Shown: positions 1-64,000 of the stretch, piece after piece
Numbering within the stretch: position 1 is the stretch's first letter
Layout: every line of letters starts with the position of its first letter
Assembly: GCF_023277745.1 (NCBI RefSeq)
Contig: NZ_CP086322.1
Location: 2,108,001 to 2,172,000, forward strand
Direction: 5' to 3'
DNA: 64,000 nt
Source: Streptomyces halobius
GTDB taxonomy: Bacteria; Actinomycetota; Actinomycetes; Streptomycetales; Streptomycetaceae
Program-made: the position numbers and the translations under genes
The notes under the pieces: generated by a model
Told to the model about the DNA's origin: nothing
Seen by the model: only the letters and a program-made list of their open reading frames with translations
Database searches by the model: none

Positions 1-5
1 AACTC

Positions 6-1958
6 GTGCCGGCCGTCACCGCGCTGCGTGAGGCCGCCCCCGAGACGCGCGAGCTCGTGCTGCGCCAGCGCGCCCCACTCACGCTGCTGGGTTGCTGCTG
101 GCTCGACACCGTCTCGCAGGCCGCCACCCAGCCGTCCGTCATCGTCAACCAGCTCTTCGGCCAGCACTTCTTCCTGCAGGGCGAGGGCATTCCGCAGCGC
201 GGACAGCTGGCTCGGCGCCGTCGCGCCCTGGCCGAACTGGGCGTGCACTTGCCCGAGATCGAGGCCGCCGACTTCCTCCGACAGGCCGCGGTCCGCCCGC
301 TGACTGCCCTGCACGCTTCCTTCTACCTCGCGCTCTCCCGGCTGCCCGCCTCTTTCCTGCCGGAAGTGCTCGGCGTGCACTATGCCATGGCCGCACTGGG
401 CGTCGACGACCTGCTCTTGGGCACCGAGCCGCACCTGCCGGAGGCCGAGGCCCGCGCTGTCCTGGCCGACTACCTTGCGCTCACCGACCAGTCACCGACT
501 GGGGACGAGGACCGGCGTCGCATGCTCGCCGCCATCGCCCTCGTCCTGCGGCTAGAGCATGAGCACACCACCTTGCTCACTGAACTGGCCACCTGGTACG
601 AGGGGCTCTCCCTCGACGCCAGGGTCGCGCAGATCGTAGCCCGCCACGCGTCATTCGCCGGCCGCCAGCACCGCAGCGTCCGCATGGGCGACCGGCGGCT
701 GTCCGACTGGCTCGACGGCGAGCCTCTCGACCTGGCCGAGTTCGTCGCCGAATTCCGCGCCTCGCGGCAGATGAAGCCCGCCCGCGACGGAACCTGCCGT
801 TTCCTGAAGTCCATCAAGTTCGGCGGTCCGATGTTCGGCATCTTCGACGAACGTGAGGCGGCCACCTTCACAGCATGGGCGGAGACGATCTCAGCCGGCG
901 AACCCGCTGACCTCGACTTCGTCCCCAATACCGCCGGAGACGACCGGGCCGTTGGCTGGGCCGAGGCCCTGCGCGGAGCAGAACCTCAGGACGTCGTCAT
1001 CGCCGATGCCGAAAGCGGGCTGGAGGACCGGCAGTTGTTCCACCGCATCGTCAACGTCGAGCAGTTCGCCCACATCATGGCGGCTGCCCGGGACCGAGCC
1101 GAGGCCGGTCTCGCCGATGCGGAACTCCTCTTCACCCACGGAGCCGACGGACGGATCACCAACGCCGAGTACTTCGACTACACCCCCGAGGCGCTCATGG
1201 AGCGCGTCGAGCGCATCTACTGGGACAAGTTGGTTAACCCCTACCAACCGCTCACCGAGATCCCCGACCGCGACGAGGTTATCTTCGAGCAGACCACCTA
1301 CGCGCTCGCCAGCCTTGTCGACGGCAGCTGGGCCCACCGCATCGGCAACCTCGGCCGCAACCACCGGCAGAGCGACGCCATGCTGTTCGCTATCTACGCC
1401 GACGAAATGGGCCGCGGCGACATCACCAAGAACCACATCACGCTCATCCACCAGGTCCTCGCCAGCATGGACATCCACCTGCCGCACATCCGGCAGCCGG
1501 AATTCCGCAACCAGGGCGACCTCCCCGACCCCACCTACGGGTTCTCCATCCACCAGGTCTGCCTGTCGCTTTTCCCCGACACGCTCTACAACGAGATCCT
1601 CGGCTACAACCTGGGCATCGAGATGTTTGCCCTGGGGGAAATGCGGCTCCACGAGATACAGAAGCTGCGCCGGCACCACCTCGATGTCTCCTACGCGGAG
1701 GCGCATCTGTCGATCGATAACTTCTCCGCCGGCCACGCCCGGCAGGCGGCCGACATCATCGTCTCGTACCTCGACGACGTGCGGCGCAACTCCGGCGACG
1801 AGGCCGTCCAACGGGAATGGCGCCGCATCTGGCGCGGCTACGCCTCCTTTGCTTACTTCGTCGAGCGCCAGCTGGTCAAGCAGGTCCGCGAACAGCAGCA
1901 GGCCCCGGCCGCTCCCTCGCCCGCCGCCCCGGCCGACAGCGTTGACCTGGTCATCTGA
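6..1958 (+). CDS. Haem-oxygenase-like diiron oxidase (iron-containing redox enzyme family), 5' end possibly cut
   Basis: Likely an iron-dependent oxidase that tailors a nitrogen-containing intermediate of the cluster. The C-terminal half (about residues 430-610) shows the ligand pattern of haem-oxygenase-like diiron oxidases: E467 in a YADEMGRG stretch, H477, E539 in GIEMFALG, and an H567-x3-D571-x5-H577 helix. The N-terminal 300 residues look like a second, degenerate helical copy. At 650 aa it is about twice the usual single-domain length. The reading frame is open to the first base of the window, so the GTG at position 6 may be internal and the true start may lie upstream. The acyl-CoA dehydrogenase gene follows after 54 bp in the same direction. 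Known relatives N-oxygenate amines or cleave C-C bonds; oxidation of the hydrazone to a diazo group here is only an inference. Confidence 0.7.
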   Translation: MPAVTALREAAPETRELVLRQRAPLTLLGCCWLDTVSQAATQPSVIVNQLFGQHFFLQGEGIPQRGQLARRRRALAELGVHLPEIEAADFLRQAAVRPLTALHASFYLALSRLPASFLPEVLGVHYAMAALGVDDLLLGTEPHLPEAEARAVLADYLALTDQSPTGDEDRRRMLAAIALVLRLEHEHTTLLTELATWYEGLSLDARVAQIVARHASFAGRQHRSVRMGDRRLSDWLDGEPLDLAEFVAEFRASRQMKPARDGTCRFLKSIKFGGPMFGIFDEREAATFTAWAETISAGEPADLDFVPNTAGDDRAVGWAEALRGAEPQDVVIADAESGLEDRQLFHRIVNVEQFAHIMAAARDRAEAGLADAELLFTHGADGRITNAEYFDYTPEALMERVERIYWDKLVNPYQPLTEIPDRDEVIFEQTTYALASLVDGSWAHRIGNLGRNHRQSDAMLFAIYADEMGRGDITKNHITLIHQVLASMDIHLPHIRQPEFRNQGDLPDPTYGFSIHQVCLSLFPDTLYNEILGYNLGIEMFALGEMRLHEIQKLRRHHLDVSYAEAHLSIDNFSAGHARQAADIIVSYLDDVRRNSGDEAVQREWRRIWRGYASFAYFVERQLVKQVREQQQAPAAPSPAAPADSVDLVI

Positions 1959-2012
1959 CCCCCGTGCACCATCACTGAACCACTCACCCTCGTCCTCGCA
2001 CGGAGAAGCACC

Positions 2013-3221
2013 TTGGAACTCACCACGAGCTTCGACCCGGAAATCCTCGGCCTCCCCTTCTACGACGACCGGCACCGTCGCCTCGCCGACGCCATAGGCA
2101 CTTGGTGCGACGGCCGCACCGCACTGTGGGACGAGGTCCGCGCGGAGGAACCGGACAAGGCCGGGCTACGCCTCGTACGGCAGCTGGGGGAGGATGGCTG
2201 GCTCGCCTTCCTGGACCCCGACTCCGAGCCCGATGCGCGACCGGGCGACTACCGCACCATCTGCCTCATGCGTGAAGCCCTCGCGTACGCCGAGGACCTG
2301 GCCGACTTCGCCTTCTCGATCCAGGCGCTGGCCGCAACTCCGCTGATCCGCTTCGGCAATGACGAACAGAAGCGCCACTACCTGCCGCACATGGCACAGG
2401 GCTCGCTCGTCGGCGCCTTCGCAGTCTCGGAGGAGCAGGCGGGCTCCGACGTAACCGCCGTCGGCCTCGCCGCCGCACGCACCGACGACGGTGGTTACGT
2501 CCTCAACGGGCACAAGGCATGGATCGCCAACGGCACCCTCGCCGATGTGTACGTCGTCATCGCCCGCACCGGCGAAGGCCCTGGCCCCCTGGGCCTGACG
2601 GCCTTCCTCGTGCCCGCCGACACCCCCGGTGTGCGGGTCCGCGACCGGCTGACCCCGGTAGCCCCCCGCTCGTTCGCCCACCTCGCCTTCGAGGAATGCC
2701 GGGTGCCACGCGAGGCTGTGCTGGGCAAGCCCGGTAAGGGCTTCGTCATCGCCATGGACCTGCTCGAACGCTTCCGAATGACCGTGGGCGCGGCGGCGCT
2801 CGGCTTCGCCCGCCGGGCCGCCGACACCGCCCTGGCACGCGCCCGCACCCGGCAGGTCGGCGGGGCCTCGCTCATCGACCAGCAACTGGCGAAGGTGTCC
2901 CTGGCCGACATGGACGTCCAGCTGAATGCGGCCGCCCTACTGGTGGCCCGCGCCGCCTGGGAGGCCGATCGCGGCAGCCCCGGCTTCGCCCGCCACTCCA
3001 ACATCGCCAAGCTCCACGCCACCGAGGAGGCCCAGCGCATCGTCGATACCGCCGTCCAGCTGCTCGGTGCCTCGGGCGTCGTCAAGGACAGCGTCACCGA
3101 GCGCCTGTACCGGCAGATCCGCTCCCTGCGCATTTACGAGGGCACCTCTGAAGTCATGCGGCTGACCATCGCGGGAACCCTCGACATGCGGCGTGCGGAC
3201 CGTGCCGCCCGGGCCCTTTGA
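2013..3221 (+). CDS. Acyl-CoA dehydrogenase-like flavoprotein
   Basis: A 402-residue FAD enzyme of the acyl-CoA dehydrogenase family with the normal length and domain order: N-terminal helical domain, middle beta domain (about 120-230) and C-terminal helical bundle. The family catalytic base sits in RIYEGTSEV near the C terminus, at about E376. The start is TTG at 2013, with GGAGAAG just upstream. In a pathway where the acyl group is carried on a protein, such enzymes often oxidise an acyl-carrier thioester rather than a CoA ester. The obvious candidate reaction is two-electron oxidation of carrier-bound hydrazinoacetyl to hydrazonoacetyl, but this is inference from context. It sits between the diiron oxidase and P450 genes with short gaps, so it is probably co-transcribed with them. 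Confidence 0.8.
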   Translation: MELTTSFDPEILGLPFYDDRHRRLADAIGTWCDGRTALWDEVRAEEPDKAGLRLVRQLGEDGWLAFLDPDSEPDARPGDYRTICLMREALAYAEDLADFAFSIQALAATPLIRFGNDEQKRHYLPHMAQGSLVGAFAVSEEQAGSDVTAVGLAAARTDDGGYVLNGHKAWIANGTLADVYVVIARTGEGPGPLGLTAFLVPADTPGVRVRDRLTPVAPRSFAHLAFEECRVPREAVLGKPGKGFVIAMDLLERFRMTVGAAALGFARRAADTALARARTRQVGGASLIDQQLAKVSLADMDVQLNAAALLVARAAWEADRGSPGFARHSNIAKLHATEEAQRIVDTAVQLLGASGVVKDSVTERLYRQIRSLRIYEGTSEVMRLTIAGTLDMRRADRAARAL

Positions 3222-3260
3222 CCCCCCAGTTCCGCCGTTCCACCAACAAGGAGTTCCCGG

Positions 3261-4394
3261 GTGACCACCCCGATCGAAGCGGTCCGGCTGCCAGACCCGT
3301 ACGGCTACTACGCGACTCTGGTGACTGAGCGTCCCCTGGCGTTCGACGAGGCCGTGGGCGCCTGGGTGGCGTGCGACGCGGCGGCGGTACGAGCCGCGCT
3401 GGCCTCCGGTGCCCTGAGGGTGCGCCCAGCCGTTGAGCCGGTGCCCGCCGGAATAGCCGGGACCCCCGCCGGTGACGTCTTCGGCGACCTGGTGCGGATG
3501 ACCGACGGCGAACTCCAGCGCCGCCTGAAGGCCGTGGTCGTCGACGCGCTGGGGTACGTCGATCCAGCGCGCGTCGCCGGCCTGGCGGCAAAGCGGACCC
3601 GCGACGTCCTCGCGGCAGGCAGTCGACCGCCCTTCGAGGAGCTGATGTCCGGCGTGCCCGTCAGGGTGGTGGCGGCCCTGTGCGGCCTGGACCAGGGGGC
3701 GGACGCCGAAGCCACCCGGTTCATCGGCGACTTCGTGCAGTGCATCCCGGCCTCCGCCACTCCCGAGCAGCAGAAGACCGCGGCGCTCGCGGCCGGCCGG
3801 TTACAGGAGCTACTGGGGCCCGGCATCGAGCAGGGGGAGGGCGGCACGGGTCTGCTCGCCGACCTCGTACGGGCCGCGCACCGTGCCTCCTGGTCCCGTA
3901 CCGCGCCGCTGCTGGCCAACGCGGTCGGCTTCCTGTCCCAGACCTACGACGCAACGGCCGGCTTGATCGGCAACACCCTGGTGGCGCTGGCCCGCGGTGC
4001 GCAGGTGCCCGCCGACCCCGCCGATGCCGAGACGTTCGTCCGCGAGGTCGTACGCCACGACGCGCCGATCCAGAACACCCGCCGCTTCGCCGCCGAGCCG
4101 TTCCGCCACGGCGAGGCCGAGATCGCGCCGGGCGAACACGTGCTGGTGGTCCTCGCAGCCGCCAACCGCGACCCGGCCGCCAACCCCGATCCGCACGCCT
4201 TCCGGCCCGGCCGCATGGACCCCGCAGTCTTCACCTTCAGCGCCGCGGCCCACCGCTGTCCGGGGGAGACCCTGGCCGTCACCATGGCTGTTGCGGTCGT
4301 CCGCGAGCTGCTCGCGGCAGGGTTCGACCCGGCGGAGCTCCCGACCGAGGTGACCTACCGGCCGCTGGCCAACGCCCGCATCCCGGTGCTCTAG
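3261..4394 (+). CDS. Cytochrome P450
   Basis: A 377-residue P450, slightly short for the bacterial family (about 400). The haem-binding loop reads FSAAAHRCPG with the cysteine ligand at about C333, so the usual FGxGxHxCxG glycines are partly replaced by alanine. The ExxR motif is E262-V-V-R265. The I-helix oxygen-binding region is SQTYDATAG, lacking the glycine of the common AGxDT motif; the D-A-T triplet remains. The start is GTG at 3261 with AAGGAG upstream. No ferredoxin or reductase gene is visible in the window, so it must use general partners. It is part of the 6-6709 run of closely spaced genes; its substrate cannot be told from sequence. It could oxidise the nitrogen moiety or a late intermediate. 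Confidence 0.85.
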   Translation: MTTPIEAVRLPDPYGYYATLVTERPLAFDEAVGAWVACDAAAVRAALASGALRVRPAVEPVPAGIAGTPAGDVFGDLVRMTDGELQRRLKAVVVDALGYVDPARVAGLAAKRTRDVLAAGSRPPFEELMSGVPVRVVAALCGLDQGADAEATRFIGDFVQCIPASATPEQQKTAALAAGRLQELLGPGIEQGEGGTGLLADLVRAAHRASWSRTAPLLANAVGFLSQTYDATAGLIGNTLVALARGAQVPADPADAETFVREVVRHDAPIQNTRRFAAEPFRHGEAEIAPGEHVLVVLAAANRDPAANPDPHAFRPGRMDPAVFTFSAAAHRCPGETLAVTMAVAVVRELLAAGFDPAELPTEVTYRPLANARIPVL

Positions 4395-4449
4395 CCACCG
4401 CACGACTCCCCCACGCACAGCAATCCCTCGAAGAGAAAGTGCGAAGCTG

Positions 4450-5514
4450 ATGTCGGACATGCCACGCCTGTGGATGCGACACGAGTCCCGTACCAGTGAG
4501 CGCAGGGCACCGCTCGTCCCCGAGGACGCCGCGCGGCTCGTCGCGCACGGCGTTGAGATCACCGTCGAGGAGTCGCCGCAGCGCGCCTTCCCGCTCACGG
4601 ACTACGTCGCAGCCGGCTGCCGCACTGCGCCGGCCGGCAGCTGGACCGATGCCCCACGGGACCACTACATCCTGGGCTTGAAGGAACTGCCCGACGAACC
4701 CGCTTGCCTGATCCACCGTCATATCTACTTCGGCCACGCTTACAAAGGCCAGGCCGGCGCCCGGGAGCTGCTTGGCCGGTTCACGGCCGGTGGCGGAACA
4801 CTGCTGGACCTGGAATACCTGACGGACAACGACGGCCGGCGCGTGGCCGCGTTCGGCTACTGGGCCGGCTACGTCGGCGCGGCTCTGGCCGTGCTCCACC
4901 ACCGTGGCCTGCTCCGGGCCCCGCTGCGCCCCCTCGACCGGGCCGCACTGGACGCCCAGCTCTCCGACAAAGGATCCCCGGCGGACGAGAGAGCCCTGGT
5001 GATCGGTGCGCTTGGCCGCAGCGGCCGCGGCGCGTGCGACGCCCTGGAGGCGGCCGGCATCACCCCCACCCGCTGGGACGTGGCGGAGACCCGCGCGCTG
5101 GACCGGACGGCGCTGCTTGGCCACGACATCCTCGTGAGCACCGTGCTCACCACACGGGCCGTAGCACCCTTCCTCACCGCCGCGGACCTCGACGACCCCA
5201 AGCGCCGCTTGTCCCTCATCGCGGACGTCACCTGCGACGTCACCTCCGAGTGCAACGTCCTGCCGGTCTACGACGAGATCACCGACTGGGAGCACCCGGT
5301 CCGGCGGCTACGCGAGGGTGACCGGCCCGCCGACATCATCGCCATCGACAATCTGCCCTCGCTGCTGCCCATCGAGTCCAGCCGCGCCTTCTCGGCCGAG
5401 CTGCACCCCCAACAGTTGCGCCTGAGCGACACCGACCCAGTCTGGGCGCGCGCGCTGCTCGCCTTCGAGACCGCGGTCGCCACCAACCACGAAGGAAGCA
5501 CCTATGCCCATTAG
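4450..5514 (+). CDS. Saccharopine dehydrogenase, lysine-forming (LYS1-type) homologue
   Basis: A 354-residue homologue of NAD-dependent saccharopine dehydrogenase (L-lysine forming), which splits saccharopine to lysine and 2-oxoglutarate. The N-terminal alanine-dehydrogenase/PNT-like domain carries the family landmarks GLKELP (catalytic lysine) and RHIYFGHAYKGQ (catalytic histidine). A Rossmann segment lies around residues 175-250. Length is close to the fungal enzyme (about 370). Lysine in actinobacteria is made by the diaminopimelate route, so this enzyme is not needed for primary synthesis. It overlaps by 11 bp the gene for the complementary saccharopine reductase. In this cluster the pair could regenerate lysine from the aminoadipate-semialdehyde released by hydrazine cleavage (inference). 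An unrelated dehydrogenase role is the alternative. Confidence 0.75.
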   Translation: MSDMPRLWMRHESRTSERRAPLVPEDAARLVAHGVEITVEESPQRAFPLTDYVAAGCRTAPAGSWTDAPRDHYILGLKELPDEPACLIHRHIYFGHAYKGQAGARELLGRFTAGGGTLLDLEYLTDNDGRRVAAFGYWAGYVGAALAVLHHRGLLRAPLRPLDRAALDAQLSDKGSPADERALVIGALGRSGRGACDALEAAGITPTRWDVAETRALDRTALLGHDILVSTVLTTRAVAPFLTAADLDDPKRRLSLIADVTCDVTSECNVLPVYDEITDWEHPVRRLREGDRPADIIAIDNLPSLLPIESSRAFSAELHPQQLRLSDTDPVWARALLAFETAVATNHEGSTYAH

Positions 5515-6709
5515 CCGGAACACAAGCGAAGGGGTCGCACCGGTCCCCGCAAGCGGCACCGTCCACTGGATCGGCACCGGCCTGTCCACTGGCCCGTCTG
5601 GCCTCGGCCTGCTGTGCGACCGGGCCGAGCGCGTGGTGCTGTGGGACCGCACCGCCGAGCGCGCCGCCGAACGCCTGGCCGCCCTCGGCCTGGCCGGCCG
5701 TGCCGAGGTCCGCACGCTCGCGGATGACGCCCTTCAGGACACGGTCCGCGCCGGCGATGTGGTCGTCTCTATGCTGCCCGCCGCCGAACACCCCCGCCTG
5801 CTGTGCCTGGCCGTCGACCGCCGGGCCCACTTCGCCTGCACCAGCTATGTCTCCGACGCCATCGCCGAGCAGGCCGCGGTCGCAGCCGAGGCGGGCGTCG
5901 TGGTACTTACCGAGGCCGGACTCGACCCGGGCATCGACCACCTGATGGCACACCGGCTCATAGAACGCGCCCGCGTGGCGGTCGGCGACACGGCCGAGTC
6001 GGTCGACTTCACCTCCTACTGCGGCGGCATACCCGCCGTTCCCAACGACTTCCGCTACCGCTTCAGCTGGGCGCCCTACGGCGTTCTGGCAGCCCTCGGC
6101 TCCCCAGCCCGCCACATCGACGAGGGCCGGGAGCGCACCGTCGTCCGCCCCTGGGAGGCCACCCGCATCCACCGCCTCGGCGGCGAGGATTTCGAGGTCT
6201 ACCCCAACCGCGACAGCATGCCGTTCGTGGCCCACTACGGCATCCCGGACGGCTGGCAGCTGCGAACCTTCGTCCGCGGCACCCTGCGCAACGCGGGCTG
6301 GCGGCAGGCATGGAGCGATGTCTTCTCCACCGTGACCACTGGCGAGCAGGAGCGGATCCGTTCCCTGGCCAAGGACCTAGCCGCCCGCTATCCCACTACC
6401 GACGCCGACCGCGACCGCGTGGTGCTCTCCGTCGGGCTCGACGTCCGCGCCGCCGGTGGCGAGCGCTGGCAGGGTGCCTACCTGCTGGACCTCACCGGCG
6501 ACGAGACCGAGAGCGCCATGGCCCGCCTCGTGTCCCTGCCGCTCGCCCTCGGTATCACGCGGATGCTGGCCGGCGCGTTGCCTGCTGGCCTGAACCGCGC
6601 CGCGGAGTCCGCCGACGAGGCCGCCCGCTGGATGGAGTTCCTGGACAAGGCCGGGCTGCGCAGCACCTTCGCCGACAGCGTCCCCGCCCCCCACAGAGAG
6701 AAGGCATAA
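5504..6709 (+). CDS. Saccharopine reductase, glutamate-forming (LYS9-type) homologue
   Basis: A 401-residue saccharopine dehydrogenase of the NADP, L-glutamate-forming type, which condenses 2-aminoadipate 6-semialdehyde with glutamate. Visible family marks are an N-terminal Rossmann fold beginning at the VHWIGTGLS strand, the EAGLDPGIDHL motif, the FTSYCGGIPAV segment, the RFSWAPYGVL stretch, and a C-terminal substrate domain with YPNRDSMPF and RGTLRNAGW. Start ATG 5504 overlaps the end of the LYS1-type gene, with GAAGGAAG upstream, so the two are translationally coupled. Together they contain both half-reactions needed to convert aminoadipate semialdehyde to saccharopine and then to lysine. 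A 408-bp gap follows before the hydrazine operon. Confidence 0.75.
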   Translation: MPISRNTSEGVAPVPASGTVHWIGTGLSTGPSGLGLLCDRAERVVLWDRTAERAAERLAALGLAGRAEVRTLADDALQDTVRAGDVVVSMLPAAEHPRLLCLAVDRRAHFACTSYVSDAIAEQAAVAAEAGVVVLTEAGLDPGIDHLMAHRLIERARVAVGDTAESVDFTSYCGGIPAVPNDFRYRFSWAPYGVLAALGSPARHIDEGRERTVVRPWEATRIHRLGGEDFEVYPNRDSMPFVAHYGIPDGWQLRTFVRGTLRNAGWRQAWSDVFSTVTTGEQERIRSLAKDLAARYPTTDADRDRVVLSVGLDVRAAGGERWQGAYLLDLTGDETESAMARLVSLPLALGITRMLAGALPAGLNRAAESADEAARWMEFLDKAGLRSTFADSVPAPHREKA

Positions 6710-7117
6710 CCACGATCCCACGCCTCGGAGCCTCCGTTCTCACCCCCTGTTGACGTTCGGCCCCGGGAGCGCGGTCGACCCGCTGGCCGGCAGCCGGCTC
6801 TTCCTGCACCTGGGCGGCGGCCCGGTCCGGCCGTCGTGGCTGTCGGGTCCTTCCTCGCCGCAGTCTGCGGCCTGGCCGCTGTACGCAGGCCCAGGCCACC
6901 GCAGCCGCCCGGCGGACCTCCGTCCAGGCCAGGGCGCCGACCGCCGGATCACCGGCCTGCCCCTTACGACACCCCGCACCGCCGGCCACCTCATCCCACA
7001 CGTCCACGCAAACAGGCATGCCTTTTCGCCGATCGATCCATCACTGTTCCGCACCCTCTATCCGGTACGTCCCGAGCCGGCGCGCCGCCGGCACCCGTCC
7101 GAAGGAGAGATCCGACC
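6710..7117. other. Non-coding gap, likely promoter region of the hydrazine operon
   Basis: No convincing gene in 408 bp. Open frames exist on both strands but lack recognisable protein features, and the one in frame with the next gene only reflects high GC. A TTGACG hexamer lies at about 6753. A strong ribosome-binding site, GAAGGAGAG, ends about 9 bp before ATG 7118. A promoter for the 7118-18578 operon is expected here; no operator repeat was seen. Confidence 0.4.
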
Positions 7118-8437
7118 ATGGGGCACGAGAAAGCCACGCCTGACTCCGCGCACTACCGCTGCGTGGGAGTCGGCGTGGGACCTGCCAACCTGAGCCTGGC
7201 GTCACTGCTGCACAGCCGACCGGAAGTGCGCAACCTCTTCATCGACCGCAAGGAGTCCTTCGGCTGGCACGACAGCCAGCAGATCCCCGGCACGACCCTC
7301 CAAGTCTCCATGTTCAAGGACTTGGTCTCGCTCTCCGACCCCAAGTCCCCGTTCTCCTTCCTGGCCTATCTGCACGACCAGGGGCGGGTGTACCACTTCC
7401 TTAACGCCCAGTTCGACGACGTGCCGCGCCTGGAGTTCCGCAACTACTTGGCCTGGGCAAGTCGACGTAACGAGAACATAGTTTTCGGCGAGGTGGTCGA
7501 AGAGGTCGGCTTCGACGGCGTCTTCACCGTCCGCACCGACCGTCGCACCGTCACCGCCGACAATATTGTTGTCGGCGTGGGCAACCAGCCCTGGGTGCCG
7601 GTGCAGGGCCGCAGGCACCTCGGCGCCACCCAGTTCCACGTCAACGACTTCATGACCTCGGCCCGGAACCTGGGCGGCAAGCGGGTCGTGGTGGTCGGCG
7701 GCGGCCAGTCCGGCGCCGAGGCATTCTCGGACCTGATCTCCCGCTCCGGCGCCGAACTGCCGCGGCGCGTGTCATGGATATCGCGGCGCCGCAACTACTT
7801 CCCCATCGACGACTCGCCGTTCACCAACGACTACTTCATGCCGGACCACTCCGACTACTTCTACAGCCTGGGAGCCGAGGCCCGCGCCGCGTTCAACGCT
7901 CAGCACATCCTCACCAGTGACGGCATCTCCGAGTCCACGCTGCGCGACGTCTACCAGCGCATCTACGTCCACCGCTTCGTGGAGGGCAACCCCGACCTGG
8001 TCGGGCTGCACCCCAACCGCGAGGTCGTCGGCGTCGAGGCCGGCGCGGCAGGCGACTGGGGCATCACCGTCCGGCACAACGACAAGCCCGACGCCCTGGA
8101 GCACTTCGAGGCGGACGTCGTCGTGTGGGCCACCGGCTTCAGGCCCGCTGCCATGGACTTCCTTGCCCCGATCGCCCACCGCCTGGAGCGCCACGGCGAC
8201 GAACTGCGCATCGACGAGGACTACGCGGTGTGCTGGGACGGCCCGGCCGATCGCAGCATCTTCGTGCAGAACGCCGCTCGCGGACAGCGCGGTCTCGCCG
8301 ACCCCAACCTCAGCCTCAACGCCTGGCGCAGCCAGCGCATCGCCGACCGGTTGTGCGGCGTGCGCAGTGACGAGCAACTGGCGTCCTTCATCGAATGGTC
8401 GACCAAGACCGGCACCAACGTCCCGTGGGGGGCATGA
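7118..8437 (+). CDS. L-lysine N6-hydroxylase (IucD/SidA-type flavin monooxygenase)
   Basis: A 439-residue flavin-dependent N-hydroxylating monooxygenase of the lysine/ornithine family, expected to make N6-hydroxylysine from lysine with FAD and NADPH. The FAD motif GVGVGPANL is at about residues 18-26, the NADPH motif VVGGGQSGAE at about 192-201, and the late ATGFRP motif near residue 345. A longer upstream frame exists, but ATG 7118 has a perfect GAAGGAG site and gives the family N terminus, so it is chosen. It is the first gene of a tightly coupled operon: its TGA overlaps the ATG of the FAD oxidase gene. In hydrazine pathways this family supplies the hydroxylamine partner for N-N bond formation, which fits the next two genes. 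A siderophore role is unlikely because no siderophore synthetase is nearby. Confidence 0.88.
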   Translation: MGHEKATPDSAHYRCVGVGVGPANLSLASLLHSRPEVRNLFIDRKESFGWHDSQQIPGTTLQVSMFKDLVSLSDPKSPFSFLAYLHDQGRVYHFLNAQFDDVPRLEFRNYLAWASRRNENIVFGEVVEEVGFDGVFTVRTDRRTVTADNIVVGVGNQPWVPVQGRRHLGATQFHVNDFMTSARNLGGKRVVVVGGGQSGAEAFSDLISRSGAELPRRVSWISRRRNYFPIDDSPFTNDYFMPDHSDYFYSLGAEARAAFNAQHILTSDGISESTLRDVYQRIYVHRFVEGNPDLVGLHPNREVVGVEAGAAGDWGITVRHNDKPDALEHFEADVVVWATGFRPAAMDFLAPIAHRLERHGDELRIDEDYAVCWDGPADRSIFVQNAARGQRGLADPNLSLNAWRSQRIADRLCGVRSDEQLASFIEWSTKTGTNVPWGA

Positions 8438-9543
8438 TGACGACGCGGCGCACCGACTACGCGGTGATCGGCGCTGGAGTGCTCGGCTGCCTGATCGCCC
8501 GGGAGATTCTCACTCGCGACCCGCACGCCTCCGTGGCCCTGTTGGAGCGGGACGCCGTCGCCAGCGGCGCCACCCGTCGCTCGGCCGGCCTGCACTTCCC
8601 GCGCGGTTCCTCTCCACGCGTGCGCCGCATGGCCTCGCACAGCCAGCAGTGGTACGCGGCCCTCAAGGCCGCCCGCCCCGAACTGCCCGTGCACAGCCTG
8701 CGGATGACCGTCGTCGCCCCCACCGCGGAGGAAGCACAGCTGCGCCGCACCTACCTGCCCGAGGCGAAGCTACGGCCCGCAACCGAACTGCCCGCGACCA
8801 TCGGCCCGCTACCCGCGGGCATGAGCGCCTGGGAGGGCGACGGCTGCCAGTACGCGGACGTCCACGCCCTCACCCAGGTCCTGGCCCGCGAACTGCGCCC
8901 GACCGCCGAGTTCCGCGAAGGAGTCCAGGTCACCGGCGTGACCCCCACCGCGGACGGGGTGCACCTGGACCTTGGCACCGGCGATGCCCTCACCGCCGGG
9001 CACGTGGTTCTCGCCCCCGGCCCGTGGCTCGCGGCCCCGGCCTGGAAGGACCTCGTCGCCCCGCTCGGTGCCCGGGTGAAGAAGGTCGTGGCCCTGCACA
9101 TCGAAATACCGCCGGCTGCCGACGAGCGGGCCATCATCTTCCAGGACGAGGACGCCTTCCTTCTGCCCTATCACGAGCGCGGCCACTGGCTGTTCAGCTA
9201 CACCTGCCAGGAGTGGGACGTCGACCCCGACACCGTCCCCGCGAGCCTGTCGCCCACCGGCCGTGGCGAGGCCCTCGCCACCCTGCGTCAGTACGCCCCC
9301 CACCTGGTCAAGCACTGCACCTCCGGGCGCGTCTTCTGTGACGCGTACGGGCCCGACGCCGAGCCGCTGGTCCGCGCACTTACGGAGGACGGGCGCGTGG
9401 TCTTCGCAGGCGCCGCCAATGGCTCCGGCTACCGGCTCGCCCCGGCCATCACGGCCGAAGCCGCCGACCTGCTCCCGCTCCCGCCCGAGCGAAACCTTCC
9501 GTCCCAGCGAACCCTCCCGTCCCAGCGAAAGGACGCGGCGTGA
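8434..9543 (+). CDS. FAD-dependent glycine/D-amino-acid-oxidase-like enzyme
   Basis: A 369-residue DAO-fold flavoprotein with an N-terminal dinucleotide-binding motif (YAVIGAGVLGCLIA, about residues 8-21) followed by SGATRRSAG, the flavin-contact segment of this family. The start ATG 8434 overlaps the stop of the lysine hydroxylase gene (ATGA). In characterised hydrazine clusters a homologue oxidises the carbon next to the N-N unit of N6-(carboxymethylamino)lysine, releasing hydrazinoacetic acid and aminoadipate semialdehyde. That role is assigned here from family and position, not shown by sequence. Its gene also overlaps the hydrazine synthetase gene by 4 bp, so the three enzymes should be made in fixed ratio. 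Confidence 0.82.
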   Translation: MMTTRRTDYAVIGAGVLGCLIAREILTRDPHASVALLERDAVASGATRRSAGLHFPRGSSPRVRRMASHSQQWYAALKAARPELPVHSLRMTVVAPTAEEAQLRRTYLPEAKLRPATELPATIGPLPAGMSAWEGDGCQYADVHALTQVLARELRPTAEFREGVQVTGVTPTADGVHLDLGTGDALTAGHVVLAPGPWLAAPAWKDLVAPLGARVKKVVALHIEIPPAADERAIIFQDEDAFLLPYHERGHWLFSYTCQEWDVDPDTVPASLSPTGRGEALATLRQYAPHLVKHCTSGRVFCDAYGPDAEPLVRALTEDGRVVFAGAANGSGYRLAPAITAEAADLLPLPPERNLPSQRTLPSQRKDAA

Positions 9544-11819
9544 TCATCAACACGTACGACGACAACGCCCTCTCCGAGGCGTTCGGCATCGACATGAGCA
9601 GCATCGAGGGCCTTGGCACGGGCGCCGGCTGGGGACGCGTCGCCCCCGGCCGGGCCTCCGACAGCCATCAGCACGACGAGACCGAGGTCTTCGTGATCGT
9701 GGCCGGCCGCGGCGAGTTCATCGTCGACGGGCAGCGCCACCCGGCGGCCCCCGGCACCGTGGCGCTCTTCGAGCCCTTCGAGTCCCACGTCCTGGAGAAC
9801 ACCGGCGATCAGGACCTCGTCTTCCTCACCCAGTACTGGCGTGACGCCTCACGGGCCCTGGTCTCCGCGCAGAACACCGAGCGCAAGAACTTCGGCGAGC
9901 GGCCGGTCTTTGTCTTCTCCACCCCGCCTACCCCCAACGGCGATCTGCACCTGGGTCATCTCTCCGGGCCGTACCTCGGCGCCGATGTCTTCGTCCGCCA
10001 CCAGCGGATGAACGGCACCAACGCCTGGCACCTGACCGGCAGCGACGACTACCAGAGCTATGTGCCCGCCGCCGCCCGCGCCGAGGGTCGCGAATCCGCC
10101 GAGACCGCGGCCCACTACAGCGCCGAGATCGCCGCGACGCTCGCGCTGATGGACATCACCCCTGACCAATACACCGTCACCAACAACGACCCCGCCTACC
10201 GCGGCGGCCTGCAGGACTTCTTCTCCCGTGTCGTCTCCTCCGGCACCGTCAAGGTCACCGAGGCCGCCGCGCTCTTCGACGCGGAGAGCGGCCAGTACCT
10301 CTACGAGGTCGACGTCAAGGGCGGCTGCCCTGGCTGCAGTTCGGGCACCAGCGGCAACATCTGCGAGGAGTGCGGCGAGCCCAACACCGTCACAGATCTC
10401 GCCGAGCCCGTCTCCACCCGCTCGGCCACGGCCCCGCGCCGCGCCCGAGTGGCCCGCTGGACGCTGCCCCTGCACACCTTCCGCGACGACATTGCCGCCC
10501 ACCACCAGCTCGGCCGAGTGCCGGCGCGGCTGCGAGAGCTCGCCGACCGGCTCTTCAGCCGCCCGAGCCTGGACATCCCGATCACTCACCCCTCTTCCTG
10601 GGGCGTCCCCCCGGCCGAGAAGGACGTGGACGGCCAGGTCATCTGGGTGTGGCCGGAGATGTCGTACGGCTTCCTGCACGGCATCCAGACCCTCGGCGCC
10701 CGGCTGGGCGAGAAATGGAAGGCAGCCGAGCCCGGCCAGGACTGGAAGATCGTCCATTTCTTTGGCTACGACAACAGCTTCTACCACTCAGTGCTCTACC
10801 CGGCCCTGTACCGGCTGGCGTTCCCAGGATGGGCACCCGACATTGACTACCACGTCAACGAGTTCTACCTGCTGGAAGGCAGCAAGTTCTCCACCAGCCG
10901 GCGCCACGCCATCTGGGGCAAGGAGATCCTCGGCCCCGACTCCGTCGACGCCGTCCGCTACTTCCTCGCCGCCACCCGCCCTGAGGGGACACGTACCAAC
11001 TTCCAGCGGGCGGCTTATGAATCGGCCCTGACCGACACCCTCATCGGCACCTGGCAGACTTGGCTCAACGACCTCGGCTCCCGGATCGCCAAGCGCTACG
11101 GCGGCACGGCCCCGGACGCCGGCAACTGGACACCCGAACACTCCGCCTTCCTCGGGCGGCTTGGCTCCCGCTTGGCCGCGGTCACCGGCGCCCTGGGCTC
11201 CGACGGCTTCTCCCTCAACCAGGCTGCCGTCGAACTCGACGGTATTGTCAACGACACCCTGCGCTTCTCCCGTCAGGAGGCGCTCCTCGCCGAGACCGCC
11301 GGTTGGGAGAACGAGGCCCGCACCGCCATCACCCTGGAACTGGCCGCGGCCCGCCTCCTCGCCCACTCCGCCGCCCCCATCATGCCGCGCTTCGCCGCGC
11401 GCCTGGCCGAGACGCTCGGCATGCCCGAGCCGTCTACCTGGCCGCGCACCGTCGAACTCGTCGCCCCTGGCAGCGAGATCCACCTCGCGGACGCTGTCTT
11501 CTTCCTGCCGATGCAGCTCCCAGTGGCGCCCAGCCCTGCACCCGTCGGCCCGCAGCTCGTGCCGTGGCTGAGCACCCTCGTACGGACCCTGCTCCAGCTC
11601 CCCGAGGACGAGGTGGTCTGCGACCGCAGCCTCAGCCAGCTGAACACCAGCTCCCTGCAGGCCGTCACCCTCCAGTACCAGATTCTCGAAGCCCTCGACG
11701 TGGACGTCAGCGTTGAGGAACTCCTCGGCAGCCAGGACATCAACGCCCTCGCCACGATCATCGATGAACGCGCCGAGCCCGCAGCCCTGGCCGCGCTCGC
11801 CGAGGCGGACGCCCGATGA
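9540..11819 (+). CDS. Hydrazine synthetase: cupin + MetRS-like + C-terminal carrier-like domain
   Basis: A 759-residue three-domain protein. Residues about 1-110 are a cupin with putative metal ligands H43, H45, E49 and H83. Residues about 120-660 are a class I methionyl-tRNA-synthetase-like domain with a signature HLGH at 137-140, a four-cysteine zinc knuckle (C263, C266, C275, C278) and a KMSKS-like KFSTS at 449-453. In the known cupin/MetRS family the synthetase part activates an amino acid, usually glycine, to esterify N6-hydroxylysine, and the cupin forms the N-N bond. Residues about 675-750 look like a carrier protein: helices are in place, and LNTSSLQ replaces the usual LxxDSL, leaving S705 as candidate phosphopantetheine site. 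The start overlaps the upstream stop; the stop overlaps the NRPS start. The carrier domain may present the hydrazonoacetyl group to the NRPS. Confidence 0.85.
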   Translation: MIINTYDDNALSEAFGIDMSSIEGLGTGAGWGRVAPGRASDSHQHDETEVFVIVAGRGEFIVDGQRHPAAPGTVALFEPFESHVLENTGDQDLVFLTQYWRDASRALVSAQNTERKNFGERPVFVFSTPPTPNGDLHLGHLSGPYLGADVFVRHQRMNGTNAWHLTGSDDYQSYVPAAARAEGRESAETAAHYSAEIAATLALMDITPDQYTVTNNDPAYRGGLQDFFSRVVSSGTVKVTEAAALFDAESGQYLYEVDVKGGCPGCSSGTSGNICEECGEPNTVTDLAEPVSTRSATAPRRARVARWTLPLHTFRDDIAAHHQLGRVPARLRELADRLFSRPSLDIPITHPSSWGVPPAEKDVDGQVIWVWPEMSYGFLHGIQTLGARLGEKWKAAEPGQDWKIVHFFGYDNSFYHSVLYPALYRLAFPGWAPDIDYHVNEFYLLEGSKFSTSRRHAIWGKEILGPDSVDAVRYFLAATRPEGTRTNFQRAAYESALTDTLIGTWQTWLNDLGSRIAKRYGGTAPDAGNWTPEHSAFLGRLGSRLAAVTGALGSDGFSLNQAAVELDGIVNDTLRFSRQEALLAETAGWENEARTAITLELAAARLLAHSAAPIMPRFAARLAETLGMPEPSTWPRTVELVAPGSEIHLADAVFFLPMQLPVAPSPAPVGPQLVPWLSTLVRTLLQLPEDEVVCDRSLSQLNTSSLQAVTLQYQILEALDVDVSVEELLGSQDINALATIIDERAEPAALAALAEADAR

Positions 11820-14800
11820 GCTACCGCGACGTATTGCGCGAGATAGAAAGCCGCGGCCTGTCCGTCTCCCTCTCCGGCAACGACCTGCGGCTCCAGGGCG
11901 GCCGCGAGCGCATGGACCCGCAGTTCATCGCCCGCATCAAGAGCGTGAAGGAGGAGCTGATCGCCCACCTCGCCGAGGAGGAGCGACACGGTCCGGGCTT
12001 CCCGCTCACCACGCTTCAGCGCGCCTATCTGCTCGGGCGCAGCGGCATCTTCGAGATCGGCGACGTGGCCAGCCACGTCTATCACGAGATCGAGGGCGTG
12101 TGGGATGTCGACCGCCTGGAGTCCGCGCTGGAAGCGGTTGTGGACGCGCACAGCGCGCTGCGCTCCCGCTTCGTCGGCGACGACCGCCAGATCACCGAGT
12201 TCCGTCAGTATCGGCCCCGCATCCCCTGCCTGGACTTGCGTGGAGAGAGCCCCGAGGAACAACGCCGCATCCGCCGCGAACTGCGCGAGCAACGCTCCCA
12301 CCGGGTGCTCGCCGCCGACCAGGTGCCGCTGATCGCCGTAGAAGTGACCATCCTCGCCGATGACCGCATGGTGCTCCACGTCAGCCACGACGGGCTGGTC
12401 ATGGACGGCATCAGCATGTTCCTGTTCTTCCACGCCTGGTGGCAGTGCTACCGCGACGGCATCGACGAGGGCGCGCCCCAAGAGCTGCCGTATGCGGAGT
12501 ATGTCGCGGCGCTGGAAGTCGGTCGAGACCGGGCCCCCGCCCGCCGCTCGCGCGAGTACTGGCTCGCACGGATCGACGAACTCGCGCCGCATCCGGACCT
12601 GCCGCTGCGCACCAGCCCGTCCGCGCTGACCACTACCCGCTTCTCCCAGCGCGAGGTGCGCGTGGGCGAGCAGGAGTGGACCACGCTCAAGGAGCGGGCC
12701 GCCTATGCAGGGCTCACCCCCTCGGCGCTGCTGCTCGCCGCCTACGCCGAGACACTGGCAACCTGGGGCGCCGACTCACGGTTCACCATCAACACCACGG
12801 TCGCCAACCGCCCGCCCATCCACCCTCGCGTCTTCCAGGCCATCGGCAATTTCTCCGACACCATGCTCGTCGAGGCCGAGGTCGACCGGACCCGCACTTT
12901 CGAGGAGCGGGCCCGTGCCTTGCAGGCTCGGCTGCGGCGCGACCTCGACCACCGGCACTTCTCCGGCGGTGACGTCATGCAAGAACTGGCTCGCCGCCGC
13001 GGCGGCGTGGCCGGCGCCCGGATGCCGTTCACGTTCAACAGCGCGATCGGTCATATGGGCGGAGAGGTCGACGGCTCCGCGCTGGAACTGTTCGGGCCGG
13101 AGGTGTACACCGTCAGCCAGACCCCCCAGGTGTGGCTCAACGCCTTCGCGATGGAGCAGCACGGCGGGCTCGTCGTCCAGCTGGACGGCATCGACGAGCT
13201 GTTCCCCGAGGGGATGCTCGACGATCTCGCCCACGGATACCGCACACTCCTCGACACGCTCGGCGACGAGGCCGCCTGGCAGCGCACCACGTTCGACCTG
13301 TTGCCCGAGGCCCAGCGCGAGCGGCGCCGCGAGGCCAATGACACCGCCGTGCCCCTGCCCGAGACCATGCTCGGCGACGCGTTCACCGCTCAGGCCGAGC
13401 GCGTCCCGGACGCGCCCGCCATCATCACCTCCGGACGGCAGATCAGCTACGGTGAACTGCTACGCCGTGCCGCCGCAGCGGCATGCTGGCTGCGTGCGGG
13501 GAATGTCGGCCGCAACGAGCTGGTCGGTCTGGTGATGAGCCGTGGCCCCGAGCAGATCGTCGCCATCCTCGCCACTGTGCTGGCCGGTGCCGCCTATCTG
13601 CCCGTCGACGCAGCACTGCCCGCCGAACGGCAGAACTACATGCTGCGCGACGGCCGGGTGCGCCGTGTGCTCACCAATACCGGATGGCAGGACACCAGCG
13701 GCGAACGACAGGTGCTGCACCTGGACGTCGCCGGGGCCGCCGACGGGACGCCGGACCTTCCGGCCCTGCTGCCCGGTTCCCATCCCGACGACCTCGCCTA
13801 TGTGCTCTACACCTCCGGCACCACGGGTGAGCCCAAGGGCGTCATGGTCAGTCACCGCAACGTCGCCAACGTCGTAGCCGACTGCCAGCGGCGGTTCGGC
13901 ATCACGCCCGCGGACCGGTACTTCGCCATCAGCGCGTTCAACTTCGACCTGTCGGTGTGGGACGTCTTCGGCGCGCTGTCGGCCGGGGCGGCCCTGGTGA
14001 TGCCCGACCGGGACCGGGCCGTCGACCCCGCCCACTGGCTGGAGCTCTGTGAGAGCGCCGGGGTGACCGTGTGGAACTCGGTGCCCGCCATCGTCTCCCT
14101 CCTGCACGACCAGGCCGTCGCCGACGGCACCGTGCCGCCCGCACTGCGCCTGGTGATGATGAGCGGCGACCGCATCCCGCCGGCCCTGCCCTCCGCGCTG
14201 CGCCAGATGAAGCCCACCGTGGATGTCGTCTCGCTCGGCGGGCCGACCGAGACGACGATCTGGAACATCCTGCACCCCGTCGGCCCCGATGAGGACGGCA
14301 GCGAGTCCATCCCATACGGTCGTCCGAACGCCAATAACCGCGCCTATGTGCTCGACCGGGATGGACTGGACTGTCCCGACTGGGTGACCGGCGAGATCTG
14401 CGCGGCGGGTACCGGCCTGGCCCGCGGCTACTGGGGCGACGAGGCGCGCACCGCCGAGCGGTTCTTCCACGACGGCCGTCGTGGGGAACGCCTGTACCGC
14501 ACCGGTGATCTGGGTCGCTATCTACCCGACGGCAACATCGCGATTCTCGGCCGCAGCGACTTCCAGATTAAGGTCAACGGCTACCGCATCGAGGCCGGCG
14601 AGGTCGAGACGCGGCTGGTCGCCATCGACACCGTGGCCAAGGCCGTCGTCGCCGGTCGCCCCGGTGCCCAGGGCGACCGCCTGGTGGCCCACCTGGTGCC
14701 GGTCGGCGAGCAGCGGCCCAGCGTGGCCGAATTGCGCGACGCCCTACGCCGCGACCTGCCCGACTACATGATCCCCACAGCCGTGATCTGGCACGACGAA

Positions 14801-15139
14801 CTACCGCTGACCAAGAACGGCAAGGTCGACCGGGGTAGGCTCGCCGACGTCCCGGTCAAGGAAACGGCGCCCGCCGCCGACGCCCCGGTCAGCGGCGGCG
14901 AACCCGAGACGGACACCGAGAAGGCCCTCGTCGAGATCTGGTCGCAGGTGCTGCGCGGCACACAGGTCGGCGTCCACGACAGCCTGGGCGCCCTCGGCGG
15001 CGACTCCATTGCCGCGGCCCGCATCCTCACCGCCGTCCGCAAGCGGTTCGGCGTTGCCATCCCGCTCGACATGTTCGCCGAAATGGACACCATCCGGGCC
15101 ATGGCCATTGCCCTTACCACCCGAGAGGAGGCTCAGTGA
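11816..15139 (+). CDS. NRPS module: docking - Cy - A - PCP
   Basis: A 1107-residue single-module peptide synthetase. Residues 1-55 resemble a TubC-type docking domain. Residues about 60-490 are a condensation domain of the heterocyclisation type: the motif is D192xxxxD197xxS200 instead of HHxxxDG. The adenylation domain (about 510-1000) has YTSGTTGEPKG, FNFDLSVWDVFG, GGPTET, YRTGDLGR and the late lysine in LTKNGKVDRG. The pocket residues read by eye as D-L-W-N-M-S-L-I-W-K, near the cysteine code of Cy modules. The PCP (about 1020-1095) has GGDSI. No thioesterase or epimerase follows. Cy domains can form thiazolines or, as reported for azaserine, a simple ester with serine; which applies here depends on whether the A domain takes Cys or Ser. 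Confidence 0.9.
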   Translation: MSYRDVLREIESRGLSVSLSGNDLRLQGGRERMDPQFIARIKSVKEELIAHLAEEERHGPGFPLTTLQRAYLLGRSGIFEIGDVASHVYHEIEGVWDVDRLESALEAVVDAHSALRSRFVGDDRQITEFRQYRPRIPCLDLRGESPEEQRRIRRELREQRSHRVLAADQVPLIAVEVTILADDRMVLHVSHDGLVMDGISMFLFFHAWWQCYRDGIDEGAPQELPYAEYVAALEVGRDRAPARRSREYWLARIDELAPHPDLPLRTSPSALTTTRFSQREVRVGEQEWTTLKERAAYAGLTPSALLLAAYAETLATWGADSRFTINTTVANRPPIHPRVFQAIGNFSDTMLVEAEVDRTRTFEERARALQARLRRDLDHRHFSGGDVMQELARRRGGVAGARMPFTFNSAIGHMGGEVDGSALELFGPEVYTVSQTPQVWLNAFAMEQHGGLVVQLDGIDELFPEGMLDDLAHGYRTLLDTLGDEAAWQRTTFDLLPEAQRERRREANDTAVPLPETMLGDAFTAQAERVPDAPAIITSGRQISYGELLRRAAAAACWLRAGNVGRNELVGLVMSRGPEQIVAILATVLAGAAYLPVDAALPAERQNYMLRDGRVRRVLTNTGWQDTSGERQVLHLDVAGAADGTPDLPALLPGSHPDDLAYVLYTSGTTGEPKGVMVSHRNVANVVADCQRRFGITPADRYFAISAFNFDLSVWDVFGALSAGAALVMPDRDRAVDPAHWLELCESAGVTVWNSVPAIVSLLHDQAVADGTVPPALRLVMMSGDRIPPALPSALRQMKPTVDVVSLGGPTETTIWNILHPVGPDEDGSESIPYGRPNANNRAYVLDRDGLDCPDWVTGEICAAGTGLARGYWGDEARTAERFFHDGRRGERLYRTGDLGRYLPDGNIAILGRSDFQIKVNGYRIEAGEVETRLVAIDTVAKAVVAGRPGAQGDRLVAHLVPVGEQRPSVAELRDALRRDLPDYMIPTAVIWHDELPLTKNGKVDRGRLADVPVKETAPAADAPVSGGEPETDTEKALVEIWSQVLRGTQVGVHDSLGALGGDSIAAARILTAVRKRFGVAIPLDMFAEMDTIRAMAIALTTREEAQ

Positions 15140-16665
15140 CCGACCATTCGACGATCAATCACATCGTCTCCATCGCACCGATCGCCGGACGCATCTCCTT
15201 CGCCCGGCTCGACGGTACGCAGAGCATCGGCCTGCCGGAGCTGTACGAGATGGCCGGCCGCCTGGCACGGCGGCTGCGGGAACGCGGTATCGGACCGGGT
15301 GACCGGATCGGCATCCTGGCCGCCAACAGCCTGGAGTGGGTGCTGCTCGACCTTGCCGCACTGCGACTGAAGGCCGAAACCGCGGGCTTTGAACCCGGCA
15401 AGTTCGACCCCGACGACCAGCTCACCACGTGCTACCACGTCAAGCTGCTGTTCACCGATCGGCCTACGAACGCCCCCGGGACCGTGCCGATCGGCGAGGT
15501 CCGTGCCCTCGCCGAGGGGCCGGACGGCGCGGACGCCGAGCCGCTGCCCCCTGTCACCTGGGCGCCGCGCGACGTGACGACCATCAAGTTCACCTCGGGC
15601 AGCACCGGTACCCCCAAGGGCCTGGGCGCGACCGTCGGCAGCATCGACAGCTCGCTGGCCGCGGTGCAGGAGATCTTCGAACACAAGCCCGGGGATGACC
15701 TGTTCGTCTTCCTGCCGCTGTCGCTGCTCCAGCAGCGCTACTGGATCTACTCCGCGCTCGCCCACGGCCACGACGTCACCATCAGCACCTATGAGGCGGC
15801 ATTCGCGGCGCTGCGCCGCGTCGAGCCCACCGTCGTCATGGGCGTACCCGCCTTCTACGAGACGGCCAAGCGGCAGATCGAGGCACGGTTGCGCCGCGCG
15901 GACGGCACGGAGACCCTCCAGCAGGTCGCCCGCCGGATGTTCGGCGACCGCATCCGCTACCTATGGACCGGATCCGCCCCCGCCGCTTCGGCGATGCTGC
16001 GCTTCTTTACCGAGGCCGGGCTGCCCATCTACGAGGGCTACGGGCTCAACGAGACCTGCATCGTCACCAAGAACCACCCCGGTGCCAGCCGCGAGGGCAG
16101 CGTCGGCAAGGTTCTGCGCGGCAAGAAGGTGCTGCTGGACGAGGACGGCGTCATCAGCGTCCACAGCGACCACCCCGTCGGGTACGGCTACGCATACGCC
16201 GCCCCAGGCGACTCCGAGCGGGTCTTCGGCCGCGATGGCTCCGTACGCACCGGCGACCTTGGGTACGTCGATGAGGACGGTTTCCTCTTCATCCGGGGCC
16301 GGGCCGACGATGTCATCGTCCTGGACAACGGCAAGAAGGTTGTCATCCGGCCGATCGAGGAGAGCATGCGCAGCAGCCCGGCCGTCGCTGAGTGCGTCCT
16401 GTTCTGCCCCACGCAGACCGACCTGGTGGCCGTCGTCTCCCCGGCCACGGTGCCCGCCGACCGGGATGGCATCGCTGCCCAACTCTCCCTGACCAACGCA
16501 TCGTTGGCCAAGGATGAACGGATCAGCAGGGTCGTCGTAGCCGAGACCCCGTTCAGCATCGAAGGCGGCCTGCTCACCTCCCAGTACAAGCCCAAGCGCA
16601 AGCAGATCCTCGACGCCTACCGGGCCGAGATCCACGACAGTAAGGAAGGTATCCATGCGGCCTGA
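15136..16665 (+). CDS. AMP-dependent acyl ligase (carrier-protein loading)
   Basis: A 509-residue member of the acyl-CoA synthetase/AMP-ligase superfamily. The P-loop-like core FTSGSTGTPKGL is at about 152-163, the EGYGLNETC motif at about 299-307, RTGDLGYVDEDG at about 371, and a C-terminal lysine-rich tail segment QYKPKRKQI at about 484 carries the catalytic lysine. The N-terminal part is shorter than in fatty-acyl ligases. Its GTG start overlaps the NRPS stop and its own end overlaps the start of a free carrier protein gene, so it very probably loads that carrier. Hydrazinoacetic acid is the logical substrate in this operon (inference). Confidence 0.82.
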   Translation: MTDHSTINHIVSIAPIAGRISFARLDGTQSIGLPELYEMAGRLARRLRERGIGPGDRIGILAANSLEWVLLDLAALRLKAETAGFEPGKFDPDDQLTTCYHVKLLFTDRPTNAPGTVPIGEVRALAEGPDGADAEPLPPVTWAPRDVTTIKFTSGSTGTPKGLGATVGSIDSSLAAVQEIFEHKPGDDLFVFLPLSLLQQRYWIYSALAHGHDVTISTYEAAFAALRRVEPTVVMGVPAFYETAKRQIEARLRRADGTETLQQVARRMFGDRIRYLWTGSAPAASAMLRFFTEAGLPIYEGYGLNETCIVTKNHPGASREGSVGKVLRGKKVLLDEDGVISVHSDHPVGYGYAYAAPGDSERVFGRDGSVRTGDLGYVDEDGFLFIRGRADDVIVLDNGKKVVIRPIEESMRSSPAVAECVLFCPTQTDLVAVVSPATVPADRDGIAAQLSLTNASLAKDERISRVVVAETPFSIEGGLLTSQYKPKRKQILDAYRAEIHDSKEGIHAA

Positions 16666-16918
16666 CATCGAAGGCGCGGCCAGGGACGCTCTCTCTGCGG
16701 TGCTCAACCCGTCCGTCGCCCCCGACGACATCGACCTCGATGCAGACATGGCCGGCACCTACGGCCTGACCTCCCTCAACAAGGTCCTCTTCCTGACCGA
16801 GGTGTGCGAGGCGACCGACACCGACCTGGCCAACTTCACCGAGCACGACCTCGCCGAGATGCGCACCCTGCGCAGCGTCGCCGAGTCCCTGACCCGACAC
16901 ACGAACAAGGTGGCCTGA
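16655..16918 (+). CDS. Free-standing carrier protein
   Basis: An 87-residue acyl/peptidyl carrier protein. Helix II begins with YGLTSLNKV, where threonine replaces the aspartate of the usual DSL motif and S40 is the predicted phosphopantetheine attachment site. The start ATG 16655 lies inside the end of the ligase gene; the next gene begins 2 bp after its stop. It likely holds the hydrazinoacetyl and hydrazonoacetyl thioesters while the acyl-CoA-dehydrogenase-like enzyme acts. The altered motif is shared in kind with the carrier-like tail of the hydrazine synthetase (TSSL), which hints that both are served by the phosphopantetheinyl transferase encoded at the end of the cluster. Confidence 0.85.
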   Translation: MRPDIEGAARDALSAVLNPSVAPDDIDLDADMAGTYGLTSLNKVLFLTEVCEATDTDLANFTEHDLAEMRTLRSVAESLTRHTNKVA

Positions 16919-16920
16919 CC

Positions 16921-17535
16921 ATGACCTGGGCACAGAACGCGGCAGCGGTCCTGGAGAACGAGCACGTCCTTCTGCGACCGGTCACCGAGGCCGACCGCGA
17001 GGGCGTACGGGCCGTGGCCATGGACCCCGACATCTGGCGCTACTTCGTCTCCGCCGTCGAGACCGACACCGATTTCGAGAAGTTCTTCGACGCCTGCCTC
17101 GCCGACCAGGCGGCCGGCCGCCGCGTCGTCTACGTCATCACCGACAAGGCGAGCGGTCGTATCGCGGGCAGCATGAGCTACGGCAACATGGCCGAGGTCG
17201 ACGCCCGCCTGGAGATCGGCTGGTCCTGGCTCGGCCGTGATTTCCGGGGCCAGGGCATCAACCGCTGGGCCAAGTACCTGCTGCTGGAGCACGCCTTCGA
17301 GAAGCTCGGCGCCGAGCGCGTCGAGTTCAAGACTGACATCCTCAACACCCAGGCCCGCCGTGGTCTGCGCAACATCGGGGCCGTCGAGGAAGGCACCCTG
17401 CGCAGTTTCAACTACATGCCCGGCGGTCGCCGCCGCGACGCGATCTTCTACAGCGTGTTGCGCGCCGAATGGCCACGCGTGCAGCAGGAGCTCGCCACCA
17501 AGCCGAAGGTCTCCCAGCTGGACGCCGTCGGATGA
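16921..17535 (+). CDS. GNAT-family N-acetyltransferase
   Basis: A 204-residue GNAT protein of RimJ/RimL type, with an N-terminal LLRPVTEAD motif, a central beta strand LEIGWSWLG, the acetyl-CoA-binding turn RDFRGQGINRWAK at about 103-115, and the NTQARRGLRNIG helix typical of the subfamily. The start ATG 16921 is 2 bp past the carrier protein stop; a longer frame starting upstream is rejected. In an antimetabolite cluster it could acetylate the product or an intermediate for self-protection, or take part in acyl transfer. Sequence alone does not choose between these. Confidence 0.85.
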   Translation: MTWAQNAAAVLENEHVLLRPVTEADREGVRAVAMDPDIWRYFVSAVETDTDFEKFFDACLADQAAGRRVVYVITDKASGRIAGSMSYGNMAEVDARLEIGWSWLGRDFRGQGINRWAKYLLLEHAFEKLGAERVEFKTDILNTQARRGLRNIGAVEEGTLRSFNYMPGGRRRDAIFYSVLRAEWPRVQQELATKPKVSQLDAVG

Positions 17536-18578
17536 CCGCAGGCGGGGGCATCCCCTTCATCCGTGCGTCCGGCGATCCCTTCGCCGTCGGACGCGCTCAT
17601 GGCGAGGCCCTCGCCGGTCCGCTGCGCACGTTCCTCGACGACTCGCTCTGCCGCCTGAACAAGGTCATGCCGGAGCCGGTCACCCGGGACGGGCTGCTGC
17701 CGTCGATCGCCGCCTACCGGGCGGCGGTCGCGGCGGCCCTGCCGGACCAGGCGGAGGAGGTGGCGGGCCTCGCGTCCGGCGCCGCGATCACCCAGGACGA
17801 GGCATGGCTGCTCCAGCTGCGCCGGGAGATCATGGGCTACCACAAGGTACCGACCGCGGGCGACTGCACGACGTACGCCCGCACCGCCCACAGCGCTCCG
17901 GTGCTTGCGCAAACTATCGACCTCAACGGCGACCTGGATCACTACATCAGCGTCCTGGAGATCGCCCGCAGTGACTGGCCACGCCGCTCGGTCGTGCTCA
18001 GCTTCGGCGGTCTGCTCGGCTATCTGGGCCTCAATAGCGACGGCCTCGCGGTCGGTCTCAACCTGGTCCTGGGCGGCGACTGGCGCCCCGGAGTGCCGCC
18101 CTATCTCGCCATTCGCCACCTCTTGGACACGGCACGGGACGTCACAGAGGCATTGGAGATCCTGCGCACCCTGCCCCTCGCCAGCTCCCGCACGCTCGTG
18201 CTGTGCGACCGGGAACGCGCCGTGTGCGTGGAGATCCTCGGGGACAAGCTCAGGACCATCGAGGACGCGGAGGTCGCGCACACGAACCACTTCCTGCACC
18301 CCGATTTCGTACCGGGCGACGAGATCAACGTCTTCGCCCGCAACTCGTCGGTCCGCAGGCTGAAGGCGGCCACGGCCGGACTCGACGAACTGCCCCCTGA
18401 AGCCGGCCCGGAGGAGCATTTCACGCTGTTGTCACAGTCCCCGATCTGCGTACCGAACCGGGGAGACATCCGCGCCGAACGCACCGTCGCCGCCGTCGTG
18501 CTGCTACCGGACCGCGGCGAGCTGCACGTACGCCCCGGCGACCCGTCACTGTCGCGGACGCAGGTTTTCCGCCTGTAA
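17532..18578 (+). CDS. C45-family Ntn hydrolase/acyltransferase (acyl-CoA:6-APA acyltransferase-like)
   Basis: A 348-residue protein of the C45 autoproteolytic acyltransferase/hydrolase family, related to isopenicillin N acyltransferase. The segment TAGDCTTYAR places the predicted self-cleaving nucleophile at C112, which would yield a small and a large chain. Other family marks are IDLNGDLDHY, GLLGYLGLNSDGLAVGLN and the late THFL-like AHTNHFLHPDF. The start ATG 17532 overlaps the GNAT stop (ATGA). Because no thioesterase domain is present in the NRPS, this protein is a good candidate for release of the product or for moving the acyl group between carriers. Both are inference. Confidence 0.8.
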   Translation: MTAGGGIPFIRASGDPFAVGRAHGEALAGPLRTFLDDSLCRLNKVMPEPVTRDGLLPSIAAYRAAVAAALPDQAEEVAGLASGAAITQDEAWLLQLRREIMGYHKVPTAGDCTTYARTAHSAPVLAQTIDLNGDLDHYISVLEIARSDWPRRSVVLSFGGLLGYLGLNSDGLAVGLNLVLGGDWRPGVPPYLAIRHLLDTARDVTEALEILRTLPLASSRTLVLCDRERAVCVEILGDKLRTIEDAEVAHTNHFLHPDFVPGDEINVFARNSSVRRLKAATAGLDELPPEAGPEEHFTLLSQSPICVPNRGDIRAERTVAAVVLLPDRGELHVRPGDPSLSRTQVFRL

Positions 18579-18690
18579 CACCAACGGCCGGTGGGCTTTT
18601 GGAGCGCACCGGCGCTTTGAGGCTTTCGGGGTCCGGGGCAGATCGCCGGGCAGCGGTGGAAAGTTCGGCTTGAAGAAAGGGATCTGTCAC

Positions 18691-19356
18691 GTGCAGACAT
18701 GGCTGGTGAACCTGGACGCGAAGGAGCCGACCTGGGCACGCGATGGCGCCCTGACGGAGGAGGAGCGGCGGCGCGGCGCCGAGTTCGCGGACACGCTCCT
18801 GGCACGTCGCTTCCTGCGTTCCCGGCTGACCGTGCGCCATCTGCTGGGGGAACGGCTGTCCGTTCCCCCAGCGGAGCTGCACATCGCGTACCATCCTGGC
18901 GGCAAACCCTATCTACCGGACCATGCGGGGCTGCAGATCAGCTGGTCGCGTTCGGAAAGCCTGCTGCTGCTCGGCGCATCGAGCAGTGGGCCCATCGGCG
19001 TGGACATCGAGAGGCAGCGGCCGGTGCCGACACCTCTGGACGTGCTCGCCACCGTTTACCCCGCCCTTCCGGCCGCCGTCGGCCCTGAGTCATTCCTCCC
19101 CGCGTGGACGCTTCTGGAGGCGGCGGTCAAGGCGACGGGCCGCGGTCTGTCCCGCGGCGCACGAGACGTCGATCTCGTATTTGACGTCATGGGGGCAGTC
19201 GCCCTGCGCGGAATCCGCGGCCGAGGTTTGGGCGCCTGGTCCGGCCGTACGGGTGTGCTCCCCGCGCAGGGCGGCACACCTGCGGCTGTCGTAGCCGTCG
19301 TGGTCCAGGGCGAGATGGTGGGGTCCTGCTTGTCCTCGGTCAAGGTGCGGCCCTAG
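18691..19356 (+). CDS. Sfp-type 4'-phosphopantetheinyl transferase
   Basis: A 221-residue phosphopantetheinyl transferase that activates carrier proteins. It shows GGKPYLPDH, the ISWSRSESLLLLG strand, the metal-binding IGVDIE (about 107-112) and a WTLLEAAVKATGRGL helix where the canonical WTRKE has become WTLLE. GTG 18691 is preferred over an upstream in-frame TTG because GAAAGG lies about 10 bp before it. It is the last gene of the cluster, about 110 bp after the C45 gene, and is followed directly by insertion-sequence remnants. It should modify the NRPS PCP, the free carrier and possibly the carrier tail of the hydrazine synthetase. Confidence 0.88.
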   Translation: MQTWLVNLDAKEPTWARDGALTEEERRRGAEFADTLLARRFLRSRLTVRHLLGERLSVPPAELHIAYHPGGKPYLPDHAGLQISWSRSESLLLLGASSSGPIGVDIERQRPVPTPLDVLATVYPALPAAVGPESFLPAWTLLEAAVKATGRGLSRGARDVDLVFDVMGAVALRGIRGRGLGAWSGRTGVLPAQGGTPAAVVAVVVQGEMVGSCLSSVKVRP

Positions 19357-19480
19357 ATGTTCTGTCCGGGGAGGTTGTGGACAGGTGATGCAGCTCTCGG
19401 GTGAGGGATCTTGAAATGGGTGAGGGCCTTCTGGCTCGGTGTGGATTGCGACATCTCCACCGAGCACCAAGAAGGCCCTC

Positions 19481-20040
19481 ATGCCCCACCGTAATGCACC
19501 CCTGACCGAGACCGGCCGCCTGCGTCTGGCCCGCTGCATCGTCGATGACGGCTGGCCCCTGCGCCGGGCCGCCGAACGCTTCCAGGTCTCACCGACCACG
19601 GCCCAGCGATGGGCCACCCGCTACCGCGAGCTCGGCGAGGCCGGGATGAGCGACCGCTCCAGCCGCCCGCACCACAGTCCACGCCGCACCCCCACCCGCA
19701 CCGAGCGCCGCATCATCAAGGTCCGCGTCCTGCGCCGCTGGGGACCGGCCCGCATCGCACACCTGCGGCACCTGGTGCCCTCGACCGTGCACCGGGTGCT
19801 GACCCGCTTTGGCCTGGCCCGCCTCACCCACCTGGACCGGGCGACAGGACGGTCCGTACGCCGCTACGAACGCGCCAGGCCCGGCGAGTTGATCCACGTC
19901 GACATCAAGAAGCTCGGCAACATCCCCAACGGCGGCGGCCACAAGACACTGGGCCGAGCCACAGGCCGCAAAAACCGCGCGAACGCCGGCTACAGCTACA
20001 TCCACACCGCCGTCGACGACCACTCCCGCCTCTGTAGGTG
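19481..20040 (+). pseudogene. Truncated IS481-family transposase
   Basis: The N-terminal about 185 residues of an IS481-type transposase, starting MPHRNAPLTETG with a helix-turn-helix (RAAERFQVSPTTAQRWATRY) and reaching the first catalytic-core segment HTAVDDHSRL. The frame then runs into unrelated sequence and stops at 20047, so the DDE core is lost. The break coincides with the end of the next element, which implies insertion or deletion here. It marks the right border of the biosynthetic cluster. Confidence 0.8.
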
Positions 20041-20061
20041 CCGATAATTCATCCGCCCAGC

Positions 20062-21073
20062 TCAAGCTGCATGTCGATACTCGCGAAGGGTTCCGCCGAG
20101 CCGGTCTCGTCGGCGGATCTTCAGGCGTCTGATCTGTCCTGGCTCGGTGATCGGTTCGGGTAGCGGACGGAGCGGAGCTGCTTGATTCAGGGCCCGGTGC
20201 GGCCGGTGCCCGTTGTAGTACAACTCGAACTCGCGCAGAGCATGGAGCAGATGGCGCTGGTCCCAGATGAGGGTGCGGTCCAGCAGTTCGTGTCGGCAGG
20301 TCTGTATCCAGCGCTCCATGATGGAGTTCATCCGCGGCATCTGGATGCCGGTGGTGACGACCTCCAGCCCGGCATCGGTCAGCACAGCATCGAAGGTGCC
20401 GTGAACGTGGAGTCTCGGTCGCGTATCAAGAACCTGGCCTTGCTGTCTGCGTCCTCCAAGTCCATGACGAGGTTGCGTCCGAGCTGCACCATCCAGTCCG
20501 CGCTGCGGTGTGCGGTGGCACCGAGGATCCGGATACGTTTCGTGGCGTGCTCGATGGCCGCGAAGACGTACAGGCGCGCCCCGGTCAGGGTGCGGGCCTC
20601 GAAGAGATCGCACGCAAGCAGCGCCTGGGCCTGGCTGCGCAGGAAGTCGGCCCAGGTCGTGCTCTGGCGTTCCGGCGCGGGCGGGATGCCGTGCTCGCGG
20701 AGGATCTCCCAGACCATAAGGCGGCGACCATGATGCCCAGCGCCGCGAGCTCGCCGTGGATTCGACGATAGCCCCACGAGGAATTCTCGTGAGCCAGGCG
20801 TAGGACCAGTGCGCGGATCGAGCGGACGGTGGGCGGGCGCCCACGTCGCTTCGGCACGCAGGTCGCGGCGTGGCGCCGCTTGAGCAGGTTGCGGTGCCAC
20901 CGCATGATCGTGTCCGGGCGTACCAACAGCAGGAGCTGGCGCAGCTTCCCCATCGGGAGGTGGTGGAGCAGGCCGGCGAGGACAGCGCGGTCGGGGTCCG
21001 TGAACGTGGGTTTGCCGACCTGACGTTGCAGTACGAGCAGTTGGTGCCGCAGGGCAAGAAGGGACTGCTGCAT
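20062..21073 (-). pseudogene. Integrase-core transposase pseudogene with two frameshifts
   Basis: Three successive reading frames on the minus strand join into one integrase-core (rve) transposase: an N-terminal part with LLALRHQLLVLQRQ and SSWGYRRIHGELAALG (to about 20,720), a middle part with LACDLFEARTLTGARLYVFA and IRDRDSTFT (to about 20,390), and a C-terminal part with MPRMNSIMERWIQTCRHELL and ELYYNGHRPHRAL. Two single-base frame changes separate them, so no full-length protein is made. This class of element is common in Streptomyces genomes. Confidence 0.8.
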
Positions 21074-21092
21074 GATTTGGTGACAGCGGGGT

Positions 21093-21385
21093 TTATGCAG
21101 CCAGGGCTGCGGGTGGGGTCATGATGGTCTCGTACTCGATAGGGGTCAATCGGGCCAGGCGTCTTTGGCGTCGGCGCCGGTGGTAGATGCGTTCGGTCCA
21201 GGTCACAATCGCGATCCGCAACTCCTGCCGGGTGGCCCAGGTGCGGCGGTCGAGGACGTTCTTCTGCAACAGTGCGAAGAAGCTCTCCATGGCCGCGTTG
21301 TCGCCCGCCGCCCCGACCCTGCCCATCGAGCCGGCCATGCCGTGCCGGGCGAGAGCGGACACGAACTTCCGTGACCGGAACTGCC
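21093..21385 (-). pseudogene. C-terminal fragment of an IS3-family transposase
   Basis: About 95 residues matching the end of an IS3-type OrfB: QFRSRKFVSALARHGMAGSM, the GDNAAMESFFALLQKN motif with the last catalytic glutamate, and the basic tail YHRRRRQRRLARLTP. The upstream two thirds are missing; the sequence switches to an IS30 remnant at about 21,386. It cannot be functional. Confidence 0.75.
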
Positions 21386-21390
21386 CAGGT

Positions 21391-21562
21391 TCAACCGGTC
21401 GTCGCAACACCGGCCTGTTGGATCAACAGTAGCTGTTCGTTGAGGGCCTCTGCGGGTGTCTTCCAGTCGAGTGTCTTTCGGGGCCTGGAGTTCAGGGTGG
21501 TGGCGACGGCATCGATCTCGTCCACGTTCCAGCGGGACAGGTCCGTGCCCTTCGGGAAGTAC
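21391..21562 (-). pseudogene. C-terminal fragment of an IS30-family transposase
   Basis: Roughly 57 residues of an IS30 transposase tail: [20 protein letters not shown] and [19 protein letters not shown]. The 5' side ends exactly at the GTAC next to the terminal repeat of the following IS3 element, so that element seems to have inserted into the IS30 gene. The rest of the IS30 gene is not found on the other side. Confidence 0.75.
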
Positions 21563-21575
21563 TGAAGTTCCCCCG
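21561..21575. repeat. Left terminal inverted repeat of the IS3 element
   Basis: ACTGAAGTTCCCCCG, matching the reverse complement of 22839-22853 at all 15 positions; the similarity continues imperfectly inward (GGACACT is shared). Confidence 0.8.
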
Positions 21576-21595
21576 CGATCTTGGACACTCGATCC

Positions 21596-22488
21596 TTACG
21601 CTGCGAGGACGTGACCTTGCTCGTGCCGCTGCCGTGTCTCCAGGGGAGTGAGGTAGCCCCACTCGGGGTGCTTGCGCAGTCGGCGGCGGTTATAGAAGGT
21701 CTCGATGAAGGAGAAGATTTCCGCGCGGGCGGTGGCCCGGTCGGGCCAGAAACGGGTTCCGATCTCCTCTTTCAGCACGGCGAAGAAACTCTCGGCCGCG
21801 GCGTTATCGTAACAGGAACCCGTTCTTCCCATGCTCTGCCTCAGATTCAACTGGCGTATCTCACGGCACAGTTCATCTGAGGTGTATTCGCTGCCGCGGT
21901 CCGAATGTGCGATGCATCCGGGCTTCAGGCGGCCGCGTCCGGCGGCCATCTTGAGTGCATCGACCACGAGCGTGGCCCGGTGGTGGTCGGCCATCGAGTA
22001 GCCGACGACCTCGCGGGTGGCCAGATCAAGCCACGAAGCGAGATAGAGCCAGCCCTCGCCGGTGGCGATGTACGTGATGTCGCCGACAAGCTTCGTGCCG
22101 GGCGCGTGCGCGGTGAAGTCGCGGCCGATCAGGTCCGCAGCGGGCACAGCCCTCTTTGCCTGCCTCGTGAGGCCGCAGCGCCTGCGGCGGGTGTGGCCGG
22201 CAATGCCCCGCTCACGCATGACCCGTTCAATGCGCTTACGGTTCACCCGCTTGCCCAGGCGCCGCAGTTCGGCGTGGATGCGCGGGGCACCGTAGGTGCC
22301 TTTCGAGGCGATGTGGAGCATGGTGATCTCGTGAGCGAGGCGTCGTCGGCGGCTTCCCGGGCCGCGCGGGCCTTGGCCGCGGCCTGCCAGGCGTAGAAGG
22401 AGGAGCGGGCCACCTTCAGCAGCTGGCACAGGAAAGCGACCGGGTGGGTGGTCTTCTCCGCCTCGATGAACGCGTACACCTCGTTCAC
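21596..22488 (-). pseudogene. IS3-family OrfB transposase, frameshifted
   Basis: Starts with GTG at 22488, overlapping the orfA stop, and reads NEVYAFIEAEKTTHPVAF and KVARSSFYAWQ before a one-base deletion near 22,345 moves the frame to AHEITMLHIASKGTYGAP. The remainder contains the DDE core: GDITYIATGEGWLYLAS, HSDRGSEYTS and [14 protein letters not shown]. All catalytic residues remain visible, but the frame change within the coding region (not at the orfA/orfB boundary where programmed frameshifting occurs) breaks the protein. A sequencing error is possible. Confidence 0.75.
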
Positions 22489-22784
22489 CGATCGCTCTCC
22501 TTCGCGAAGAAGACCGTCGCTTTTCGCAGGACCTCGATCGTCCGGGCCTGCTCGGCGGCGAGCTTGCGCAGCCGCTTGAGCTCTTCACGCTCCTCGCTGG
22601 TCAGCTCGCCGGCCTGGCCCTGACCCCGGTCGATCCTGGCCTGCCGGTACCAGCCGCGCAGCGACTCCGGGCTGACCCCCAGCTCCCGGGCGACCTCGGT
22701 CACCGTCTTCCCGGACGAGTCGACGAGCGCGATCGCGTCCCGCTTGAACTCCGCCGTATACCGCTTCTTGTAGTTACTTCCCAC
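22485..22784 (-). CDS. IS3-family OrfA (transposase HTH subunit)
   Basis: A 99-residue protein with an N-terminal helix-turn-helix (YTAEFKRDAIALVDSSG, VTEVARELGVSPESLRGW) and a C-terminal leucine-zipper-like helix rich in E, L and R ending KATVFFAKESDR, as in IS3 OrfA proteins of normal length. Its stop overlaps the start of orfB. Confidence 0.85.
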   Translation of the reverse strand: MGSNYKKRYTAEFKRDAIALVDSSGKTVTEVARELGVSPESLRGWYRQARIDRGQGQAGELTSEEREELKRLRKLAAEQARTIEVLRKATVFFAKESDR

Positions 22785-22838
22785 CTGGCACTGCTTTCCC
22801 TGGGCTCACTCGTCCCAGTGTCCAGGTGCCCAGCTCAC

Positions 22839-22853
22839 CGGGGGAACTTCAGT
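22839..22853. repeat. Right terminal inverted repeat of the IS3 element
   Basis: CGGGGGAACTTCAGT, the perfect complement of the left end at 21561-21575. Confidence 0.8.
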
Positions 22854-22892
22854 ACGAGATATGGAATCAAGACACGCGTGACGTGCTGATGA

Positions 22893-23093
22893 CGTGCTCG
22901 CTCCAGACCCACATCTGGTGGATGCCTGCAAGGACAGTGGCGCCGGAGGCCCGAGGTCGCGACCATCGAGCCGACGGCGGCTATCGTGGGCGATGGCCTC
23001 GGTCAGCCGGTGCATCACGTGCGGACCGGGGAGTTGGTCGGCTACCTCACCCCCGAGAAGTTCTTCCCGATTGACCAAGTGGAGAAGCGTTGA
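22893..23093 (+). other. Possible gene remnant without a start
   Basis: An open + frame of 66 codons ends at 23091-23093 with the protein-like tail TGELVGYLTPEKFFPIDQVE. It has no ATG or GTG start with a ribosome site and begins just after the IS3 end, so it may be the 3' end of a gene cut by the insertion. Family not recognised. Confidence 0.25.
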
Positions 23094-23419
23094 ATAACGA
23101 GCTGGCATGCCTGGATGCCCGGCACAGTGGATGTGCCGGGGAGGTGCTGTACCGCGAGAGCCTGAGCGGCACCGGTACCGCGATCCCCAGGTGCGACCAG
23201 CACCAGGCCCTCGCGGAGGCACGCGCCGAGAATGGCCGTCGAATCCAACCCGGCTGAGCAGCTCGTAAGCCTCTCGATGAACTCATCGAGATCCTTCGGG
23301 ACGCCCCTAAGACTGGAGGAGGGCCGAAGTGGGATGAGCGGAACGCCCTCGACATCAGCAATAGCTACCGCAAGAACATCATTCAGAAGGGTCCCCGATT
23401 CGGAGACGTTGCGCTTTAA
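23090..23419 (+). pseudogene. Small hypothetical gene split by an in-frame TGA
   Basis: From TTG 23090 (overlapping the previous stop) a frame of 55 codons contains CLDARHSGCAGEVLYRESL and IPRCDQH, a spacing of cysteines and histidine like small zinc-binding Streptomyces proteins of unknown role. After a TGA at 23255 the same frame continues for 53 more codons (with KPLDELIEILRDAP and DISNSYRKNII) to a TAA at 23417. Either the first 55-residue protein is the real product or a longer gene has acquired a stop. I do not recognise the family. A strong hairpin follows directly. Confidence 0.35.
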
Positions 23420-23434
23420 ACGCAGAAAGGCGCC

Positions 23435-23458
23435 CTCCCCGGCCATACGGCCGGGGAG
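23435..23458. terminator. Strong GC hairpin, probable terminator
   Basis: CTCCCCGGCC-ATAC-GGCCGGGGAG: a perfect 10-bp stem with a 4-base loop, 16 bp after the TAA at 23417. No T run follows, as is usual in Streptomyces terminators. Confidence 0.65.
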
Positions 23459-23888
23459 AGCGCTGAATGGTGCTGGGCATGCCGCTGAAGCGCCCCGATT
23501 CGTTCGGGGCGAGGTCCGCCGTTCGGCCTACTTTGAGCATCGCGCGGCAGTACCGCTCTATCCGGACGCCGGACTGCGGTGAGGACTGGCCCCATGGGCC
23601 CGGCACACCCCTGGTCGCCCTCGGGACCGGGCTCAACAGCACCAGGCCCCCTAGATGGCATACACCAGGTGGTATCTGCCGCACGCCGATGGATCATGGA
23701 GGTACGGCTTCTCTCCAGCCACCCGCGGCCTGAGATGGGGTTCCGCCCAAGCTCACGGGACGGACGAGAGCAACAGGCACGCAGCATGGCTCGGAGCGTC
23801 CTCCGTGACGTCCCGGCAAGGAACGCCTGGACGTCACGGCAGACCGAAGCCTGATTCACCACCGAAACAGCCCAAAGGAAGGAACACC

Positions 23889-24044
23889 GTGACACGTATC
23901 AGACTGGCCGCCGGAGCCCTTGCCGCCGCAGCGCTGCTGACAATCTTCGGCGGAGGCGTCGCCAACGCCGCACCCTCAGACAACTACGGCGTTGGCCACT
24001 GCAGGGCGGAGGGGATGTTCGGAGACTGCTACGGCGTCTCGTGA
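23889..24044 (+). CDS. Small secreted peptide (51 aa)
   Basis: A GTG start preceded by AAGGAAGG gives a 51-residue protein. Residues 1-28 are a clear signal peptide: two arginines, then an alanine/leucine-rich core ending GGGVANAAP, with cleavage probably after ANA. The mature peptide is only about 23 residues, with two cysteines (GHCRAEGMFGDCYGVS) that could form one disulfide. Longer in-frame translation from 23655 lacks a signal and is rejected. No maturation enzyme or transporter lies nearby, and the next downstream genes are phage remnants on the other strand. Function unknown. Confidence 0.6.
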   Translation: MTRIRLAAGALAAAALLTIFGGGVANAAPSDNYGVGHCRAEGMFGDCYGVS

Positions 24045-24081
24045 TCTGCCCGGCAGGCACGTAGCCAAGCCGCTTGTGGTC

Positions 24082-24113
24082 GTCTTCACTTACCAGTCTT
24101 GGCAGGTGAAGAC
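24082..24113. terminator. Hairpin downstream of the small secreted peptide
   Basis: GTCTTCAC at 24082-24089 pairs perfectly with GTGAAGAC at 24106-24113, with further weak pairing inside the loop. It lies about 40 bp after the peptide stop and could end that transcript. Confidence 0.55.
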
Positions 24114-24233
24114 GGCCGCACCGGGGCGGGAACGACCCGGCGAGGGCCATGAGCATCTGCTGACGCTCCGCCACCGCTGAAACATCAAACGCGACTGGCG
24201 GACGGCACGCCTCTCCAGCATGGATTCAATAAT

Positions 24234-24503
24234 TCATTCATTCGCTATGGCGTTCTGATCCTCTTCGATCTCGGCAAGCCGCATGTGGATCTTGGCAAGC
24301 TCGTCATTGGGGGAGGAGACATGCAGAGCATCGTGGGTCTTGCGGTCCTCGACGCGCTGGGCGACTTCTCCGGCACCCAGGAGGGCGCCGGCGACGGCGG
24401 CCAGGCCGTACCAGTCAATGCCCGGCCAGCGGGCGACAAGCATGGGCAGTAGCGCTCCAATGGCCGCCACGATGCGGACTGAGTGGGTGCGGAGGAAGGT
24501 CAA
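24234..24503 (-). CDS. Phage holin-like small membrane protein
   Basis: An 89-residue protein with two hydrophobic segments (about residues 10-25 and 30-45) and a charged helical tail rich in E, K and D. Small size, two membrane spans and a position 10 bp after an endolysin gene are the hallmarks of actinophage holins or holin-like proteins. Similarity to a named holin family is suspected rather than proven. With the upstream genes it forms a lysis cassette left by a prophage. Confidence 0.6.
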   Translation of the reverse strand: MTFLRTHSVRIVAAIGALLPMLVARWPGIDWYGLAAVAGALLGAGEVAQRVEDRKTHDALHVSSPNDELAKIHMRLAEIEEDQNAIANE

Positions 24504-24513
24504 AGGCGATTCC

Positions 24514-25842
24514 TTACTTGCTGGTGGGCTTAGCGCTCGGCACGTCAGGGGTGGGCTCGGTCTGCGGTTCGTGGGCCGGCGGCACGCTGTCCGTCTCGGA
24601 GCGCTCGGCTCCGGTCGCCGAGTCCAGCCTCGGCATCTCCACGGGCTTCTCGACGGGCTTGGGTTCAGGCTTCGGCTTCAGCTTGTCGACCTTGCCGGAG
24701 ACCTCGTTGAGCTTGCTTTTGACCTCGCGCAGCTCCCGCTCGATGCGGGCCAGACGGTCATCCTGAACGGCCGACCGAACCGGAGTCGCAGCCGGGCGCG
24801 TGGCAGGACGGGAGTGCTCACGGGGCTTCGGCTCCTTTCGCGCCACTGAGGCCGTGACCGAGGGCGTCACAGCAGCGTGCTTTCCGGGTCGGACCTTGAT
24901 TCGCTGGCCTGGATGGATCAGGTTCGGGTTCGCGGCCAGCGCCGGGTTCCAACTGAGGAGTTGGGACAGGGTGGCCCCGGAGCGTTCGGCAATGGTCGAC
25001 AGGGAGTCGCCGTTGCCCACGGTGTACGTGGTGCCGCTGATCGGGGGGGGCCGAAGGGTTCGGCGGCGCCGGCTTCTCCGGAGGCGTGGTCGGCTTCACT
25101 GGACTCGTGGGGGGCGCAGGCTTCGCCGGAATGTTGATCTCCTGGTCTGGGTGGATCAGGTTCGGGTCCTTGATCTGTGGGTTGGCCGCCAGGATGGATG
25201 CCAGGGACACGCCGAGCACAGCGGCGATGGCGCCGAGGGTCTGTCCCTTCTTCACCTTGTACTTGCCCGTGGACGGTGCCGTGCCCCCCCCGAACCGGTG
25301 GTCGGCCCCGAGGCCTCGGCCTTGTAGGTGAACCCGGCCCGGCCCTTCAGAGCCGGGTCTGCGGTGACGATGCCTTCGGAGTACGCGGGCAGACCGTAGC
25401 CATGGACGTAGGTGTCGCGGCGGCGCCGCTTCCTGGCCATCACGCCGTTGCCGTTTGCATCGTTCGTGGTCGAGGTGTTGCCTTCGACCGTGTAGATCCA
25501 CGTCTCGTCGTAGCCGACACAGAGACCGGTGTGCGTGCTGCCGGTCGTGCCGTAGATAACCTGCGCACCGACCGCCGGATAGGCGGACCAACGTCCCTTG
25601 TTCCTGAACCACTGCATTGCGGACCATACCGAGGCAGTACGTGGAAACAGGCTGGAGACCCCAGCCTTCAGCGCAACCCACGAGGTGAATGTGGCGCACC
25701 ACGGCTGGTAATTCGACCACTCAAGGCCGGGCACCTGACCGCTGTATTTCTGGTGGCCACTCGGCCGCTCTCCGGGCGCACGCTGCGCTCGGTATCCGAC
25801 CTCCCTGGATGCCACGGAAATAACCTTGGATGCTTGACTCAA
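24514..25842 (-). pseudogene. Actinophage endolysin (CHAP-like + two LysM), two homopolymer frameshifts
   Basis: Read through two frame changes, this is a cell-wall hydrolase. The N-terminal part has the CHAP-like WCATFTSWVALKAG cysteine motif, HTGLCVGYDETWIYTVEGN and a histidine, suggesting a cysteine peptidase/amidase domain. Then come two LysM repeats (YKVKKGQTLGAIAAVLGV and YTVGNGDSLSTIAERSG, each followed by NPNLIHP-type endings) and a charged proline/lysine-rich tail. Frame 1 breaks at eight G on the coding strand (25284-25291; nine would restore it). Frame 2 breaks at eight C (25043-25050; seven would restore it). The best start is TTG 25842, about 4 bp after GAAGGAGG; ATG 25860 lies in the terminator tail. 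It could be a pseudogene, a phase-variable gene or an error. Confidence 0.75.
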
Positions 25843-25861
25843 GCTGCCTCCTTCAGGCATG

Positions 25862-25889
25862 AAAAAGGCCCGGCGCTCAATAGCCGGGC
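25862..25889 (-). terminator. Intrinsic terminator between phage genes
   Basis: On the minus strand GCCCGGC-(8 nt)-GCCGGGC is followed by five T, a classic intrinsic terminator. It sits after the 87-residue phage gene and immediately before the endolysin start, so endolysin expression needs readthrough or a promoter inside this gap. Confidence 0.7.
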
Positions 25890-25906
25890 ATCGGTAAGCG
25901 TTTGGG

Positions 25907-26170
25907 TCAGATTCGGTGGGAGGTCACTCGCTCGGGATCCAGCGCCATCAGAAGCTGGACTAGGCGCTGATTCTCCGTCTCGATTCGAGTCAGCCGCGCC
26001 TTGATCTCTTCCATGTCGGCCTGGAGCCGGTCAGCGCGGGTGCGCTGGGCTTCGGCCTCTTCGCGCCAGACCTTCGAGGTCTGTGTCTGCCACGCCGCCT
26101 TCACCAGAACAAGAGCCGCCACGACCGAGGCGGCCGTGCCGGCGTAGCTGAAGATGTCGTTGGGCGTCAT
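25907..26170 (-). CDS. Small phage protein with membrane anchor and coiled coil
   Basis: An 87-residue protein with one N-terminal hydrophobic span (IFSYAGTAASVVAALVLV) and a long amphipathic helix rich in E, R and Q (about residues 33-75) typical of a coiled coil. The start overlaps the last codon of the upstream tail-protein fragment. It resembles small proteins found between tail and lysis genes in actinophages; no function is known to me. Confidence 0.6.
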   Translation of the reverse strand: MTPNDIFSYAGTAASVVAALVLVKAAWQTQTSKVWREEAEAQRTRADRLQADMEEIKARLTRIETENQRLVQLLMALDPERVTSHRI

Positions 26171-26687
26171 CAGGCTGCCTTGGTTGTCTCATGGGTGTCG
26201 CTCAGGGGCTGTGGGGGCTGAGTCGCGTCTCGGCCGGGGACCGTGATCAGGTACAGGCCGGCCAACGGTGTCCTGGTGTTGAGCAGCAGGCTCCCGGAGA
26301 CGCCTGCCTTGGAAGTGTCGGCTGTGACGAGGCTGATGCCCACCCGACCGAAGGTGGCTTTGCGCGCTTCGCGGGGTGTAACTCCTTCGGGCCAGCGGAA
26401 GCTGGAGAAGTCCTTGGCGACCACAACGGCCGCGAACACCGAGGTGTACTTCTCTGACGGCATCAACGGGATTTCACTCACATCCCGGAATTCCCGCCCA
26501 GCCGATATGGGAGTGACGCTCGTGTTCGCCAAGTCGCCATACCGGTACAGCAAGTTGATCACCACACCTTGTTTGGCTCGCTCACCCAGGTCCCATATCA
26601 AGCTGTCCTCGGTGCCCAGGTAGGGGATGACGGCGGCGGAGAAGTACACGCCGTCCTCGGAGGTGTAGGTCTGCGGCAGCCTGGTTA
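26170..26687 (-). pseudogene. C-terminal fragment of a phage tail-type protein
   Basis: An open minus frame of about 170 residues (TYTSEDGVYFSAAVIPYLG, then a beta-rich sequence ending in SDTHETTKAA). The annotated-looking GTG at 26649 is internal: the frame continues upstream to about 26,687, where it meets the TniB fragment read on the other strand. It was therefore cut at the junction. Family not certain; a minor tail or tail-associated protein is suggested by its place before the lysis genes. Confidence 0.45.
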
Positions 26688-26908
26688 AGCTCGACGGCTA
26701 CCTCCACGAACGCACCGACGGCGCGATCGACAGCCTCTCCCAACTGGTTCGAGGGGCTGCCCTTGAGGCCATCATCAGCGGCAACGAGGCCATCACACGC
26801 AAGACCCTCGACACCATCGAAGTTGACCAGACCGCCGAGGACGCCCGCACTGAACGGAGCCGGGCCCGCAAACCCCGCCGTCGGAGGCCGCATGCCGACG
26901 CAGCCTGA
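26682..26908 (+). pseudogene. C-terminal fragment of TniB-type transposition ATPase
   Basis: About 75 codons without a start: GYLHERTDGAIDSLSQLVRG and LEAIISGNEAITRKTLDTIE match the end of TniB/TnsC-like AAA ATPases. The stop at 26906 overlaps the start of the TniQ gene, as in Tn5053/Tn7-like operons. The ATPase core and any TniA are missing. Confidence 0.6.
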
Positions 26909-27680
26909 CCAACTCCGCCCGCTGCCCGTCTCTCCCGGCCCCGTCCACAACGAGACGCTCGGCTCCTACCTGCACCGCCTGGCCATCGCGAACAACCGAT
27001 CCGCAGGCGTCCTCGCCCGACTGCTGGGCCCCCTCCCCCCAGAGTTCTCCCCGCTCAGCGACACCACAGCCACCTGGACTCCTCGATCACCGCACGGCCT
27101 GGCCACCCTCGCCGGACGCCCAGTGACCGAGCTTGCCAGGGCCCTGCCCGCACTCGCGGACTTCCTCAACCCCGACGGCCCGCAGCCCCGACCGCACCGG
27201 GTGATCGGCCGTCCCTGCCGATGCTGCACCGCCCACCGCAGCCCCACGGCATCCCTGGTGATTCTGGTCCTGCCCGCTCACCAGCACCTGTGCTGGCGTC
27301 ACCAACGCTGGACCCGCTCGACCCACGACATCCCGCTCACGCATCTGCCGGAAGTCATCCCAGCTCAGCGGCGACTCGATCAACTCGCCCGCCGCCACCG
27401 GCACCTCGGACAAGCTCTCGACCTTGCGCGGAAGATCGTCGAGGAGTGGTCTTTCTCCGGCATGCCGATCGACCTCGCCAGCGAATGGACCGACCGCCTC
27501 GATCGCATCGAGAGGCACCCCGCCAGCATGAGGATCCCCGCCGAGGACCGCCACCACCTCGCGGCCTTCCCCGAGATCGCGGTGCTGGCGAACCTGATCA
27601 TCGACCCTCCCACCCACACCATCGATCCCAAGGAGCTCTACATCGCCACGACAGCAGAACTGAGAGGTCGTCTGGTTCAT
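26892..27680 (+). pseudogene. tniQ: TniQ-family protein, 3' end cut by an insertion sequence
   Basis: Starts at ATG 26892 overlapping the TniB tail. The first 260 residues carry the TniQ signature: a LPVSPGPVHNETLGSYLHRL opening, CRCCTAH and HQHLCWRHQRW zinc-binding segments. The frame meets the IS5-type element at about 27,680 and stops at 27,695, so the C terminus is missing. In Tn7-like elements TniQ links target selection to the TniA/TniB machinery; here the element is a remnant. Confidence 0.7.
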
Positions 27681-27702
27681 GAAGTTTGTGAGTGATTGTG
27701 GT

Positions 27703-28548
27703 TTATGCGTCTCGCCAGGTAGGGGTTGTTTCGCTGGTTGCTCGCTTCGCGAGGTTCGAGATCATTGCGAGGCGGATCATGCTCTCGGAGTGTTCGGGCT
27801 TGGTCTCGTAGTCACGGGCCAGTCGGCGGTGCATCATGATCCACCCGAAACTACGCTCCACTACCCAGCGCCTTGGGGTCACCGAGAAGCCCTTGACCTG
27901 CGTGTTCCGTGGCACGACGTCGACGTCGATGCCAAGGGCGGCTCCGTGTTCGATGGCCTGATTCTTGTAGCCGGTGTCGACCCACGCTTTGGTGACGGTG
28001 GGGTGGTTGGCGGCGAGTTGGGTGAGGAGCTGTTTGCCGGCTTCGTTGTCGGAGACGCTGGCCGCGGTGACCATGACCAGCAGCAACAGGCCGAGGGTGT
28101 CGACGACGATGCTGCGCTTGCGTCCCACGATCTTCTTGCCGGCGTCGATCCCTTGGGTGCTGGTGGGGACGCTGGGGGCGGTTTTCACGCTCTGGGCGTC
28201 GATGGCGCAGGCGGTGGGCTCGGCCTTGCGTCCCTCCTGCTCGCGGACGAGGCGGTGCAGGCGGATGCCGAGCTTCTCGATGGTGCCGTCTGAGGTCCAG
28301 GCGCTGAAGTGGGAAAAGACGGTGGTGTGCGCAGGGAAGTCGTGCGGCAGGTAACGCCAGGGGATGCCGGTGCGGTTGACATAGAGGATCGCGTTCATGA
28401 CTTCGCGCAGGTCGGCGAGCTTGCCGCCGAGGTTGAGCGAGGTCTTCTGCCGCTCGGCCCGCCAGGCGGTCAACGTCGGCTCCATCAACTCCCAGCGGGC
28501 GTCGGACAGGTCGCTCGGATAGGACTTGCGTGGTGGCTGAGTCGTCAT
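27703..28548 (-). CDS. IS5-family transposase
   Basis: An intact 281-residue DDE transposase with the N-terminal DUF4096-like domain (SYPSDLSDARWELMEP, NAILYVNRTGIPWRYLPHDFP), the catalytic aspartates in CAIDAQSVKTAP and AWVDTGYK, and the ERSFGWIMMHRRLARDYE block with the last glutamate. The length is normal. It interrupts tniQ. Terminal repeats were not identified with confidence. Confidence 0.88.
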   Translation of the reverse strand: MTTQPPRKSYPSDLSDARWELMEPTLTAWRAERQKTSLNLGGKLADLREVMNAILYVNRTGIPWRYLPHDFPAHTTVFSHFSAWTSDGTIEKLGIRLHRLVREQEGRKAEPTACAIDAQSVKTAPSVPTSTQGIDAGKKIVGRKRSIVVDTLGLLLLVMVTAASVSDNEAGKQLLTQLAANHPTVTKAWVDTGYKNQAIEHGAALGIDVDVVPRNTQVKGFSVTPRRWVVERSFGWIMMHRRLARDYETKPEHSESMIRLAMISNLAKRATSETTPTWRDA

Positions 28549-28978
28549 GACAGCACTGATACGTTCTGGGGCTGCAAGCTGGGTATCGCTCGTCCGGGGG
28601 ACTGGCGTGGACTGATCCAGGCATATTCGAACCGGACAGGAGCTATCCGGGTGAAACAGGGCGAAGCGAGCTGCTGAAACCCGTCACGACTCAGGGGCGT
28701 TCGGAGCGAAGGGCCTCTAGGTACTCAATTCGGGCGCACGGCAAAACGGTCAAAGGCTCACATCAATAACAAGAACGTCCTCTGAGCCGACGATTCGCCC
28801 GGATCTACACCACCTTCGGAACCCAGGATCCGCTCTACCAGCGCTTCTGCAAACCCTTCGCAGCCCAGACACCCGATTGATCAGTACGGCGTCCAGGACT
28901 GCCGTCTTGCCGGACGCCGAGATCTACTGGAGATCCCCCCAACGCGGAGCCGGAACGGCACCATGTGACCATGCCGAA
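28549..28978. other. Intergenic stretch with a short coding relic
   Basis: No complete gene. Near 28,765-28,880 an open + frame of about 36 codons ending FGTQDPLYQRFCKPFAAQ looks like the 3' end of a lost gene of unknown family. The rest holds the outer end of the IS5 element and the upstream region of the phosphotransferase gene. Confidence 0.3.
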
Positions 28979-29575
28979 ATGACATCTGGTCGGATCATCT
29001 TCCTCAATGGCACCTCCAGTTCAGGGAAGTCGAGCATCGCCCGAGAGCTTCTGGACATCCTGGATGACGGCGTTTTCTTCCACCTGGCGGTCGACAGCTT
29101 CAACGCGATGCGCAGCAAGCGGGAGCTCGAGGCGGAGGAGCTCGACGCCGCGCTGCGGCGGACCAGGATGGGCTTCCACCGCTCGATTGCGGCCATGGCC
29201 GAGGTGGGCAACGACATCGTGGTCGACCATGTGCTGAGCGAGCCGTGGCGACTACTCGACTGCCTGACGGTGCTGCCACCCGAGGACGTACTGTTTGTCG
29301 GCGTCCACTGCCCGCTGGACGAGCTGGCCCGCCGCGAACTGGCCCGGGGCGACCGCCCGTCGGGCCTCGCGGCACACCAATACGACCTGGTCCACGCCCA
29401 CGGCGACTACGACGTGGAGTGCGACACCAGCACGGCAAACCCACGCGAATGCGCACAGCGCATCAAGGAGCTCCTCCCGCACCGCCCCAGCCCCGCCGCC
29501 TTCACCCGCCTCCGACGACGCTACCTGACGGGCAGCCAAGAGCCGCCGACGGCGAAGCACAGCCTCTTCGGCTAG
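28979..29575 (+). CDS. Chloramphenicol phosphotransferase-like kinase
   Basis: A 198-residue P-loop kinase of the chloramphenicol 3-O-phosphotransferase family. The Walker A is FLNGTSSSGKSS at about residues 8-19, followed by VDSFNAM with the catalytic aspartate seen in this family, NDIVVDHVL (Walker B-like) and GVHCPLDELARRE. The Streptomyces venezuelae enzyme is about 178 aa. ATG 28979 is preferred because the longer frame has no conserved N terminus. It stands alone among mobile remnants, so it could be a resistance gene picked up with them, or a housekeeping kinase; drug resistance is not proven. Confidence 0.8.
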   Translation: MTSGRIIFLNGTSSSGKSSIARELLDILDDGVFFHLAVDSFNAMRSKRELEAEELDAALRRTRMGFHRSIAAMAEVGNDIVVDHVLSEPWRLLDCLTVLPPEDVLFVGVHCPLDELARRELARGDRPSGLAAHQYDLVHAHGDYDVECDTSTANPRECAQRIKELLPHRPSPAAFTRLRRRYLTGSQEPPTAKHSLFG

Positions 29576-29691
29576 GGCCAAACGCGCTCATGCCACGCTG
29601 GACTTCCACAGAAGCCAGGTGCAGTGACAATCCTGAGCCATGCCAGTCTCACCCCAACTGGCAATACCGCAGCTCAGCGCGAGATCCACAG

Positions 29692-30450
29692 TCAACCTCG
29701 CTCCGACAGGACACGGCTCTCCAGATCGGCCACGACCGGTCTGTTGGCCTCCGCCCATGTACGGGCATCAGGCACTGCAGGTTTCGGGTTGTCGACACAC
29801 CAGCGCAGGACATCCAGCATCAGCGTAACCGCCTTGTCTGCGGAGCCCGTGGAGTAGTCGACGTACTCCGGGCCGGTGTGCGTGCCCAGTGACGGATGAG
29901 AGACCGTCTTCTTGGGCTTCTCCTCGTGGTGAACCGCCGCATCCCGAAGGTCAAATAGCCACTCGAAGTCGGCGATCCAATCTGCGTTGAATGGCCCCGA
30001 AACGAACACAAGCTTCAGGGCCTCGCGGATATTGCTATGCCGGTTCTCCCCCAGCTTCCGGCCTTGGACCGCCGCGCGTACCACTAGGGAGCCGTAGAGA
30101 GCATCGAGCGCGTGCGCTGAGGCGGCCACAGCGACCAGCGATGCGTCGAACTCCTCACCCAACGCGTAAGACTCCGCAGCGGAGACAGGCAATGCCTCGG
30201 CCCGCTCACGGGCCCGGCGGGCCACCAGTGCCCTGTCGATCGCAATACCTGCCCAGCACGGCCAAAGATGAGCCGTGATCTTGATGTCTACAGTGTCGCT
30301 GAGGGGCGCGGAAACGGCGGCGTGGCCAGCAGGCGCCTCTACGCTGACGCTGCTGCTCCCGCACTGTGGACAGCGCTGGTCCTCCGGCACTGTTTGCTGG
30401 ATGACAGTGTTCGGGTATTGGTATCTGCACTGGCTGCAGAAGTGAGCCAT
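29692..30450 (-). CDS. Zinc-ribbon protein with HEPN-like domain
   Basis: A 252-residue protein of unknown function if ATG 30450 is used; a GTG at 30492 would add 14 residues. The N terminus has two CxxC pairs (FCSQCRY and RCPQCGS), a zinc ribbon. The C-terminal half is helical and contains LRDAAVHHEEKP, an R-x4-H motif typical of HEPN RNases or their inactive relatives. No nucleotidyltransferase antitoxin gene is next to it. It stands alone, in the accessory region just before the defence operon, so a stress or defence role is possible but unproven. Confidence 0.55.
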   Translation of the reverse strand: MAHFCSQCRYQYPNTVIQQTVPEDQRCPQCGSSSVSVEAPAGHAAVSAPLSDTVDIKITAHLWPCWAGIAIDRALVARRARERAEALPVSAAESYALGEEFDASLVAVAASAHALDALYGSLVVRAAVQGRKLGENRHSNIREALKLVFVSGPFNADWIADFEWLFDLRDAAVHHEEKPKKTVSHPSLGTHTGPEYVDYSTGSADKAVTLMLDVLRWCVDNPKPAVPDARTWAEANRPVVADLESRVLSERG

Positions 30451-30784
30451 GGAGAGGCGGTAGTCAGAGCGGTGGAAGATAACACTCGACACGCGCGACA
30501 GATGATCTGCCGGGAGACGCCCGGCACCCGGATGGTTCCGCAGTTCAGGACGCGTGCCGGTGGCCAGTTAGATTTCCCCGCCCCGCCCGACGAGCAGGAC
30601 CCCGGCCACCTCGACCACACGCTGCAACCCAGGAGCCCTTAAATGACATGCCGTCAAGCCCGTTTTACTCGGCGAAGGTAACCCGTCGGACAGGCTGTGT
30701 TTTCTCAGTACAGTCGGCGCACGCTCAAGTCGATCCGCACCACCGGCCGTCGAGACATCGGCGAGGCCTCATCCTGACGCCAGA

Positions 30785-31354
30785 TCAGTTCTCGAGCGCA
30801 GGGATCAGCTGTCCGGCGGTGGCCTCTGTCAAGAGGCTCTGCGTGCTGGGATGACGTTGGTACAGGGCATTGATTTCGCGGGAAGCGGCTGCATCGTCAT
30901 GAGGGAACGCGAGCTGGCGCGCAACAGCGCCCCTGATTTCGTCAGCAATGCCTTCGTCCAGGTCGGCGACACGCAGTCCCTCGACAATGCCCGTGCCAGA
31001 ATCAACGAGCACCATGTATGCGGGGAAAGGCTCTCCTTCCCGACCCGGCACTCCGACAACGCGGTCGCGTTGGCGATGAGCCTCCCAGGGTGAGTCGCCC
31101 CAGCCGAGAGATGCGGACTGGATCCCTGGCCTCGTCGGCACCTCGAAGCGATAGCACCACATGAGATGCCGGTCGCCAGGGACGATAGCGAACGCCGCCG
31201 CTCCTGTATTGAACGCAGCCCGCTCGTCGGGTGTGAGGCCGTCGAACGCATAGATGATCTCTACGTATGCCTTGCTGAGTACGAGATTGGCCGCAGATTT
31301 TGGCCAGTTGACCTCCTTGGGGTAGGGAGCACCTACCTCTAATGAGTACCCCAT
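30785..31354 (-). CDS. Hypothetical protein (189 aa)
   Basis: Starting at ATG 31354 the protein opens GYSLEVGAPYPKEVNWPKSA and has no signal, membrane span or motif that I recognise. It contains mixed alpha/beta sequence with FDGLTPDERAAF and a WCYRFEVPTRPG strand. Codon use is typical of the host. Longer in-frame translation from 31423 adds a basic leader without support. It precedes the defence operon in the same direction with a 135-bp gap but need not belong to it. Confidence 0.55.
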   Translation of the reverse strand: MGYSLEVGAPYPKEVNWPKSAANLVLSKAYVEIIYAFDGLTPDERAAFNTGAAAFAIVPGDRHLMWCYRFEVPTRPGIQSASLGWGDSPWEAHRQRDRVVGVPGREGEPFPAYMVLVDSGTGIVEGLRVADLDEGIADEIRGAVARQLAFPHDDAAASREINALYQRHPSTQSLLTEATAGQLIPALEN

Positions 31355-31489
31355 GAGCTGTCCCCTCTTCGGTCTGTGGCGCCAGACCGGCTGATCGGTT
31401 CTGTTTCGGTGTCGAGTCGCCATTCGACGGTCGGCTCATGGTCGCCTGTGCTTCGAGCACGACTGAATGGTCTGACGATTTCGCACGGG

Positions 31490-34400
31490 TCACTGCTCGC
31501 CTGATGCGGTCTTGGTTCCTCCGCCGTGCTTGGTCACCCGGGGGCGGCACCGGATGCGGACGGCGCCGTAGGTGAACGCCGGGTCGGTTGCCTTGCTCGA
31601 CCAGACGTACGCCTCACCGGGACCGAGCTGGGCCAGCTGCTCGGCGGTGAGTCCTGACAGGGCGGCGTTCGCCTTCTGCAGATGCTTCAGCCAGGCCGGG
31701 GAGGTGCACTTGTGCAGGATCACATGGTTGGACAACTCGATCAGCTGGACGGGCACAGAGGGCGGGTCCTGGCTCGCGACAAGGATGCTCATGCCCTTGT
31801 GGCGCATCTCTCGGGCCGTCTCGACGAGACCGGCCACGAGGTCGGGGCTGTCGATGTACTTGTGTGCTTCGTCGAAGACGACCAGCTTGTTGAAGCGGCG
31901 GTCGCCGTCCCGGGCGTCTGCGAAGAGCTGCATGAGGACGACGAACAGGCCGAGAGCGTCGTCCTTTTCGATGAGATCGTCGCGCAGGTCGACGATGACG
32001 AGTCGGCCGGGGCGGATCTGGCTGGTGAGCTGGACGCTGTCGTCGATGTACTCCTCGGCGAGGTCAAGCCGGTCCTCAGCGAGGTCCTTGATGTGGTCGG
32101 GCATCCGCGAGTGGGCCAGTTCCTGACGGATCGCATCAAGACTGAGGTCGTTGCGCCGCTTGCGGATGGCCTTGGTTATCTGCTTGATGTAGGTGGACCG
32201 GTTTCCGACAGCGCCGAGGAGAAATCTCCAGTGCTCGGCCTTGAGTTCGGACGAGGAGAAGGTCAGGGGCTGTACCTCGATCCCGGGATGTTCCGCGCGC
32301 CGGTCGTCCACCTGGGCCTCCGGCGCGAGAAGCAAGACGTCGGTCAGGGCACGCGGTTCCGCCCCGTAGCGGTCCTTGAGGGCGGCTAGCTGGGCACTGT
32401 CGTCGTTGGGATGGACCATCGAAGTGAACTCGGGTGCATAGGCATCGGTCTTGCTGTAGTGGAAGACGATGGTGGCCAGCGGGTGCGGGAGGGCGTTGAC
32501 GGGCGGGGCCGGCAGGGAGGCTGCCTCGATGATGCTGCCCAGGGTGTAGCTCTTGCCGCCTCCCTGGACTCCGAAGAGGCTGATGGTATGGGTCTCGTAG
32601 AGGTCGAGGGCAACTTTGCGCCCGGCGACCTCGCCCAGCACGCCGTACTGGGGCGAGGGGCGGGTGACTCCGAGGGTGATGTCGGGCCACTGGGCTCCAG
32701 TGACGGGCGGACCTACGGGGGCTACGGCGGGGCCTGAGGCTTCGGTGGTGGGCGTGTTGTGGAAGCTTTGCTGGTCGAGGACTGTGGCCGAACGAGGGGG
32801 CTGATCGACGGATTCGGGCGCGGGGGTGTCCAGCGGGCCGGACGTAGCCCCCTCTCGTTCGCTCTCTCCTGCCGTTGGGTGTACGTGCTCCGGCTCCGGC
32901 TGGTCTTTCGGTGGCGGTTCGTGCTGCTCGGTGGAGGGCTGCGGGACGTCGGCCTGGGGCGCCTCCGCGGCATGGTCCTGTGCCGGTTCCGCGGCTGCTT
33001 CGGTCGCCTCCCCCTCCTCCTCGTCCGTCACTGCGGGGTCCTTCGCGCGGAAACCTGCGTCGGCGAGACGCGGCACCGAGAGACGCAATAGTGCCAGGGT
33101 GGGCGCCGTGGCCGCTCCGTCCGTCTCTGGTGCCGCGTCGGCGTCGTATTCCGGGACGATGCTGCCCAGGGAGGCTGGTGCGCCGGGCCGCACCGTGGGG
33201 ATCGCCTGGATCAGTTCGTCGATCAGGTCGCGGCCGATCCGGTGGAACTCCACTCCGTCGTCGGTCTCCCGGTCGGTTCCGCTTCGGGCGAGGTCGAAGA
33301 TCAGGCCGCTTCGGGTGAACCGCAGCTGGTAGCCGTCGTCGAGGCTGTCGAGCAGCTGGTGTGCGGCCGTGCGGGCAGTTGGGTTCATGGTGCCGTGGCG
33401 GGCGGCCCGTTCCAGGTAGGAGCGGAGCATGGCGCCGAGGACGAGGTTTTTGACGGGGCGGTCGACGCGGTCGGGGGTGTTGAGAGTGGGGTCGAAGGCC
33501 CCGGCGAGTATGGTCTGGCTCCGTTCCAGCTGCCGGGCGACCTTCGTCTTGAGGTGCTGGTAGGCGCTGATGTCGTCGAGCGCGGTGTAGCACTTCACTT
33601 CCACGAGGCGGCAGGTGATGGTCCGCTCGCGTGCGTTGAGGTGGAAGAGGGCGAGGTCGCTGCGCTGGAAGGAGAGCACGTCGCCGAGTTCGCGGGCCTG
33701 GCGGCGGGCTTCGGTGTACAGCTCTGGGTGGGCGTCGAGGGGAACGACGATCTGGTTGTGCAGGACATCCTGGTAGTCGAGGTAGAGGCGGGCCAGGGAG
33801 AGGCCGAGGACCTCGGTGCGCTGGTTGGGGGCGGTGGAGGCGAGTTTGAAGGCGAGGTTGCCGGACAGCAGCCGGAGCTGGTCGAAGAAGGTGTTGAGGT
33901 GGCGTTCCTCGACGTCGAGGCCATGTTGCCGGGCCGTGGGGCCGAGCAGGGTGCGCAGTTCGTCGGTCGAGTTGGAGCTCACCATGATCTGGTGTCCGAG
34001 TCCGCTGCTCTGGGAGGGTGCGTAGTCGATGACGTATTCGGGCCTGCCGTGCTGTCCGGCGTGGTCGAAGTATTCCAGGCCGAGGGTTCGGTCGATGGTG
34101 ACGACCCAGTCGCTGGTCTGGTGGGCCTGGTAGAGGAGGGCGCGGTCGGCGGTGTCGAGGGAGAGGACGGTGCACGGGACGTTGCGCGGCGCCTGTCCTG
34201 CGGTGGCCACGCAGGCGGCCGCGGTGGCGAGGAGCGCCGGCAGTCGGCTCATCAGAGTGGCAAGGTCTTCGGCGTCCTCCATAGCCGGCGCCGCGCCGTG
34301 GCAGGGGGCGGTGCGCCAGACGATCTGCTGGTCGTTGTCCTCGTAGGTGGAGGTGGTCGCCTGCACCAGGCCGTGGACGGGGGCGTGGGCGATGGTCCGA

Positions 34401-37149
34401 CGTGGGGTGGAGGAGTGCTGTTCGCCGCCGAAGGCGTCGATGAGGACGGTGAGGTGGGCGTCGAAGTCGGCGGGCTGCCGGATGAACTCTTCCACCGAGC
34501 GTACGGAGTGGACGAGCTTGGCCGTACGAGCCGGGCCGGTTGTGTGCAGGAACTCCTCGGCCTCGGCGGAGGAGATTTGGCTCTGCGCGCTCTGCAGTTC
34601 CGTCAGGGCCGCCCCGGTCTCCGGCGCCTCTGGGTCGGTCACGCACAGGCGGATGTCGTACGTGAGGTCGCGGGTCGGGGTCCGGCGCTGTAGTTCTAGG
34701 AGGGCGTCGGCGACGATTTCCGCGCGGCCCGCGTTGACGATGTTCAAGACGAGGGTGCGGACGTACGGATGGAGGCGGGTATACCGCTCGATGCGGTCGG
34801 CCAGGGCCGTTCCGGACAGTGCACCGGCGCCGTTGGCGGGGCGCGCTCCCGTGACCGGGAGGCGCAGTGCGGCAGCGAGACGGCCGAGGAGGCCGCGGGG
34901 GTCGGTGGTCTCGCTGGGCAGGTAGGCGCCCCAGTATGGGGTGAGGTTGTCTGCGGCGGCCATCAGTCGGCCGTCCTGGCGCGGGACGGCGAACGGGAAG
35001 CCGAGCGGTGCCAGGGAATCCTGCAGAGAGTCCTTGGCAGTGAGTACAGCCTTCTTGTCCCCGGCGTCGAGCCGTCCGGTCCAGTCCAGGCCCATGGCGG
35101 ACCAGGTGGCCAGCCAGAGAGCCCGCAGCGGGTGAGTAGGTGAGATGAGCAGGACGGTGTCCCGTCGGCCAAGGCCATCGGTGAGGGTTACTGCCACGCA
35201 GTCAATCTGCTGGATTCTGGCCAGTGCCACCAGGGCGCTGCCCCGGGCTGCATCCGTGGCTCGTTCGAGGTGAGTTGACTGGACGTCGACCAGTTCGGCG
35301 TATGCCTCGACGTAGGCGACGAGTTCGTCCCGAACGCTTTCGAAGTCGACGGCCTCGCTGACCAGGAGGTTGGCCGGATTCACCGGACCACCCTCCGCGT
35401 CAGCGCTGCTGACCGCGGTGAAGTAGGCGTGCCGCGCTGCGAGGAAGGTGTCGTACGCCTCGGCGGCCTGTCCCGTCAGGGACTGCCGTAGGTCCTCGTC
35501 AGATCCATTTACTGTCTCGGCGGTGCCGTCGGGGTGTAGGAGCAGGCGGCGCAGCGTGGTGTCGCCGGGCCGCGCCAGGAGGTCCTGCTGGGCCTGTACG
35601 AGCCAGGGAGAGAGCCGGATCTCGGCACTGCCCGCCGGTTGGATCTTTGCGCTGAGGCTCCGATGCGGGCTGCGGGCCGTCGCTGTCTTCCAGCGGATGT
35701 CGGTCACCACGACACGTGCTGGGTCCTCGCTAGCGGCCAATGCGTCGAGCTGCAGTGAGCGAAGCGACTGGGTGACGCCGGCGAAGCGTCCGGCACTGCG
35801 TTCCGGGGGTTCCTCGGTCTCGGCGTTGGGGATGACGTAGAAGCGCTCGCTCTCGCCGCCGGGCAGGTCGTGGGCGCCGGGCGCAACGTCGAGGGGTCCG
35901 TCGTCCGCGTCGAGCGGGACGACGCGGACGTAGTGCCACCCCTCCTCCCAGTCGATCTCGTTGAGGCGGCGCAGCGGCGCCTTGTACTCGGCTTTCGCGG
36001 CCTTCCCCTTGTCGCGGTGTGCGATCCTCCCGGTCGGCCCACCGTCTTCGGAGACGATCTCCACACGGAACCGTTCGAGCCCTTCCACCCTGCGGGGGTC
36101 GGGCTGTACCGCGAAGCGCGCGGCGATCTCGCGGACCCCCTTCTCGCCGGCGAGCAGGTAGGGCTGGCCCTCCATGGCCGAAAGTGCCGGGTAGTTGCGT
36201 ACGTCCTCGGCGTTGTCGCCCGCTGCGGGCAGGCCAAGTTCGCGTACCTCGATGGAGACGGTGGCGCGTCGCCGCTCGTCGATGCGCCAGTTGCTGAAGG
36301 ACAGCCCCCAGTTCTCCCGGTCGACCACAATGCGGCGGGTCCACACCACAGGGTCTTCCAGGCCACAGCGGGTGGCGAACAAGGCGAGGCGTGCCGCGAA
36401 GTCGCCGTCGCTCAGGCCGAGGTCCAGGACGCGCTGTCGTTCGGACCGGGGCGAGGCGGTCAGCTTTTCCACCAGGCTGTGGTTCTTCTCGACGCGCTCG
36501 CGCACGAGCGCGGGGTCGGCAAACAGGTCAAGTCCGGTACCAGCCCGAAGTGGTACACCGCTGCCCCGGCGACCTGGTCACGGTAGGCGTTGGCCTGCAG
36601 CGTGAGGAGGTACTGGGCGACGGCCCGGTCGCCGACGCGGCCCTCCGTGCGGTCCCGCAGGGCGGCGAGCAGTTCGTCAACGCCTGGGCGCAGCCTCTCG
36701 GGCACCTGCTCCAGCAGGTGGTCGGCAAGGTGGGTGTAAGCGTCGCCGAGCGGTACGTCTTCGAAGGTCGCGATGCCGAAGGAGTCCTCGGCGCTCACCC
36801 GGGTGCCGGGCGGCACGAAGACGAGGAGCGGTCCGGGCAGGACGCCTTCACCCTCGCTGCGGTTGCGGAGTTCTACCAGCTTGGTGCTGGTGACGCCCAC
36901 GTCGTGGAACCGCTGGTCCGGGGCGAGCTCGTCGGCAGTGGCGAGCAGGCAGACGGTGACGTCGGGGCCCAGGGCCCCGCGCAGGCGGCGTACTAGCGAG
37001 GCCGCGAGTTCGGCCTCTAGCTCAGTGATCCGCATGCAGTGGCCGGCACTCCGCTCGCCAACGAGTTTGGCGAGCCGGGGCACGAGGACGCCTTCGAGTG
37101 CCTCCCGGAGGTCCCTCGGGGTGGTCTCTGACATTCCGGTCGTGCTCAT
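31490..37149 (-). pseudogene. Giant HerA/FtsK-type ATPase of a defence operon (DptH/MAD8-like), one frameshift
   Basis: Two frames form one gene of about 1,890 codons: 37149 to about 36,535, then the 1,671-codon frame ending at 31490. A missing C near 36,537 changes GLxxGLDLFADPALVRERVE into a premature end at 36460. The C-terminal 400 residues are a HerA-like ATPase with FGVQGGGKSYT (Walker A, about residue 1315 of the long frame), LVVFDEAHKYI (Walker B) and SILVASQDP. The middle contains a possible nuclease-like KCYTALDDISAYQHLK segment after VEV. Such proteins are the large motor of phosphorothioation-dependent (DptFGH) or methylation-associated restriction; the assignment to one of these is not certain. 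Its start overlaps the preceding gene by 4 bp. Confidence 0.65.
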
Positions 37150-38810
37150 CGGGCGCCCGCTCCCGTCCGTGCCGTGGTCCCGATGGCGTACCGGGGGGTG
37201 ATGGTCTGCGTCAGATAGGCGTCGGACATGTCCTGGTAGTAGCCGATCTCGCGAAGCCGGTTGAGGAACGCTGTGGAATTCGCGCGCAGCGCGGCCTGGT
37301 CGTCAAGGTGGGCGCCGGTGAAGCCGTCGCCGACCGGAAGGCGGTCGATGTAGAGCCCATAGCGATCCCTCAGCAAGGCAAGGAACTCGTCAACCCGCAT
37401 CGGCGAGGTCGCAAGGTCGCCGGACCCGTCGCCGCCCTCTCTGAGCAGCGAGACCTGGAGGAGCACTTCGAGGAGTCGGGCGTCCAGGACGAACCTGCGG
37501 GCGGAGGCGTCGCCCCCACGTCCGCCGCGCGGCTGAGCGAGCAGGGCGCCGGGCCGGTGTTTCAACAGCATCGAGTCAAGGCACTTCACGAACTGGCCTC
37601 GGTAGTACCGCCCTTTATAGTGCATCAGCATCTCGGTGTACTCGTCGAAGGGGTCGAGCCCAAGCTGGATGATCCGCTTGAGTTCGGGGGGAAGCTCGTC
37701 CTCTTCGTCCCGCACCCGGTTGACCCTTTGCAGGAAGAAGGCGTCGCGGTCTTTGCGGTAGGACTTGCCGAGCAGCCGCAGTGCCTCTTCCGGGGTGAAG
37801 TAGCTCCTTCCATTGGGGCGGCTCAGGGTGCCGGTCTTGGCGGCGAGGTGTTCAGCGAAATCATCGAGCTTCTTGATCTGGTACGTCGCCTGGATGAAGG
37901 GCGGGATGCGCCGGTACCAGATGTCCGCGCTGTGTTCGGCCAGGGCGGCGGCCGGCGTGCCCGGGGTGCCCTCCGCGTCGAGGAAGAGCCGTACCCGGTA
38001 CGGGCAGCGGTCGGCTGCCGCCGTGCCGGTGTGGCCCTTGCGGCAGGACCCTGGAACTGTGCTGGCATCGACGACCGCGGGCAGCAGCTTCATCATCCGC
38101 AGGTGGTAGAGCGACAGATGGAAGGCGAACAGCACCTTCAGGTAGTCCACCAGGACGGTGCGTGGCATGTGGTCCTGGTGGTAGAGCAGCCGCATGACGT
38201 CCTGGCAGAGCAGCTGTGCGGGTTCCGCGCACAGCTGCGGGTACGGAGTTCGGGGCTTGCCGGTGTCCGCCCGGTCCTGCATCTGGCCTCCGGCCAGCTC
38301 CACCAGGTGCAGCAGCGCTTGGGTCTCGACGTCGGTGCCCGCGCCGGGTGTGATCGTTCCGGTGGCGCGGTCCACGTCGGAGAAAAAGAACTCGCGGAGC
38401 CCTTTGAGGGCTCCCTCGTCTGCGGTGAGCATCTCGTACAGCTGCTCGTCGGCCCCGTAGGGGCGTGACTTGCGGCTGTTGCGGAAGCGGTAGGTGAATC
38501 CGTGCAGTGGCCGTGGGCCCGCCACCGACTCGTCTGCCTTGCCCCGGTTGACCAAGTCCAAGAGGTGGGTGGCGATCCACCGGGTGGTGTTCTCTCGATC
38601 GAAGCCCTCGAAGGCGTCGGGGTGCTCCAGGAACAGCTTGACGAACACCTCGACATCGAGCGTCCGGGATCGGCTGATCTTGCTGGGCAGGCCGCGGTGC
38701 CACAGGCGTGCGAGCAGCGCGGTGAGGACCCGGTCCATGTCAAGGGGCTTGTAGTCGATCCGGCTGACGCCCGGATGGTGAAAGGTGCCGAGCGCCCCGG
38801 TCAGCGCCAT
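37146..38810 (-). CDS. Defence operon component, DptG/MAD7-like (554 aa)
   Basis: A 554-residue protein with no signal or membrane span. It opens MALTGALGTFHHPGVSRIDY and continues with a helical N-terminal region, a central SCRKGH...DRCPYRVRLFLD segment that may bind zinc, and a C-terminal helical region ending NSTAFLNRLREIGYYQDMSDAY. It overlaps the upstream gene by 10 bp and the ATPase gene by 4 bp, so the three are translationally coupled. Order and sizes (truncated ATPase, about 550-residue protein, very large HerA ATPase) resemble dptF-dptG-dptH or the distal genes of methylation-associated defence loci. Exact family not confirmed. Confidence 0.55.
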   Translation of the reverse strand: MALTGALGTFHHPGVSRIDYKPLDMDRVLTALLARLWHRGLPSKISRSRTLDVEVFVKLFLEHPDAFEGFDRENTTRWIATHLLDLVNRGKADESVAGPRPLHGFTYRFRNSRKSRPYGADEQLYEMLTADEGALKGLREFFFSDVDRATGTITPGAGTDVETQALLHLVELAGGQMQDRADTGKPRTPYPQLCAEPAQLLCQDVMRLLYHQDHMPRTVLVDYLKVLFAFHLSLYHLRMMKLLPAVVDASTVPGSCRKGHTGTAAADRCPYRVRLFLDAEGTPGTPAAALAEHSADIWYRRIPPFIQATYQIKKLDDFAEHLAAKTGTLSRPNGRSYFTPEEALRLLGKSYRKDRDAFFLQRVNRVRDEEDELPPELKRIIQLGLDPFDEYTEMLMHYKGRYYRGQFVKCLDSMLLKHRPGALLAQPRGGRGGDASARRFVLDARLLEVLLQVSLLREGGDGSGDLATSPMRVDEFLALLRDRYGLYIDRLPVGDGFTGAHLDDQAALRANSTAFLNRLREIGYYQDMSDAYLTQTITPRYAIGTTARTGAGAR

Positions 38811-39944
38811 GCCGCCTCCTCTGCCCCGTCGGTGGCTCGTCCTTCGGCGGCCGAGCCATTGCTTTCCTGGCCGTCCTCAGCCGGTCCCGCTGTCAGTTCT
38901 TCCATGTGCAGTACGGAGTCCTCGGTGCGATGGATCCGGCGCAGGTCGTGCCCATGGGTGGTGAGGAGCACCTCCTGGTACGGGACGGCGGACAGCCGGT
39001 TCTTGAACACGGCGAGGGCGAGCTGTTGGCCCTGGAGGTCGGCGACCGACGGCCGGTAGCCCTGCTCGAACCGCTGAAGCAGTTCGAAAAGATCAAGTCG
39101 GATCTCCATCTCGGCGTTGCCGCCCCGACTGCCGACGGGGTCCCGGTAGCTGAGGCGCAGCGCGGTGCGGCCGGATTCGACGTATGGGGAGTCGGGTGCG
39201 GCGCCCGGTTCGAGGCGGAACCCTGCGGCGGGGAAGCGGCGGAAGCTGCGGATGGTGCCGCCCGACACGTTGCGGACCTTCAGCGCGAGTGCGCTCCCGA
39301 CGCGTTCCGGCGCCATCAGTCCTTCGCCTCGGTTGAGGGCGCGCAGGACGGCGTCTCGCTCCTGGTCAACTGAGGCATCGGTGGTCAGGAGTTCCATGAA
39401 GCGCAGCACCGAGGGGTAGGGCAGCATCCTCTGGGCCCGTTCCTCGTCATGGAGTTCGAAGTAGAGCAGGCGGCGGACGGCGTCCAGGTAGCGGCGGTGT
39501 TCTGCCGCCTGGTCCCCGTGGGAGGTACTGGCCCGGCCGAGCTCCTCGAACTGCCGGCCGAGCAGAACGCGGTCGCGGTCACCGCGCCCGTCCACAGTGA
39601 CCAGCGCTCCGTCCTCCAGAAGGCCGGTGTAGTCCAGTCGACGGTCGAGCCGGGGCTGGGGCGCGGCGGCGACGTCGGCTTCGCGGAGCAGGGACAGTAG
39701 ACGGTCGCGTTCCCGCAGACTCCCGTCATCGGCCGGGGGTGTACCCAGGTGCGCGGAGAAGTAGAAGCTGTCGAGGATCTGCTGGGTATCGCCGGCTGCG
39801 TACAGCTGGTGGATCTCGGAGCAGTCGCGGCCCGAGGTGAGGGTGTAGGCGAGGGCCGAACGCAGATCGCGCAGGGTGATGTGCAGCTTGCCGCGGAGCT
39901 GGGTGAGCTGGGGCTGGACGTAGTGAAGTCCGCAGACGAAGTCG
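38801..39944 (-). pseudogene. C-terminal fragment of the first defence gene (DptF-like)
   Basis: About 380 codons without a start, in a frame that becomes protein-like only below 39,944: QLTQLRGKLHITLRDLRSAL, SGRDCSEIHQLYAAGD and the C-terminal YRPSVADLQGQQLALAVFKN, PYQEVLLTTHGHDL. This looks like the tail of a P-loop ATPase that partners the two downstream genes. The upstream part of the long open frame reads as nonsense (arginine/proline rich). The 5' half was replaced by the replication-relaxation gene at the junction. Confidence 0.6.
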
Positions 39945-40722
39945 CCACGTGCAGATCCAGCTCGCGGGCTGTGCTGGTCAGGCGGTGGCGTAGGGCCTGG
40001 TCGCGGGACTGGGTGCGGGTGTGGATGAGGAGGGCGGGGCGGGTGTCGGTGGCGGTGGTGAAGGCGGCGTAGCCGGTGAGTTTGGCTTCGACGCGGGGCA
40101 GGGGTTGGCTGCCGGTGTCGTATTCGAGGAAGAACGGCAGCAGACGGTCGCCGTCGTGCCAGTGGGCGTAGGCGTCGGGGCGGATGATGTCGCCCCAGCG
40201 GCGGGCCGTGGAGCGTTCGGACAGCCACAGGCGTAGTCCGGTGTCGGGGGTGGTGTGGGCTTTGGCGGCGAGGTGGGTGAGGAGTTCGTTGACGCCCAGG
40301 TCGTGGCCGAGGGATGGGGAGTAGGCGATGCGGCCGGTGTGGGTGGGGCGCCAGCCGAGTGCGGAGGTGTCCAGGCCGGCGTGGGCGGCGAGAAGGGCGG
40401 CTCCGAGGGGGCCGAGGGTGTAGTGCTCGGGGGCGGAGCCGGTGGCGGTGAGGGGGCGGAAGGAGTCGAGGACGGCGTGTTGGTGGAGGGTGCGCAGGCG
40501 GCGTTGGGCGGAGCGCAGTGAGATGTGGGCGAGGCACGCGAGCTGATCTGTTGTCAGGACGCGGTGCTCGTAGAGCATCCGTGCCAGCCACAGGTCGCGG
40601 GCGGTGAGTCGGCGGGCGAGCTCGGCGACGTCCGTGTGTCGGGTGGTGCGGGGGCGGGTGGTGGCGGCGCGGGCGGTGTAGCGGGAGCCGGGGCCGAAGG
40701 CGGGGCGCGGGAGTGCGGGCAT
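39940..40722 (-). pseudogene. Replication-relaxation family protein, truncated 3' end
   Basis: The first about 260 residues of a replication-relaxation protein: a winged helix-turn-helix (RDLWLARMLYEHRVLTTDQL, SAQRRLRTLHQHAVL) followed by ERSTARRWGDIIRPDAY and FFLEYDTGSQPLPRVEAKL, a nuclease-like core typical of the family. At about 39,940 it crosses into the defence gene and then runs out of frame to a stop at 39385. These proteins accompany actinobacterial conjugative elements and are thought to act in DNA processing. It lies 39 bp after the coupling-protein gene. Confidence 0.7.
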
Positions 40723-40761
40723 GACGGATCACCACACGGTGCTGAGTCGGGGGATGAAGGT

Positions 40762-43179
40762 TCAGGGGCGGGCGGCGGGTCGGGGTCCGTTGCGGCCGGC
40801 GGCTGCTGCCCGTAGGTCTTTGGCGCGGCCGGGTACGGCGGGTGGTAGGGGGCGGGTGGTGAGGGTGAAGGCGGTGGATTCCGCGCCGCTGGTCAGGAGG
40901 TGGGCTGTGGCCTGGTACGGGCCGAGGTGGGCCAGGTCGTGCGCGGCCAGGGAGGGAAGCGTGTGGCGTTCCAGGGCGTTGGCGTCTTCGGGGGAGGCGT
41001 TGAAGAAGACCTTGTTGCGGGCGTTGGCGGAGATGCCTTCGCGCAGGTCGCGCGGGAGCTGGGCGAGGTGCTGGTGGGCCAGGAGCATGGACAGCCGGTA
41101 GCCGCGGGCTTCGGCGAGCATGTCCTCCAGCGGGTAGGGCAAGTTCAGGAAGTTGTGGGCCTCGTCGATGCTCAACGTGGCGTCGACCCGCCGGTGTTCG
41201 GGCATCCGTGCGCGGGCAGCGGCGGCCTGCCAGGTTCCGGCGACGATGAAGGAGCCCAGCAGGCGGGCGGTTTCTTCGCCGAGGGCGCCTTTGGGGAGGC
41301 GAGCGAGCAGGATGCCGCCGTCGAGGACTTGGGTGAGGTCGAAGGTGGAGGGGCCGGCGGCGATGGCGCGGCGGGCGAAGTCGCGCAGCAGGAAAGCGCG
41401 CAGCTTGTTCATCACTGGGCCGACCACTGCGGCGCGGGAGGGTTCGGACATGGACTCGTACCAGGCCCAGAAGCCCCGCAGGACGGGGTCTTGGAGGGCG
41501 GGGATGATGCGTAGCCGGTAGGCGCTTTCGCCGAGCAGGCGGGGGATGTCGGCGAGGGTGACGAGCTGGTGGGTGCGGTGGCGGTGTTTGAGGAGGGTCA
41601 GGCAGGCGGCGCGCATGACGTCGTCGGTGCGTGGGCCCCAGAAGGCGGTGAAGATCCGGCGGAAGATGCCGGTGATGTTGTCGACGACGACATCGATGTC
41701 CGCGCCGTCGAGCACGTTCAGGCACGGGGGCAGGTGCGGGTCGTCCGGGTCGATGAGCACGAGACGGTCGGCGCAGGTGTCGGGGAGGCGGTCCAGCAGG
41801 TCGGTTACCAGGTCGCCCTTTGGGTCGATGACGATGACGCCGCGGTGCTGGCGCACGTCATCGAGCGCGAGGTTCGCGATCAGGGTGGACTTGCCCGACC
41901 CTGTCGCACCCATGACATGAAGATGGTGGCGGGCGTCGGGCACCGCCAGACCTACGCCCCGGCGGGCACCCGTATCGGAACGCCCCAGAGGCTTGACCCC
42001 GTTGCCAGGCGCAGGCTCGGGGATCTGCGGCGGTGGCAGGACGGAGCGTGCCCCGGCCCGCCGAATACCTGGCGCATCTGCGTCGAAGGGGAGGTGGGCA
42101 AGGGCGGCGAGTTCGGGGACAGACAGCAGCGTGGTGCGGGAGGAAGAAGGGTAGTGGCGTGCGCTCAGGTGGGGCTCGGGGTGGGCCAAGCGGGTGCGGG
42201 CGAGGTAGGTGCGGTCGGCGAACAGGCCGAACGCGGACGCCAGCGCATGCGCCCGGCCCCGCGCCGCATCCTGCGCTCGCTCGTGTTCGGGGGCGCAGGA
42301 TGCGGCGTAGGTGAGGACGCACTGCCACTGAGAGCCGGAGAGCTTTGCCGCCGACTGCCGTACCGCAGTGCTGTGTTCGGGATCCTGCTTGCTCGTGGCG
42401 GAGGGCTGGGCACGGTGGAGGAGAAGTGCGGCCAGGGCGGGCAATCGGGCGGGAGTGCGCCCGGCTTTGAGGCGGCGGGCCTGGCGGTGGGCTCGGCGTA
42501 GTGCGCTGCCGGTGGCCGGGCGGGCCAGGATCTGCACGCACGCGGACTCCTCGTCGGCCATGCCGGTGGCGGCCTGCAGCAGTGCACGCAGGGGGTCGGT
42601 GGGGTGGTCGGTACGCAGAGGCAGGACATCGGGCCGGGCCAGTCGCAGGTGTCCGGCAGTGACCGGGTGCCTGTCCGGGAGGAGGGAGGCGGGTTCGGTG
42701 ACGCGGGTGTGGGCGCCCGGCCAGGCGGCCTCCACCGCGCGACGTACCAGGCCCAGCGGCACCGTGCCCGGGACCCACAAGCGGATACACAGGCCGGTGT
42801 GTGACCAGGTGTATTCGAAGGCGAGGTGGGGCTGCCCGGTGGTGATACGCCGCCACCACGGACGCAGGAGACCAGACAGCTGCGCCCACAGCACTTCCCC
42901 GCCTTTCGGCGCGACGTGTGGCGGGGCGAGGACCTCTACGCAGCGGGCGCCGTTGGCGAACTTCCGTTGCTGCCAGCGCAACAGGCGGCGCCAGCCGGTG
43001 TACCCACATGCCGTGGACACGAGGGCGGCGGGAATCAGGAGAGGTGCGGACGCAGCACACCGGTCTAAGGCTGTGCGGATGGCCGTGATCCCGAACGACT
43101 GCGGGTGGGTGAGGAAGTCGACCAGCCATCCGTGCGGCTGGGCGGCAGAAAGCAGTTCGTACGCTGTCACGTCTCCCAC
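40762..43179 (-). CDS. Type IV secretion coupling ATPase (VirD4/TraG-like)
   Basis: An 805-residue conjugation coupling protein. The N terminus has a hydrophobic stretch (LLIPAALVSTACGYTGW). The ATPase part has HVMGATGSGKSTLIANLAL (Walker A, about residues 417-430), GVIVIDPKGDLVTDLL, a TLSIDEAHNFLNLP Walker B at about 665, and the AHQHLAQLP sensor segment. The C-terminal region fits the TraM-recognition/DUF4143-like tail of these proteins. It overlaps virB4 by 13 bp and is co-oriented with the other secretion genes. Role: bring the relaxosome DNA to the secretion channel at the membrane. Confidence 0.85.
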   Translation of the reverse strand: MGDVTAYELLSAAQPHGWLVDFLTHPQSFGITAIRTALDRCAASAPLLIPAALVSTACGYTGWRRLLRWQQRKFANGARCVEVLAPPHVAPKGGEVLWAQLSGLLRPWWRRITTGQPHLAFEYTWSHTGLCIRLWVPGTVPLGLVRRAVEAAWPGAHTRVTEPASLLPDRHPVTAGHLRLARPDVLPLRTDHPTDPLRALLQAATGMADEESACVQILARPATGSALRRAHRQARRLKAGRTPARLPALAALLLHRAQPSATSKQDPEHSTAVRQSAAKLSGSQWQCVLTYAASCAPEHERAQDAARGRAHALASAFGLFADRTYLARTRLAHPEPHLSARHYPSSSRTTLLSVPELAALAHLPFDADAPGIRRAGARSVLPPPQIPEPAPGNGVKPLGRSDTGARRGVGLAVPDARHHLHVMGATGSGKSTLIANLALDDVRQHRGVIVIDPKGDLVTDLLDRLPDTCADRLVLIDPDDPHLPPCLNVLDGADIDVVVDNITGIFRRIFTAFWGPRTDDVMRAACLTLLKHRHRTHQLVTLADIPRLLGESAYRLRIIPALQDPVLRGFWAWYESMSEPSRAAVVGPVMNKLRAFLLRDFARRAIAAGPSTFDLTQVLDGGILLARLPKGALGEETARLLGSFIVAGTWQAAAARARMPEHRRVDATLSIDEAHNFLNLPYPLEDMLAEARGYRLSMLLAHQHLAQLPRDLREGISANARNKVFFNASPEDANALERHTLPSLAAHDLAHLGPYQATAHLLTSGAESTAFTLTTRPLPPAVPGRAKDLRAAAAGRNGPRPAARP

Positions 43180-45023
43180 TCCCCGGCGCTGGCGGCCTGA
43201 TCGATGTACCCGCCATCGGGATCGAGGCCGTCGTTCAAGTGCTGGGCGGCGAGCTCGCCCGGGTCCGTCGTGATCACGTCGTGTTCGCCGGGCGCTGCGA
43301 CGCTGATCAGGGCGACCTTGTGGCGGCGGTCGCCGGTCAGCAGCAGTGCCTCGCCACGGGAAGCCGAGAGCAGAAACTGCCGCTCGCCGTGGCAGAGGTG
43401 GAAGTTCTCGCTGATCGTTTCGATGGCCTGCGGGGCCTGGCGCAGCAGGATCTGGGTGGCGGCGTTCGAGACGATGGCCCGCCCCAGCGGAGAGCTGAGC
43501 ACATCATCGGCGTCCTGGGTGATCACGTCCAGACCGGTCCAGTACTTGCGGGCGGCTTTGGCCATACGGAACAGGAACTGGGCGCCGGCCCCCTCGCGCA
43601 TCAGCAGCCACGCCTCGTCCACCACCACGAGATGGCGGCCGGCTTCGGGACGGGAAGTGACCTGCCGCCAGATCGCGTCCAGGGCGAGCAGCATCGCCGG
43701 TGCCTTGACTTCTTCCGGCAGCTGGCGGAGTGCGTAGATCACCAGATGACCGGAGGTGGCTGTGGTGCTGGGGCCGTTGAACAGCTGGGCGTGGGAGCCG
43801 GTGGTGTACGGGGCCAGCCGGTCGTCGAGATCGGCTGCCGCCTGGCTGCCGTCCTCGGCCAGGACAGCGGTGAGGTCGGCGAGTGTCGGTGGGGTGCGGG
43901 TCCAGGTGCGCGCGTCGCCGGTGATCCCGGCACGTGCGTACGCGGCGAGGACTGCCCGGTCGAGCACCGCCTTCTCCGCCGGAGTGAGGTCGGTGCCCAG
44001 GAGGACGGCCAGGAAGGTGTGCAGGAACAGCACCCGGCGGGTCAGGACATCTTCCTCGCCATCTTTTGCAGCCGGGAGGTCGAAGGGGTTGAGGCGTACT
44101 CCATCGGCGCCGAGCGCTACGACCTGTCCGCCGACGGTTTCGGCGAGGCGGACATACTCGTCTTCCGGGTCGATCACGGAGGCGGTGACGCCGGTGAACA
44201 GCAGCCGCAGCAATTCGAGTTTGGCGAGATAGGACTTGCCGGCGCCGGAGCGGGCCAAGGTGATGGAGTTGTAGTTGTCCTGCGCGAAGCGGTCCCACAG
44301 CACCGGCGCCCCGGAGACCGCGTTGAGCCCGTACAACACCCCCGCGGCTTCGCCGTCCGCACCGGTCGCGGGCGGCAGGTCGGGGCTGGTGAAGGGGAAG
44401 CACGTGGCGAGGGCGGCGGTATCGAAGGTGCGGCGGATCTTGAGCGTATCGATGCCGAGCGGGAGGGTGGCGAGCCAGCCGGGCAGCGCCCGGTAGGTGG
44501 TCGGCGCCACCGACATGAGCAAGGACTCGGCGATAGCGCGGACGGCGGCGGCCTGCTCGGCGAGGGCGTCCTCGTCCGGGGCGTGGACGGTCAGGTAGAG
44601 GGCGACGTGGAAGAGTTTTCCCTCGCCACGAGCGATGCGGTAGGCGAGTTCAGCTGCGTCCGCAGCAACGGCCTCCACCTCCGGATCATCCAGGTTCCCC
44701 TTGTCGAAACCTGCGCGGCGGCCGGATTCCAGCCGGGCGCGCTGCTTCTTCAGCCCGGCTGCGGCCACCGGGTTGGGGACCGGTTCGATGTGCAGAGCGA
44801 TATCGAGATGCCCGGGGAAATTCAGCAGCGGGGCGAGCCAGCCAGGGGTGACCTCGGCCGGGTAACCCGTGACCACGAGCGTGGTGGCCAGATGGGCGCC
44901 GATCGCCAGGGCTCGGGCATGGACTTCGATGGCCTCGGGGCCGGCCACGTCGAGCAGTGCCGCACCGTCGAGGGCTGGGTCTGGGGAGGGGCGGCGCCAG
45001 CGGCCAGGGAGCAGGCGAGTCAC
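43167..45023 (-). CDS. VirB4-like conjugation ATPase
   Basis: A 618-residue AAA ATPase of the VirB4/TraC family, energising assembly of the type IV secretion channel. Walker A is LARSGAGKSYLAKLELLR at about residues 255-270, ASVIDPEDEYVRLAETVGG follows as in VirB4, and Walker B is LVVVDEAWLLMREG at about 466. The C-terminal RQAPQAIETISENFHLCHGE is also characteristic. Start and stop overlap the neighbouring prgI-like and coupling-protein genes. Confidence 0.88.
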   Translation of the reverse strand: MTRLLPGRWRRPSPDPALDGAALLDVAGPEAIEVHARALAIGAHLATTLVVTGYPAEVTPGWLAPLLNFPGHLDIALHIEPVPNPVAAAGLKKQRARLESGRRAGFDKGNLDDPEVEAVAADAAELAYRIARGEGKLFHVALYLTVHAPDEDALAEQAAAVRAIAESLLMSVAPTTYRALPGWLATLPLGIDTLKIRRTFDTAALATCFPFTSPDLPPATGADGEAAGVLYGLNAVSGAPVLWDRFAQDNYNSITLARSGAGKSYLAKLELLRLLFTGVTASVIDPEDEYVRLAETVGGQVVALGADGVRLNPFDLPAAKDGEEDVLTRRVLFLHTFLAVLLGTDLTPAEKAVLDRAVLAAYARAGITGDARTWTRTPPTLADLTAVLAEDGSQAAADLDDRLAPYTTGSHAQLFNGPSTTATSGHLVIYALRQLPEEVKAPAMLLALDAIWRQVTSRPEAGRHLVVVDEAWLLMREGAGAQFLFRMAKAARKYWTGLDVITQDADDVLSSPLGRAIVSNAATQILLRQAPQAIETISENFHLCHGERQFLLSASRGEALLLTGDRRHKVALISVAAPGEHDVITTDPGELAAQHLNDGLDPDGGYIDQAASAGEWET

Positions 45024-45970
45024 GTGCGGTCACCGTCCGATCCGTCGGCGGGCAGGGTGGGGGTGTCGGGGTTGCAGGCCGCGCTCACCAGCTCGGCGCT
45101 CTGTGGGCCATCCAGGGGCGTGAGGGTGATCTCGGCCGGAGTCAGAGCACGGGCGGCCTCGTCCAGGCGCTGCAGCACCCGCCCCTCACCCGAGCTCCGC
45201 CGCACGCCGTGCGCGGTGGATTCCTCGCGGGCGACCAGAAGGACCTGACGTCCCAGCAGGTTGTCGCCCGCAGCGAGGTCGGCGAGGAAGTCGGCATGCG
45301 CGCGGGCGGCCTGCTCCAGCGCCGGGTGCGGCAGTGCGGCGGCATGGTGGTGCAGCGTGGCGGCGAGGGGGGTGAGGTTGATGCGGTGGCAGCGCACCAG
45401 CAGCTGGGTGGGGCCGGTCAGAGAATTGAGCCAGCGGGCGAAGGCGGCGGTCAGGCCCTGTTGTTCGGCGCCCGAGCGCAGTTCGAAGTTGACCGTGGAA
45501 CACGTCGCCACGGCGGAATTCCCCTCGCCGCCCAGGTCGAGCACCCCATCAGGGGTGATGCCGTCATAGGGCATACGCATGGCGGCTGGAGGTGCTCCTG
45601 CGGCCTTCGCCCAGCGGGAGGGGACGACGGTGGGCAGGGGTGGTACCCCTTCGGGGGCATGCACCCGGCGTTTGGCGGTGCGGGCGTGGGCGAGGGCGGC
45701 GGCCAGGAAGCGATCCAGACCGATGCCCTCCCGCTGGCCGAGCGCGAGCGCGGCGACCGCCCCGGCGACGGGAATCACCAATGCCGCGTAGGTGAAGGGC
45801 GTCATGAAGGAGCGGGTCGCCCACCAGCCGCCGTAGAGCACCGCGGCTGCGGAGGCGAGGATGGCGGTCTGCCTGGCGGTAAAGGGGCCCAGAAGGCGGT
45901 CGGGACGGGAGATGTCCGCGGGGATGCGCGTGCCGTGCGGAGCATCTGCCGGGTCGTCAGGTCCGTTCAT
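45020..45970 (-). CDS. PrgI-family type IV secretion protein
   Basis: A 316-residue protein beginning at ATG 45970 inside a much longer spurious frame. Residues about 20-90 contain two membrane spans (TAILASAAAVLYGGWWA and YAALVIPVAGAVAALALGQ) preceded by RIPADISRPDRLLGPFTARQ, the PrgI domain layout. The soluble C-terminal part is beta/alpha with RLDEAARALTPAEITLTPLD. In Gram-positive conjugation systems PrgI-like proteins sit next to VirB4 in the membrane complex, as here. Confidence 0.78.
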   Translation of the reverse strand: MNGPDDPADAPHGTRIPADISRPDRLLGPFTARQTAILASAAAVLYGGWWATRSFMTPFTYAALVIPVAGAVAALALGQREGIGLDRFLAAALAHARTAKRRVHAPEGVPPLPTVVPSRWAKAAGAPPAAMRMPYDGITPDGVLDLGGEGNSAVATCSTVNFELRSGAEQQGLTAAFARWLNSLTGPTQLLVRCHRINLTPLAATLHHHAAALPHPALEQAARAHADFLADLAAGDNLLGRQVLLVAREESTAHGVRRSSGEGRVLQRLDEAARALTPAEITLTPLDGPQSAELVSAACNPDTPTLPADGSDGDRT

Positions 45971-45975
45971 GTGGG

Positions 45976-47943
45976 TTACCTCCGTGGGGGTTCGAGGGGG
46001 AGCCGTAGCTGCATCGGGCGGGGTGGGCGCACACGTACGCGGTCGGCGGGGATGCGAAGGGGCAGCTGACGCGCACCCGGCACCGTGGCAGGGCGTGACG
46101 GTGGCGGGGGTGGCAGGTTGCGGGAGGGCGGCCGTGGCTGGGCGGGGGCGTGCCCGGCGCGGATCGGCAGCCACATCTGGGTGGGTCGGGGCGGTCGGGC
46201 TGGGACGCGTGCGGCGGCGATGGGCAGGGAGAGCTGTCGGGGCCGACGGGCTTGGGCGGGATGGGGCACTGCGCGGGGACCTCTCGGTGCACGGGTGAGG
46301 GGAGGTGCGCTCGGACCACGGCGCCGGGGAGTTTGGCCGCTGGATGGAGTGGGCGCTGCGCCGGAAGGGCTGGTCAGGGCGGGCGCCGAGAGCGTGCCGC
46401 CGACAGCGCCCGCTTTGTGTGCGTCTCGTGCGGCCGGGGTGCCGGGTGCGGATTGGCGGGTTGTGCCAGAGCGGGGAGTCGGACGGCCCAGGGCAGAACG
46501 GCCGCGAGCGATCCGTGCGCGGCTCCGGCCCTGGCCTCGTGCGCTCCCGCCGCGCCCAGGGCCGGGCGCAGGTGGCCGACCGCCACCCCCGCCAGGGCGG
46601 CCACCTCCCCCTCCCGGCCCACCCCGGCCTCCGCCGAACCCTGCCGCTCCACCTCCGCCTCGGCCGGGCCGGCGCCGCAGCAGACTCATGCCGGGCAGGT
46701 AGTGGTCCATGAACCGGTACATCGCAAGGTGCCGCAGCATCCGCACGGCAGGGGGAGCGTGCGGATTGTGGGCCGGGGTGCCGCGCAGGATGACTTGGAG
46801 CGTCCAGCCGGGGATTTTGAACAGGACCCAGAACAGGCCGGACCCGGCGAGCATCGTGCCCAACTGGTCGGACTTCGGGATGCCCAGTGTCGTGGCGCCG
46901 GGAGCGAAGAACAGTTTCACGGCGAGGACGAAGGTGATCGATTGCGCGACCTGTATGGCCAGGCACCCGCCCAGGGCCCGCCACCACAGCTTCGCGACCG
47001 GATCGGTCAGCGGGTGGGCGTGACATGCCAGGGCGAGGGGCGCGCACACGGCCAGCAGTGCGAGCACGGCGACGCGCATCATAAAGCCGATCAGGACCGC
47101 GAGGACCAGCGCGACGATCGTGATCGCCAGCAGCAAGAGGTACAGCTTGAGTCCGGCGGCTCCGAACAGTGCGAAGGGCAGGACGCGTTCGACCATGCCC
47201 TGTCCGGCATCCGCCATGTCGGTGGCCATGATCGCGTGGGCGAGGGCGCTGGCCAGGCCGATGGCCTTGCCCATCACGGTCAGGGAGGTGGTTGCCGCGG
47301 CCATGCCCAACAGCAGGCGGGGCAGGATCTGTTTGAGGGCGTAGCGGGTCTGGACGGTCTCGTAGCCCATGACGGTGATGCCGCCCGCGGTCACGAACAG
47401 CACGTAGATGCCGCAGGTGATCTCCAGCATGACGGTCCACAGCCGCTTGACGTCGGCATGCTTCGTGACGTCCGGGGTGGCCAGCAGGGTGTCGGCGAGG
47501 AATTCGCGGACCGGTTTCATGACCTGCTCGATCAGCAGGCCGAGGAACGAGGTGATCGCGTTCACGATCATTGCGGGGAAGTCGGTCAGCACATCCCAGC
47601 CCGAAGAGGTGTCCTTGACGCACTCCCTTCCCATGGCCTCACACGCGGGAGGCGTCGGCCCCGGCGCGGGCTCAGGGGACGCGGGCCGCGAGGGCTTCGG
47701 GGAGGGGCGGCCCGGTGCGGGGGTCGGCCCGGGGGCGGGGTCGGGCTGCGGTGACCCCTGATGCGACTGTGTGGGGGTGGGTCCGGGAGCGGGCTGAGGC
47801 TCGGGCCGGGGCGGCCCCGGTTCCGCGGGCACCTGGACAGCAGCATGCGCGAAGGCTGGCTGGGCGGACACCGGGGCCAGGACAAGGACCGTCAGGGCGA
47901 AGAGCGTGGGCACGGCGCGAGCGAGGTAGCCGGTGCGGTTCAC
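45976..47943 (-). CDS. TrbL/VirB6-like polytopic membrane protein with proline-rich ends
   Basis: A 655-residue membrane protein. Residues 1-32 are a signal peptide, followed by a proline-rich extracellular segment (about 38-100), then five to seven membrane spans (about 125-390) including LLLLAITIVALVLAVLIGFM and VLALLAVCAPLALACHAHPL. The C-terminal 220 residues are low-complexity, rich in glycine, arginine and proline. This is the layout of actinobacterial TrbL/VirB6 channel proteins. Its start overlaps the pilin stop by 4 bp. Confidence 0.8.
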   Translation of the reverse strand: MNRTGYLARAVPTLFALTVLVLAPVSAQPAFAHAAVQVPAEPGPPRPEPQPAPGPTPTQSHQGSPQPDPAPGPTPAPGRPSPKPSRPASPEPAPGPTPPACEAMGRECVKDTSSGWDVLTDFPAMIVNAITSFLGLLIEQVMKPVREFLADTLLATPDVTKHADVKRLWTVMLEITCGIYVLFVTAGGITVMGYETVQTRYALKQILPRLLLGMAAATTSLTVMGKAIGLASALAHAIMATDMADAGQGMVERVLPFALFGAAGLKLYLLLLAITIVALVLAVLIGFMMRVAVLALLAVCAPLALACHAHPLTDPVAKLWWRALGGCLAIQVAQSITFVLAVKLFFAPGATTLGIPKSDQLGTMLAGSGLFWVLFKIPGWTLQVILRGTPAHNPHAPPAVRMLRHLAMYRFMDHYLPGMSLLRRRPGRGGGGAAGFGGGRGGPGGGGGRPGGGGGRPPAPGPGRGGSARGQGRSRARIARGRSALGRPTPRSGTTRQSAPGTPAARDAHKAGAVGGTLSAPALTSPSGAAPTPSSGQTPRRRGPSAPPLTRAPRGPRAVPHPAQARRPRQLSLPIAAARVPARPPRPTQMWLPIRAGHAPAQPRPPSRNLPPPPPSRPATVPGARQLPLRIPADRVRVRPPRPMQLRLPLEPPRR

Positions 47944-48326
47944 TTTCCGCCACCGCCGTTGCCGCCTGCGCCGACGATGCCTTGTAGCACGGTGACCAGG
48001 GCGGGGGCCAGGATCGCCAGCCCGTAGCCGATGGCCGCGGCCTTCAAGGCCCGCTTGGCGGACTCGACTTCACCGGGATCGCCTCCGGCCATCAGGTAGC
48101 GCAGCCCGCCGAAGGTGAGAAACAACGTGGCGAGCCCGGAGAGCATGCCGACGATCCAGTTCCGCAGATTCCTGATCACGGTCGGGATGTTCGCGACCGC
48201 CCACACCTGCGAAGAGCTCGCCAGCAGCACGAACACGGTCAGTGCGGTGATGAAGGTGAGCCGGATCGTCCAGCGGCCCACCGGCCAGATCAGCCGTCGG
48301 CGTGACCGGCGAAGTTTCGCGAACAT
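47940..48326 (-). CDS. VirB2/TrbC-like pilin
   Basis: A 128-residue protein from ATG 48326, preceded by GGAGGTG. It has an N-terminal basic segment (RRSRRRLIWPVG), a first hydrophobic span acting as a leader (FITALTVFVLLASSSQVWAV), then two further spans (WIVGMLSGLATLFLTFGGL and AIGYGLAILAPALVTVLQG) separated by GGDPGEVESAKRALKAA, the classic pattern of Gram-positive VirB2-like pilins. A longer frame to 48530 is rejected because the ribosome site marks this start. Confidence 0.8.
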   Translation of the reverse strand: MFAKLRRSRRRLIWPVGRWTIRLTFITALTVFVLLASSSQVWAVANIPTVIRNLRNWIVGMLSGLATLFLTFGGLRYLMAGGDPGEVESAKRALKAAAIGYGLAILAPALVTVLQGIVGAGGNGGGGK

Positions 48327-48677
48327 GGCGGACGCACCTCCAACAGGCACAGCACGGCGGAAGAGAAGAGCGGGATAAGGGGAAGACGACGCGGCGAGCT
48401 GCGTCGCGTGGTGTGTGCGGTGTGGGGCGAACACGGATCCCGGCCCGGGGCCGTCCTCCTCCAGGAGCGGCAGCGGAAACGGGGGTGCTCGGGTGTCAGC
48501 ACGAGACGGTGCGTCCACCCCACACGGCAACGGCCTGGCAGCAACCGCGGGACGGGGCTGTGCCGGGAGACTGCGCCGCCGGTGATGGTGCGCATCCGGC
48601 GGCGCCGCTTACCCGTAATAGAGATTCACGGCCCGGAAATTGACATCCGACGCCGGAAGTTCCCCCAGGCGGCGCTG
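48327..48677. other. Intergenic stretch upstream of the conjugation operon
   Basis: About 350 bp with no believable gene; open frames here are arginine/proline-rich shadows. It carries the GGAGGTG ribosome site of the pilin gene and should contain the transfer-operon promoter, but no clear -10/-35 pair or operator was seen. Confidence 0.4.
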
Positions 48678-49478
48678 TTACTGCTCGCGCTGCTGGTGGT
48701 GCAGATAGGCCGCCAGGTGCTGCTCGGCGGCGGCACGGTGGCGGTAGAGCTGACGCGCACTCACACCTCGTTCGACAGCCAGGCGTTGCATCGGCTCACC
48801 CTCCAGCCGTGTACGGGCGATCAGCTGCGCCTCGTCGATACCCACCACGCGGGCCCGCACCGCACGGGCCAGCACGGTGTACTCGTCGCCTCCTTCGGCA
48901 CCCGGGTCAGTGGCCTGACATCCGCTCTGGGCCAGGCGGCCCAGGTGCACCGCCTGGGGACCGGTCTCCCGCTGGGTCCGTCGGCGCGCGGCGTGCACCA
49001 GCCGGTGCACGGCCCGGTCGGCTGCCGCGAACAGCTCCCGGGCAACGTCCACAGCGTTCGCATCCACCAACGGCAGGGCGGAAGCGACGGCGGCGAGAGC
49101 CTCCTGCTCGATTTCGGCGCGCTCCAGGTGGGCGGGGCAGGCCAGACGGGCCAGCATCCGGCGCAGTACCGGCACGGTCATCGCGACGGCCACAGTGTCC
49201 CAGGGCTCGCCCAGTTGCTGGGCGCGGCGTACGACCTCACGCCAGGTCTGTTCACGCAGGGTCGGCGAAGTGGCGGAGTGGGCGAGGCGGGTGCGGACCT
49301 GGTCGACGGGCAGCGCCTGCTGCTCCGGCTCCTCGCACACCAGGTACGCGGGCAGCGTGAGCGGCTGGGGCGCAGTGCAGAGCGCGAGGAAGGACTCCTC
49401 CAGCGTCTGCAGCGGTGAGTGGCCAGCCGTACGTGTACAAGCGATGCGGCTGTTGGCCGGGTGGGGGGCGTGGCTCAT
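48678..49478 (-). CDS. Sigma-factor-like helix-turn-helix regulator
   Basis: A 266-residue mainly helical protein from ATG 49478, with AAGGAG about 12 bp upstream. The C-terminal 40 residues (RLAVERGVSARQLYRHRAAA) form a helix-turn-helix like sigma-70 region 4. The middle AVDVARELFAAADRAVHRLV resembles region 2/3 helices of sigma-like proteins found in actinobacterial conjugative elements. It lies upstream of the pilin gene in the same direction and next to the GTGGCTCG repeats, so it may control transfer or copy functions. Exact activity unknown. Confidence 0.6.
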   Translation of the reverse strand: MSHAPHPANSRIACTRTAGHSPLQTLEESFLALCTAPQPLTLPAYLVCEEPEQQALPVDQVRTRLAHSATSPTLREQTWREVVRRAQQLGEPWDTVAVAMTVPVLRRMLARLACPAHLERAEIEQEALAAVASALPLVDANAVDVARELFAAADRAVHRLVHAARRRTQRETGPQAVHLGRLAQSGCQATDPGAEGGDEYTVLARAVRARVVGIDEAQLIARTRLEGEPMQRLAVERGVSARQLYRHRAAAEQHLAAYLHHQQREQ

Positions 49479-49943
49479 GCGGGGGGGCTCCTTGCGGAAG
49501 TGGCGGACAACGTCTGCCGAAGCCCTGTCACCGCCCCGTGTCACCCCCGGACCGGTCGCGTGCCAGCCCGTGCGATCTCTGAGCCAGTGGCTCGCTCTGT
49601 GCGAGGGGTCGGCGCTGGCTCGCCCCTGATGACCAGCACCACTCCACAGCATCACCCGATCGGAATCGAACACAAAGAAATTCTGGACGGTGCTGGGTGA
49701 GCTCACCGAGCCACCCACAGAGTGGCTCGGCAGTGGCTCGCAGGTGGCTCGCCACTGGACCGCTGGGCCGCTGAACTGGGCAAAGATGACGGGCTGGCCG
49801 AGGCCGAACCTCAGCGGACGAGAGTGTCCTGCTGTCGCTGGCCAGGTTCGAACGCCTTCGGCGGCGATGGCAAAATCGCCCTGCCCTATTACTCACGTCA
49901 GCACCAGACGGCATGGACCCCGCATCCCGGGCGCCACCCACCG
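49479..49943. promoter_or_regulatory. Divergent control region between regulator and methylase module
   Basis: 465 bp without a gene between the regulator (leftward) and the methylase operon (rightward). It holds the repeated GTGGCTCG sequences described separately and must contain both promoters. Confidence 0.5.
49581..49754. repeat. Iteron-like GTGGCTCG repeats
   Basis: At least six copies of a GTGGCTCG-type word: a perfect 6+1+6 palindrome GAGCCA-G-TGGCTC at 49581-49593, CTGGCTCGC at 49615, an inverted CGAGCCAC at 49707, and three direct copies starting at about 49722, 49733 and 49744, spaced about 11 bp, one helical turn. This pattern suits cooperative binding of a regulator or replication initiator. 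Confidence 0.6.
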
Positions 49944-50606
49944 ATGCCCACCACCAACCGCCCCACTCAAAGCACCGCTCGCCGCCACACTTCCCGGCCC
50001 CTGCCAACCACCCTCTGGCTCCCTGCCCCCGACCAGCCCGACGCCGTGCCCGCCCCCGGCACCGTGCTGCCCGGCTGGGCGATCGAGCGGATCCGCACCG
50101 AGTTCACCACCCGCCCCGGCCAAGCCCCCGCACCCCTGCTCAAAATCTCCGTCCGGGATGCCGAGCCGGGCATGGACGCCCGCACCCCCGTGGTCACCTA
50201 CACCGACGGCACACCCAGCAGGCTGTCGATGCTGCTCGCCGAACTCCACCCCAACGCCCTGCCCGCCCGCACGGACACCCTCACCGGCGGGGCTGTCAGC
50301 GAGATGCCCGCAGCCATGGACGAGGGCTGGTCCGGCTTCTTCCACCGCGCCCACCGCCTCCTGCCCACAGACGGACTGCTGCTGCTGGCCACCCGCCAGC
50401 GCCGCGACGCCGACGCAGGACTCACCGACCCACTGGGCTCACTCATCGCCTGCGCACGCACCGCCGGATTCCGCTACCTGCAGCACCTCATCGTCGCCCA
50501 CGCCCACCCCGCCGGCGATCAGCTCATCCCCGCCCCGCCCGCCGACGCAGACCCCGGCGTCATCCACAGCGATCTGATCGCCCTCACCGCCATCCACCAC
50601 GCCTGA
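49944..50606 (+). CDS. Hypothetical protein upstream of DNA methyltransferase
   Basis: A 220-residue protein from ATG 49944. The core reads VLPGWAIERIRTEFTTRPGQ and EGWSGFFHRAHRLLPTDGLL, followed by DPLGSLIACARTAGFRYLQH, which resembles a degenerate methyltransferase-like fold lacking the catalytic SPPY. The stop is followed after 17 bp by the methyltransferase gene with its own AAGGAG, so the two are probably one operon. Function not known; a partner or specificity role is possible. Confidence 0.5.
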   Translation: MPTTNRPTQSTARRHTSRPLPTTLWLPAPDQPDAVPAPGTVLPGWAIERIRTEFTTRPGQAPAPLLKISVRDAEPGMDARTPVVTYTDGTPSRLSMLLAELHPNALPARTDTLTGGAVSEMPAAMDEGWSGFFHRAHRLLPTDGLLLLATRQRRDADAGLTDPLGSLIACARTAGFRYLQHLIVAHAHPAGDQLIPAPPADADPGVIHSDLIALTAIHHA

Positions 50607-50623
50607 GCCCAAGGAGCCTGCTC

Positions 50624-51550
50624 GTGACGCTTCCCCTCTCGGTGTGGAACACCGCCCCCACCTCCGCCCCCGCCCAACGCAAAGGCCGCTACCTCCCCGG
50701 CTCGGCCGCCCACCCCGCCAAAATGCTCCCCGGCATCGCCGCTCACGCCATCACTACCTACACCCGCCCCGGTGATCTGGTCCTTGACCCGATGTGCGGC
50801 ATCGGCACCACCCTCGTCGAAGCCCTTCACCTCGGCCGCAACGCCGTCGGCGTCGAATACGAACCGAAGTGGGCCCACCTCGCCCGCCTCAATGCCGCTG
50901 CAGCCGCACACGAAGGCGGCACAGAGGGTGCAGTCTGTACCGGAGACGCCCGTCAGCTCACCAGCCTCGTCCCGCCCGCACTCCACGGCCAGGTGGACCT
51001 GGTGGTGACGTCACCGCCTTACGGGCCCAGCGTCCACGGACAGGTCCGCTCCACCCGGGAGACCGGCGAACGCGGCGTGGTCAAGAAGGACTTCCGCTAC
51101 AGCCACGACCCCACCAACCTCGCCCACGTCTCCACCGCCCACCTCCTGGACGCCTTCACTCAGATCCTCACCCAGTGCCGCACCGTGCTCCGCCCCGGCG
51201 GCACAGTCGTCGTCACCACCCGCCCCTGGCGCGAACGCGGCGAACTCATCGACCTGCCCTCCGCCGTCCTCGCCGCAGGCAAAGCCGCCGGCCTCACCCC
51301 CACCGAACGGTGCGTCGCCCTCCTCGCCGGCATCCGCGACAGCCACCTGGTAACCCGCCCCTCGTTCTTCCAGATGAAGAACGTCCGCGACGCCCGCCGA
51401 CAGGGCATCCCCCTCTCCGCCGTGCAGCACGAGGACGTTCTGGTCTTCACCAAGCTAACCGGCAAGCCATGCCCCAAGAGCGGCGACTCGACGTGCGCTG
51501 CGGCGTTCCGCTCCCGAACCTGCCCCGGCAGACCCCGTCGTGACCACTGA
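50624..51550 (+). CDS. Site-specific DNA methyltransferase
   Basis: A 308-residue amino-methyltransferase. The cofactor motif DPMCGIGTTLVEAL is at about residues 55-68 and the catalytic TSPPYGPS at 129-136. Motif order (AdoMet motif first) excludes the beta class; N6-adenine or N4-cytosine methylation cannot be separated by eye. The start is GTG 50624 with AAGGAG 8 bp upstream. No restriction endonuclease gene is adjacent, so it looks like an orphan methylase carried by the conjugative element, possibly to evade host restriction. Confidence 0.82.
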   Translation: MTLPLSVWNTAPTSAPAQRKGRYLPGSAAHPAKMLPGIAAHAITTYTRPGDLVLDPMCGIGTTLVEALHLGRNAVGVEYEPKWAHLARLNAAAAAHEGGTEGAVCTGDARQLTSLVPPALHGQVDLVVTSPPYGPSVHGQVRSTRETGERGVVKKDFRYSHDPTNLAHVSTAHLLDAFTQILTQCRTVLRPGGTVVVTTRPWRERGELIDLPSAVLAAGKAAGLTPTERCVALLAGIRDSHLVTRPSFFQMKNVRDARRQGIPLSAVQHEDVLVFTKLTGKPCPKSGDSTCAAAFRSRTCPGRPRRDH

Positions 51551-51797
51551 AGGCAACGAGGGGCGTGTCGACGTCAGCGTCGACTCCGTGGAGGCTGGGC
51601 CGTCAACTGCGCCCATGGAATCCCCCGACACGGCTGAACGACGGGCACCGCGCCCAGAGCCCGTTGGCGAGCTGACCGTGCGCCTGCCCGACACGCCACC
51701 GCACCTCACCGACAGCGCCGCAAAGGGCCTGCTGCACTTCATCCGCCAGGAGTACAACCGCCTGGCCGACGCGCAGCCACCTCACACAATCCTGTGA
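51540..51797 (+). CDS. Small hypothetical protein (85 aa)
   Basis: GTG 51540 overlaps the methyltransferase stop, and its own stop overlaps a GTG in the recombinase frame. The first half is acidic and disordered; the second half has a helix (AAKGLLHFIRQEYNRLAD). Coupling on both sides supports it being real. No function recognised. Confidence 0.5.
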   Translation: MTTEGNEGRVDVSVDSVEAGPSTAPMESPDTAERRAPRPEPVGELTVRLPDTPPHLTDSAAKGLLHFIRQEYNRLADAQPPHTIL

Positions 51798-51904
51798 ATC
51801 AGCGGGCACGGTGGACGACTGGCCCTCTTCGCCAAGCAGGAGGTACCACGGACCACCGTCATCCGCCGTGCCCGCAGCACACCAAGCCAGAGAGCCAACG
51901 ACCC

Positions 51905-53356
51905 ATGGTCCACTTCGCTTTCGCCGGACGCTGCTCCACCGAGGACCTCCAGGACCCTGAGACCTCCCGCAACTGGCAGCTCACCCGCGCCCGCGCCCTC
52001 ATTGAACCCGCCGGGGGCAAGATCGTCACCGAGTACTTCGACGCCGGCCACTCCCGCGCCCTGCCCTGGAAACGCCGCCCCCAAGCAGCCGCACTGCTCA
52101 AAGCTCTCCGCGACCCGCACCGCGGTTTCGATGCCGTCGTCATCGGAGAGCCCCAGCGCACCTTCTACGGCAACCAGTTCGGCAACACCTTCCCCCTCTT
52201 CGTCCACTTCGGCATCCCGCTGTGGGTCCCCGAGGTCGGCGGAGCCATCGACCCGAACAATGAGGCCCACGACTTGGTCATGTCCGTCTTCGGCGGCATG
52301 AGCAAGGGCGAACGCAACCGCATCAAGATCCGCGTGCGCACCGCCATGGCCTCCCAAGCCCAGATCGAAGGCCGCTACCTCGGCGGCAGACCCCCCTACG
52401 GCTACCGGATCGCCGATGCGGGCCCGCATCCCAACCCGGCCAAGGCCGCCGACGGAAAACGCCTCCACCGTCTCGAACCCGACCCCGCAGCCGCACCCGT
52501 CGTCGTCCGCATCTTCACCGACTACCTCCGCGGCAAGGGGTACTACGCCATCGCCGAGAGCCTGACCCGTGACGGCATCCCGTGCCCCTCCGCCCACGAC
52601 CGCGCCCGCAACCCCCACCGCCCCGGCCACGACTGGTCCAAGGGCGCCGTGCGCGCGATCCTCCGCAACCCCCGCTACACCGGCCACGAGGTCTGGAGCA
52701 AGCAACGCAAGGACGAAGTCCTCCTCGACATCGAGGACGTCACCCTCGGCCACCGCACCAGACTCGCCTGGAACACTCCGGACCAGTGGGTCTGGTCGGC
52801 GCAGCCCGTGCATGAGCCGCTGATCAGTATGGAGATCTTCACCCGCGCCCAGGCCAAGAACTCCGCCCGCGGCTCGGCGGCGTCCGAGCGCAGCCCGCGC
52901 CCCACCGACCGGCCCTACGCGCTCCGTGGTCGGCTGCGCTGCGGCATCTGCCGTCGCAGGATGCAGGGCAACTACAACAACGGCCAGCCGTACTACCGCT
53001 GCCGCTACACCGCTGAATACGCCAAGAACACGGCGCTCAACCACCCTCTGACCGTCTACCTGCGGCAGAACGAGCTCCTGCCGGTACTCGATGCCTGGAT
53101 TGCCCGTTTCTTCGCGCCCGGGCATCTGGGCCGCACCCTCCAGGCCATGTGTGAGAGTCAGCAGCGGCACTCGCCAACCGACCCTGCCCTGGAAGCGGCA
53201 CGGCGGACCATCACAGAGACGAATCGCAGCATCGCCCAATACCGGGCCGCGCTGGACGCCGGAGCCGACCCCGTCATCGTCGCCGGCTGGATCACGTCTG
53301 CCCAAAACGAGCAGGCCGCCGCCCGACAGCAACTCGTCGCAGCGGCACGCTCTTAA
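51905..53356 (+). CDS. Serine recombinase (integrase), ends at a premature TAA
   Basis: A resolvase-type site-specific recombinase of 483 residues from ATG 51905 (GTG 51794, overlapping the previous stop, would add 37). The catalytic serine is in FAGRCSTEDLQDPETS (S11), followed by MSKGERNRIKIRVRTAM (helix E region), GGRPPYGYRI and the recombinase domain, a zinc ribbon (CGICRRRMQGN, YYRCRY) and a coiled-coil-like helix. The TAA at 53354 is in frame with EEALTEEQIQHMIKTLGDMA and further coding sequence to 53584, so about 76 residues are lost. Position at the element edge, next to a tRNA gene, fits an integrase. Confidence 0.8.
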   Translation: MVHFAFAGRCSTEDLQDPETSRNWQLTRARALIEPAGGKIVTEYFDAGHSRALPWKRRPQAAALLKALRDPHRGFDAVVIGEPQRTFYGNQFGNTFPLFVHFGIPLWVPEVGGAIDPNNEAHDLVMSVFGGMSKGERNRIKIRVRTAMASQAQIEGRYLGGRPPYGYRIADAGPHPNPAKAADGKRLHRLEPDPAAAPVVVRIFTDYLRGKGYYAIAESLTRDGIPCPSAHDRARNPHRPGHDWSKGAVRAILRNPRYTGHEVWSKQRKDEVLLDIEDVTLGHRTRLAWNTPDQWVWSAQPVHEPLISMEIFTRAQAKNSARGSAASERSPRPTDRPYALRGRLRCGICRRRMQGNYNNGQPYYRCRYTAEYAKNTALNHPLTVYLRQNELLPVLDAWIARFFAPGHLGRTLQAMCESQQRHSPTDPALEAARRTITETNRSIAQYRAALDAGADPVIVAGWITSAQNEQAAARQQLVAAARS

Positions 53357-53584
53357 GAGGAAGCTCTCACCGAGGAACAGATCCAGCACATGATCAAAAC
53401 GCTCGGCGACATGGCCGACCGGCTTCAAGCCGCGGACCCCGAAGACAAAGCCCCGATCTATGCCGACTTCGGGCTTGAGCTGGAGTACCACGCAAATCAG
53501 CGGACTGTGATCGTTCAATCACAACCCGCTGATATGTGCGTATTTGAGTGTCCGAGGGGGGACTTGAACCCCCACGCCCGATAA
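53357..53584 (+). pseudogene. Detached 3' end of the recombinase gene
   Basis: In frame with the recombinase after its TAA: a helix MIKTLGDMADRLQAADPEDK, then YADFGLELEYH as in recombinase C termini, and a final CPRGDLNPHAR that is simply the antisense translation of the tRNA-Leu 3' half. The original integrase thus ran into the attachment site. Confidence 0.65.
53549..53584. other. Probable attachment-site core in the tRNA-Leu 3' end
   Basis: The last 36 bp of the tRNA gene (T-arm and acceptor 3' strand) are also the final codons of the recombinase frame. This overlap is expected where an element integrated into the tRNA 3' end and left it intact. A second copy of this sequence was not found elsewhere in the window, so the other boundary must lie outside or be lost. 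Confidence 0.5.
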
Positions 53585-53633
53585 AGGGCACTAGCACCTC
53601 AAGCTAGCGCGTCTGCCATTCCGCCACCCGGAC
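53549..53633 (-). tRNA. tRNA-Leu (GAG)
   Basis: An 85-nt leucine tRNA with a long variable arm. Acceptor strands GTCCGGG and CTCGGAC pair over 7 bp; the anticodon arm is CTAGC-TTGAGGT-GCTAG with anticodon GAG; the T-arm GGGGG-TTCAAGT-CCCCC is perfect. CCA is not encoded. It marks the junction between island and chromosome. Confidence 0.92.
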
Positions 53634-53744
53634 CAGGTGTGATCTTCACGGGGCGTTCCCCGCGGCGACAGGGACAACAATACCAAGGTTTCGGAGTGGC
53701 TTTCACCTGCGTATCCGCGCGCACATAACCTGGGCTTATGGGTA

Positions 53745-54765
53745 ATGAAGGACAGCTCGCGCAGGGACGGACGCCCGGTGGGGCCCTGTGCGCCGCGGGC
53801 GCTCTCACCATTGCGGGAGCATCTGCGGGACACATTCTGGGTCGCGCCGACGGCGGGGCCGGGGGTGGCGCCGCTGTGGTGGGCGGCGTCGGCGCTGGAT
53901 GTCGAAATAGTCGCCCGTCCGCATGGGTGCGACGGCTTATGACGAGGTCAGAGACCTGGTCACGATCGCTATGGCGCCAAGACGATCATGACGACGGTCA
54001 GCTCGGCGATGATGACCTTCATCGGCGTCGTTTTCAGCATTTCGCTGGTCGCGGTGCGGATGACGAGCGGGCAGCTCACTCCTCGGGTGGTGCGGATCGT
54101 TCTCCGGAGCTGGATCAGCAAGCTCACGCTCACCCTCTTTCCGGCCACGTCTCTGTCCTCGCTGCTGGTCCTGATCTCGCACGAGAGAGAGGGTCGATGT
54201 GCGGCGGATCACCTCGGTGCCGCTGGTGCAGAGCCTACTGACTCTGGTGCTGGTGGGCTCAGCCTGCTGCTGTTCATTGCGTATGTGTCGGCGATGCTGC
54301 AGGTGGTACGGGTGGTCGACCGGATCGCACGGCAGGTGGTCGTGCTGTGCCCACGGCTTGGGTTGCGGCAGCTTTCGGATCTCGCGCTGTGGGCGATATC
54401 GCCTGCTGTGAATGATCCGACGACAGCCGTGCAGCGTCTGGACCGGATTGTGCAACTTCCTGGCCATGGTGGTGGGCCAGCCCCTCGGGCGGTGCATTAC
54501 CGGGACGGGAAGAGTGTGGTGCGGTTGGTGCAGGACGTTCCGGGGTGGCGAGATCTGGTGGATCTTGGGCTCGCGGGGATTCGGGCGTGCGCGATCGGGA
54601 GTCCTCAGGGGACGCGGCGGCTGCTGGCCGGGATCGATGAACTGTTGCGGCTCGCGCCGGAGGATCGGCGGGAGCCGCTGGTGCGGCACCGTACGCCCTG
54701 TTCCAGGCGGTGGAGCGCACGGTGCCGACGGCCGCCGAGCGGCGGTTCGTGTCGTATCCGGTCGG
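53745..54765 (+). pseudogene. DUF2254 membrane protein, heavily frameshifted
   Basis: Pieces of one DUF2254 protein appear in order in changing frames: SPLREHLRDTFWVAPT and ALWW-type spans near the start, then TTVSSAMMTFIGVVFSISLV, GQLTPRVVRIVLRSWISKLT and LVLISHERE, then RRITSVPLVQSLLTLVLVG, LLLFIAYVSAMLQVV, LSDLALWAISPAVNDPTTA, LAGIDELLRLAPEDRREPLV and a final AVERTVPTAAERRF. At least five frame changes are needed. The normal protein is a membrane protein of about 430 residues of unknown function. Either a decayed gene or a stretch with many base errors. Confidence 0.75.
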
Positions 54766-55776
54766 CAGGGGTTCGGGGAGAGAGTCGGGAGGTGGGCGGG
54801 GACGGGCGAGGGACCTGGCTGCCTGGGGCTGGCGGCTTACGGCAGCAGGTGGTCGTCGGGGAAGTTGCGTTGCGTGGGAGGCGGTCTGCCGGTGGGCCTT
54901 CGTCCACCGGCCGTCCTAGGAGTTCGCCAGGAGCTCGCCCCCTACGAAGACACCGCTCCGGGAGTTGCCGAAGCCGCCGAGGAGTTCGCGGTCGCCGGGC
55001 AAGCGGAGTGTGCCGTGGACGGCCTTGTAGGTGCGGATCTGGGGCCGAAGTCGAGTTTGGAGAAGGGGACGTTGGGGTCGGTGATGGCCAAGGAGGGCCA
55101 CGCTGCGCGTGGTGCGTACGGCCGGTGGAGAGGCGACCAGAAGTCGGCGAACGCAGGGCCGCTGAGCGGCGCCAGGGGGGACACGTGCGTTGCCGTGTTG
55201 CCAGGTGGTGGTGATGGTGCTGATGGACCGTGGTGGTGCTGCGGGACGATCCGGCGTCGGGGATGGCGAGTGTCGCTCGCGGGTGGACCGTGCGACGGCG
55301 TAGGTGATGGTCTATGTGAAAGTGAAACCTGCCTCCGATTGGGCGAGTTGAGATGACGTCGGTGACGGCGCGCATCTGTCCTCGGACGCGCTCGTGCCTG
55401 TTCAGCACGCGCGCCACCTGGCCGGCCGGCGAGGGTTGTTAGGGGCGGTCTGATGGTAGGAGAGGTGGTGGGGTAGGGGGTTGGGCTGGGGGTGACGGTT
55501 GTATGGAGGTGACGGGTTGTCTGGGGCCGGGGGCGAACCGTACTGGGGTTCCCTAGCGGCGCCTGAAACCTCACCACTACACCCACCCGCCCCCGAAGGG
55601 GGGCGGGTGGCGGGGTTAAAAGAAGAGGCGCAGCTTTGCGGGCCACCAAGAGAAGAGGTGCCGTTTTGCGGTGCGCTACGGGTGCGCCGGGCACTACGGG
55701 CTTGCCCGGCGCTCAGGGGTACGCACGCGCGGACGCTACGGGCACTCAGCAACTCAACAACAGGGCGCGGGGCACC
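54766..55776. other. About 1 kb without a recognised gene
   Basis: Several open frames exist on both strands but none shows protein-like features or a good start; compositions are arginine-, proline- or serine-rich shadows. The stretch holds the strong hairpin at 55583-55610 and two direct copies of an AGAAGAGGYGC-type 21-bp sequence near 55,621 and 55,650. It may include a decayed gene between 54,900 and 55,300. Confidence 0.4.
55583..55610. terminator. Very strong GC hairpin
   Basis: CCACCCGCCCCC-GAAG-GGGGGCGGGTGG: a perfect 12-bp stem with a 4-base GAAG loop. It lies about 165 bp beyond the chorismate mutase stop and is a likely terminator for that leftward transcript. Confidence 0.65.
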
Positions 55777-56145
55777 TCAGCCGACGGCCGGTCCGTCCGG
55801 CTCCTCCGGTGTGCGGTCGGCGATCGCCCGGTGGTGGCGAACGACCTCGCCGATGATGAAGTTGAGGAACTTTTCCGCGAACGCCGGGTCCAGCCGGGCG
55901 TCCGCCGCCAGTCTGCGCAGCCGCTCGATCTGTGCCGCCTCACGGGCCGGGTCGGCGGGCGGCAGGCTGTGCCGGGCCTTGAGCTCGCCGACCTGCTGGG
56001 TGCACTTGAAACGCTCGGCGAGCAGATGCACCAGGGCCGCGTCGAGGTTGTCGATGCTGCTGCGCAGATAGAGCAGCCGCTCGCGGGCTGCCTCGTCGGC
56101 GACGGAGGCCGCGTCGTCGGCCGCCTGTGCTGTCCCTTCGCTCAT
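55777..56145 (-). CDS. Chorismate mutase (AroQ type)
   Basis: A 122-residue helical protein with the AroQ pattern: RERLLYLRSSIDNLDAALVH (first helix with the conserved arginine and Ile-Asp), LLAERFKCTQQVGELKARHS (arginine and lysine of the active site) and the C-terminal EKFLNFIIGEVVRHH. It converts chorismate to prephenate for phenylalanine/tyrosine synthesis. Length and alpha-only composition are normal for actinobacterial monofunctional enzymes. ATG 56145 is chosen. The upstream 150 bp is a degenerate run of TGCGTGATG-like words without clear function. Confidence 0.88.
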   Translation of the reverse strand: MSEGTAQAADDAASVADEAARERLLYLRSSIDNLDAALVHLLAERFKCTQQVGELKARHSLPPADPAREAAQIERLRRLAADARLDPAFAEKFLNFIIGEVVRHHRAIADRTPEEPDGPAVG

Positions 56146-56412
56146 GTGCGTCTCGCCATTCGTGGTGGGGTGCTCGGTGCGTGAAGCGGGGTGTACGTGA
56201 TGCGTGTGTACGTGGCGTGTGATGCTGATGCGTAATGCGTGATCTGTGTGGTGCGTGATGTGTGTTGTTCGGTGAGGCGTTGATCAGTGGTGTGGTGATC
56301 GGCTGCAGATTAGCCGAATGACGGGAGCCGACCGGGAATGGTCTCGCGTATCGGACCGTTTCCCTGGCCAACCTGCGCCCCCTCCCCCGCCCAGGGACAG
56401 CGTCGCGAACCA

Positions 56413-57083
56413 TCAGCCACTCTCGCCCTCGTTCTCGCCCTCGACCCTGATTTCGCGCTCGTGGTACGTACGGCGGGTGTGCTCGTGCGTCCGCATCACG
56501 GCCGCGGCGCGCGCCTCGTCGCGGTCGGCGATCGCCGCGATCAGCTCACGGTGCTCGGTCCACGACTGTCGGCCGCGCTGCCGGGCCACCGGGGTGTTGA
56601 ACGGCGTTGCCGGCCAGCTCCATCGCCTTGGCATGGAACTCGGCATGGGCCGCCACCGCGGTATCCACGTCACCATCCGCCACGGCGCGTTCGCCCTCGG
56701 CGCACAGCCGCTTCAGCTCCGCGATCCCGGCCGAGTCGGCGTTCGCCGCCGCGAGCCGGGCCGCCTCGGCCTCCAGCAGGGTGCGTACCGTCAGCAACTG
56801 ATCCGCCTCCTCCTCGGTGGGCTCACGCACAAACGCACCCTGCGCCGGTCGCAGATCGACCCAGCCATCGGTGTTGAGCCGCTGCAGGGCCTCGCGGGAC
56901 GGCTGCTGGGAGACGCCCAGATAGCCCGCGAGCTCGTTCTCGACCAGGTGCCGGCCGGGCCCCAGCGCATGCGTGGTGATGAGTTCGAGCAACGCTTCGT
57001 AGACGCGCTCTCGCAGCGGGCCGGGCCGGGCCGAGCCGTTCAAGCCTGGGCCCGGCGCCCTGCGGTAGCCCTGTGGGCACCAT
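56413..57083 (-). pseudogene. GntR/FCD transcription regulator, two frameshifts
   Basis: Three frames assemble a GntR-family regulator of about 220 residues. The best start is ATG 57083 with GGAAGGGA upstream; a base is lost before 57,043, then the DNA-binding domain reads LRERVYEALLELITTHALGP, ELAGYLGVSQQPSREALQRL and LRPAQGAFV. The FCD domain begins TVRTLLEAEAARLA and HAEFHAKAMELAGNAV; near 56,597 another base is missing and the rest, RQSWTEHRELIAAIADRDEA and RTHEHTRRTY, lies in a third frame. Ligand unknown. The divergent palindrome GTCTACAGAC at 57112 is a plausible autoregulatory site. Confidence 0.75.
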
Positions 57084-57109
57084 CGAGGTCCCTTCCGACC
57101 GATTGGTTA

Positions 57110-57121
57110 TTGTCTACAGAC
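57110..57121. promoter_or_regulatory. Possible GntR/FCD operator
   Basis: TTGTCTACAGAC contains the 10-bp palindrome GTCTACAGAC, similar in form to FCD-type GntR operators, and lies about 27 bp upstream of the regulator start. Confidence 0.4.
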
Positions 57122-57320
57122 TACGAATACGCACAAAAATCCACGAATATGCACGAACACGCGAGCGAGCTGACGGGCCGGGACGACCACCGTCCGCGCG
57201 TACTGCGAAGTGGGCTGAAACCTCACCTTTCGCGTGCAGGACAATGACATCGTCAAGGTCTTCTCGCCGGACGACCGCCCGGTGACCGTTGACGAAACCG
57301 GACACACAACGCGGGCAATG

Positions 57321-57380
57321 CAACATCGGCACGTACAACACCGGCACATGCAACACCTGCACATGCAACACCGGCACGTA
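57321..57380. repeat. Four tandem 15-bp repeats upstream of fdhD
   Basis: Units start at 57321, 57336, 57351 and 57366 with consensus CAACACCGGCACATG; each differs at no more than three positions. The array ends 39 bp before the fdhD start. The 15-bp length keeps a reading frame, and the + strand reads as NTGTC-like pentapeptides, but no gene start supports translation. Confidence 0.75.
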
Positions 57381-57419
57381 CCGCAGCGCGCTGCCTCACA
57401 CGACTGGGACTGATCAGAC

Positions 57420-58283
57420 ATGGGACGGGTCACCGAGCGACGTCGCGTCATCCGGGTCCGCGACGGTGTCGTGAGCACCCGACCGGACACCCTCGTCGCC
57501 GAGGAGCCACTGGAGATCCGCCTGGGCGGCAAGCCGCTGGCGATCACCATGCGTACGCCCGGCGACGACTTCGCACTGGCCGCCGGCTTCCTCGTCAGCG
57601 AGGGCGTGCTGGCGAGCGCCGACGAGCTGGCGAACATCGTCTACTGCGCGGGAGCGGCTGAGGACGGGCGGAACACGTACAACGTCGTCGATGTGCGGCT
57701 CGCGGACGGGGTGCCCGTCCCGGACATCACCCTGGAACGCAACGTCTATACGACGTCCTCCTGCGGACTGTGCGGCAAGGCCAGCCTGGACGCGGTCCGC
57801 ACCAGCGCCCGCTGGACCCTGGACACCTCGCCCGACACCCCGGTCCGCATCGAACCGGCGACGCTGGCCACCCTCCCCGACCGGCTGCGGGCCGCCCAGC
57901 GCGTCTTCGACCGGACGGGGGGCCTGCACGCCGCCGCGCTGTTCACCCCGGATGGCGAACTGCTGGACGTCCGGGAGGACGTGGGACGTCACAACGCCGT
58001 CGACAAAGTCGTCGGGCGCGCGCTGCAACAGGGGCTCCTGCCGCTGTCCTCGTGCGTGCTGATGGTGTCCGGCCGGGCGTCGTTCGAGCTGGCGCAGAAG
58101 GCCGTGATGGCGGGCATCCCCGTCCTCGCCGCGGTGTCCGCCCCCTCCTCGCTCGCCGTCGACCTGGCCGCGGAGACCGGGCTGACCCTGGTCGGGTTCC
58201 TGCGGGGAGCGTCCATGAACGTGTACGCCGGCGAGCACCGCCTCGCCCTGCGCGCCACGACCGCTACCACCTCCACGGGCTGA
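57420..58283 (+). CDS. fdhD: FdhD, formate dehydrogenase accessory sulfurtransferase
   Basis: A 287-residue FdhD homologue of normal length. It transfers sulfur to the molybdenum/tungsten cofactor of formate dehydrogenase. Key features are EEPLEIRLGG near residue 28, TPGDDFALAAGFLVSEGV, the sulfur-carrying CGLCGKASL with C115 and C118, and REDVGRHNAVDKVVG (about 182-197) followed by MVSGRASFELAQKA. No formate dehydrogenase gene is in the window. The ATG 57420 start is preceded by a 15-bp tandem repeat array rather than a clear ribosome site. Confidence 0.93.
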   Translation: MGRVTERRRVIRVRDGVVSTRPDTLVAEEPLEIRLGGKPLAITMRTPGDDFALAAGFLVSEGVLASADELANIVYCAGAAEDGRNTYNVVDVRLADGVPVPDITLERNVYTTSSCGLCGKASLDAVRTSARWTLDTSPDTPVRIEPATLATLPDRLRAAQRVFDRTGGLHAAALFTPDGELLDVREDVGRHNAVDKVVGRALQQGLLPLSSCVLMVSGRASFELAQKAVMAGIPVLAAVSAPSSLAVDLAAETGLTLVGFLRGASMNVYAGEHRLALRATTATTSTG

Positions 58284-58401
58284 GGCCGCGCATCCAGTGC
58301 GCACGGCCACCGCTACGGGCTGAGGCCGCACGTCCGGTGCGTACGGGGGCACTACCGGGCTGAAGCCACACGCCCGCCACACAAACCGACGGACCGGGCG
58401 C

Positions 58402-58845
58402 TCACTCCCTGGGCGCGGCAATACGGGTGAGCAGGTCGATCAACTGCGCCCGCTCCTCCGGGGTCAGGGCCGCCGTCAGTTCCGCGTTGGCTTCGTCGCC
58501 GAGGCGCTGGGTACGACGCAGCCGCCGGCGGCCCGCCGCCGAGATCCCGATGGCGTTCTTGCGCCGGTCGTTGGGGTCGGGGGTGCGGGTGACCAGCTCG
58601 TCCTTCTGGAGGTCGTTGACGATGGCGACCATGTCCTTGGGGTCGATGCCCAACGTCCGTCCGAGCTCCGCCTGGGAGACCGGGCCGAGTTCGGCGACTG
58701 CCGAGAGCACGGCGTGATGCATCATCCGCATGCCCTCGGCGGCGAGGGCATCGGCGACGAGGCGGTGGCCGCGGGCGGCGGCCCGGCCCAGTAGCCAGCT
58801 GGGGAGAGCGCGGATACGGCTGGGGGCGTACGGGAGGTCGGACAT
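58402..58845 (-). CDS. MarR-family transcription regulator
   Basis: A 147-residue MarR protein from ATG 58845. The winged helix reads HHAVLSAVAELGPVSQAELG, LGIDPKDMVAIVNDLQKDEL and the wing TRTPDPNDRRKNAIGIS. A longer frame to 58998 would run through the operator region and is rejected. It is divergent from an MDR oxidoreductase gene, and three ATTGG-N5-CCAAT palindromes lie between them, so it most likely represses itself and that gene. Confidence 0.9.
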   Translation of the reverse strand: MSDLPYAPSRIRALPSWLLGRAAARGHRLVADALAAEGMRMMHHAVLSAVAELGPVSQAELGRTLGIDPKDMVAIVNDLQKDELVTRTPDPNDRRKNAIGISAAGRRRLRRTQRLGDEANAELTAALTPEERAQLIDLLTRIAAPRE

Positions 58846-58865
58846 GGGACCACCGTACCGAGATT

Positions 58866-58957
58866 CATTGGCGGACCCAATGGAAAAACATGGGTGGGGA
58901 TAGTGGAAACTTATTGGCCTACCCAATGGATTAGTGGTTATCGTTGGGGGAGCCAAT
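58866..58957. promoter_or_regulatory. Three MarR-type operator palindromes
   Basis: CATTGG-CGGAC-CCAATG at 58866-58882, ATTGG-CCTAC-CCAAT at 58913-58927 and GTTGG-GGGAG-CCAAT at 58943-58957. All have 5-6 bp arms and a 5-bp spacer; the centres are 46 and 30 bp apart. They sit between the MarR start and the divergent oxidoreductase gene. Confidence 0.75.
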
Positions 58958-59019
58958 GAACGGGGGGCGCCGTGCTGCTCATCGCCCTCACGTCTCACAT
59001 GGTCACGTCTCGCGTGCTC

Positions 59020-59064
59020 ATGTCTCGCGAGCGCATGTCTCGCGAGCGCATGTCTCGCGAGCGC
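59020..59064. repeat. Three perfect 15-bp tandem repeats
   Basis: ATGTCTCGCGAGCGC repeated at 59020, 59035 and 59050 with related partial copies on both sides. Each unit contains the 8-bp palindrome CTCGCGAG. The array lies in the untranslated leader of the MDR gene, downstream of the MarR operators. Confidence 0.75.
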
Positions 59065-59170
59065 ATGTGCTCACGTGCTCACGAGCTCCCCTGCCCACAC
59101 CCGCTCTCCGACCGACGACCCATCCCTATCCGATCGGTTCGCGCCGATCGACGCCCCCGGAGGTGCCCCC

Positions 59171-60112
59171 ATGCGCCGAGTCCGATTCCATGCCTACGGA
59201 GGCCCCGAAGTCCTGCGCGTCGAGGAGGCCGAGGCACCCGACCCCGGCCCCGGCGAACTGCTGGTGCGTACCGAGGCGATCGGCGTGACGCTGCCGTGCG
59301 TGCGGCGGGTGCGCGGCGACGGCGACGGAGGCGGTGATCCGCTGCCGGGCACGCCCGGTGGCGAGATCGCCGGTGAGGTCGTCGCACTCGGCCCCGACGT
59401 CACCGGATTCGCCGTCGGCGACCGCGTCACCTCGCTCACCCTCGGCGGCTCGTACGCCGAACTCGCCCTCGCCCCGGCCTTCCTGGCCAGCCGTATCCCC
59501 GACGACGCGAGCGCGGTGCGGGCGGTGGCGCTGGTCCGTCCCGGACATGTCGCGCTCGCCGCGCTGAGCACCGCCGCGCCGACCGGTGCCGAGTCCGTGC
59601 TGATCACCGGGGCGGCCAGCGGCACCGGGCACCTCGCCGTCCAACTGGCCAAGCTGCAGGGCGTGTCACGGGTGGTGGCCGCGGTCAGCTCCACGGCCAA
59701 GGCGGAGTTCCTGTACGGGCTCGGGGTCGACGAGGTGGTGACGTACGACGAGGCGCCTTGGGGCGAGCCGGTCGATATCGTCCTGGACGGTGTCGGCGGC
59801 GACCTGCTGCCGCGGGCCCTCGCCGCACTCGCTCCCGGCGGGCGGCTGATCTTCTTCAACTCCGGTGGCGGCACAGTCCCCGCGTACGAGCTGCTGGCGG
59901 GCTCCAAGACCATCACCGGGCTGACGATGCGGCGCTTCTCCACCGTCCATCGGGAGCTGTACGAGCGGCACCGCGCGCGGCTGTGGGAGCTGGCCGGTGC
60001 CGGGCGGCTGCGGGCGGTCGTCCATGCCGAACTGCCGCTGGCCGACGCCGCGAAGGCGCACGAGATCATCGAGGCGCGGGCCAATCTCGGCAAGGTGGTG
60101 CTCCGGCCATGA
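59171..60112 (+). CDS. MDR-family (quinone oxidoreductase-like) dehydrogenase
   Basis: A 313-residue medium-chain dehydrogenase/reductase of the zinc-free quinone oxidoreductase type. The N-terminal MRRVRFHAYGGPEVLRVEE and GELLVRTEAIGVT are typical, the GGEIAGEVVALGPDV strand follows, and the NADPH site is LITGAASGTGHLAVQLAK at about residues 141-158. No structural-zinc cysteine set is present. ATG 59171 is preceded by GGAGGT at a good distance; the longer upstream frame only translates the 15-bp repeat. Regulation by the divergent MarR protein is very likely from the operator sites. It may reduce quinones or enones in stress response. Confidence 0.88.
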   Translation: MRRVRFHAYGGPEVLRVEEAEAPDPGPGELLVRTEAIGVTLPCVRRVRGDGDGGGDPLPGTPGGEIAGEVVALGPDVTGFAVGDRVTSLTLGGSYAELALAPAFLASRIPDDASAVRAVALVRPGHVALAALSTAAPTGAESVLITGAASGTGHLAVQLAKLQGVSRVVAAVSSTAKAEFLYGLGVDEVVTYDEAPWGEPVDIVLDGVGGDLLPRALAALAPGGRLIFFNSGGGTVPAYELLAGSKTITGLTMRRFSTVHRELYERHRARLWELAGAGRLRAVVHAELPLADAAKAHEIIEARANLGKVVLRP

Positions 60113-60436
60113 CGCCCCGGCCATAATGCCAGGTCACATGCGGGGCAGACGGCGCATCCTGCACACGCGGCGCATGCACCGCACCCCACGCTGCCGGCCT
60201 GCACAGCGCACGCACCGCACCCCGCACTCCCGGCCCGCACAGCGCACACGGCGCAGTGTCCGCGGGCCGGGAGAGTGAATTCCCGTCCTGGGACGGAGAA
60301 CCGACGCAGGCTCCTTGTCGCGGTCCACGGGCGGCAGTAGCTTCCGACGCAACGCACATAGGACGTCGGATGTCCTGATGGCCCGTCTGGGCTTCCTGAT
60401 GACCCGTCGCCGACGCCTCGAAGGGCAGGCCGGACC
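60113..60436. other. Intergenic region upstream of the sialidase gene
   Basis: About 320 bp with no gene. It contains two 36-bp direct repeats (60176-60247) and the promoter region of the sialidase gene; no clear operator was seen. Confidence 0.4.
60176..60247. repeat. Two direct 36-bp repeats
   Basis: Units 60176-60211 and 60212-60247 both begin GCACCGCACCCC and end GCACAGCGCAC, with a few changes in the middle. They form a tandem pair in the gap between the MDR and sialidase genes. Confidence 0.7.
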
Positions 60437-62461
60437 ATGACGTCAGTTCTCCGCGCTCACCCCAGCCCCGGCAGCAGACCACGGCGACACCGCGCCGCCG
60501 CCGTGCTCGCCGGGCTGGCCGCCGCGGCCCTCGTCCTCCCCCCGACCTCCTCCGCACAGGCCGCGTCCGACGCGACGTCGGAAACGCCCACCGCATCCGC
60601 CGCATCCACCGTGTCCATCGCACCCGCCACACCCGCCCCGGCGTCCCCGACGTCCCCGGCGGGCGGCTTCGACCAGCAGGTCCTCTTCAAGGCCGACCAC
60701 GAACAGGGCTATGCGTGCTTCCGCATACCGGCCGTCGTGAAGTCCGTACGCGGCACCCTCCTGGCCTTCGCCGAGGGCCGGGCCCACGACTGCGGCGACG
60801 CGGGCGACATCGACCTCGTCCTCAAACGCTCCACCGACGGCGGCCGCACCTGGGGTCCGCTCCAGATCATCAATCACGGCAACGGCGACACCCACGGCAA
60901 TCCCGCCCCCATCGTGGACCACCGCACCGGACACATCGTCCTCGCCGAGACCTACAACAAGGGCCGCGACGACGGCCTCAGCTGTGACGTGCCCTGCGAC
61001 CGCACCCCGCACCTCCAGTACAGCGACGACGACGGCGCCACCTGGTCCGCACCCCGCGATCTGACCCCCGCCATCCGTCCCCCACAGTGGAACTCCTGGT
61101 ACGCCACCGGCCCCGTGCACGGCATCCAGCTCACCCATGGCCGGCACGCGGGCCGCCTGGTCTTCGGCATCAACGCCGAGAGCTACGCGGACGATCGCGT
61201 CACCGCCAACCACGCGGCCCTGGTCCACAGCGACGACGGCGGCGCCACCTGGCGGATCGGCGCCCTGGACACCTGGCCGATCGCCGACGACGGCACCTTC
61301 CGGCAAAAGCCCTCCGAAATGACGCTCCTGGAACGCTCCGACGGCTCGATCTACGTCAACGGCCGCGAACAGGACGGCACCGACCTGGGCCACCGGGACG
61401 CCACGGTCAGCCGCGACGGCGGCAACACCTTCGCCGCGCCGTTCCGCGCGATCCCCGACCTCTACAGCCCGATGGTGCAGGGCTCGGCGCTGCGTCTGCC
61501 GTCGTCCCGCTACACCGACGGCGGCAGCCGTACGCTCTTCGCGGCGCCCGCCGACCCCGATCGGCGCCGGACCATGACCATCCGCTCCTCCTGGGACGAG
61601 GGCCGCACCTGGGAGGGCGTCGACCGGGGCGCACGGGTGACCGGCGACTGGTCCGGCTACTCGGACATGGTCGCCATCTCACCCGACGTCATCGGGCTGC
61701 TCTACGAGGGCGGCACGGCGGACGCCCGCGACGAGATCCGCTTCGCCCGCTTCACCGAGGACTGGCTCGGCCCGCGCCGCGGCCCCGACCCGACGACCCG
61801 CGACGACGCCCGGGGCGCCCGCCCCGCACTCGTACTGGGCGGCGCACACACCACCGACGGCGTCTTCGGCGACGCGCTGTCCTTCGACGGCAAGGACGAC
61901 GCCGTACGCCTGCCTTTCCGCGACTCCCTCCCGCTCGGCACCCACGACTTCACCTGCACGCTCTGGTTCCGCTACACCGCCACCAGCGGCGAGCAGCCGC
62001 TGCTGTGGATGGGCGGTGTGGGCAGCGGGTCCCCGCAGGTCGCACTGCGCGCCGACCCGGCGGGCGGCCGGATCACCGCGCACCTCACCACCGTTGACGG
62101 CGCCGCACCACCCACCACCGTGCAGGCCGCGACGACCAAGGCGTACAACGACGGCGCATGGCACCATCTCGCGCTGCGGCGCGCCGGCGGTCTGCTCCTG
62201 CTCACCGTGGACGGCTTCGACACCGTCGTCGTCCCGGACGCCTCCGGGTCGGTCAGCCAGGGCTCGGTCTTCGGCGTGCACCTCGGCCAGAAGCCGGACA
62301 GCCGAGCGCAGTTCACCGGTGCGCTGGACGAAGTACGCGTCCACCGGCACGCGCTGACCGACGCCGAGCTGTCCGCCGTACGCGCCGCCGATGCCAGGCC
62401 GACCGGCGACCTGGTCCTCGGGCTGTCGCTGGACGAGGTGCGTCGGGGCGGCCGGGGCTGA
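60437..62461 (+). CDS. Secreted exo-alpha-sialidase (GH33) with LamG domain
   Basis: A 674-residue secreted glycoside hydrolase that releases sialic acids from glycans outside the cell. Residues 1-42 are a signal peptide ending SSAQA. A threonine/alanine/proline linker (about 45-75) leads to the six-bladed propeller: the ACFRIPAV motif with R96, and Asp boxes STDGGRTWG, SDDDGATWS, SDDGGATWR and SRDGGNTF. SEMTLLERSDGS and DWSGYSDM match the regions of the catalytic glutamate and tyrosine. The C-terminal about 475-660 is a LamG jelly-roll (VFGDALSFDGKDDAVRLPF, GALDEVRVHRHALTDAE) likely for carbohydrate binding. No cell-wall sorting signal is present. Confidence 0.92.
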   Translation: MTSVLRAHPSPGSRPRRHRAAAVLAGLAAAALVLPPTSSAQAASDATSETPTASAASTVSIAPATPAPASPTSPAGGFDQQVLFKADHEQGYACFRIPAVVKSVRGTLLAFAEGRAHDCGDAGDIDLVLKRSTDGGRTWGPLQIINHGNGDTHGNPAPIVDHRTGHIVLAETYNKGRDDGLSCDVPCDRTPHLQYSDDDGATWSAPRDLTPAIRPPQWNSWYATGPVHGIQLTHGRHAGRLVFGINAESYADDRVTANHAALVHSDDGGATWRIGALDTWPIADDGTFRQKPSEMTLLERSDGSIYVNGREQDGTDLGHRDATVSRDGGNTFAAPFRAIPDLYSPMVQGSALRLPSSRYTDGGSRTLFAAPADPDRRRTMTIRSSWDEGRTWEGVDRGARVTGDWSGYSDMVAISPDVIGLLYEGGTADARDEIRFARFTEDWLGPRRGPDPTTRDDARGARPALVLGGAHTTDGVFGDALSFDGKDDAVRLPFRDSLPLGTHDFTCTLWFRYTATSGEQPLLWMGGVGSGSPQVALRADPAGGRITAHLTTVDGAAPPTTVQAATTKAYNDGAWHHLALRRAGGLLLLTVDGFDTVVVPDASGSVSQGSVFGVHLGQKPDSRAQFTGALDEVRVHRHALTDAELSAVRAADARPTGDLVLGLSLDEVRRGGRG

Positions 62462-62539
62462 GCGGAGCGGTGCTGCCGGCCAGGGGCTCTGACCCGGGCG
62501 GGAGCGGCGTTGTCAGTGGGCGATGGTAACTATGTGTGC

Positions 62540-63043
62540 ATGAACGACGACACGCTCAGTGATGCCAACCCGCTCAGTGACACCGATTCACTCACGCTGC
62601 CGGAGCCGTACCGCACCCCCGTCGCCGAGATCGCGGACGGGTGTGCGGGCGGGCCGCCGGACTACGAGCTCGTCCCGCTGGCCGCGCTGCCCGACGACCG
62701 GTCGGACGGTGCTGCCGAGCGGGCTCTCGACGCACCGTTCGCGCTGACCGAGGCATGGTTGTGGGACGAATGGGACGACGATCCACGGCCGTCCGAGGAG
62801 ATCGAGCCGCTGCTGGCGCCGGTCTCCGATCACGATTCCGTGGTGCTCGGCACGGACGGCTGCGGGATGTACTGGCTTCTGATCGTCACCGGTGAACACG
62901 CGGCCATATATGGCAGATCACCGGCGATGGCGCGGCCCCGTTCGGAGCGCCGTTCGGCCATACGACGGCGGAGCCGGCGTTCGCGGGTGGGTGCGCCACT
63001 GGGCGCGGGAAAGGACTGGTGTGACGTGTGCGACGTGGCGTAA
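62540..63043 (+). pseudogene. SUKH (SMI1/KNR4)-like protein with compensated frameshifts
   Basis: From ATG 62540 the first 117 residues read as an acidic SUKH-type protein ending CGMYWLLIVTGE. Near 62,905 a G is missing: the following family segment HIWQITGDGAAPFGAPFGHT lies in another frame, then after a second lost G near 62,985 GWVRHWARER appears in the third, and a third lost G near 63,015 restores the first frame (DWCDVCDVA). The open frame therefore stays long but carries about 40 wrong residues. SUKH proteins often serve as immunity proteins; none of its partners are seen here. Confidence 0.55.
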
Positions 63044-63075
63044 GGCAGTGGGCGGGAGCGGGAACGGAAGCACGG

Positions 63076-64000
63076 CTAGCGTGGCACGCCGCCTGCGACG
63101 CCCTTGGGCTCGGGCTCGCCCTGCGTGTCGGCAGGCGATGCGGAAGGGGACTCGGCAGGCGATTCAGCAGGGGATTCGGGAGCGGCATCAGGGGCGCCGT
63201 CGGGGCCGGCCTCCGCCTCCGCCTGCCGTGCATAGCGCTTCGCCAGCACCGCGCACACCATCAACTGCATCTGGTGGAAGAGCATCAGCGGCAGCACGGC
63301 AAGCCCGGCCTCCGCGCCGAAGAGCACACTGGCCATCGGCAGTCCGGCCGCGAGGCTCTTCTTCGAGCCGGCGAAGGTGATCGCGATCCGGTCCTCGCGG
63401 GGGAAGCCCAGCTTCTTCGAACCGTACGTCGTGCTGATCAGCATCAGCGTGAGCAGTACCGCCTCGACGCCCAGCAGGCACAGCAGGCGCAGCGGTGAGA
63501 CCTGGTGCCATATCCCCTCGTTCATGCCGGCGCTGAAGGCGGAGTAGACGACGAGCAGTATCGAGCCGCGGTCCACATAGCCGAGGACCTTCTTGTGACG
63601 GGTGAGGGCCGCTCCGATCCAGCGCCGCAGCAACTGCCCGGCCACGAAGGGGAGGAGGAGCTGGCAGGCGATCGAGAGCAGCGAGTGGGCGGAGAATCCG
63701 GCGCCGCCGCCGTTCAGGACCAGCGCCGCCAGCAGGGGCGTGAGGACGACGCCGATGATGCTGGAGAAGGAGCCCGCGCAGATCGCCGCCGCGACGTTGC
63801 CGCGGGCGATGGAGGTGAAGGCGATCGAGGACTGGACGGTGGAGGGCACCAGGCACAGGAACAGCAGCCCGGTGTAGAGGGCGGGCGACAGGACGTACGG
63901 GACCAGTCCGCGGGCGGCCAGTCCGAGCAGCGGGAAGAGCACGAAGGTGCAGGCCAGGACGGTGAGGTGGAGTCGCCAGTGGCGCAGCCCTTCCAGGGCC
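63076..64000 (-). CDS. Bile acid:sodium symporter-family (SBF/YfeH-like) transporter, partial
   Basis: At least 308 residues of a polytopic membrane protein running off the right end of the window; the frame is open to position 64000, so the ATG at 63942 is probably internal. Several spans are visible, among them GLLFLCLVPSTVQSSIAFTS (with the TVQSS motif of the YfeH branch), GVVLTPLLAALVL, LLLPFVAGQLLRRW and FAGSKKSLAAGLPMASVLFG. The C-terminal 50 residues are a proline/alanine-rich cytoplasmic tail. Expected topology is about ten spans. Substrate unknown. Confidence 0.85.
   Translation of the reverse strand, partial: ALEGLRHWRLHLTVLACTFVLFPLLGLAARGLVPYVLSPALYTGLLFLCLVPSTVQSSIAFTSIARGNVAAAICAGSFSSIIGVVLTPLLAALVLNGGGAGFSAHSLLSIACQLLLPFVAGQLLRRWIGAALTRHKKVLGYVDRGSILLVVYSAFSAGMNEGIWHQVSPLRLLCLLGVEAVLLTLMLISTTYGSKKLGFPREDRIAITFAGSKKSLAAGLPMASVLFGAEAGLAVLPLMLFHQMQLMVCAVLAKRYARQAEAEAGPDGAPDAAPESPAESPAESPSASPADTQGEPEPKGVAGGVPR

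Follow-up and report, generated by a model that had tools for sequence, protein, structure and literature searches.

A saccharopine dehydrogenase pair that may regenerate lysine in an azaserine-type gene cluster of Streptomyces halobius

Bacteria of the kind that host this locus are expected to rely on the diaminopimelate pathway for their lysine; what, then, might two overlapping genes for saccharopine dehydrogenases be doing in a biosynthetic gene cluster of Streptomyces halobius? The genes lie in a stretch of 64,000 nucleotides (NZ_CP086322.1, positions 2,108,001 to 2,172,000), here called the window, whose coordinates are used throughout. A preliminary description of this DNA had proposed that cleavage of a lysine-glycine hydrazine yields L-2-aminoadipate 6-semialdehyde (AASA), and that the two enzymes return this product to lysine at the expense of glutamate.

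The first gene, azsH (4450..5514, forward strand), encodes a LYS1-type saccharopine dehydrogenase (NAD, L-lysine-forming type) of 354 residues, and the second, azsI (5504..6709, forward strand), a LYS9-type saccharopine dehydrogenase/reductase of 401 residues. Reading of the sequence places the ATG of azsI at 5504, 3' of a GAAGGA motif (5491..5496, forward strand) near the end of azsH that is likely its ribosome-binding site, and the azsH stop codon at 5512-5514; azsH therefore contains the first 11 bp of azsI, the overlap that had been described. The annotated pair on the linear plasmid pSA3239 of Streptomyces lavendulae (NZ_CP024986.1) overlaps by the same 11 bp. AzsH resembles yeast Lys1 (PDB 3ugk; E 6.1e-68, residues 7-341) over its full length and has the Lys1 fold. 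AzsI aligns with Magnaporthe saccharopine reductase (PDB 1e5l; E 1.4e-38, residues 18-269), and its Pfam domains Sacchrp_dh_C (PF16653) and Sacchrp_dh_NADP (PF03435) score 130.1 and 41.2 bits, above their curated cut-offs of 31 and 25.1. These matches bear out the original naming of both enzyme types.

Two other identities were considered and set aside. A polyamine-type (carboxyspermidine) dehydrogenase, for which active-site residues are named in PMC10413350, does not appear among the five solved relatives of AzsI found by sequence, four of which are saccharopine enzymes and one an uncharacterised protein. A housekeeping role in lysine biosynthesis was likewise rejected for a 9.24-Mb genome in which the single match to AzsI (E <= 0.01) is AzsI itself, and AzsH is the single match of its type at E <= 1e-30.

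The genes around the pair, all on the forward strand, include the partners that the proposed hydrazine chemistry calls for. On the 5' side stand azsE (3..1958, its start upstream of the window), a haem-oxygenase-like redox enzyme matching Pfam Haem_oxygenas_2; azsF (2013..3221), of acyl-CoA dehydrogenase type; and azsG (3261..4394), a cytochrome P450. Adjoining the pair on the 3' side are an N-hydroxylase, an FAD oxidase and a cupin-MetRS-carrier protein: azsL (7118..8437, start picked by eye), an L-lysine N6-hydroxylase (Pfam Lys_Orn_oxgnase, E 6.5e-92); azsM (8395..9543), an oxidase of the Spb39/Tri27 type (Pfam DAO) that is 68% identical to its counterpart at the Streptomyces fragilis locus (L101); and azsN (9540..11819), a hydrazine synthetase (Pfam Cupin_2, tRNA-synt_1g and PP-binding). 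There follow azsO (11816..15139), an NRPS with condensation-family, A and carrier domains; azsP (15136..16665), an AMP-dependent synthetase; azsQ (16655..16918), a stand-alone carrier protein of 87 residues with a GLTSLNK serine site, named from position and motif only; azsS (16804..17535, true start probably ~16921), a GNAT acyltransferase; azsT (17469..18578), a C45-type (AAT) peptidase; and azsU (18670..19356), a phosphopantetheinyl transferase.

In the 18 kb upstream, genes for a thioesterase, a PEP-mutase/isocitrate-lyase family protein and KAS III lead in this order to azsE, and the order across this stretch and the window is that of the azs table in PMC10445470. On the S. fragilis contig NZ_BEVZ01000003.1 (L101), 11 of 12 query genes are matched at 68-78% identity over best segments, the exception being azsE, which lies outside the stretch or has no match. 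Gene order and synteny together identify the pair as azsH and azsI. The gene set proposed as minimal for azaserine in PMC10445470 (L, M, N, S, T, F, Q, O, B, G and E) leaves out azsH and azsI; all its members are present here, in azs order, when the window is read together with the 18 kb before it, azsQ and azsB being assigned solely from an ORF, its position or a Pfam domain, and azsR and azsA lying outside the comparison. By its gene content the cluster is thus of azaserine type, and it looks set to produce the antibiotic azaserine. A search of the window and of the 18 kb before it turned up neither azsJ nor the rest of azsK, and the cluster may therefore use another exporter; a probable azsK remnant (6723..6883), about 58 residues of an MFS protein near the azsK end in two frames, was detected by tblastn with the MFS gene of locus L096 (E 7.9e-8). 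Farther 3' of the cluster lie genes for an integrase-core protein (20065-21057, reverse strand), a TraG/TraC-like ATPase (43170-45023, reverse strand) and a DNA methylase (49913-51550, forward strand), which suggests that a mobile element adjoins it.

Three reactions described for related enzymes, set side by side, close a cycle: Spb39, a homologue of AzsM, yields hydrazinoacetate and AASA (PMC13274452); LYS9 takes up AASA together with glutamate (PMC6264447); and LYS1 forms lysine (PMC9854754). In the present cluster, AzsL and AzsN would join lysine and glycine into a Lys-Gly hydrazine, which AzsM is expected, by analogy, to cleave to hydrazinoacetate and AASA; this L-N-M chemistry has been shown elsewhere for homologues. 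AzsI would then condense AASA with glutamate and reduce the imine to saccharopine, probably with NADPH, and AzsH would split this intermediate oxidatively into lysine and 2-oxoglutarate, NAD+ being the probable oxidant. By our own bookkeeping, one turn would consume glycine, glutamate, 2 O2, ATP, 2 NADPH and NAD+ and release hydrazinoacetate, 2-oxoglutarate, H2O2, AMP, PPi, 2 NADP+ and NADH, with lysine turned over. The direction in which AzsI and AzsH work, like their substrates and cofactors, is what we infer from homology. The cycle first sketched for this DNA is most likely right in outline, and we think it probable that the pair, as the AzsH/AzsI module of its azaserine-type cluster, salvages the lysine skeleton with glutamate as the net nitrogen donor. 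With somewhat more reserve, we favor a view of lysine as a catalytic amine carrier, whose epsilon-nitrogen would be spent into hydrazinoacetate and refilled from glutamate via saccharopine, so that the donors of the N-N unit would be glycine and glutamate.

The active sites largely agree with these assignments. Equivalents of yeast Arg18, Lys77, His96, Glu122, Arg131, Asp227 and Asp319 are present in all 33 hydrazine-cluster AzsH sequences (the window and 32 cluster loci), with weaker conservation of Lys99 (31/33) and Glu78 (29/33). We take Lys77 and His96 to be the catalytic pair of Lys1, and Arg18, Glu122, Arg131 and Asp319 to be its substrate residues; these six also occur in 23 of 23 AzsH homologues from outside hydrazine clusters. 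Bearing on NADPH use by AzsI, Arg34, which presumably has a cofactor role in LYS9, is found in 34 of 34 cluster members and Thr35 in 31, but both are preceded by Asp in the window protein. The LYS9 active-site residues Asp126, Arg224 and Arg243, named in PMC6264447, likewise have equivalents in all 34. The position of Tyr78, described there as a contact to the glutamate carboxylate, is instead occupied by Ala in 32 of the 34 (the window included), Val in one and Thr in one, and that of Phe80 by Glu (28/34) or His (6/34). Ala also stands at position 78 in each of the 15 scorable AzsI homologues from other contexts, indicating that the loss of Tyr78 is not special to hydrazine clusters. AzsI lacks a residue that belongs to the strict, enzyme-specific definition of a fungal-type saccharopine reductase, and we therefore class it at family level only and speak of an enzyme that would work like LYS9; the change leaves room for another amino donor. 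Loss of saccharopine-binding residues, which the preliminary description had named as grounds against its proposal, is mostly not seen, since most of these residues are kept, but LYS9 Tyr78 is replaced.

How regularly the pair accompanies hydrazine synthesis was surveyed in a genome collection scanned with an AzsN alignment, from which the best 80 of 348 relatives were retained. Both genes occur within 10 kb of azsN at 25 of these loci and neither at 55; an AzsM-like oxidase is present at all 25 loci of the former kind and at 50 of the latter. For 49 of the pair-less loci, in 48 genomes (L155, L157, L160, L171, L173 and L163 being left out), the entire genome was then searched with AzsI, a count that covers AzsI and not AzsH: 11 of the 48 genomes returned a LYS9-type match and 37 returned none (E <= 1e-30). 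In five of the 11, the match is a pair farther along the same contig, just past 10 kb. The pair at L145 is at the end of a different contig, within a run of genes from azsE to azsI, and we count it with the same cluster by inference. In genomes G295 and G298 the pair belongs to another hydrazine cluster, with a second copy in G298; in G323 and G340 it sits away from the azs genes; and in G356 it is on another contig, at the same coordinates as a non-hydrazine locus reached by a separate route (L081, from G197). The final count among the 80 loci is therefore 31 with the pair, always as both genes, and, in the stretches read, 49 with neither; eight of the original 55 are cut near azsN, and because one of these (L145) had the pair, the number truly without it is at most 49. 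No pair was found at the 11 Pseudomonadota loci, some of which are cut.

The expectation that hydrazine clusters would carry the two genes together thus holds in one respect and needs qualifying in another: both are present in 31 of 31 pair-bearing clusters, but 49 of 80 loci show no pair in the stretches read, and among 293 genomes of the order one hydrazine cluster (L037) has AzsI and no AzsH. That cluster is the second of its kind in genome G218, which also has a full pair; its lone azsI gene (13497-14663, reverse strand) has genes for pre-ATP-grasp and DUF4246 proteins close by. The pair is an optional accessory, because 37 of 48 genomes gave no LYS9-type match and because disruption of tri23/tri24 is reported to have left triacsin production unchanged (PMC10445470). 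On plasmids, a search with AzsI returned seven records, of which one, the linear S. lavendulae plasmid, was examined and carries an azs-type cluster at 105811-124950 (L196). AzsL homologues of 54% identity are found on Sinorhizobium meliloti plasmids (e.g. NC_010865.1, 112820-114070), and possibly mark further hydrazine clusters.

The pair also extends well beyond hydrazine synthesis. Within the 293 genomes of the order, 62 have a match to AzsI and 68 to AzsH (E <= 1e-30), and a strong AzsN match (~970 bits or more) is found in only seven of the 62. Among 20 hand-picked loci with the pair or AzsH alone, 15 (L076-L088, L094 and L095; e.g. L083) share a conserved non-hydrazine context with varying neighbor sets: creatininase (15), LPG-synthase-TM (15), beta-lactamase family (14), glycosyltransferase (12), GTP cyclohydrolase II (9), PTPS (7) and a ThiO-like oxidase (6). 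Two of them (L094 and L095) have AzsH without AzsI. Lone AzsH homologues also lie near an AfsA-like gene (L089 and L090), and near genes for a xanthine/uracil-type permease and an 8-oxoguanine-deaminase-like protein (L091-L093). As the pair is common in a different gene context, its use is not specific to hydrazines.

Within hydrazine clusters, the two genes behave as a unit. On a quick AzsN tree (no bootstrap) the pair is scattered, with at least 10 changes, six of them forced by starred branches, and AzsH and AzsI are gained and lost together. The cluster of strain CT34 (L097), a close relative, is pair-less; it and five other rows form a starred set, and those five, the window included, all have the pair. 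The P450 and N-hydroxylase genes of the CT34 cluster lie about 310 bp apart. Tree place and gap together make a one-step loss of both genes the simple reading. Separately, a short-chain dehydrogenase family is represented at five pair-less hydrazine loci versus none that bear the pair, for example in the CT34 cluster (19563-20363, forward strand). Across the 33 clusters that have both genes, the window among them, pairwise distances of AzsH and AzsI correlate at 0.92; after correction for AzsN distance the correlation is 0.72, a value reached in 0 of 2000 permutations. In the AzsH tree the cluster members are interspersed with five homologues from other gene contexts and so do not form a group of their own. 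Joint travel is expected if one enzyme passes saccharopine to the other, and is the strongest support that sequence comparison lends the proposed cycle; its weakest points are the lost Tyr78 and the dispensability of the pair.

That dispensability would also suit a reading in which the same two reactions have been selected for clearance: AASA, or the ring that it forms, could combine with hydrazinoacetate into hydrazones, and lysine would be just a convenient sink for it. The pair does occur in clusters with differing downstream parts, an azsO-type NRPS being present at 17 of the 25 loci with the pair within 10 kb and absent from eight. However, a single aldehyde dehydrogenase would suffice for this purpose, and there are pair-less clusters that do without such clearance; we consider this account unlikely. 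Twenty-six families are common to at least 5 of the 80 loci, and 15 of these are non-azs (outside the query set); among the ten scanned, which leave out five and the rarer families, no aldehyde dehydrogenase or class III aminotransferase was found that might replace the pair in clusters without it. A search for lysine 6-aminotransferase gave nothing over the family cut-off in the S. halobius genome, with 14 control genomes also below it and hence no positive control.

A more direct part in the chemistry, with the hydrazine itself cleaved by AzsI or AzsH, or some other N-alkyl-lysine as the substrate of either enzyme, has a precedent in PMC8664883, where the putative saccharopine dehydrogenase PyrL of pyrazomycin biosynthesis is suggested to convert a Lys-Glu hydrazine to 2-hydrazinoglutarate; the loss of Tyr78 and the solitary AzsI of L037 would both fit. 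Yet every locus with the pair within 10 kb also has an AzsM-like oxidase, and a cleaving enzyme would not need AzsH, which accompanies AzsI in all pair-bearing clusters. We regard this reading as quite improbable. Profiles of AzsI and AzsH gave no match near the distant AzsN homologues L046-L072, and no PyrL sequence was found. Both saccharopine reactions are reversible according to PMC9854754, and the pair could in principle run catabolically, from lysine through saccharopine to AASA. Flow in this direction would, however, drain the lysine of AzsL and enlarge a pool of AASA already made by AzsM, and AzsH is closer to lysine-forming Lys1 than to the catabolic LOR domain, making it very unlikely.

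If the salvage cycle runs, label in the epsilon-position of lysine would be diluted from glutamate, so that isotope work naming lysine as the source of hydrazine nitrogen would need re-reading in pair-bearing strains; the two genes would also offer a module to spare lysine for hydrazinoacetate pathways in other hosts.

A role in lysine supply has already been suggested in print, and the closed cycle sharpens that idea. In PMC10445470, AzsH and AzsI are both called saccharopine dehydrogenases that cleave saccharopine to lysine, probably supplying lysine and so enhancing yield, whereas we assign AzsI and AzsH to two enzyme types for successive steps; the paper's main text has no semialdehyde, aminoadip-, recycl- or regenerat- wording. 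The literature passages considered, from which the triacsin papers are absent, do not state the closed cycle, which may well be in print. The nearest known system is the S. fragilis azs cluster, with the same gene order and families and with AzsH and AzsI 71% and 72% identical to those of the window (best segments); it differs in that azsJ and most of azsK are missing from the window. The triacsin cluster encodes homologues of S. fragilis AzsH and AzsI in Tri23 (57%) and Tri24 (68%), by the table in PMC10445470. Fungal LYS1 and LYS9, which catalyze the last two steps of the alpha-aminoadipate lysine pathway, are of the same enzyme types and share conserved active-site residues; they differ in that AASA comes from aminoadipate in fungi but would come from hydrazine cleavage in the azs cluster, where LYS9 Tyr78 is lost. 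Fosfazinomycin and kinamycin biosynthesis likewise employs an amino acid as a carrier in N-N chemistry (PMC6133997), although there, to judge from the title, glutamate carries hydrazine, and the compounds and the intermediate are other than those of the azs cluster.
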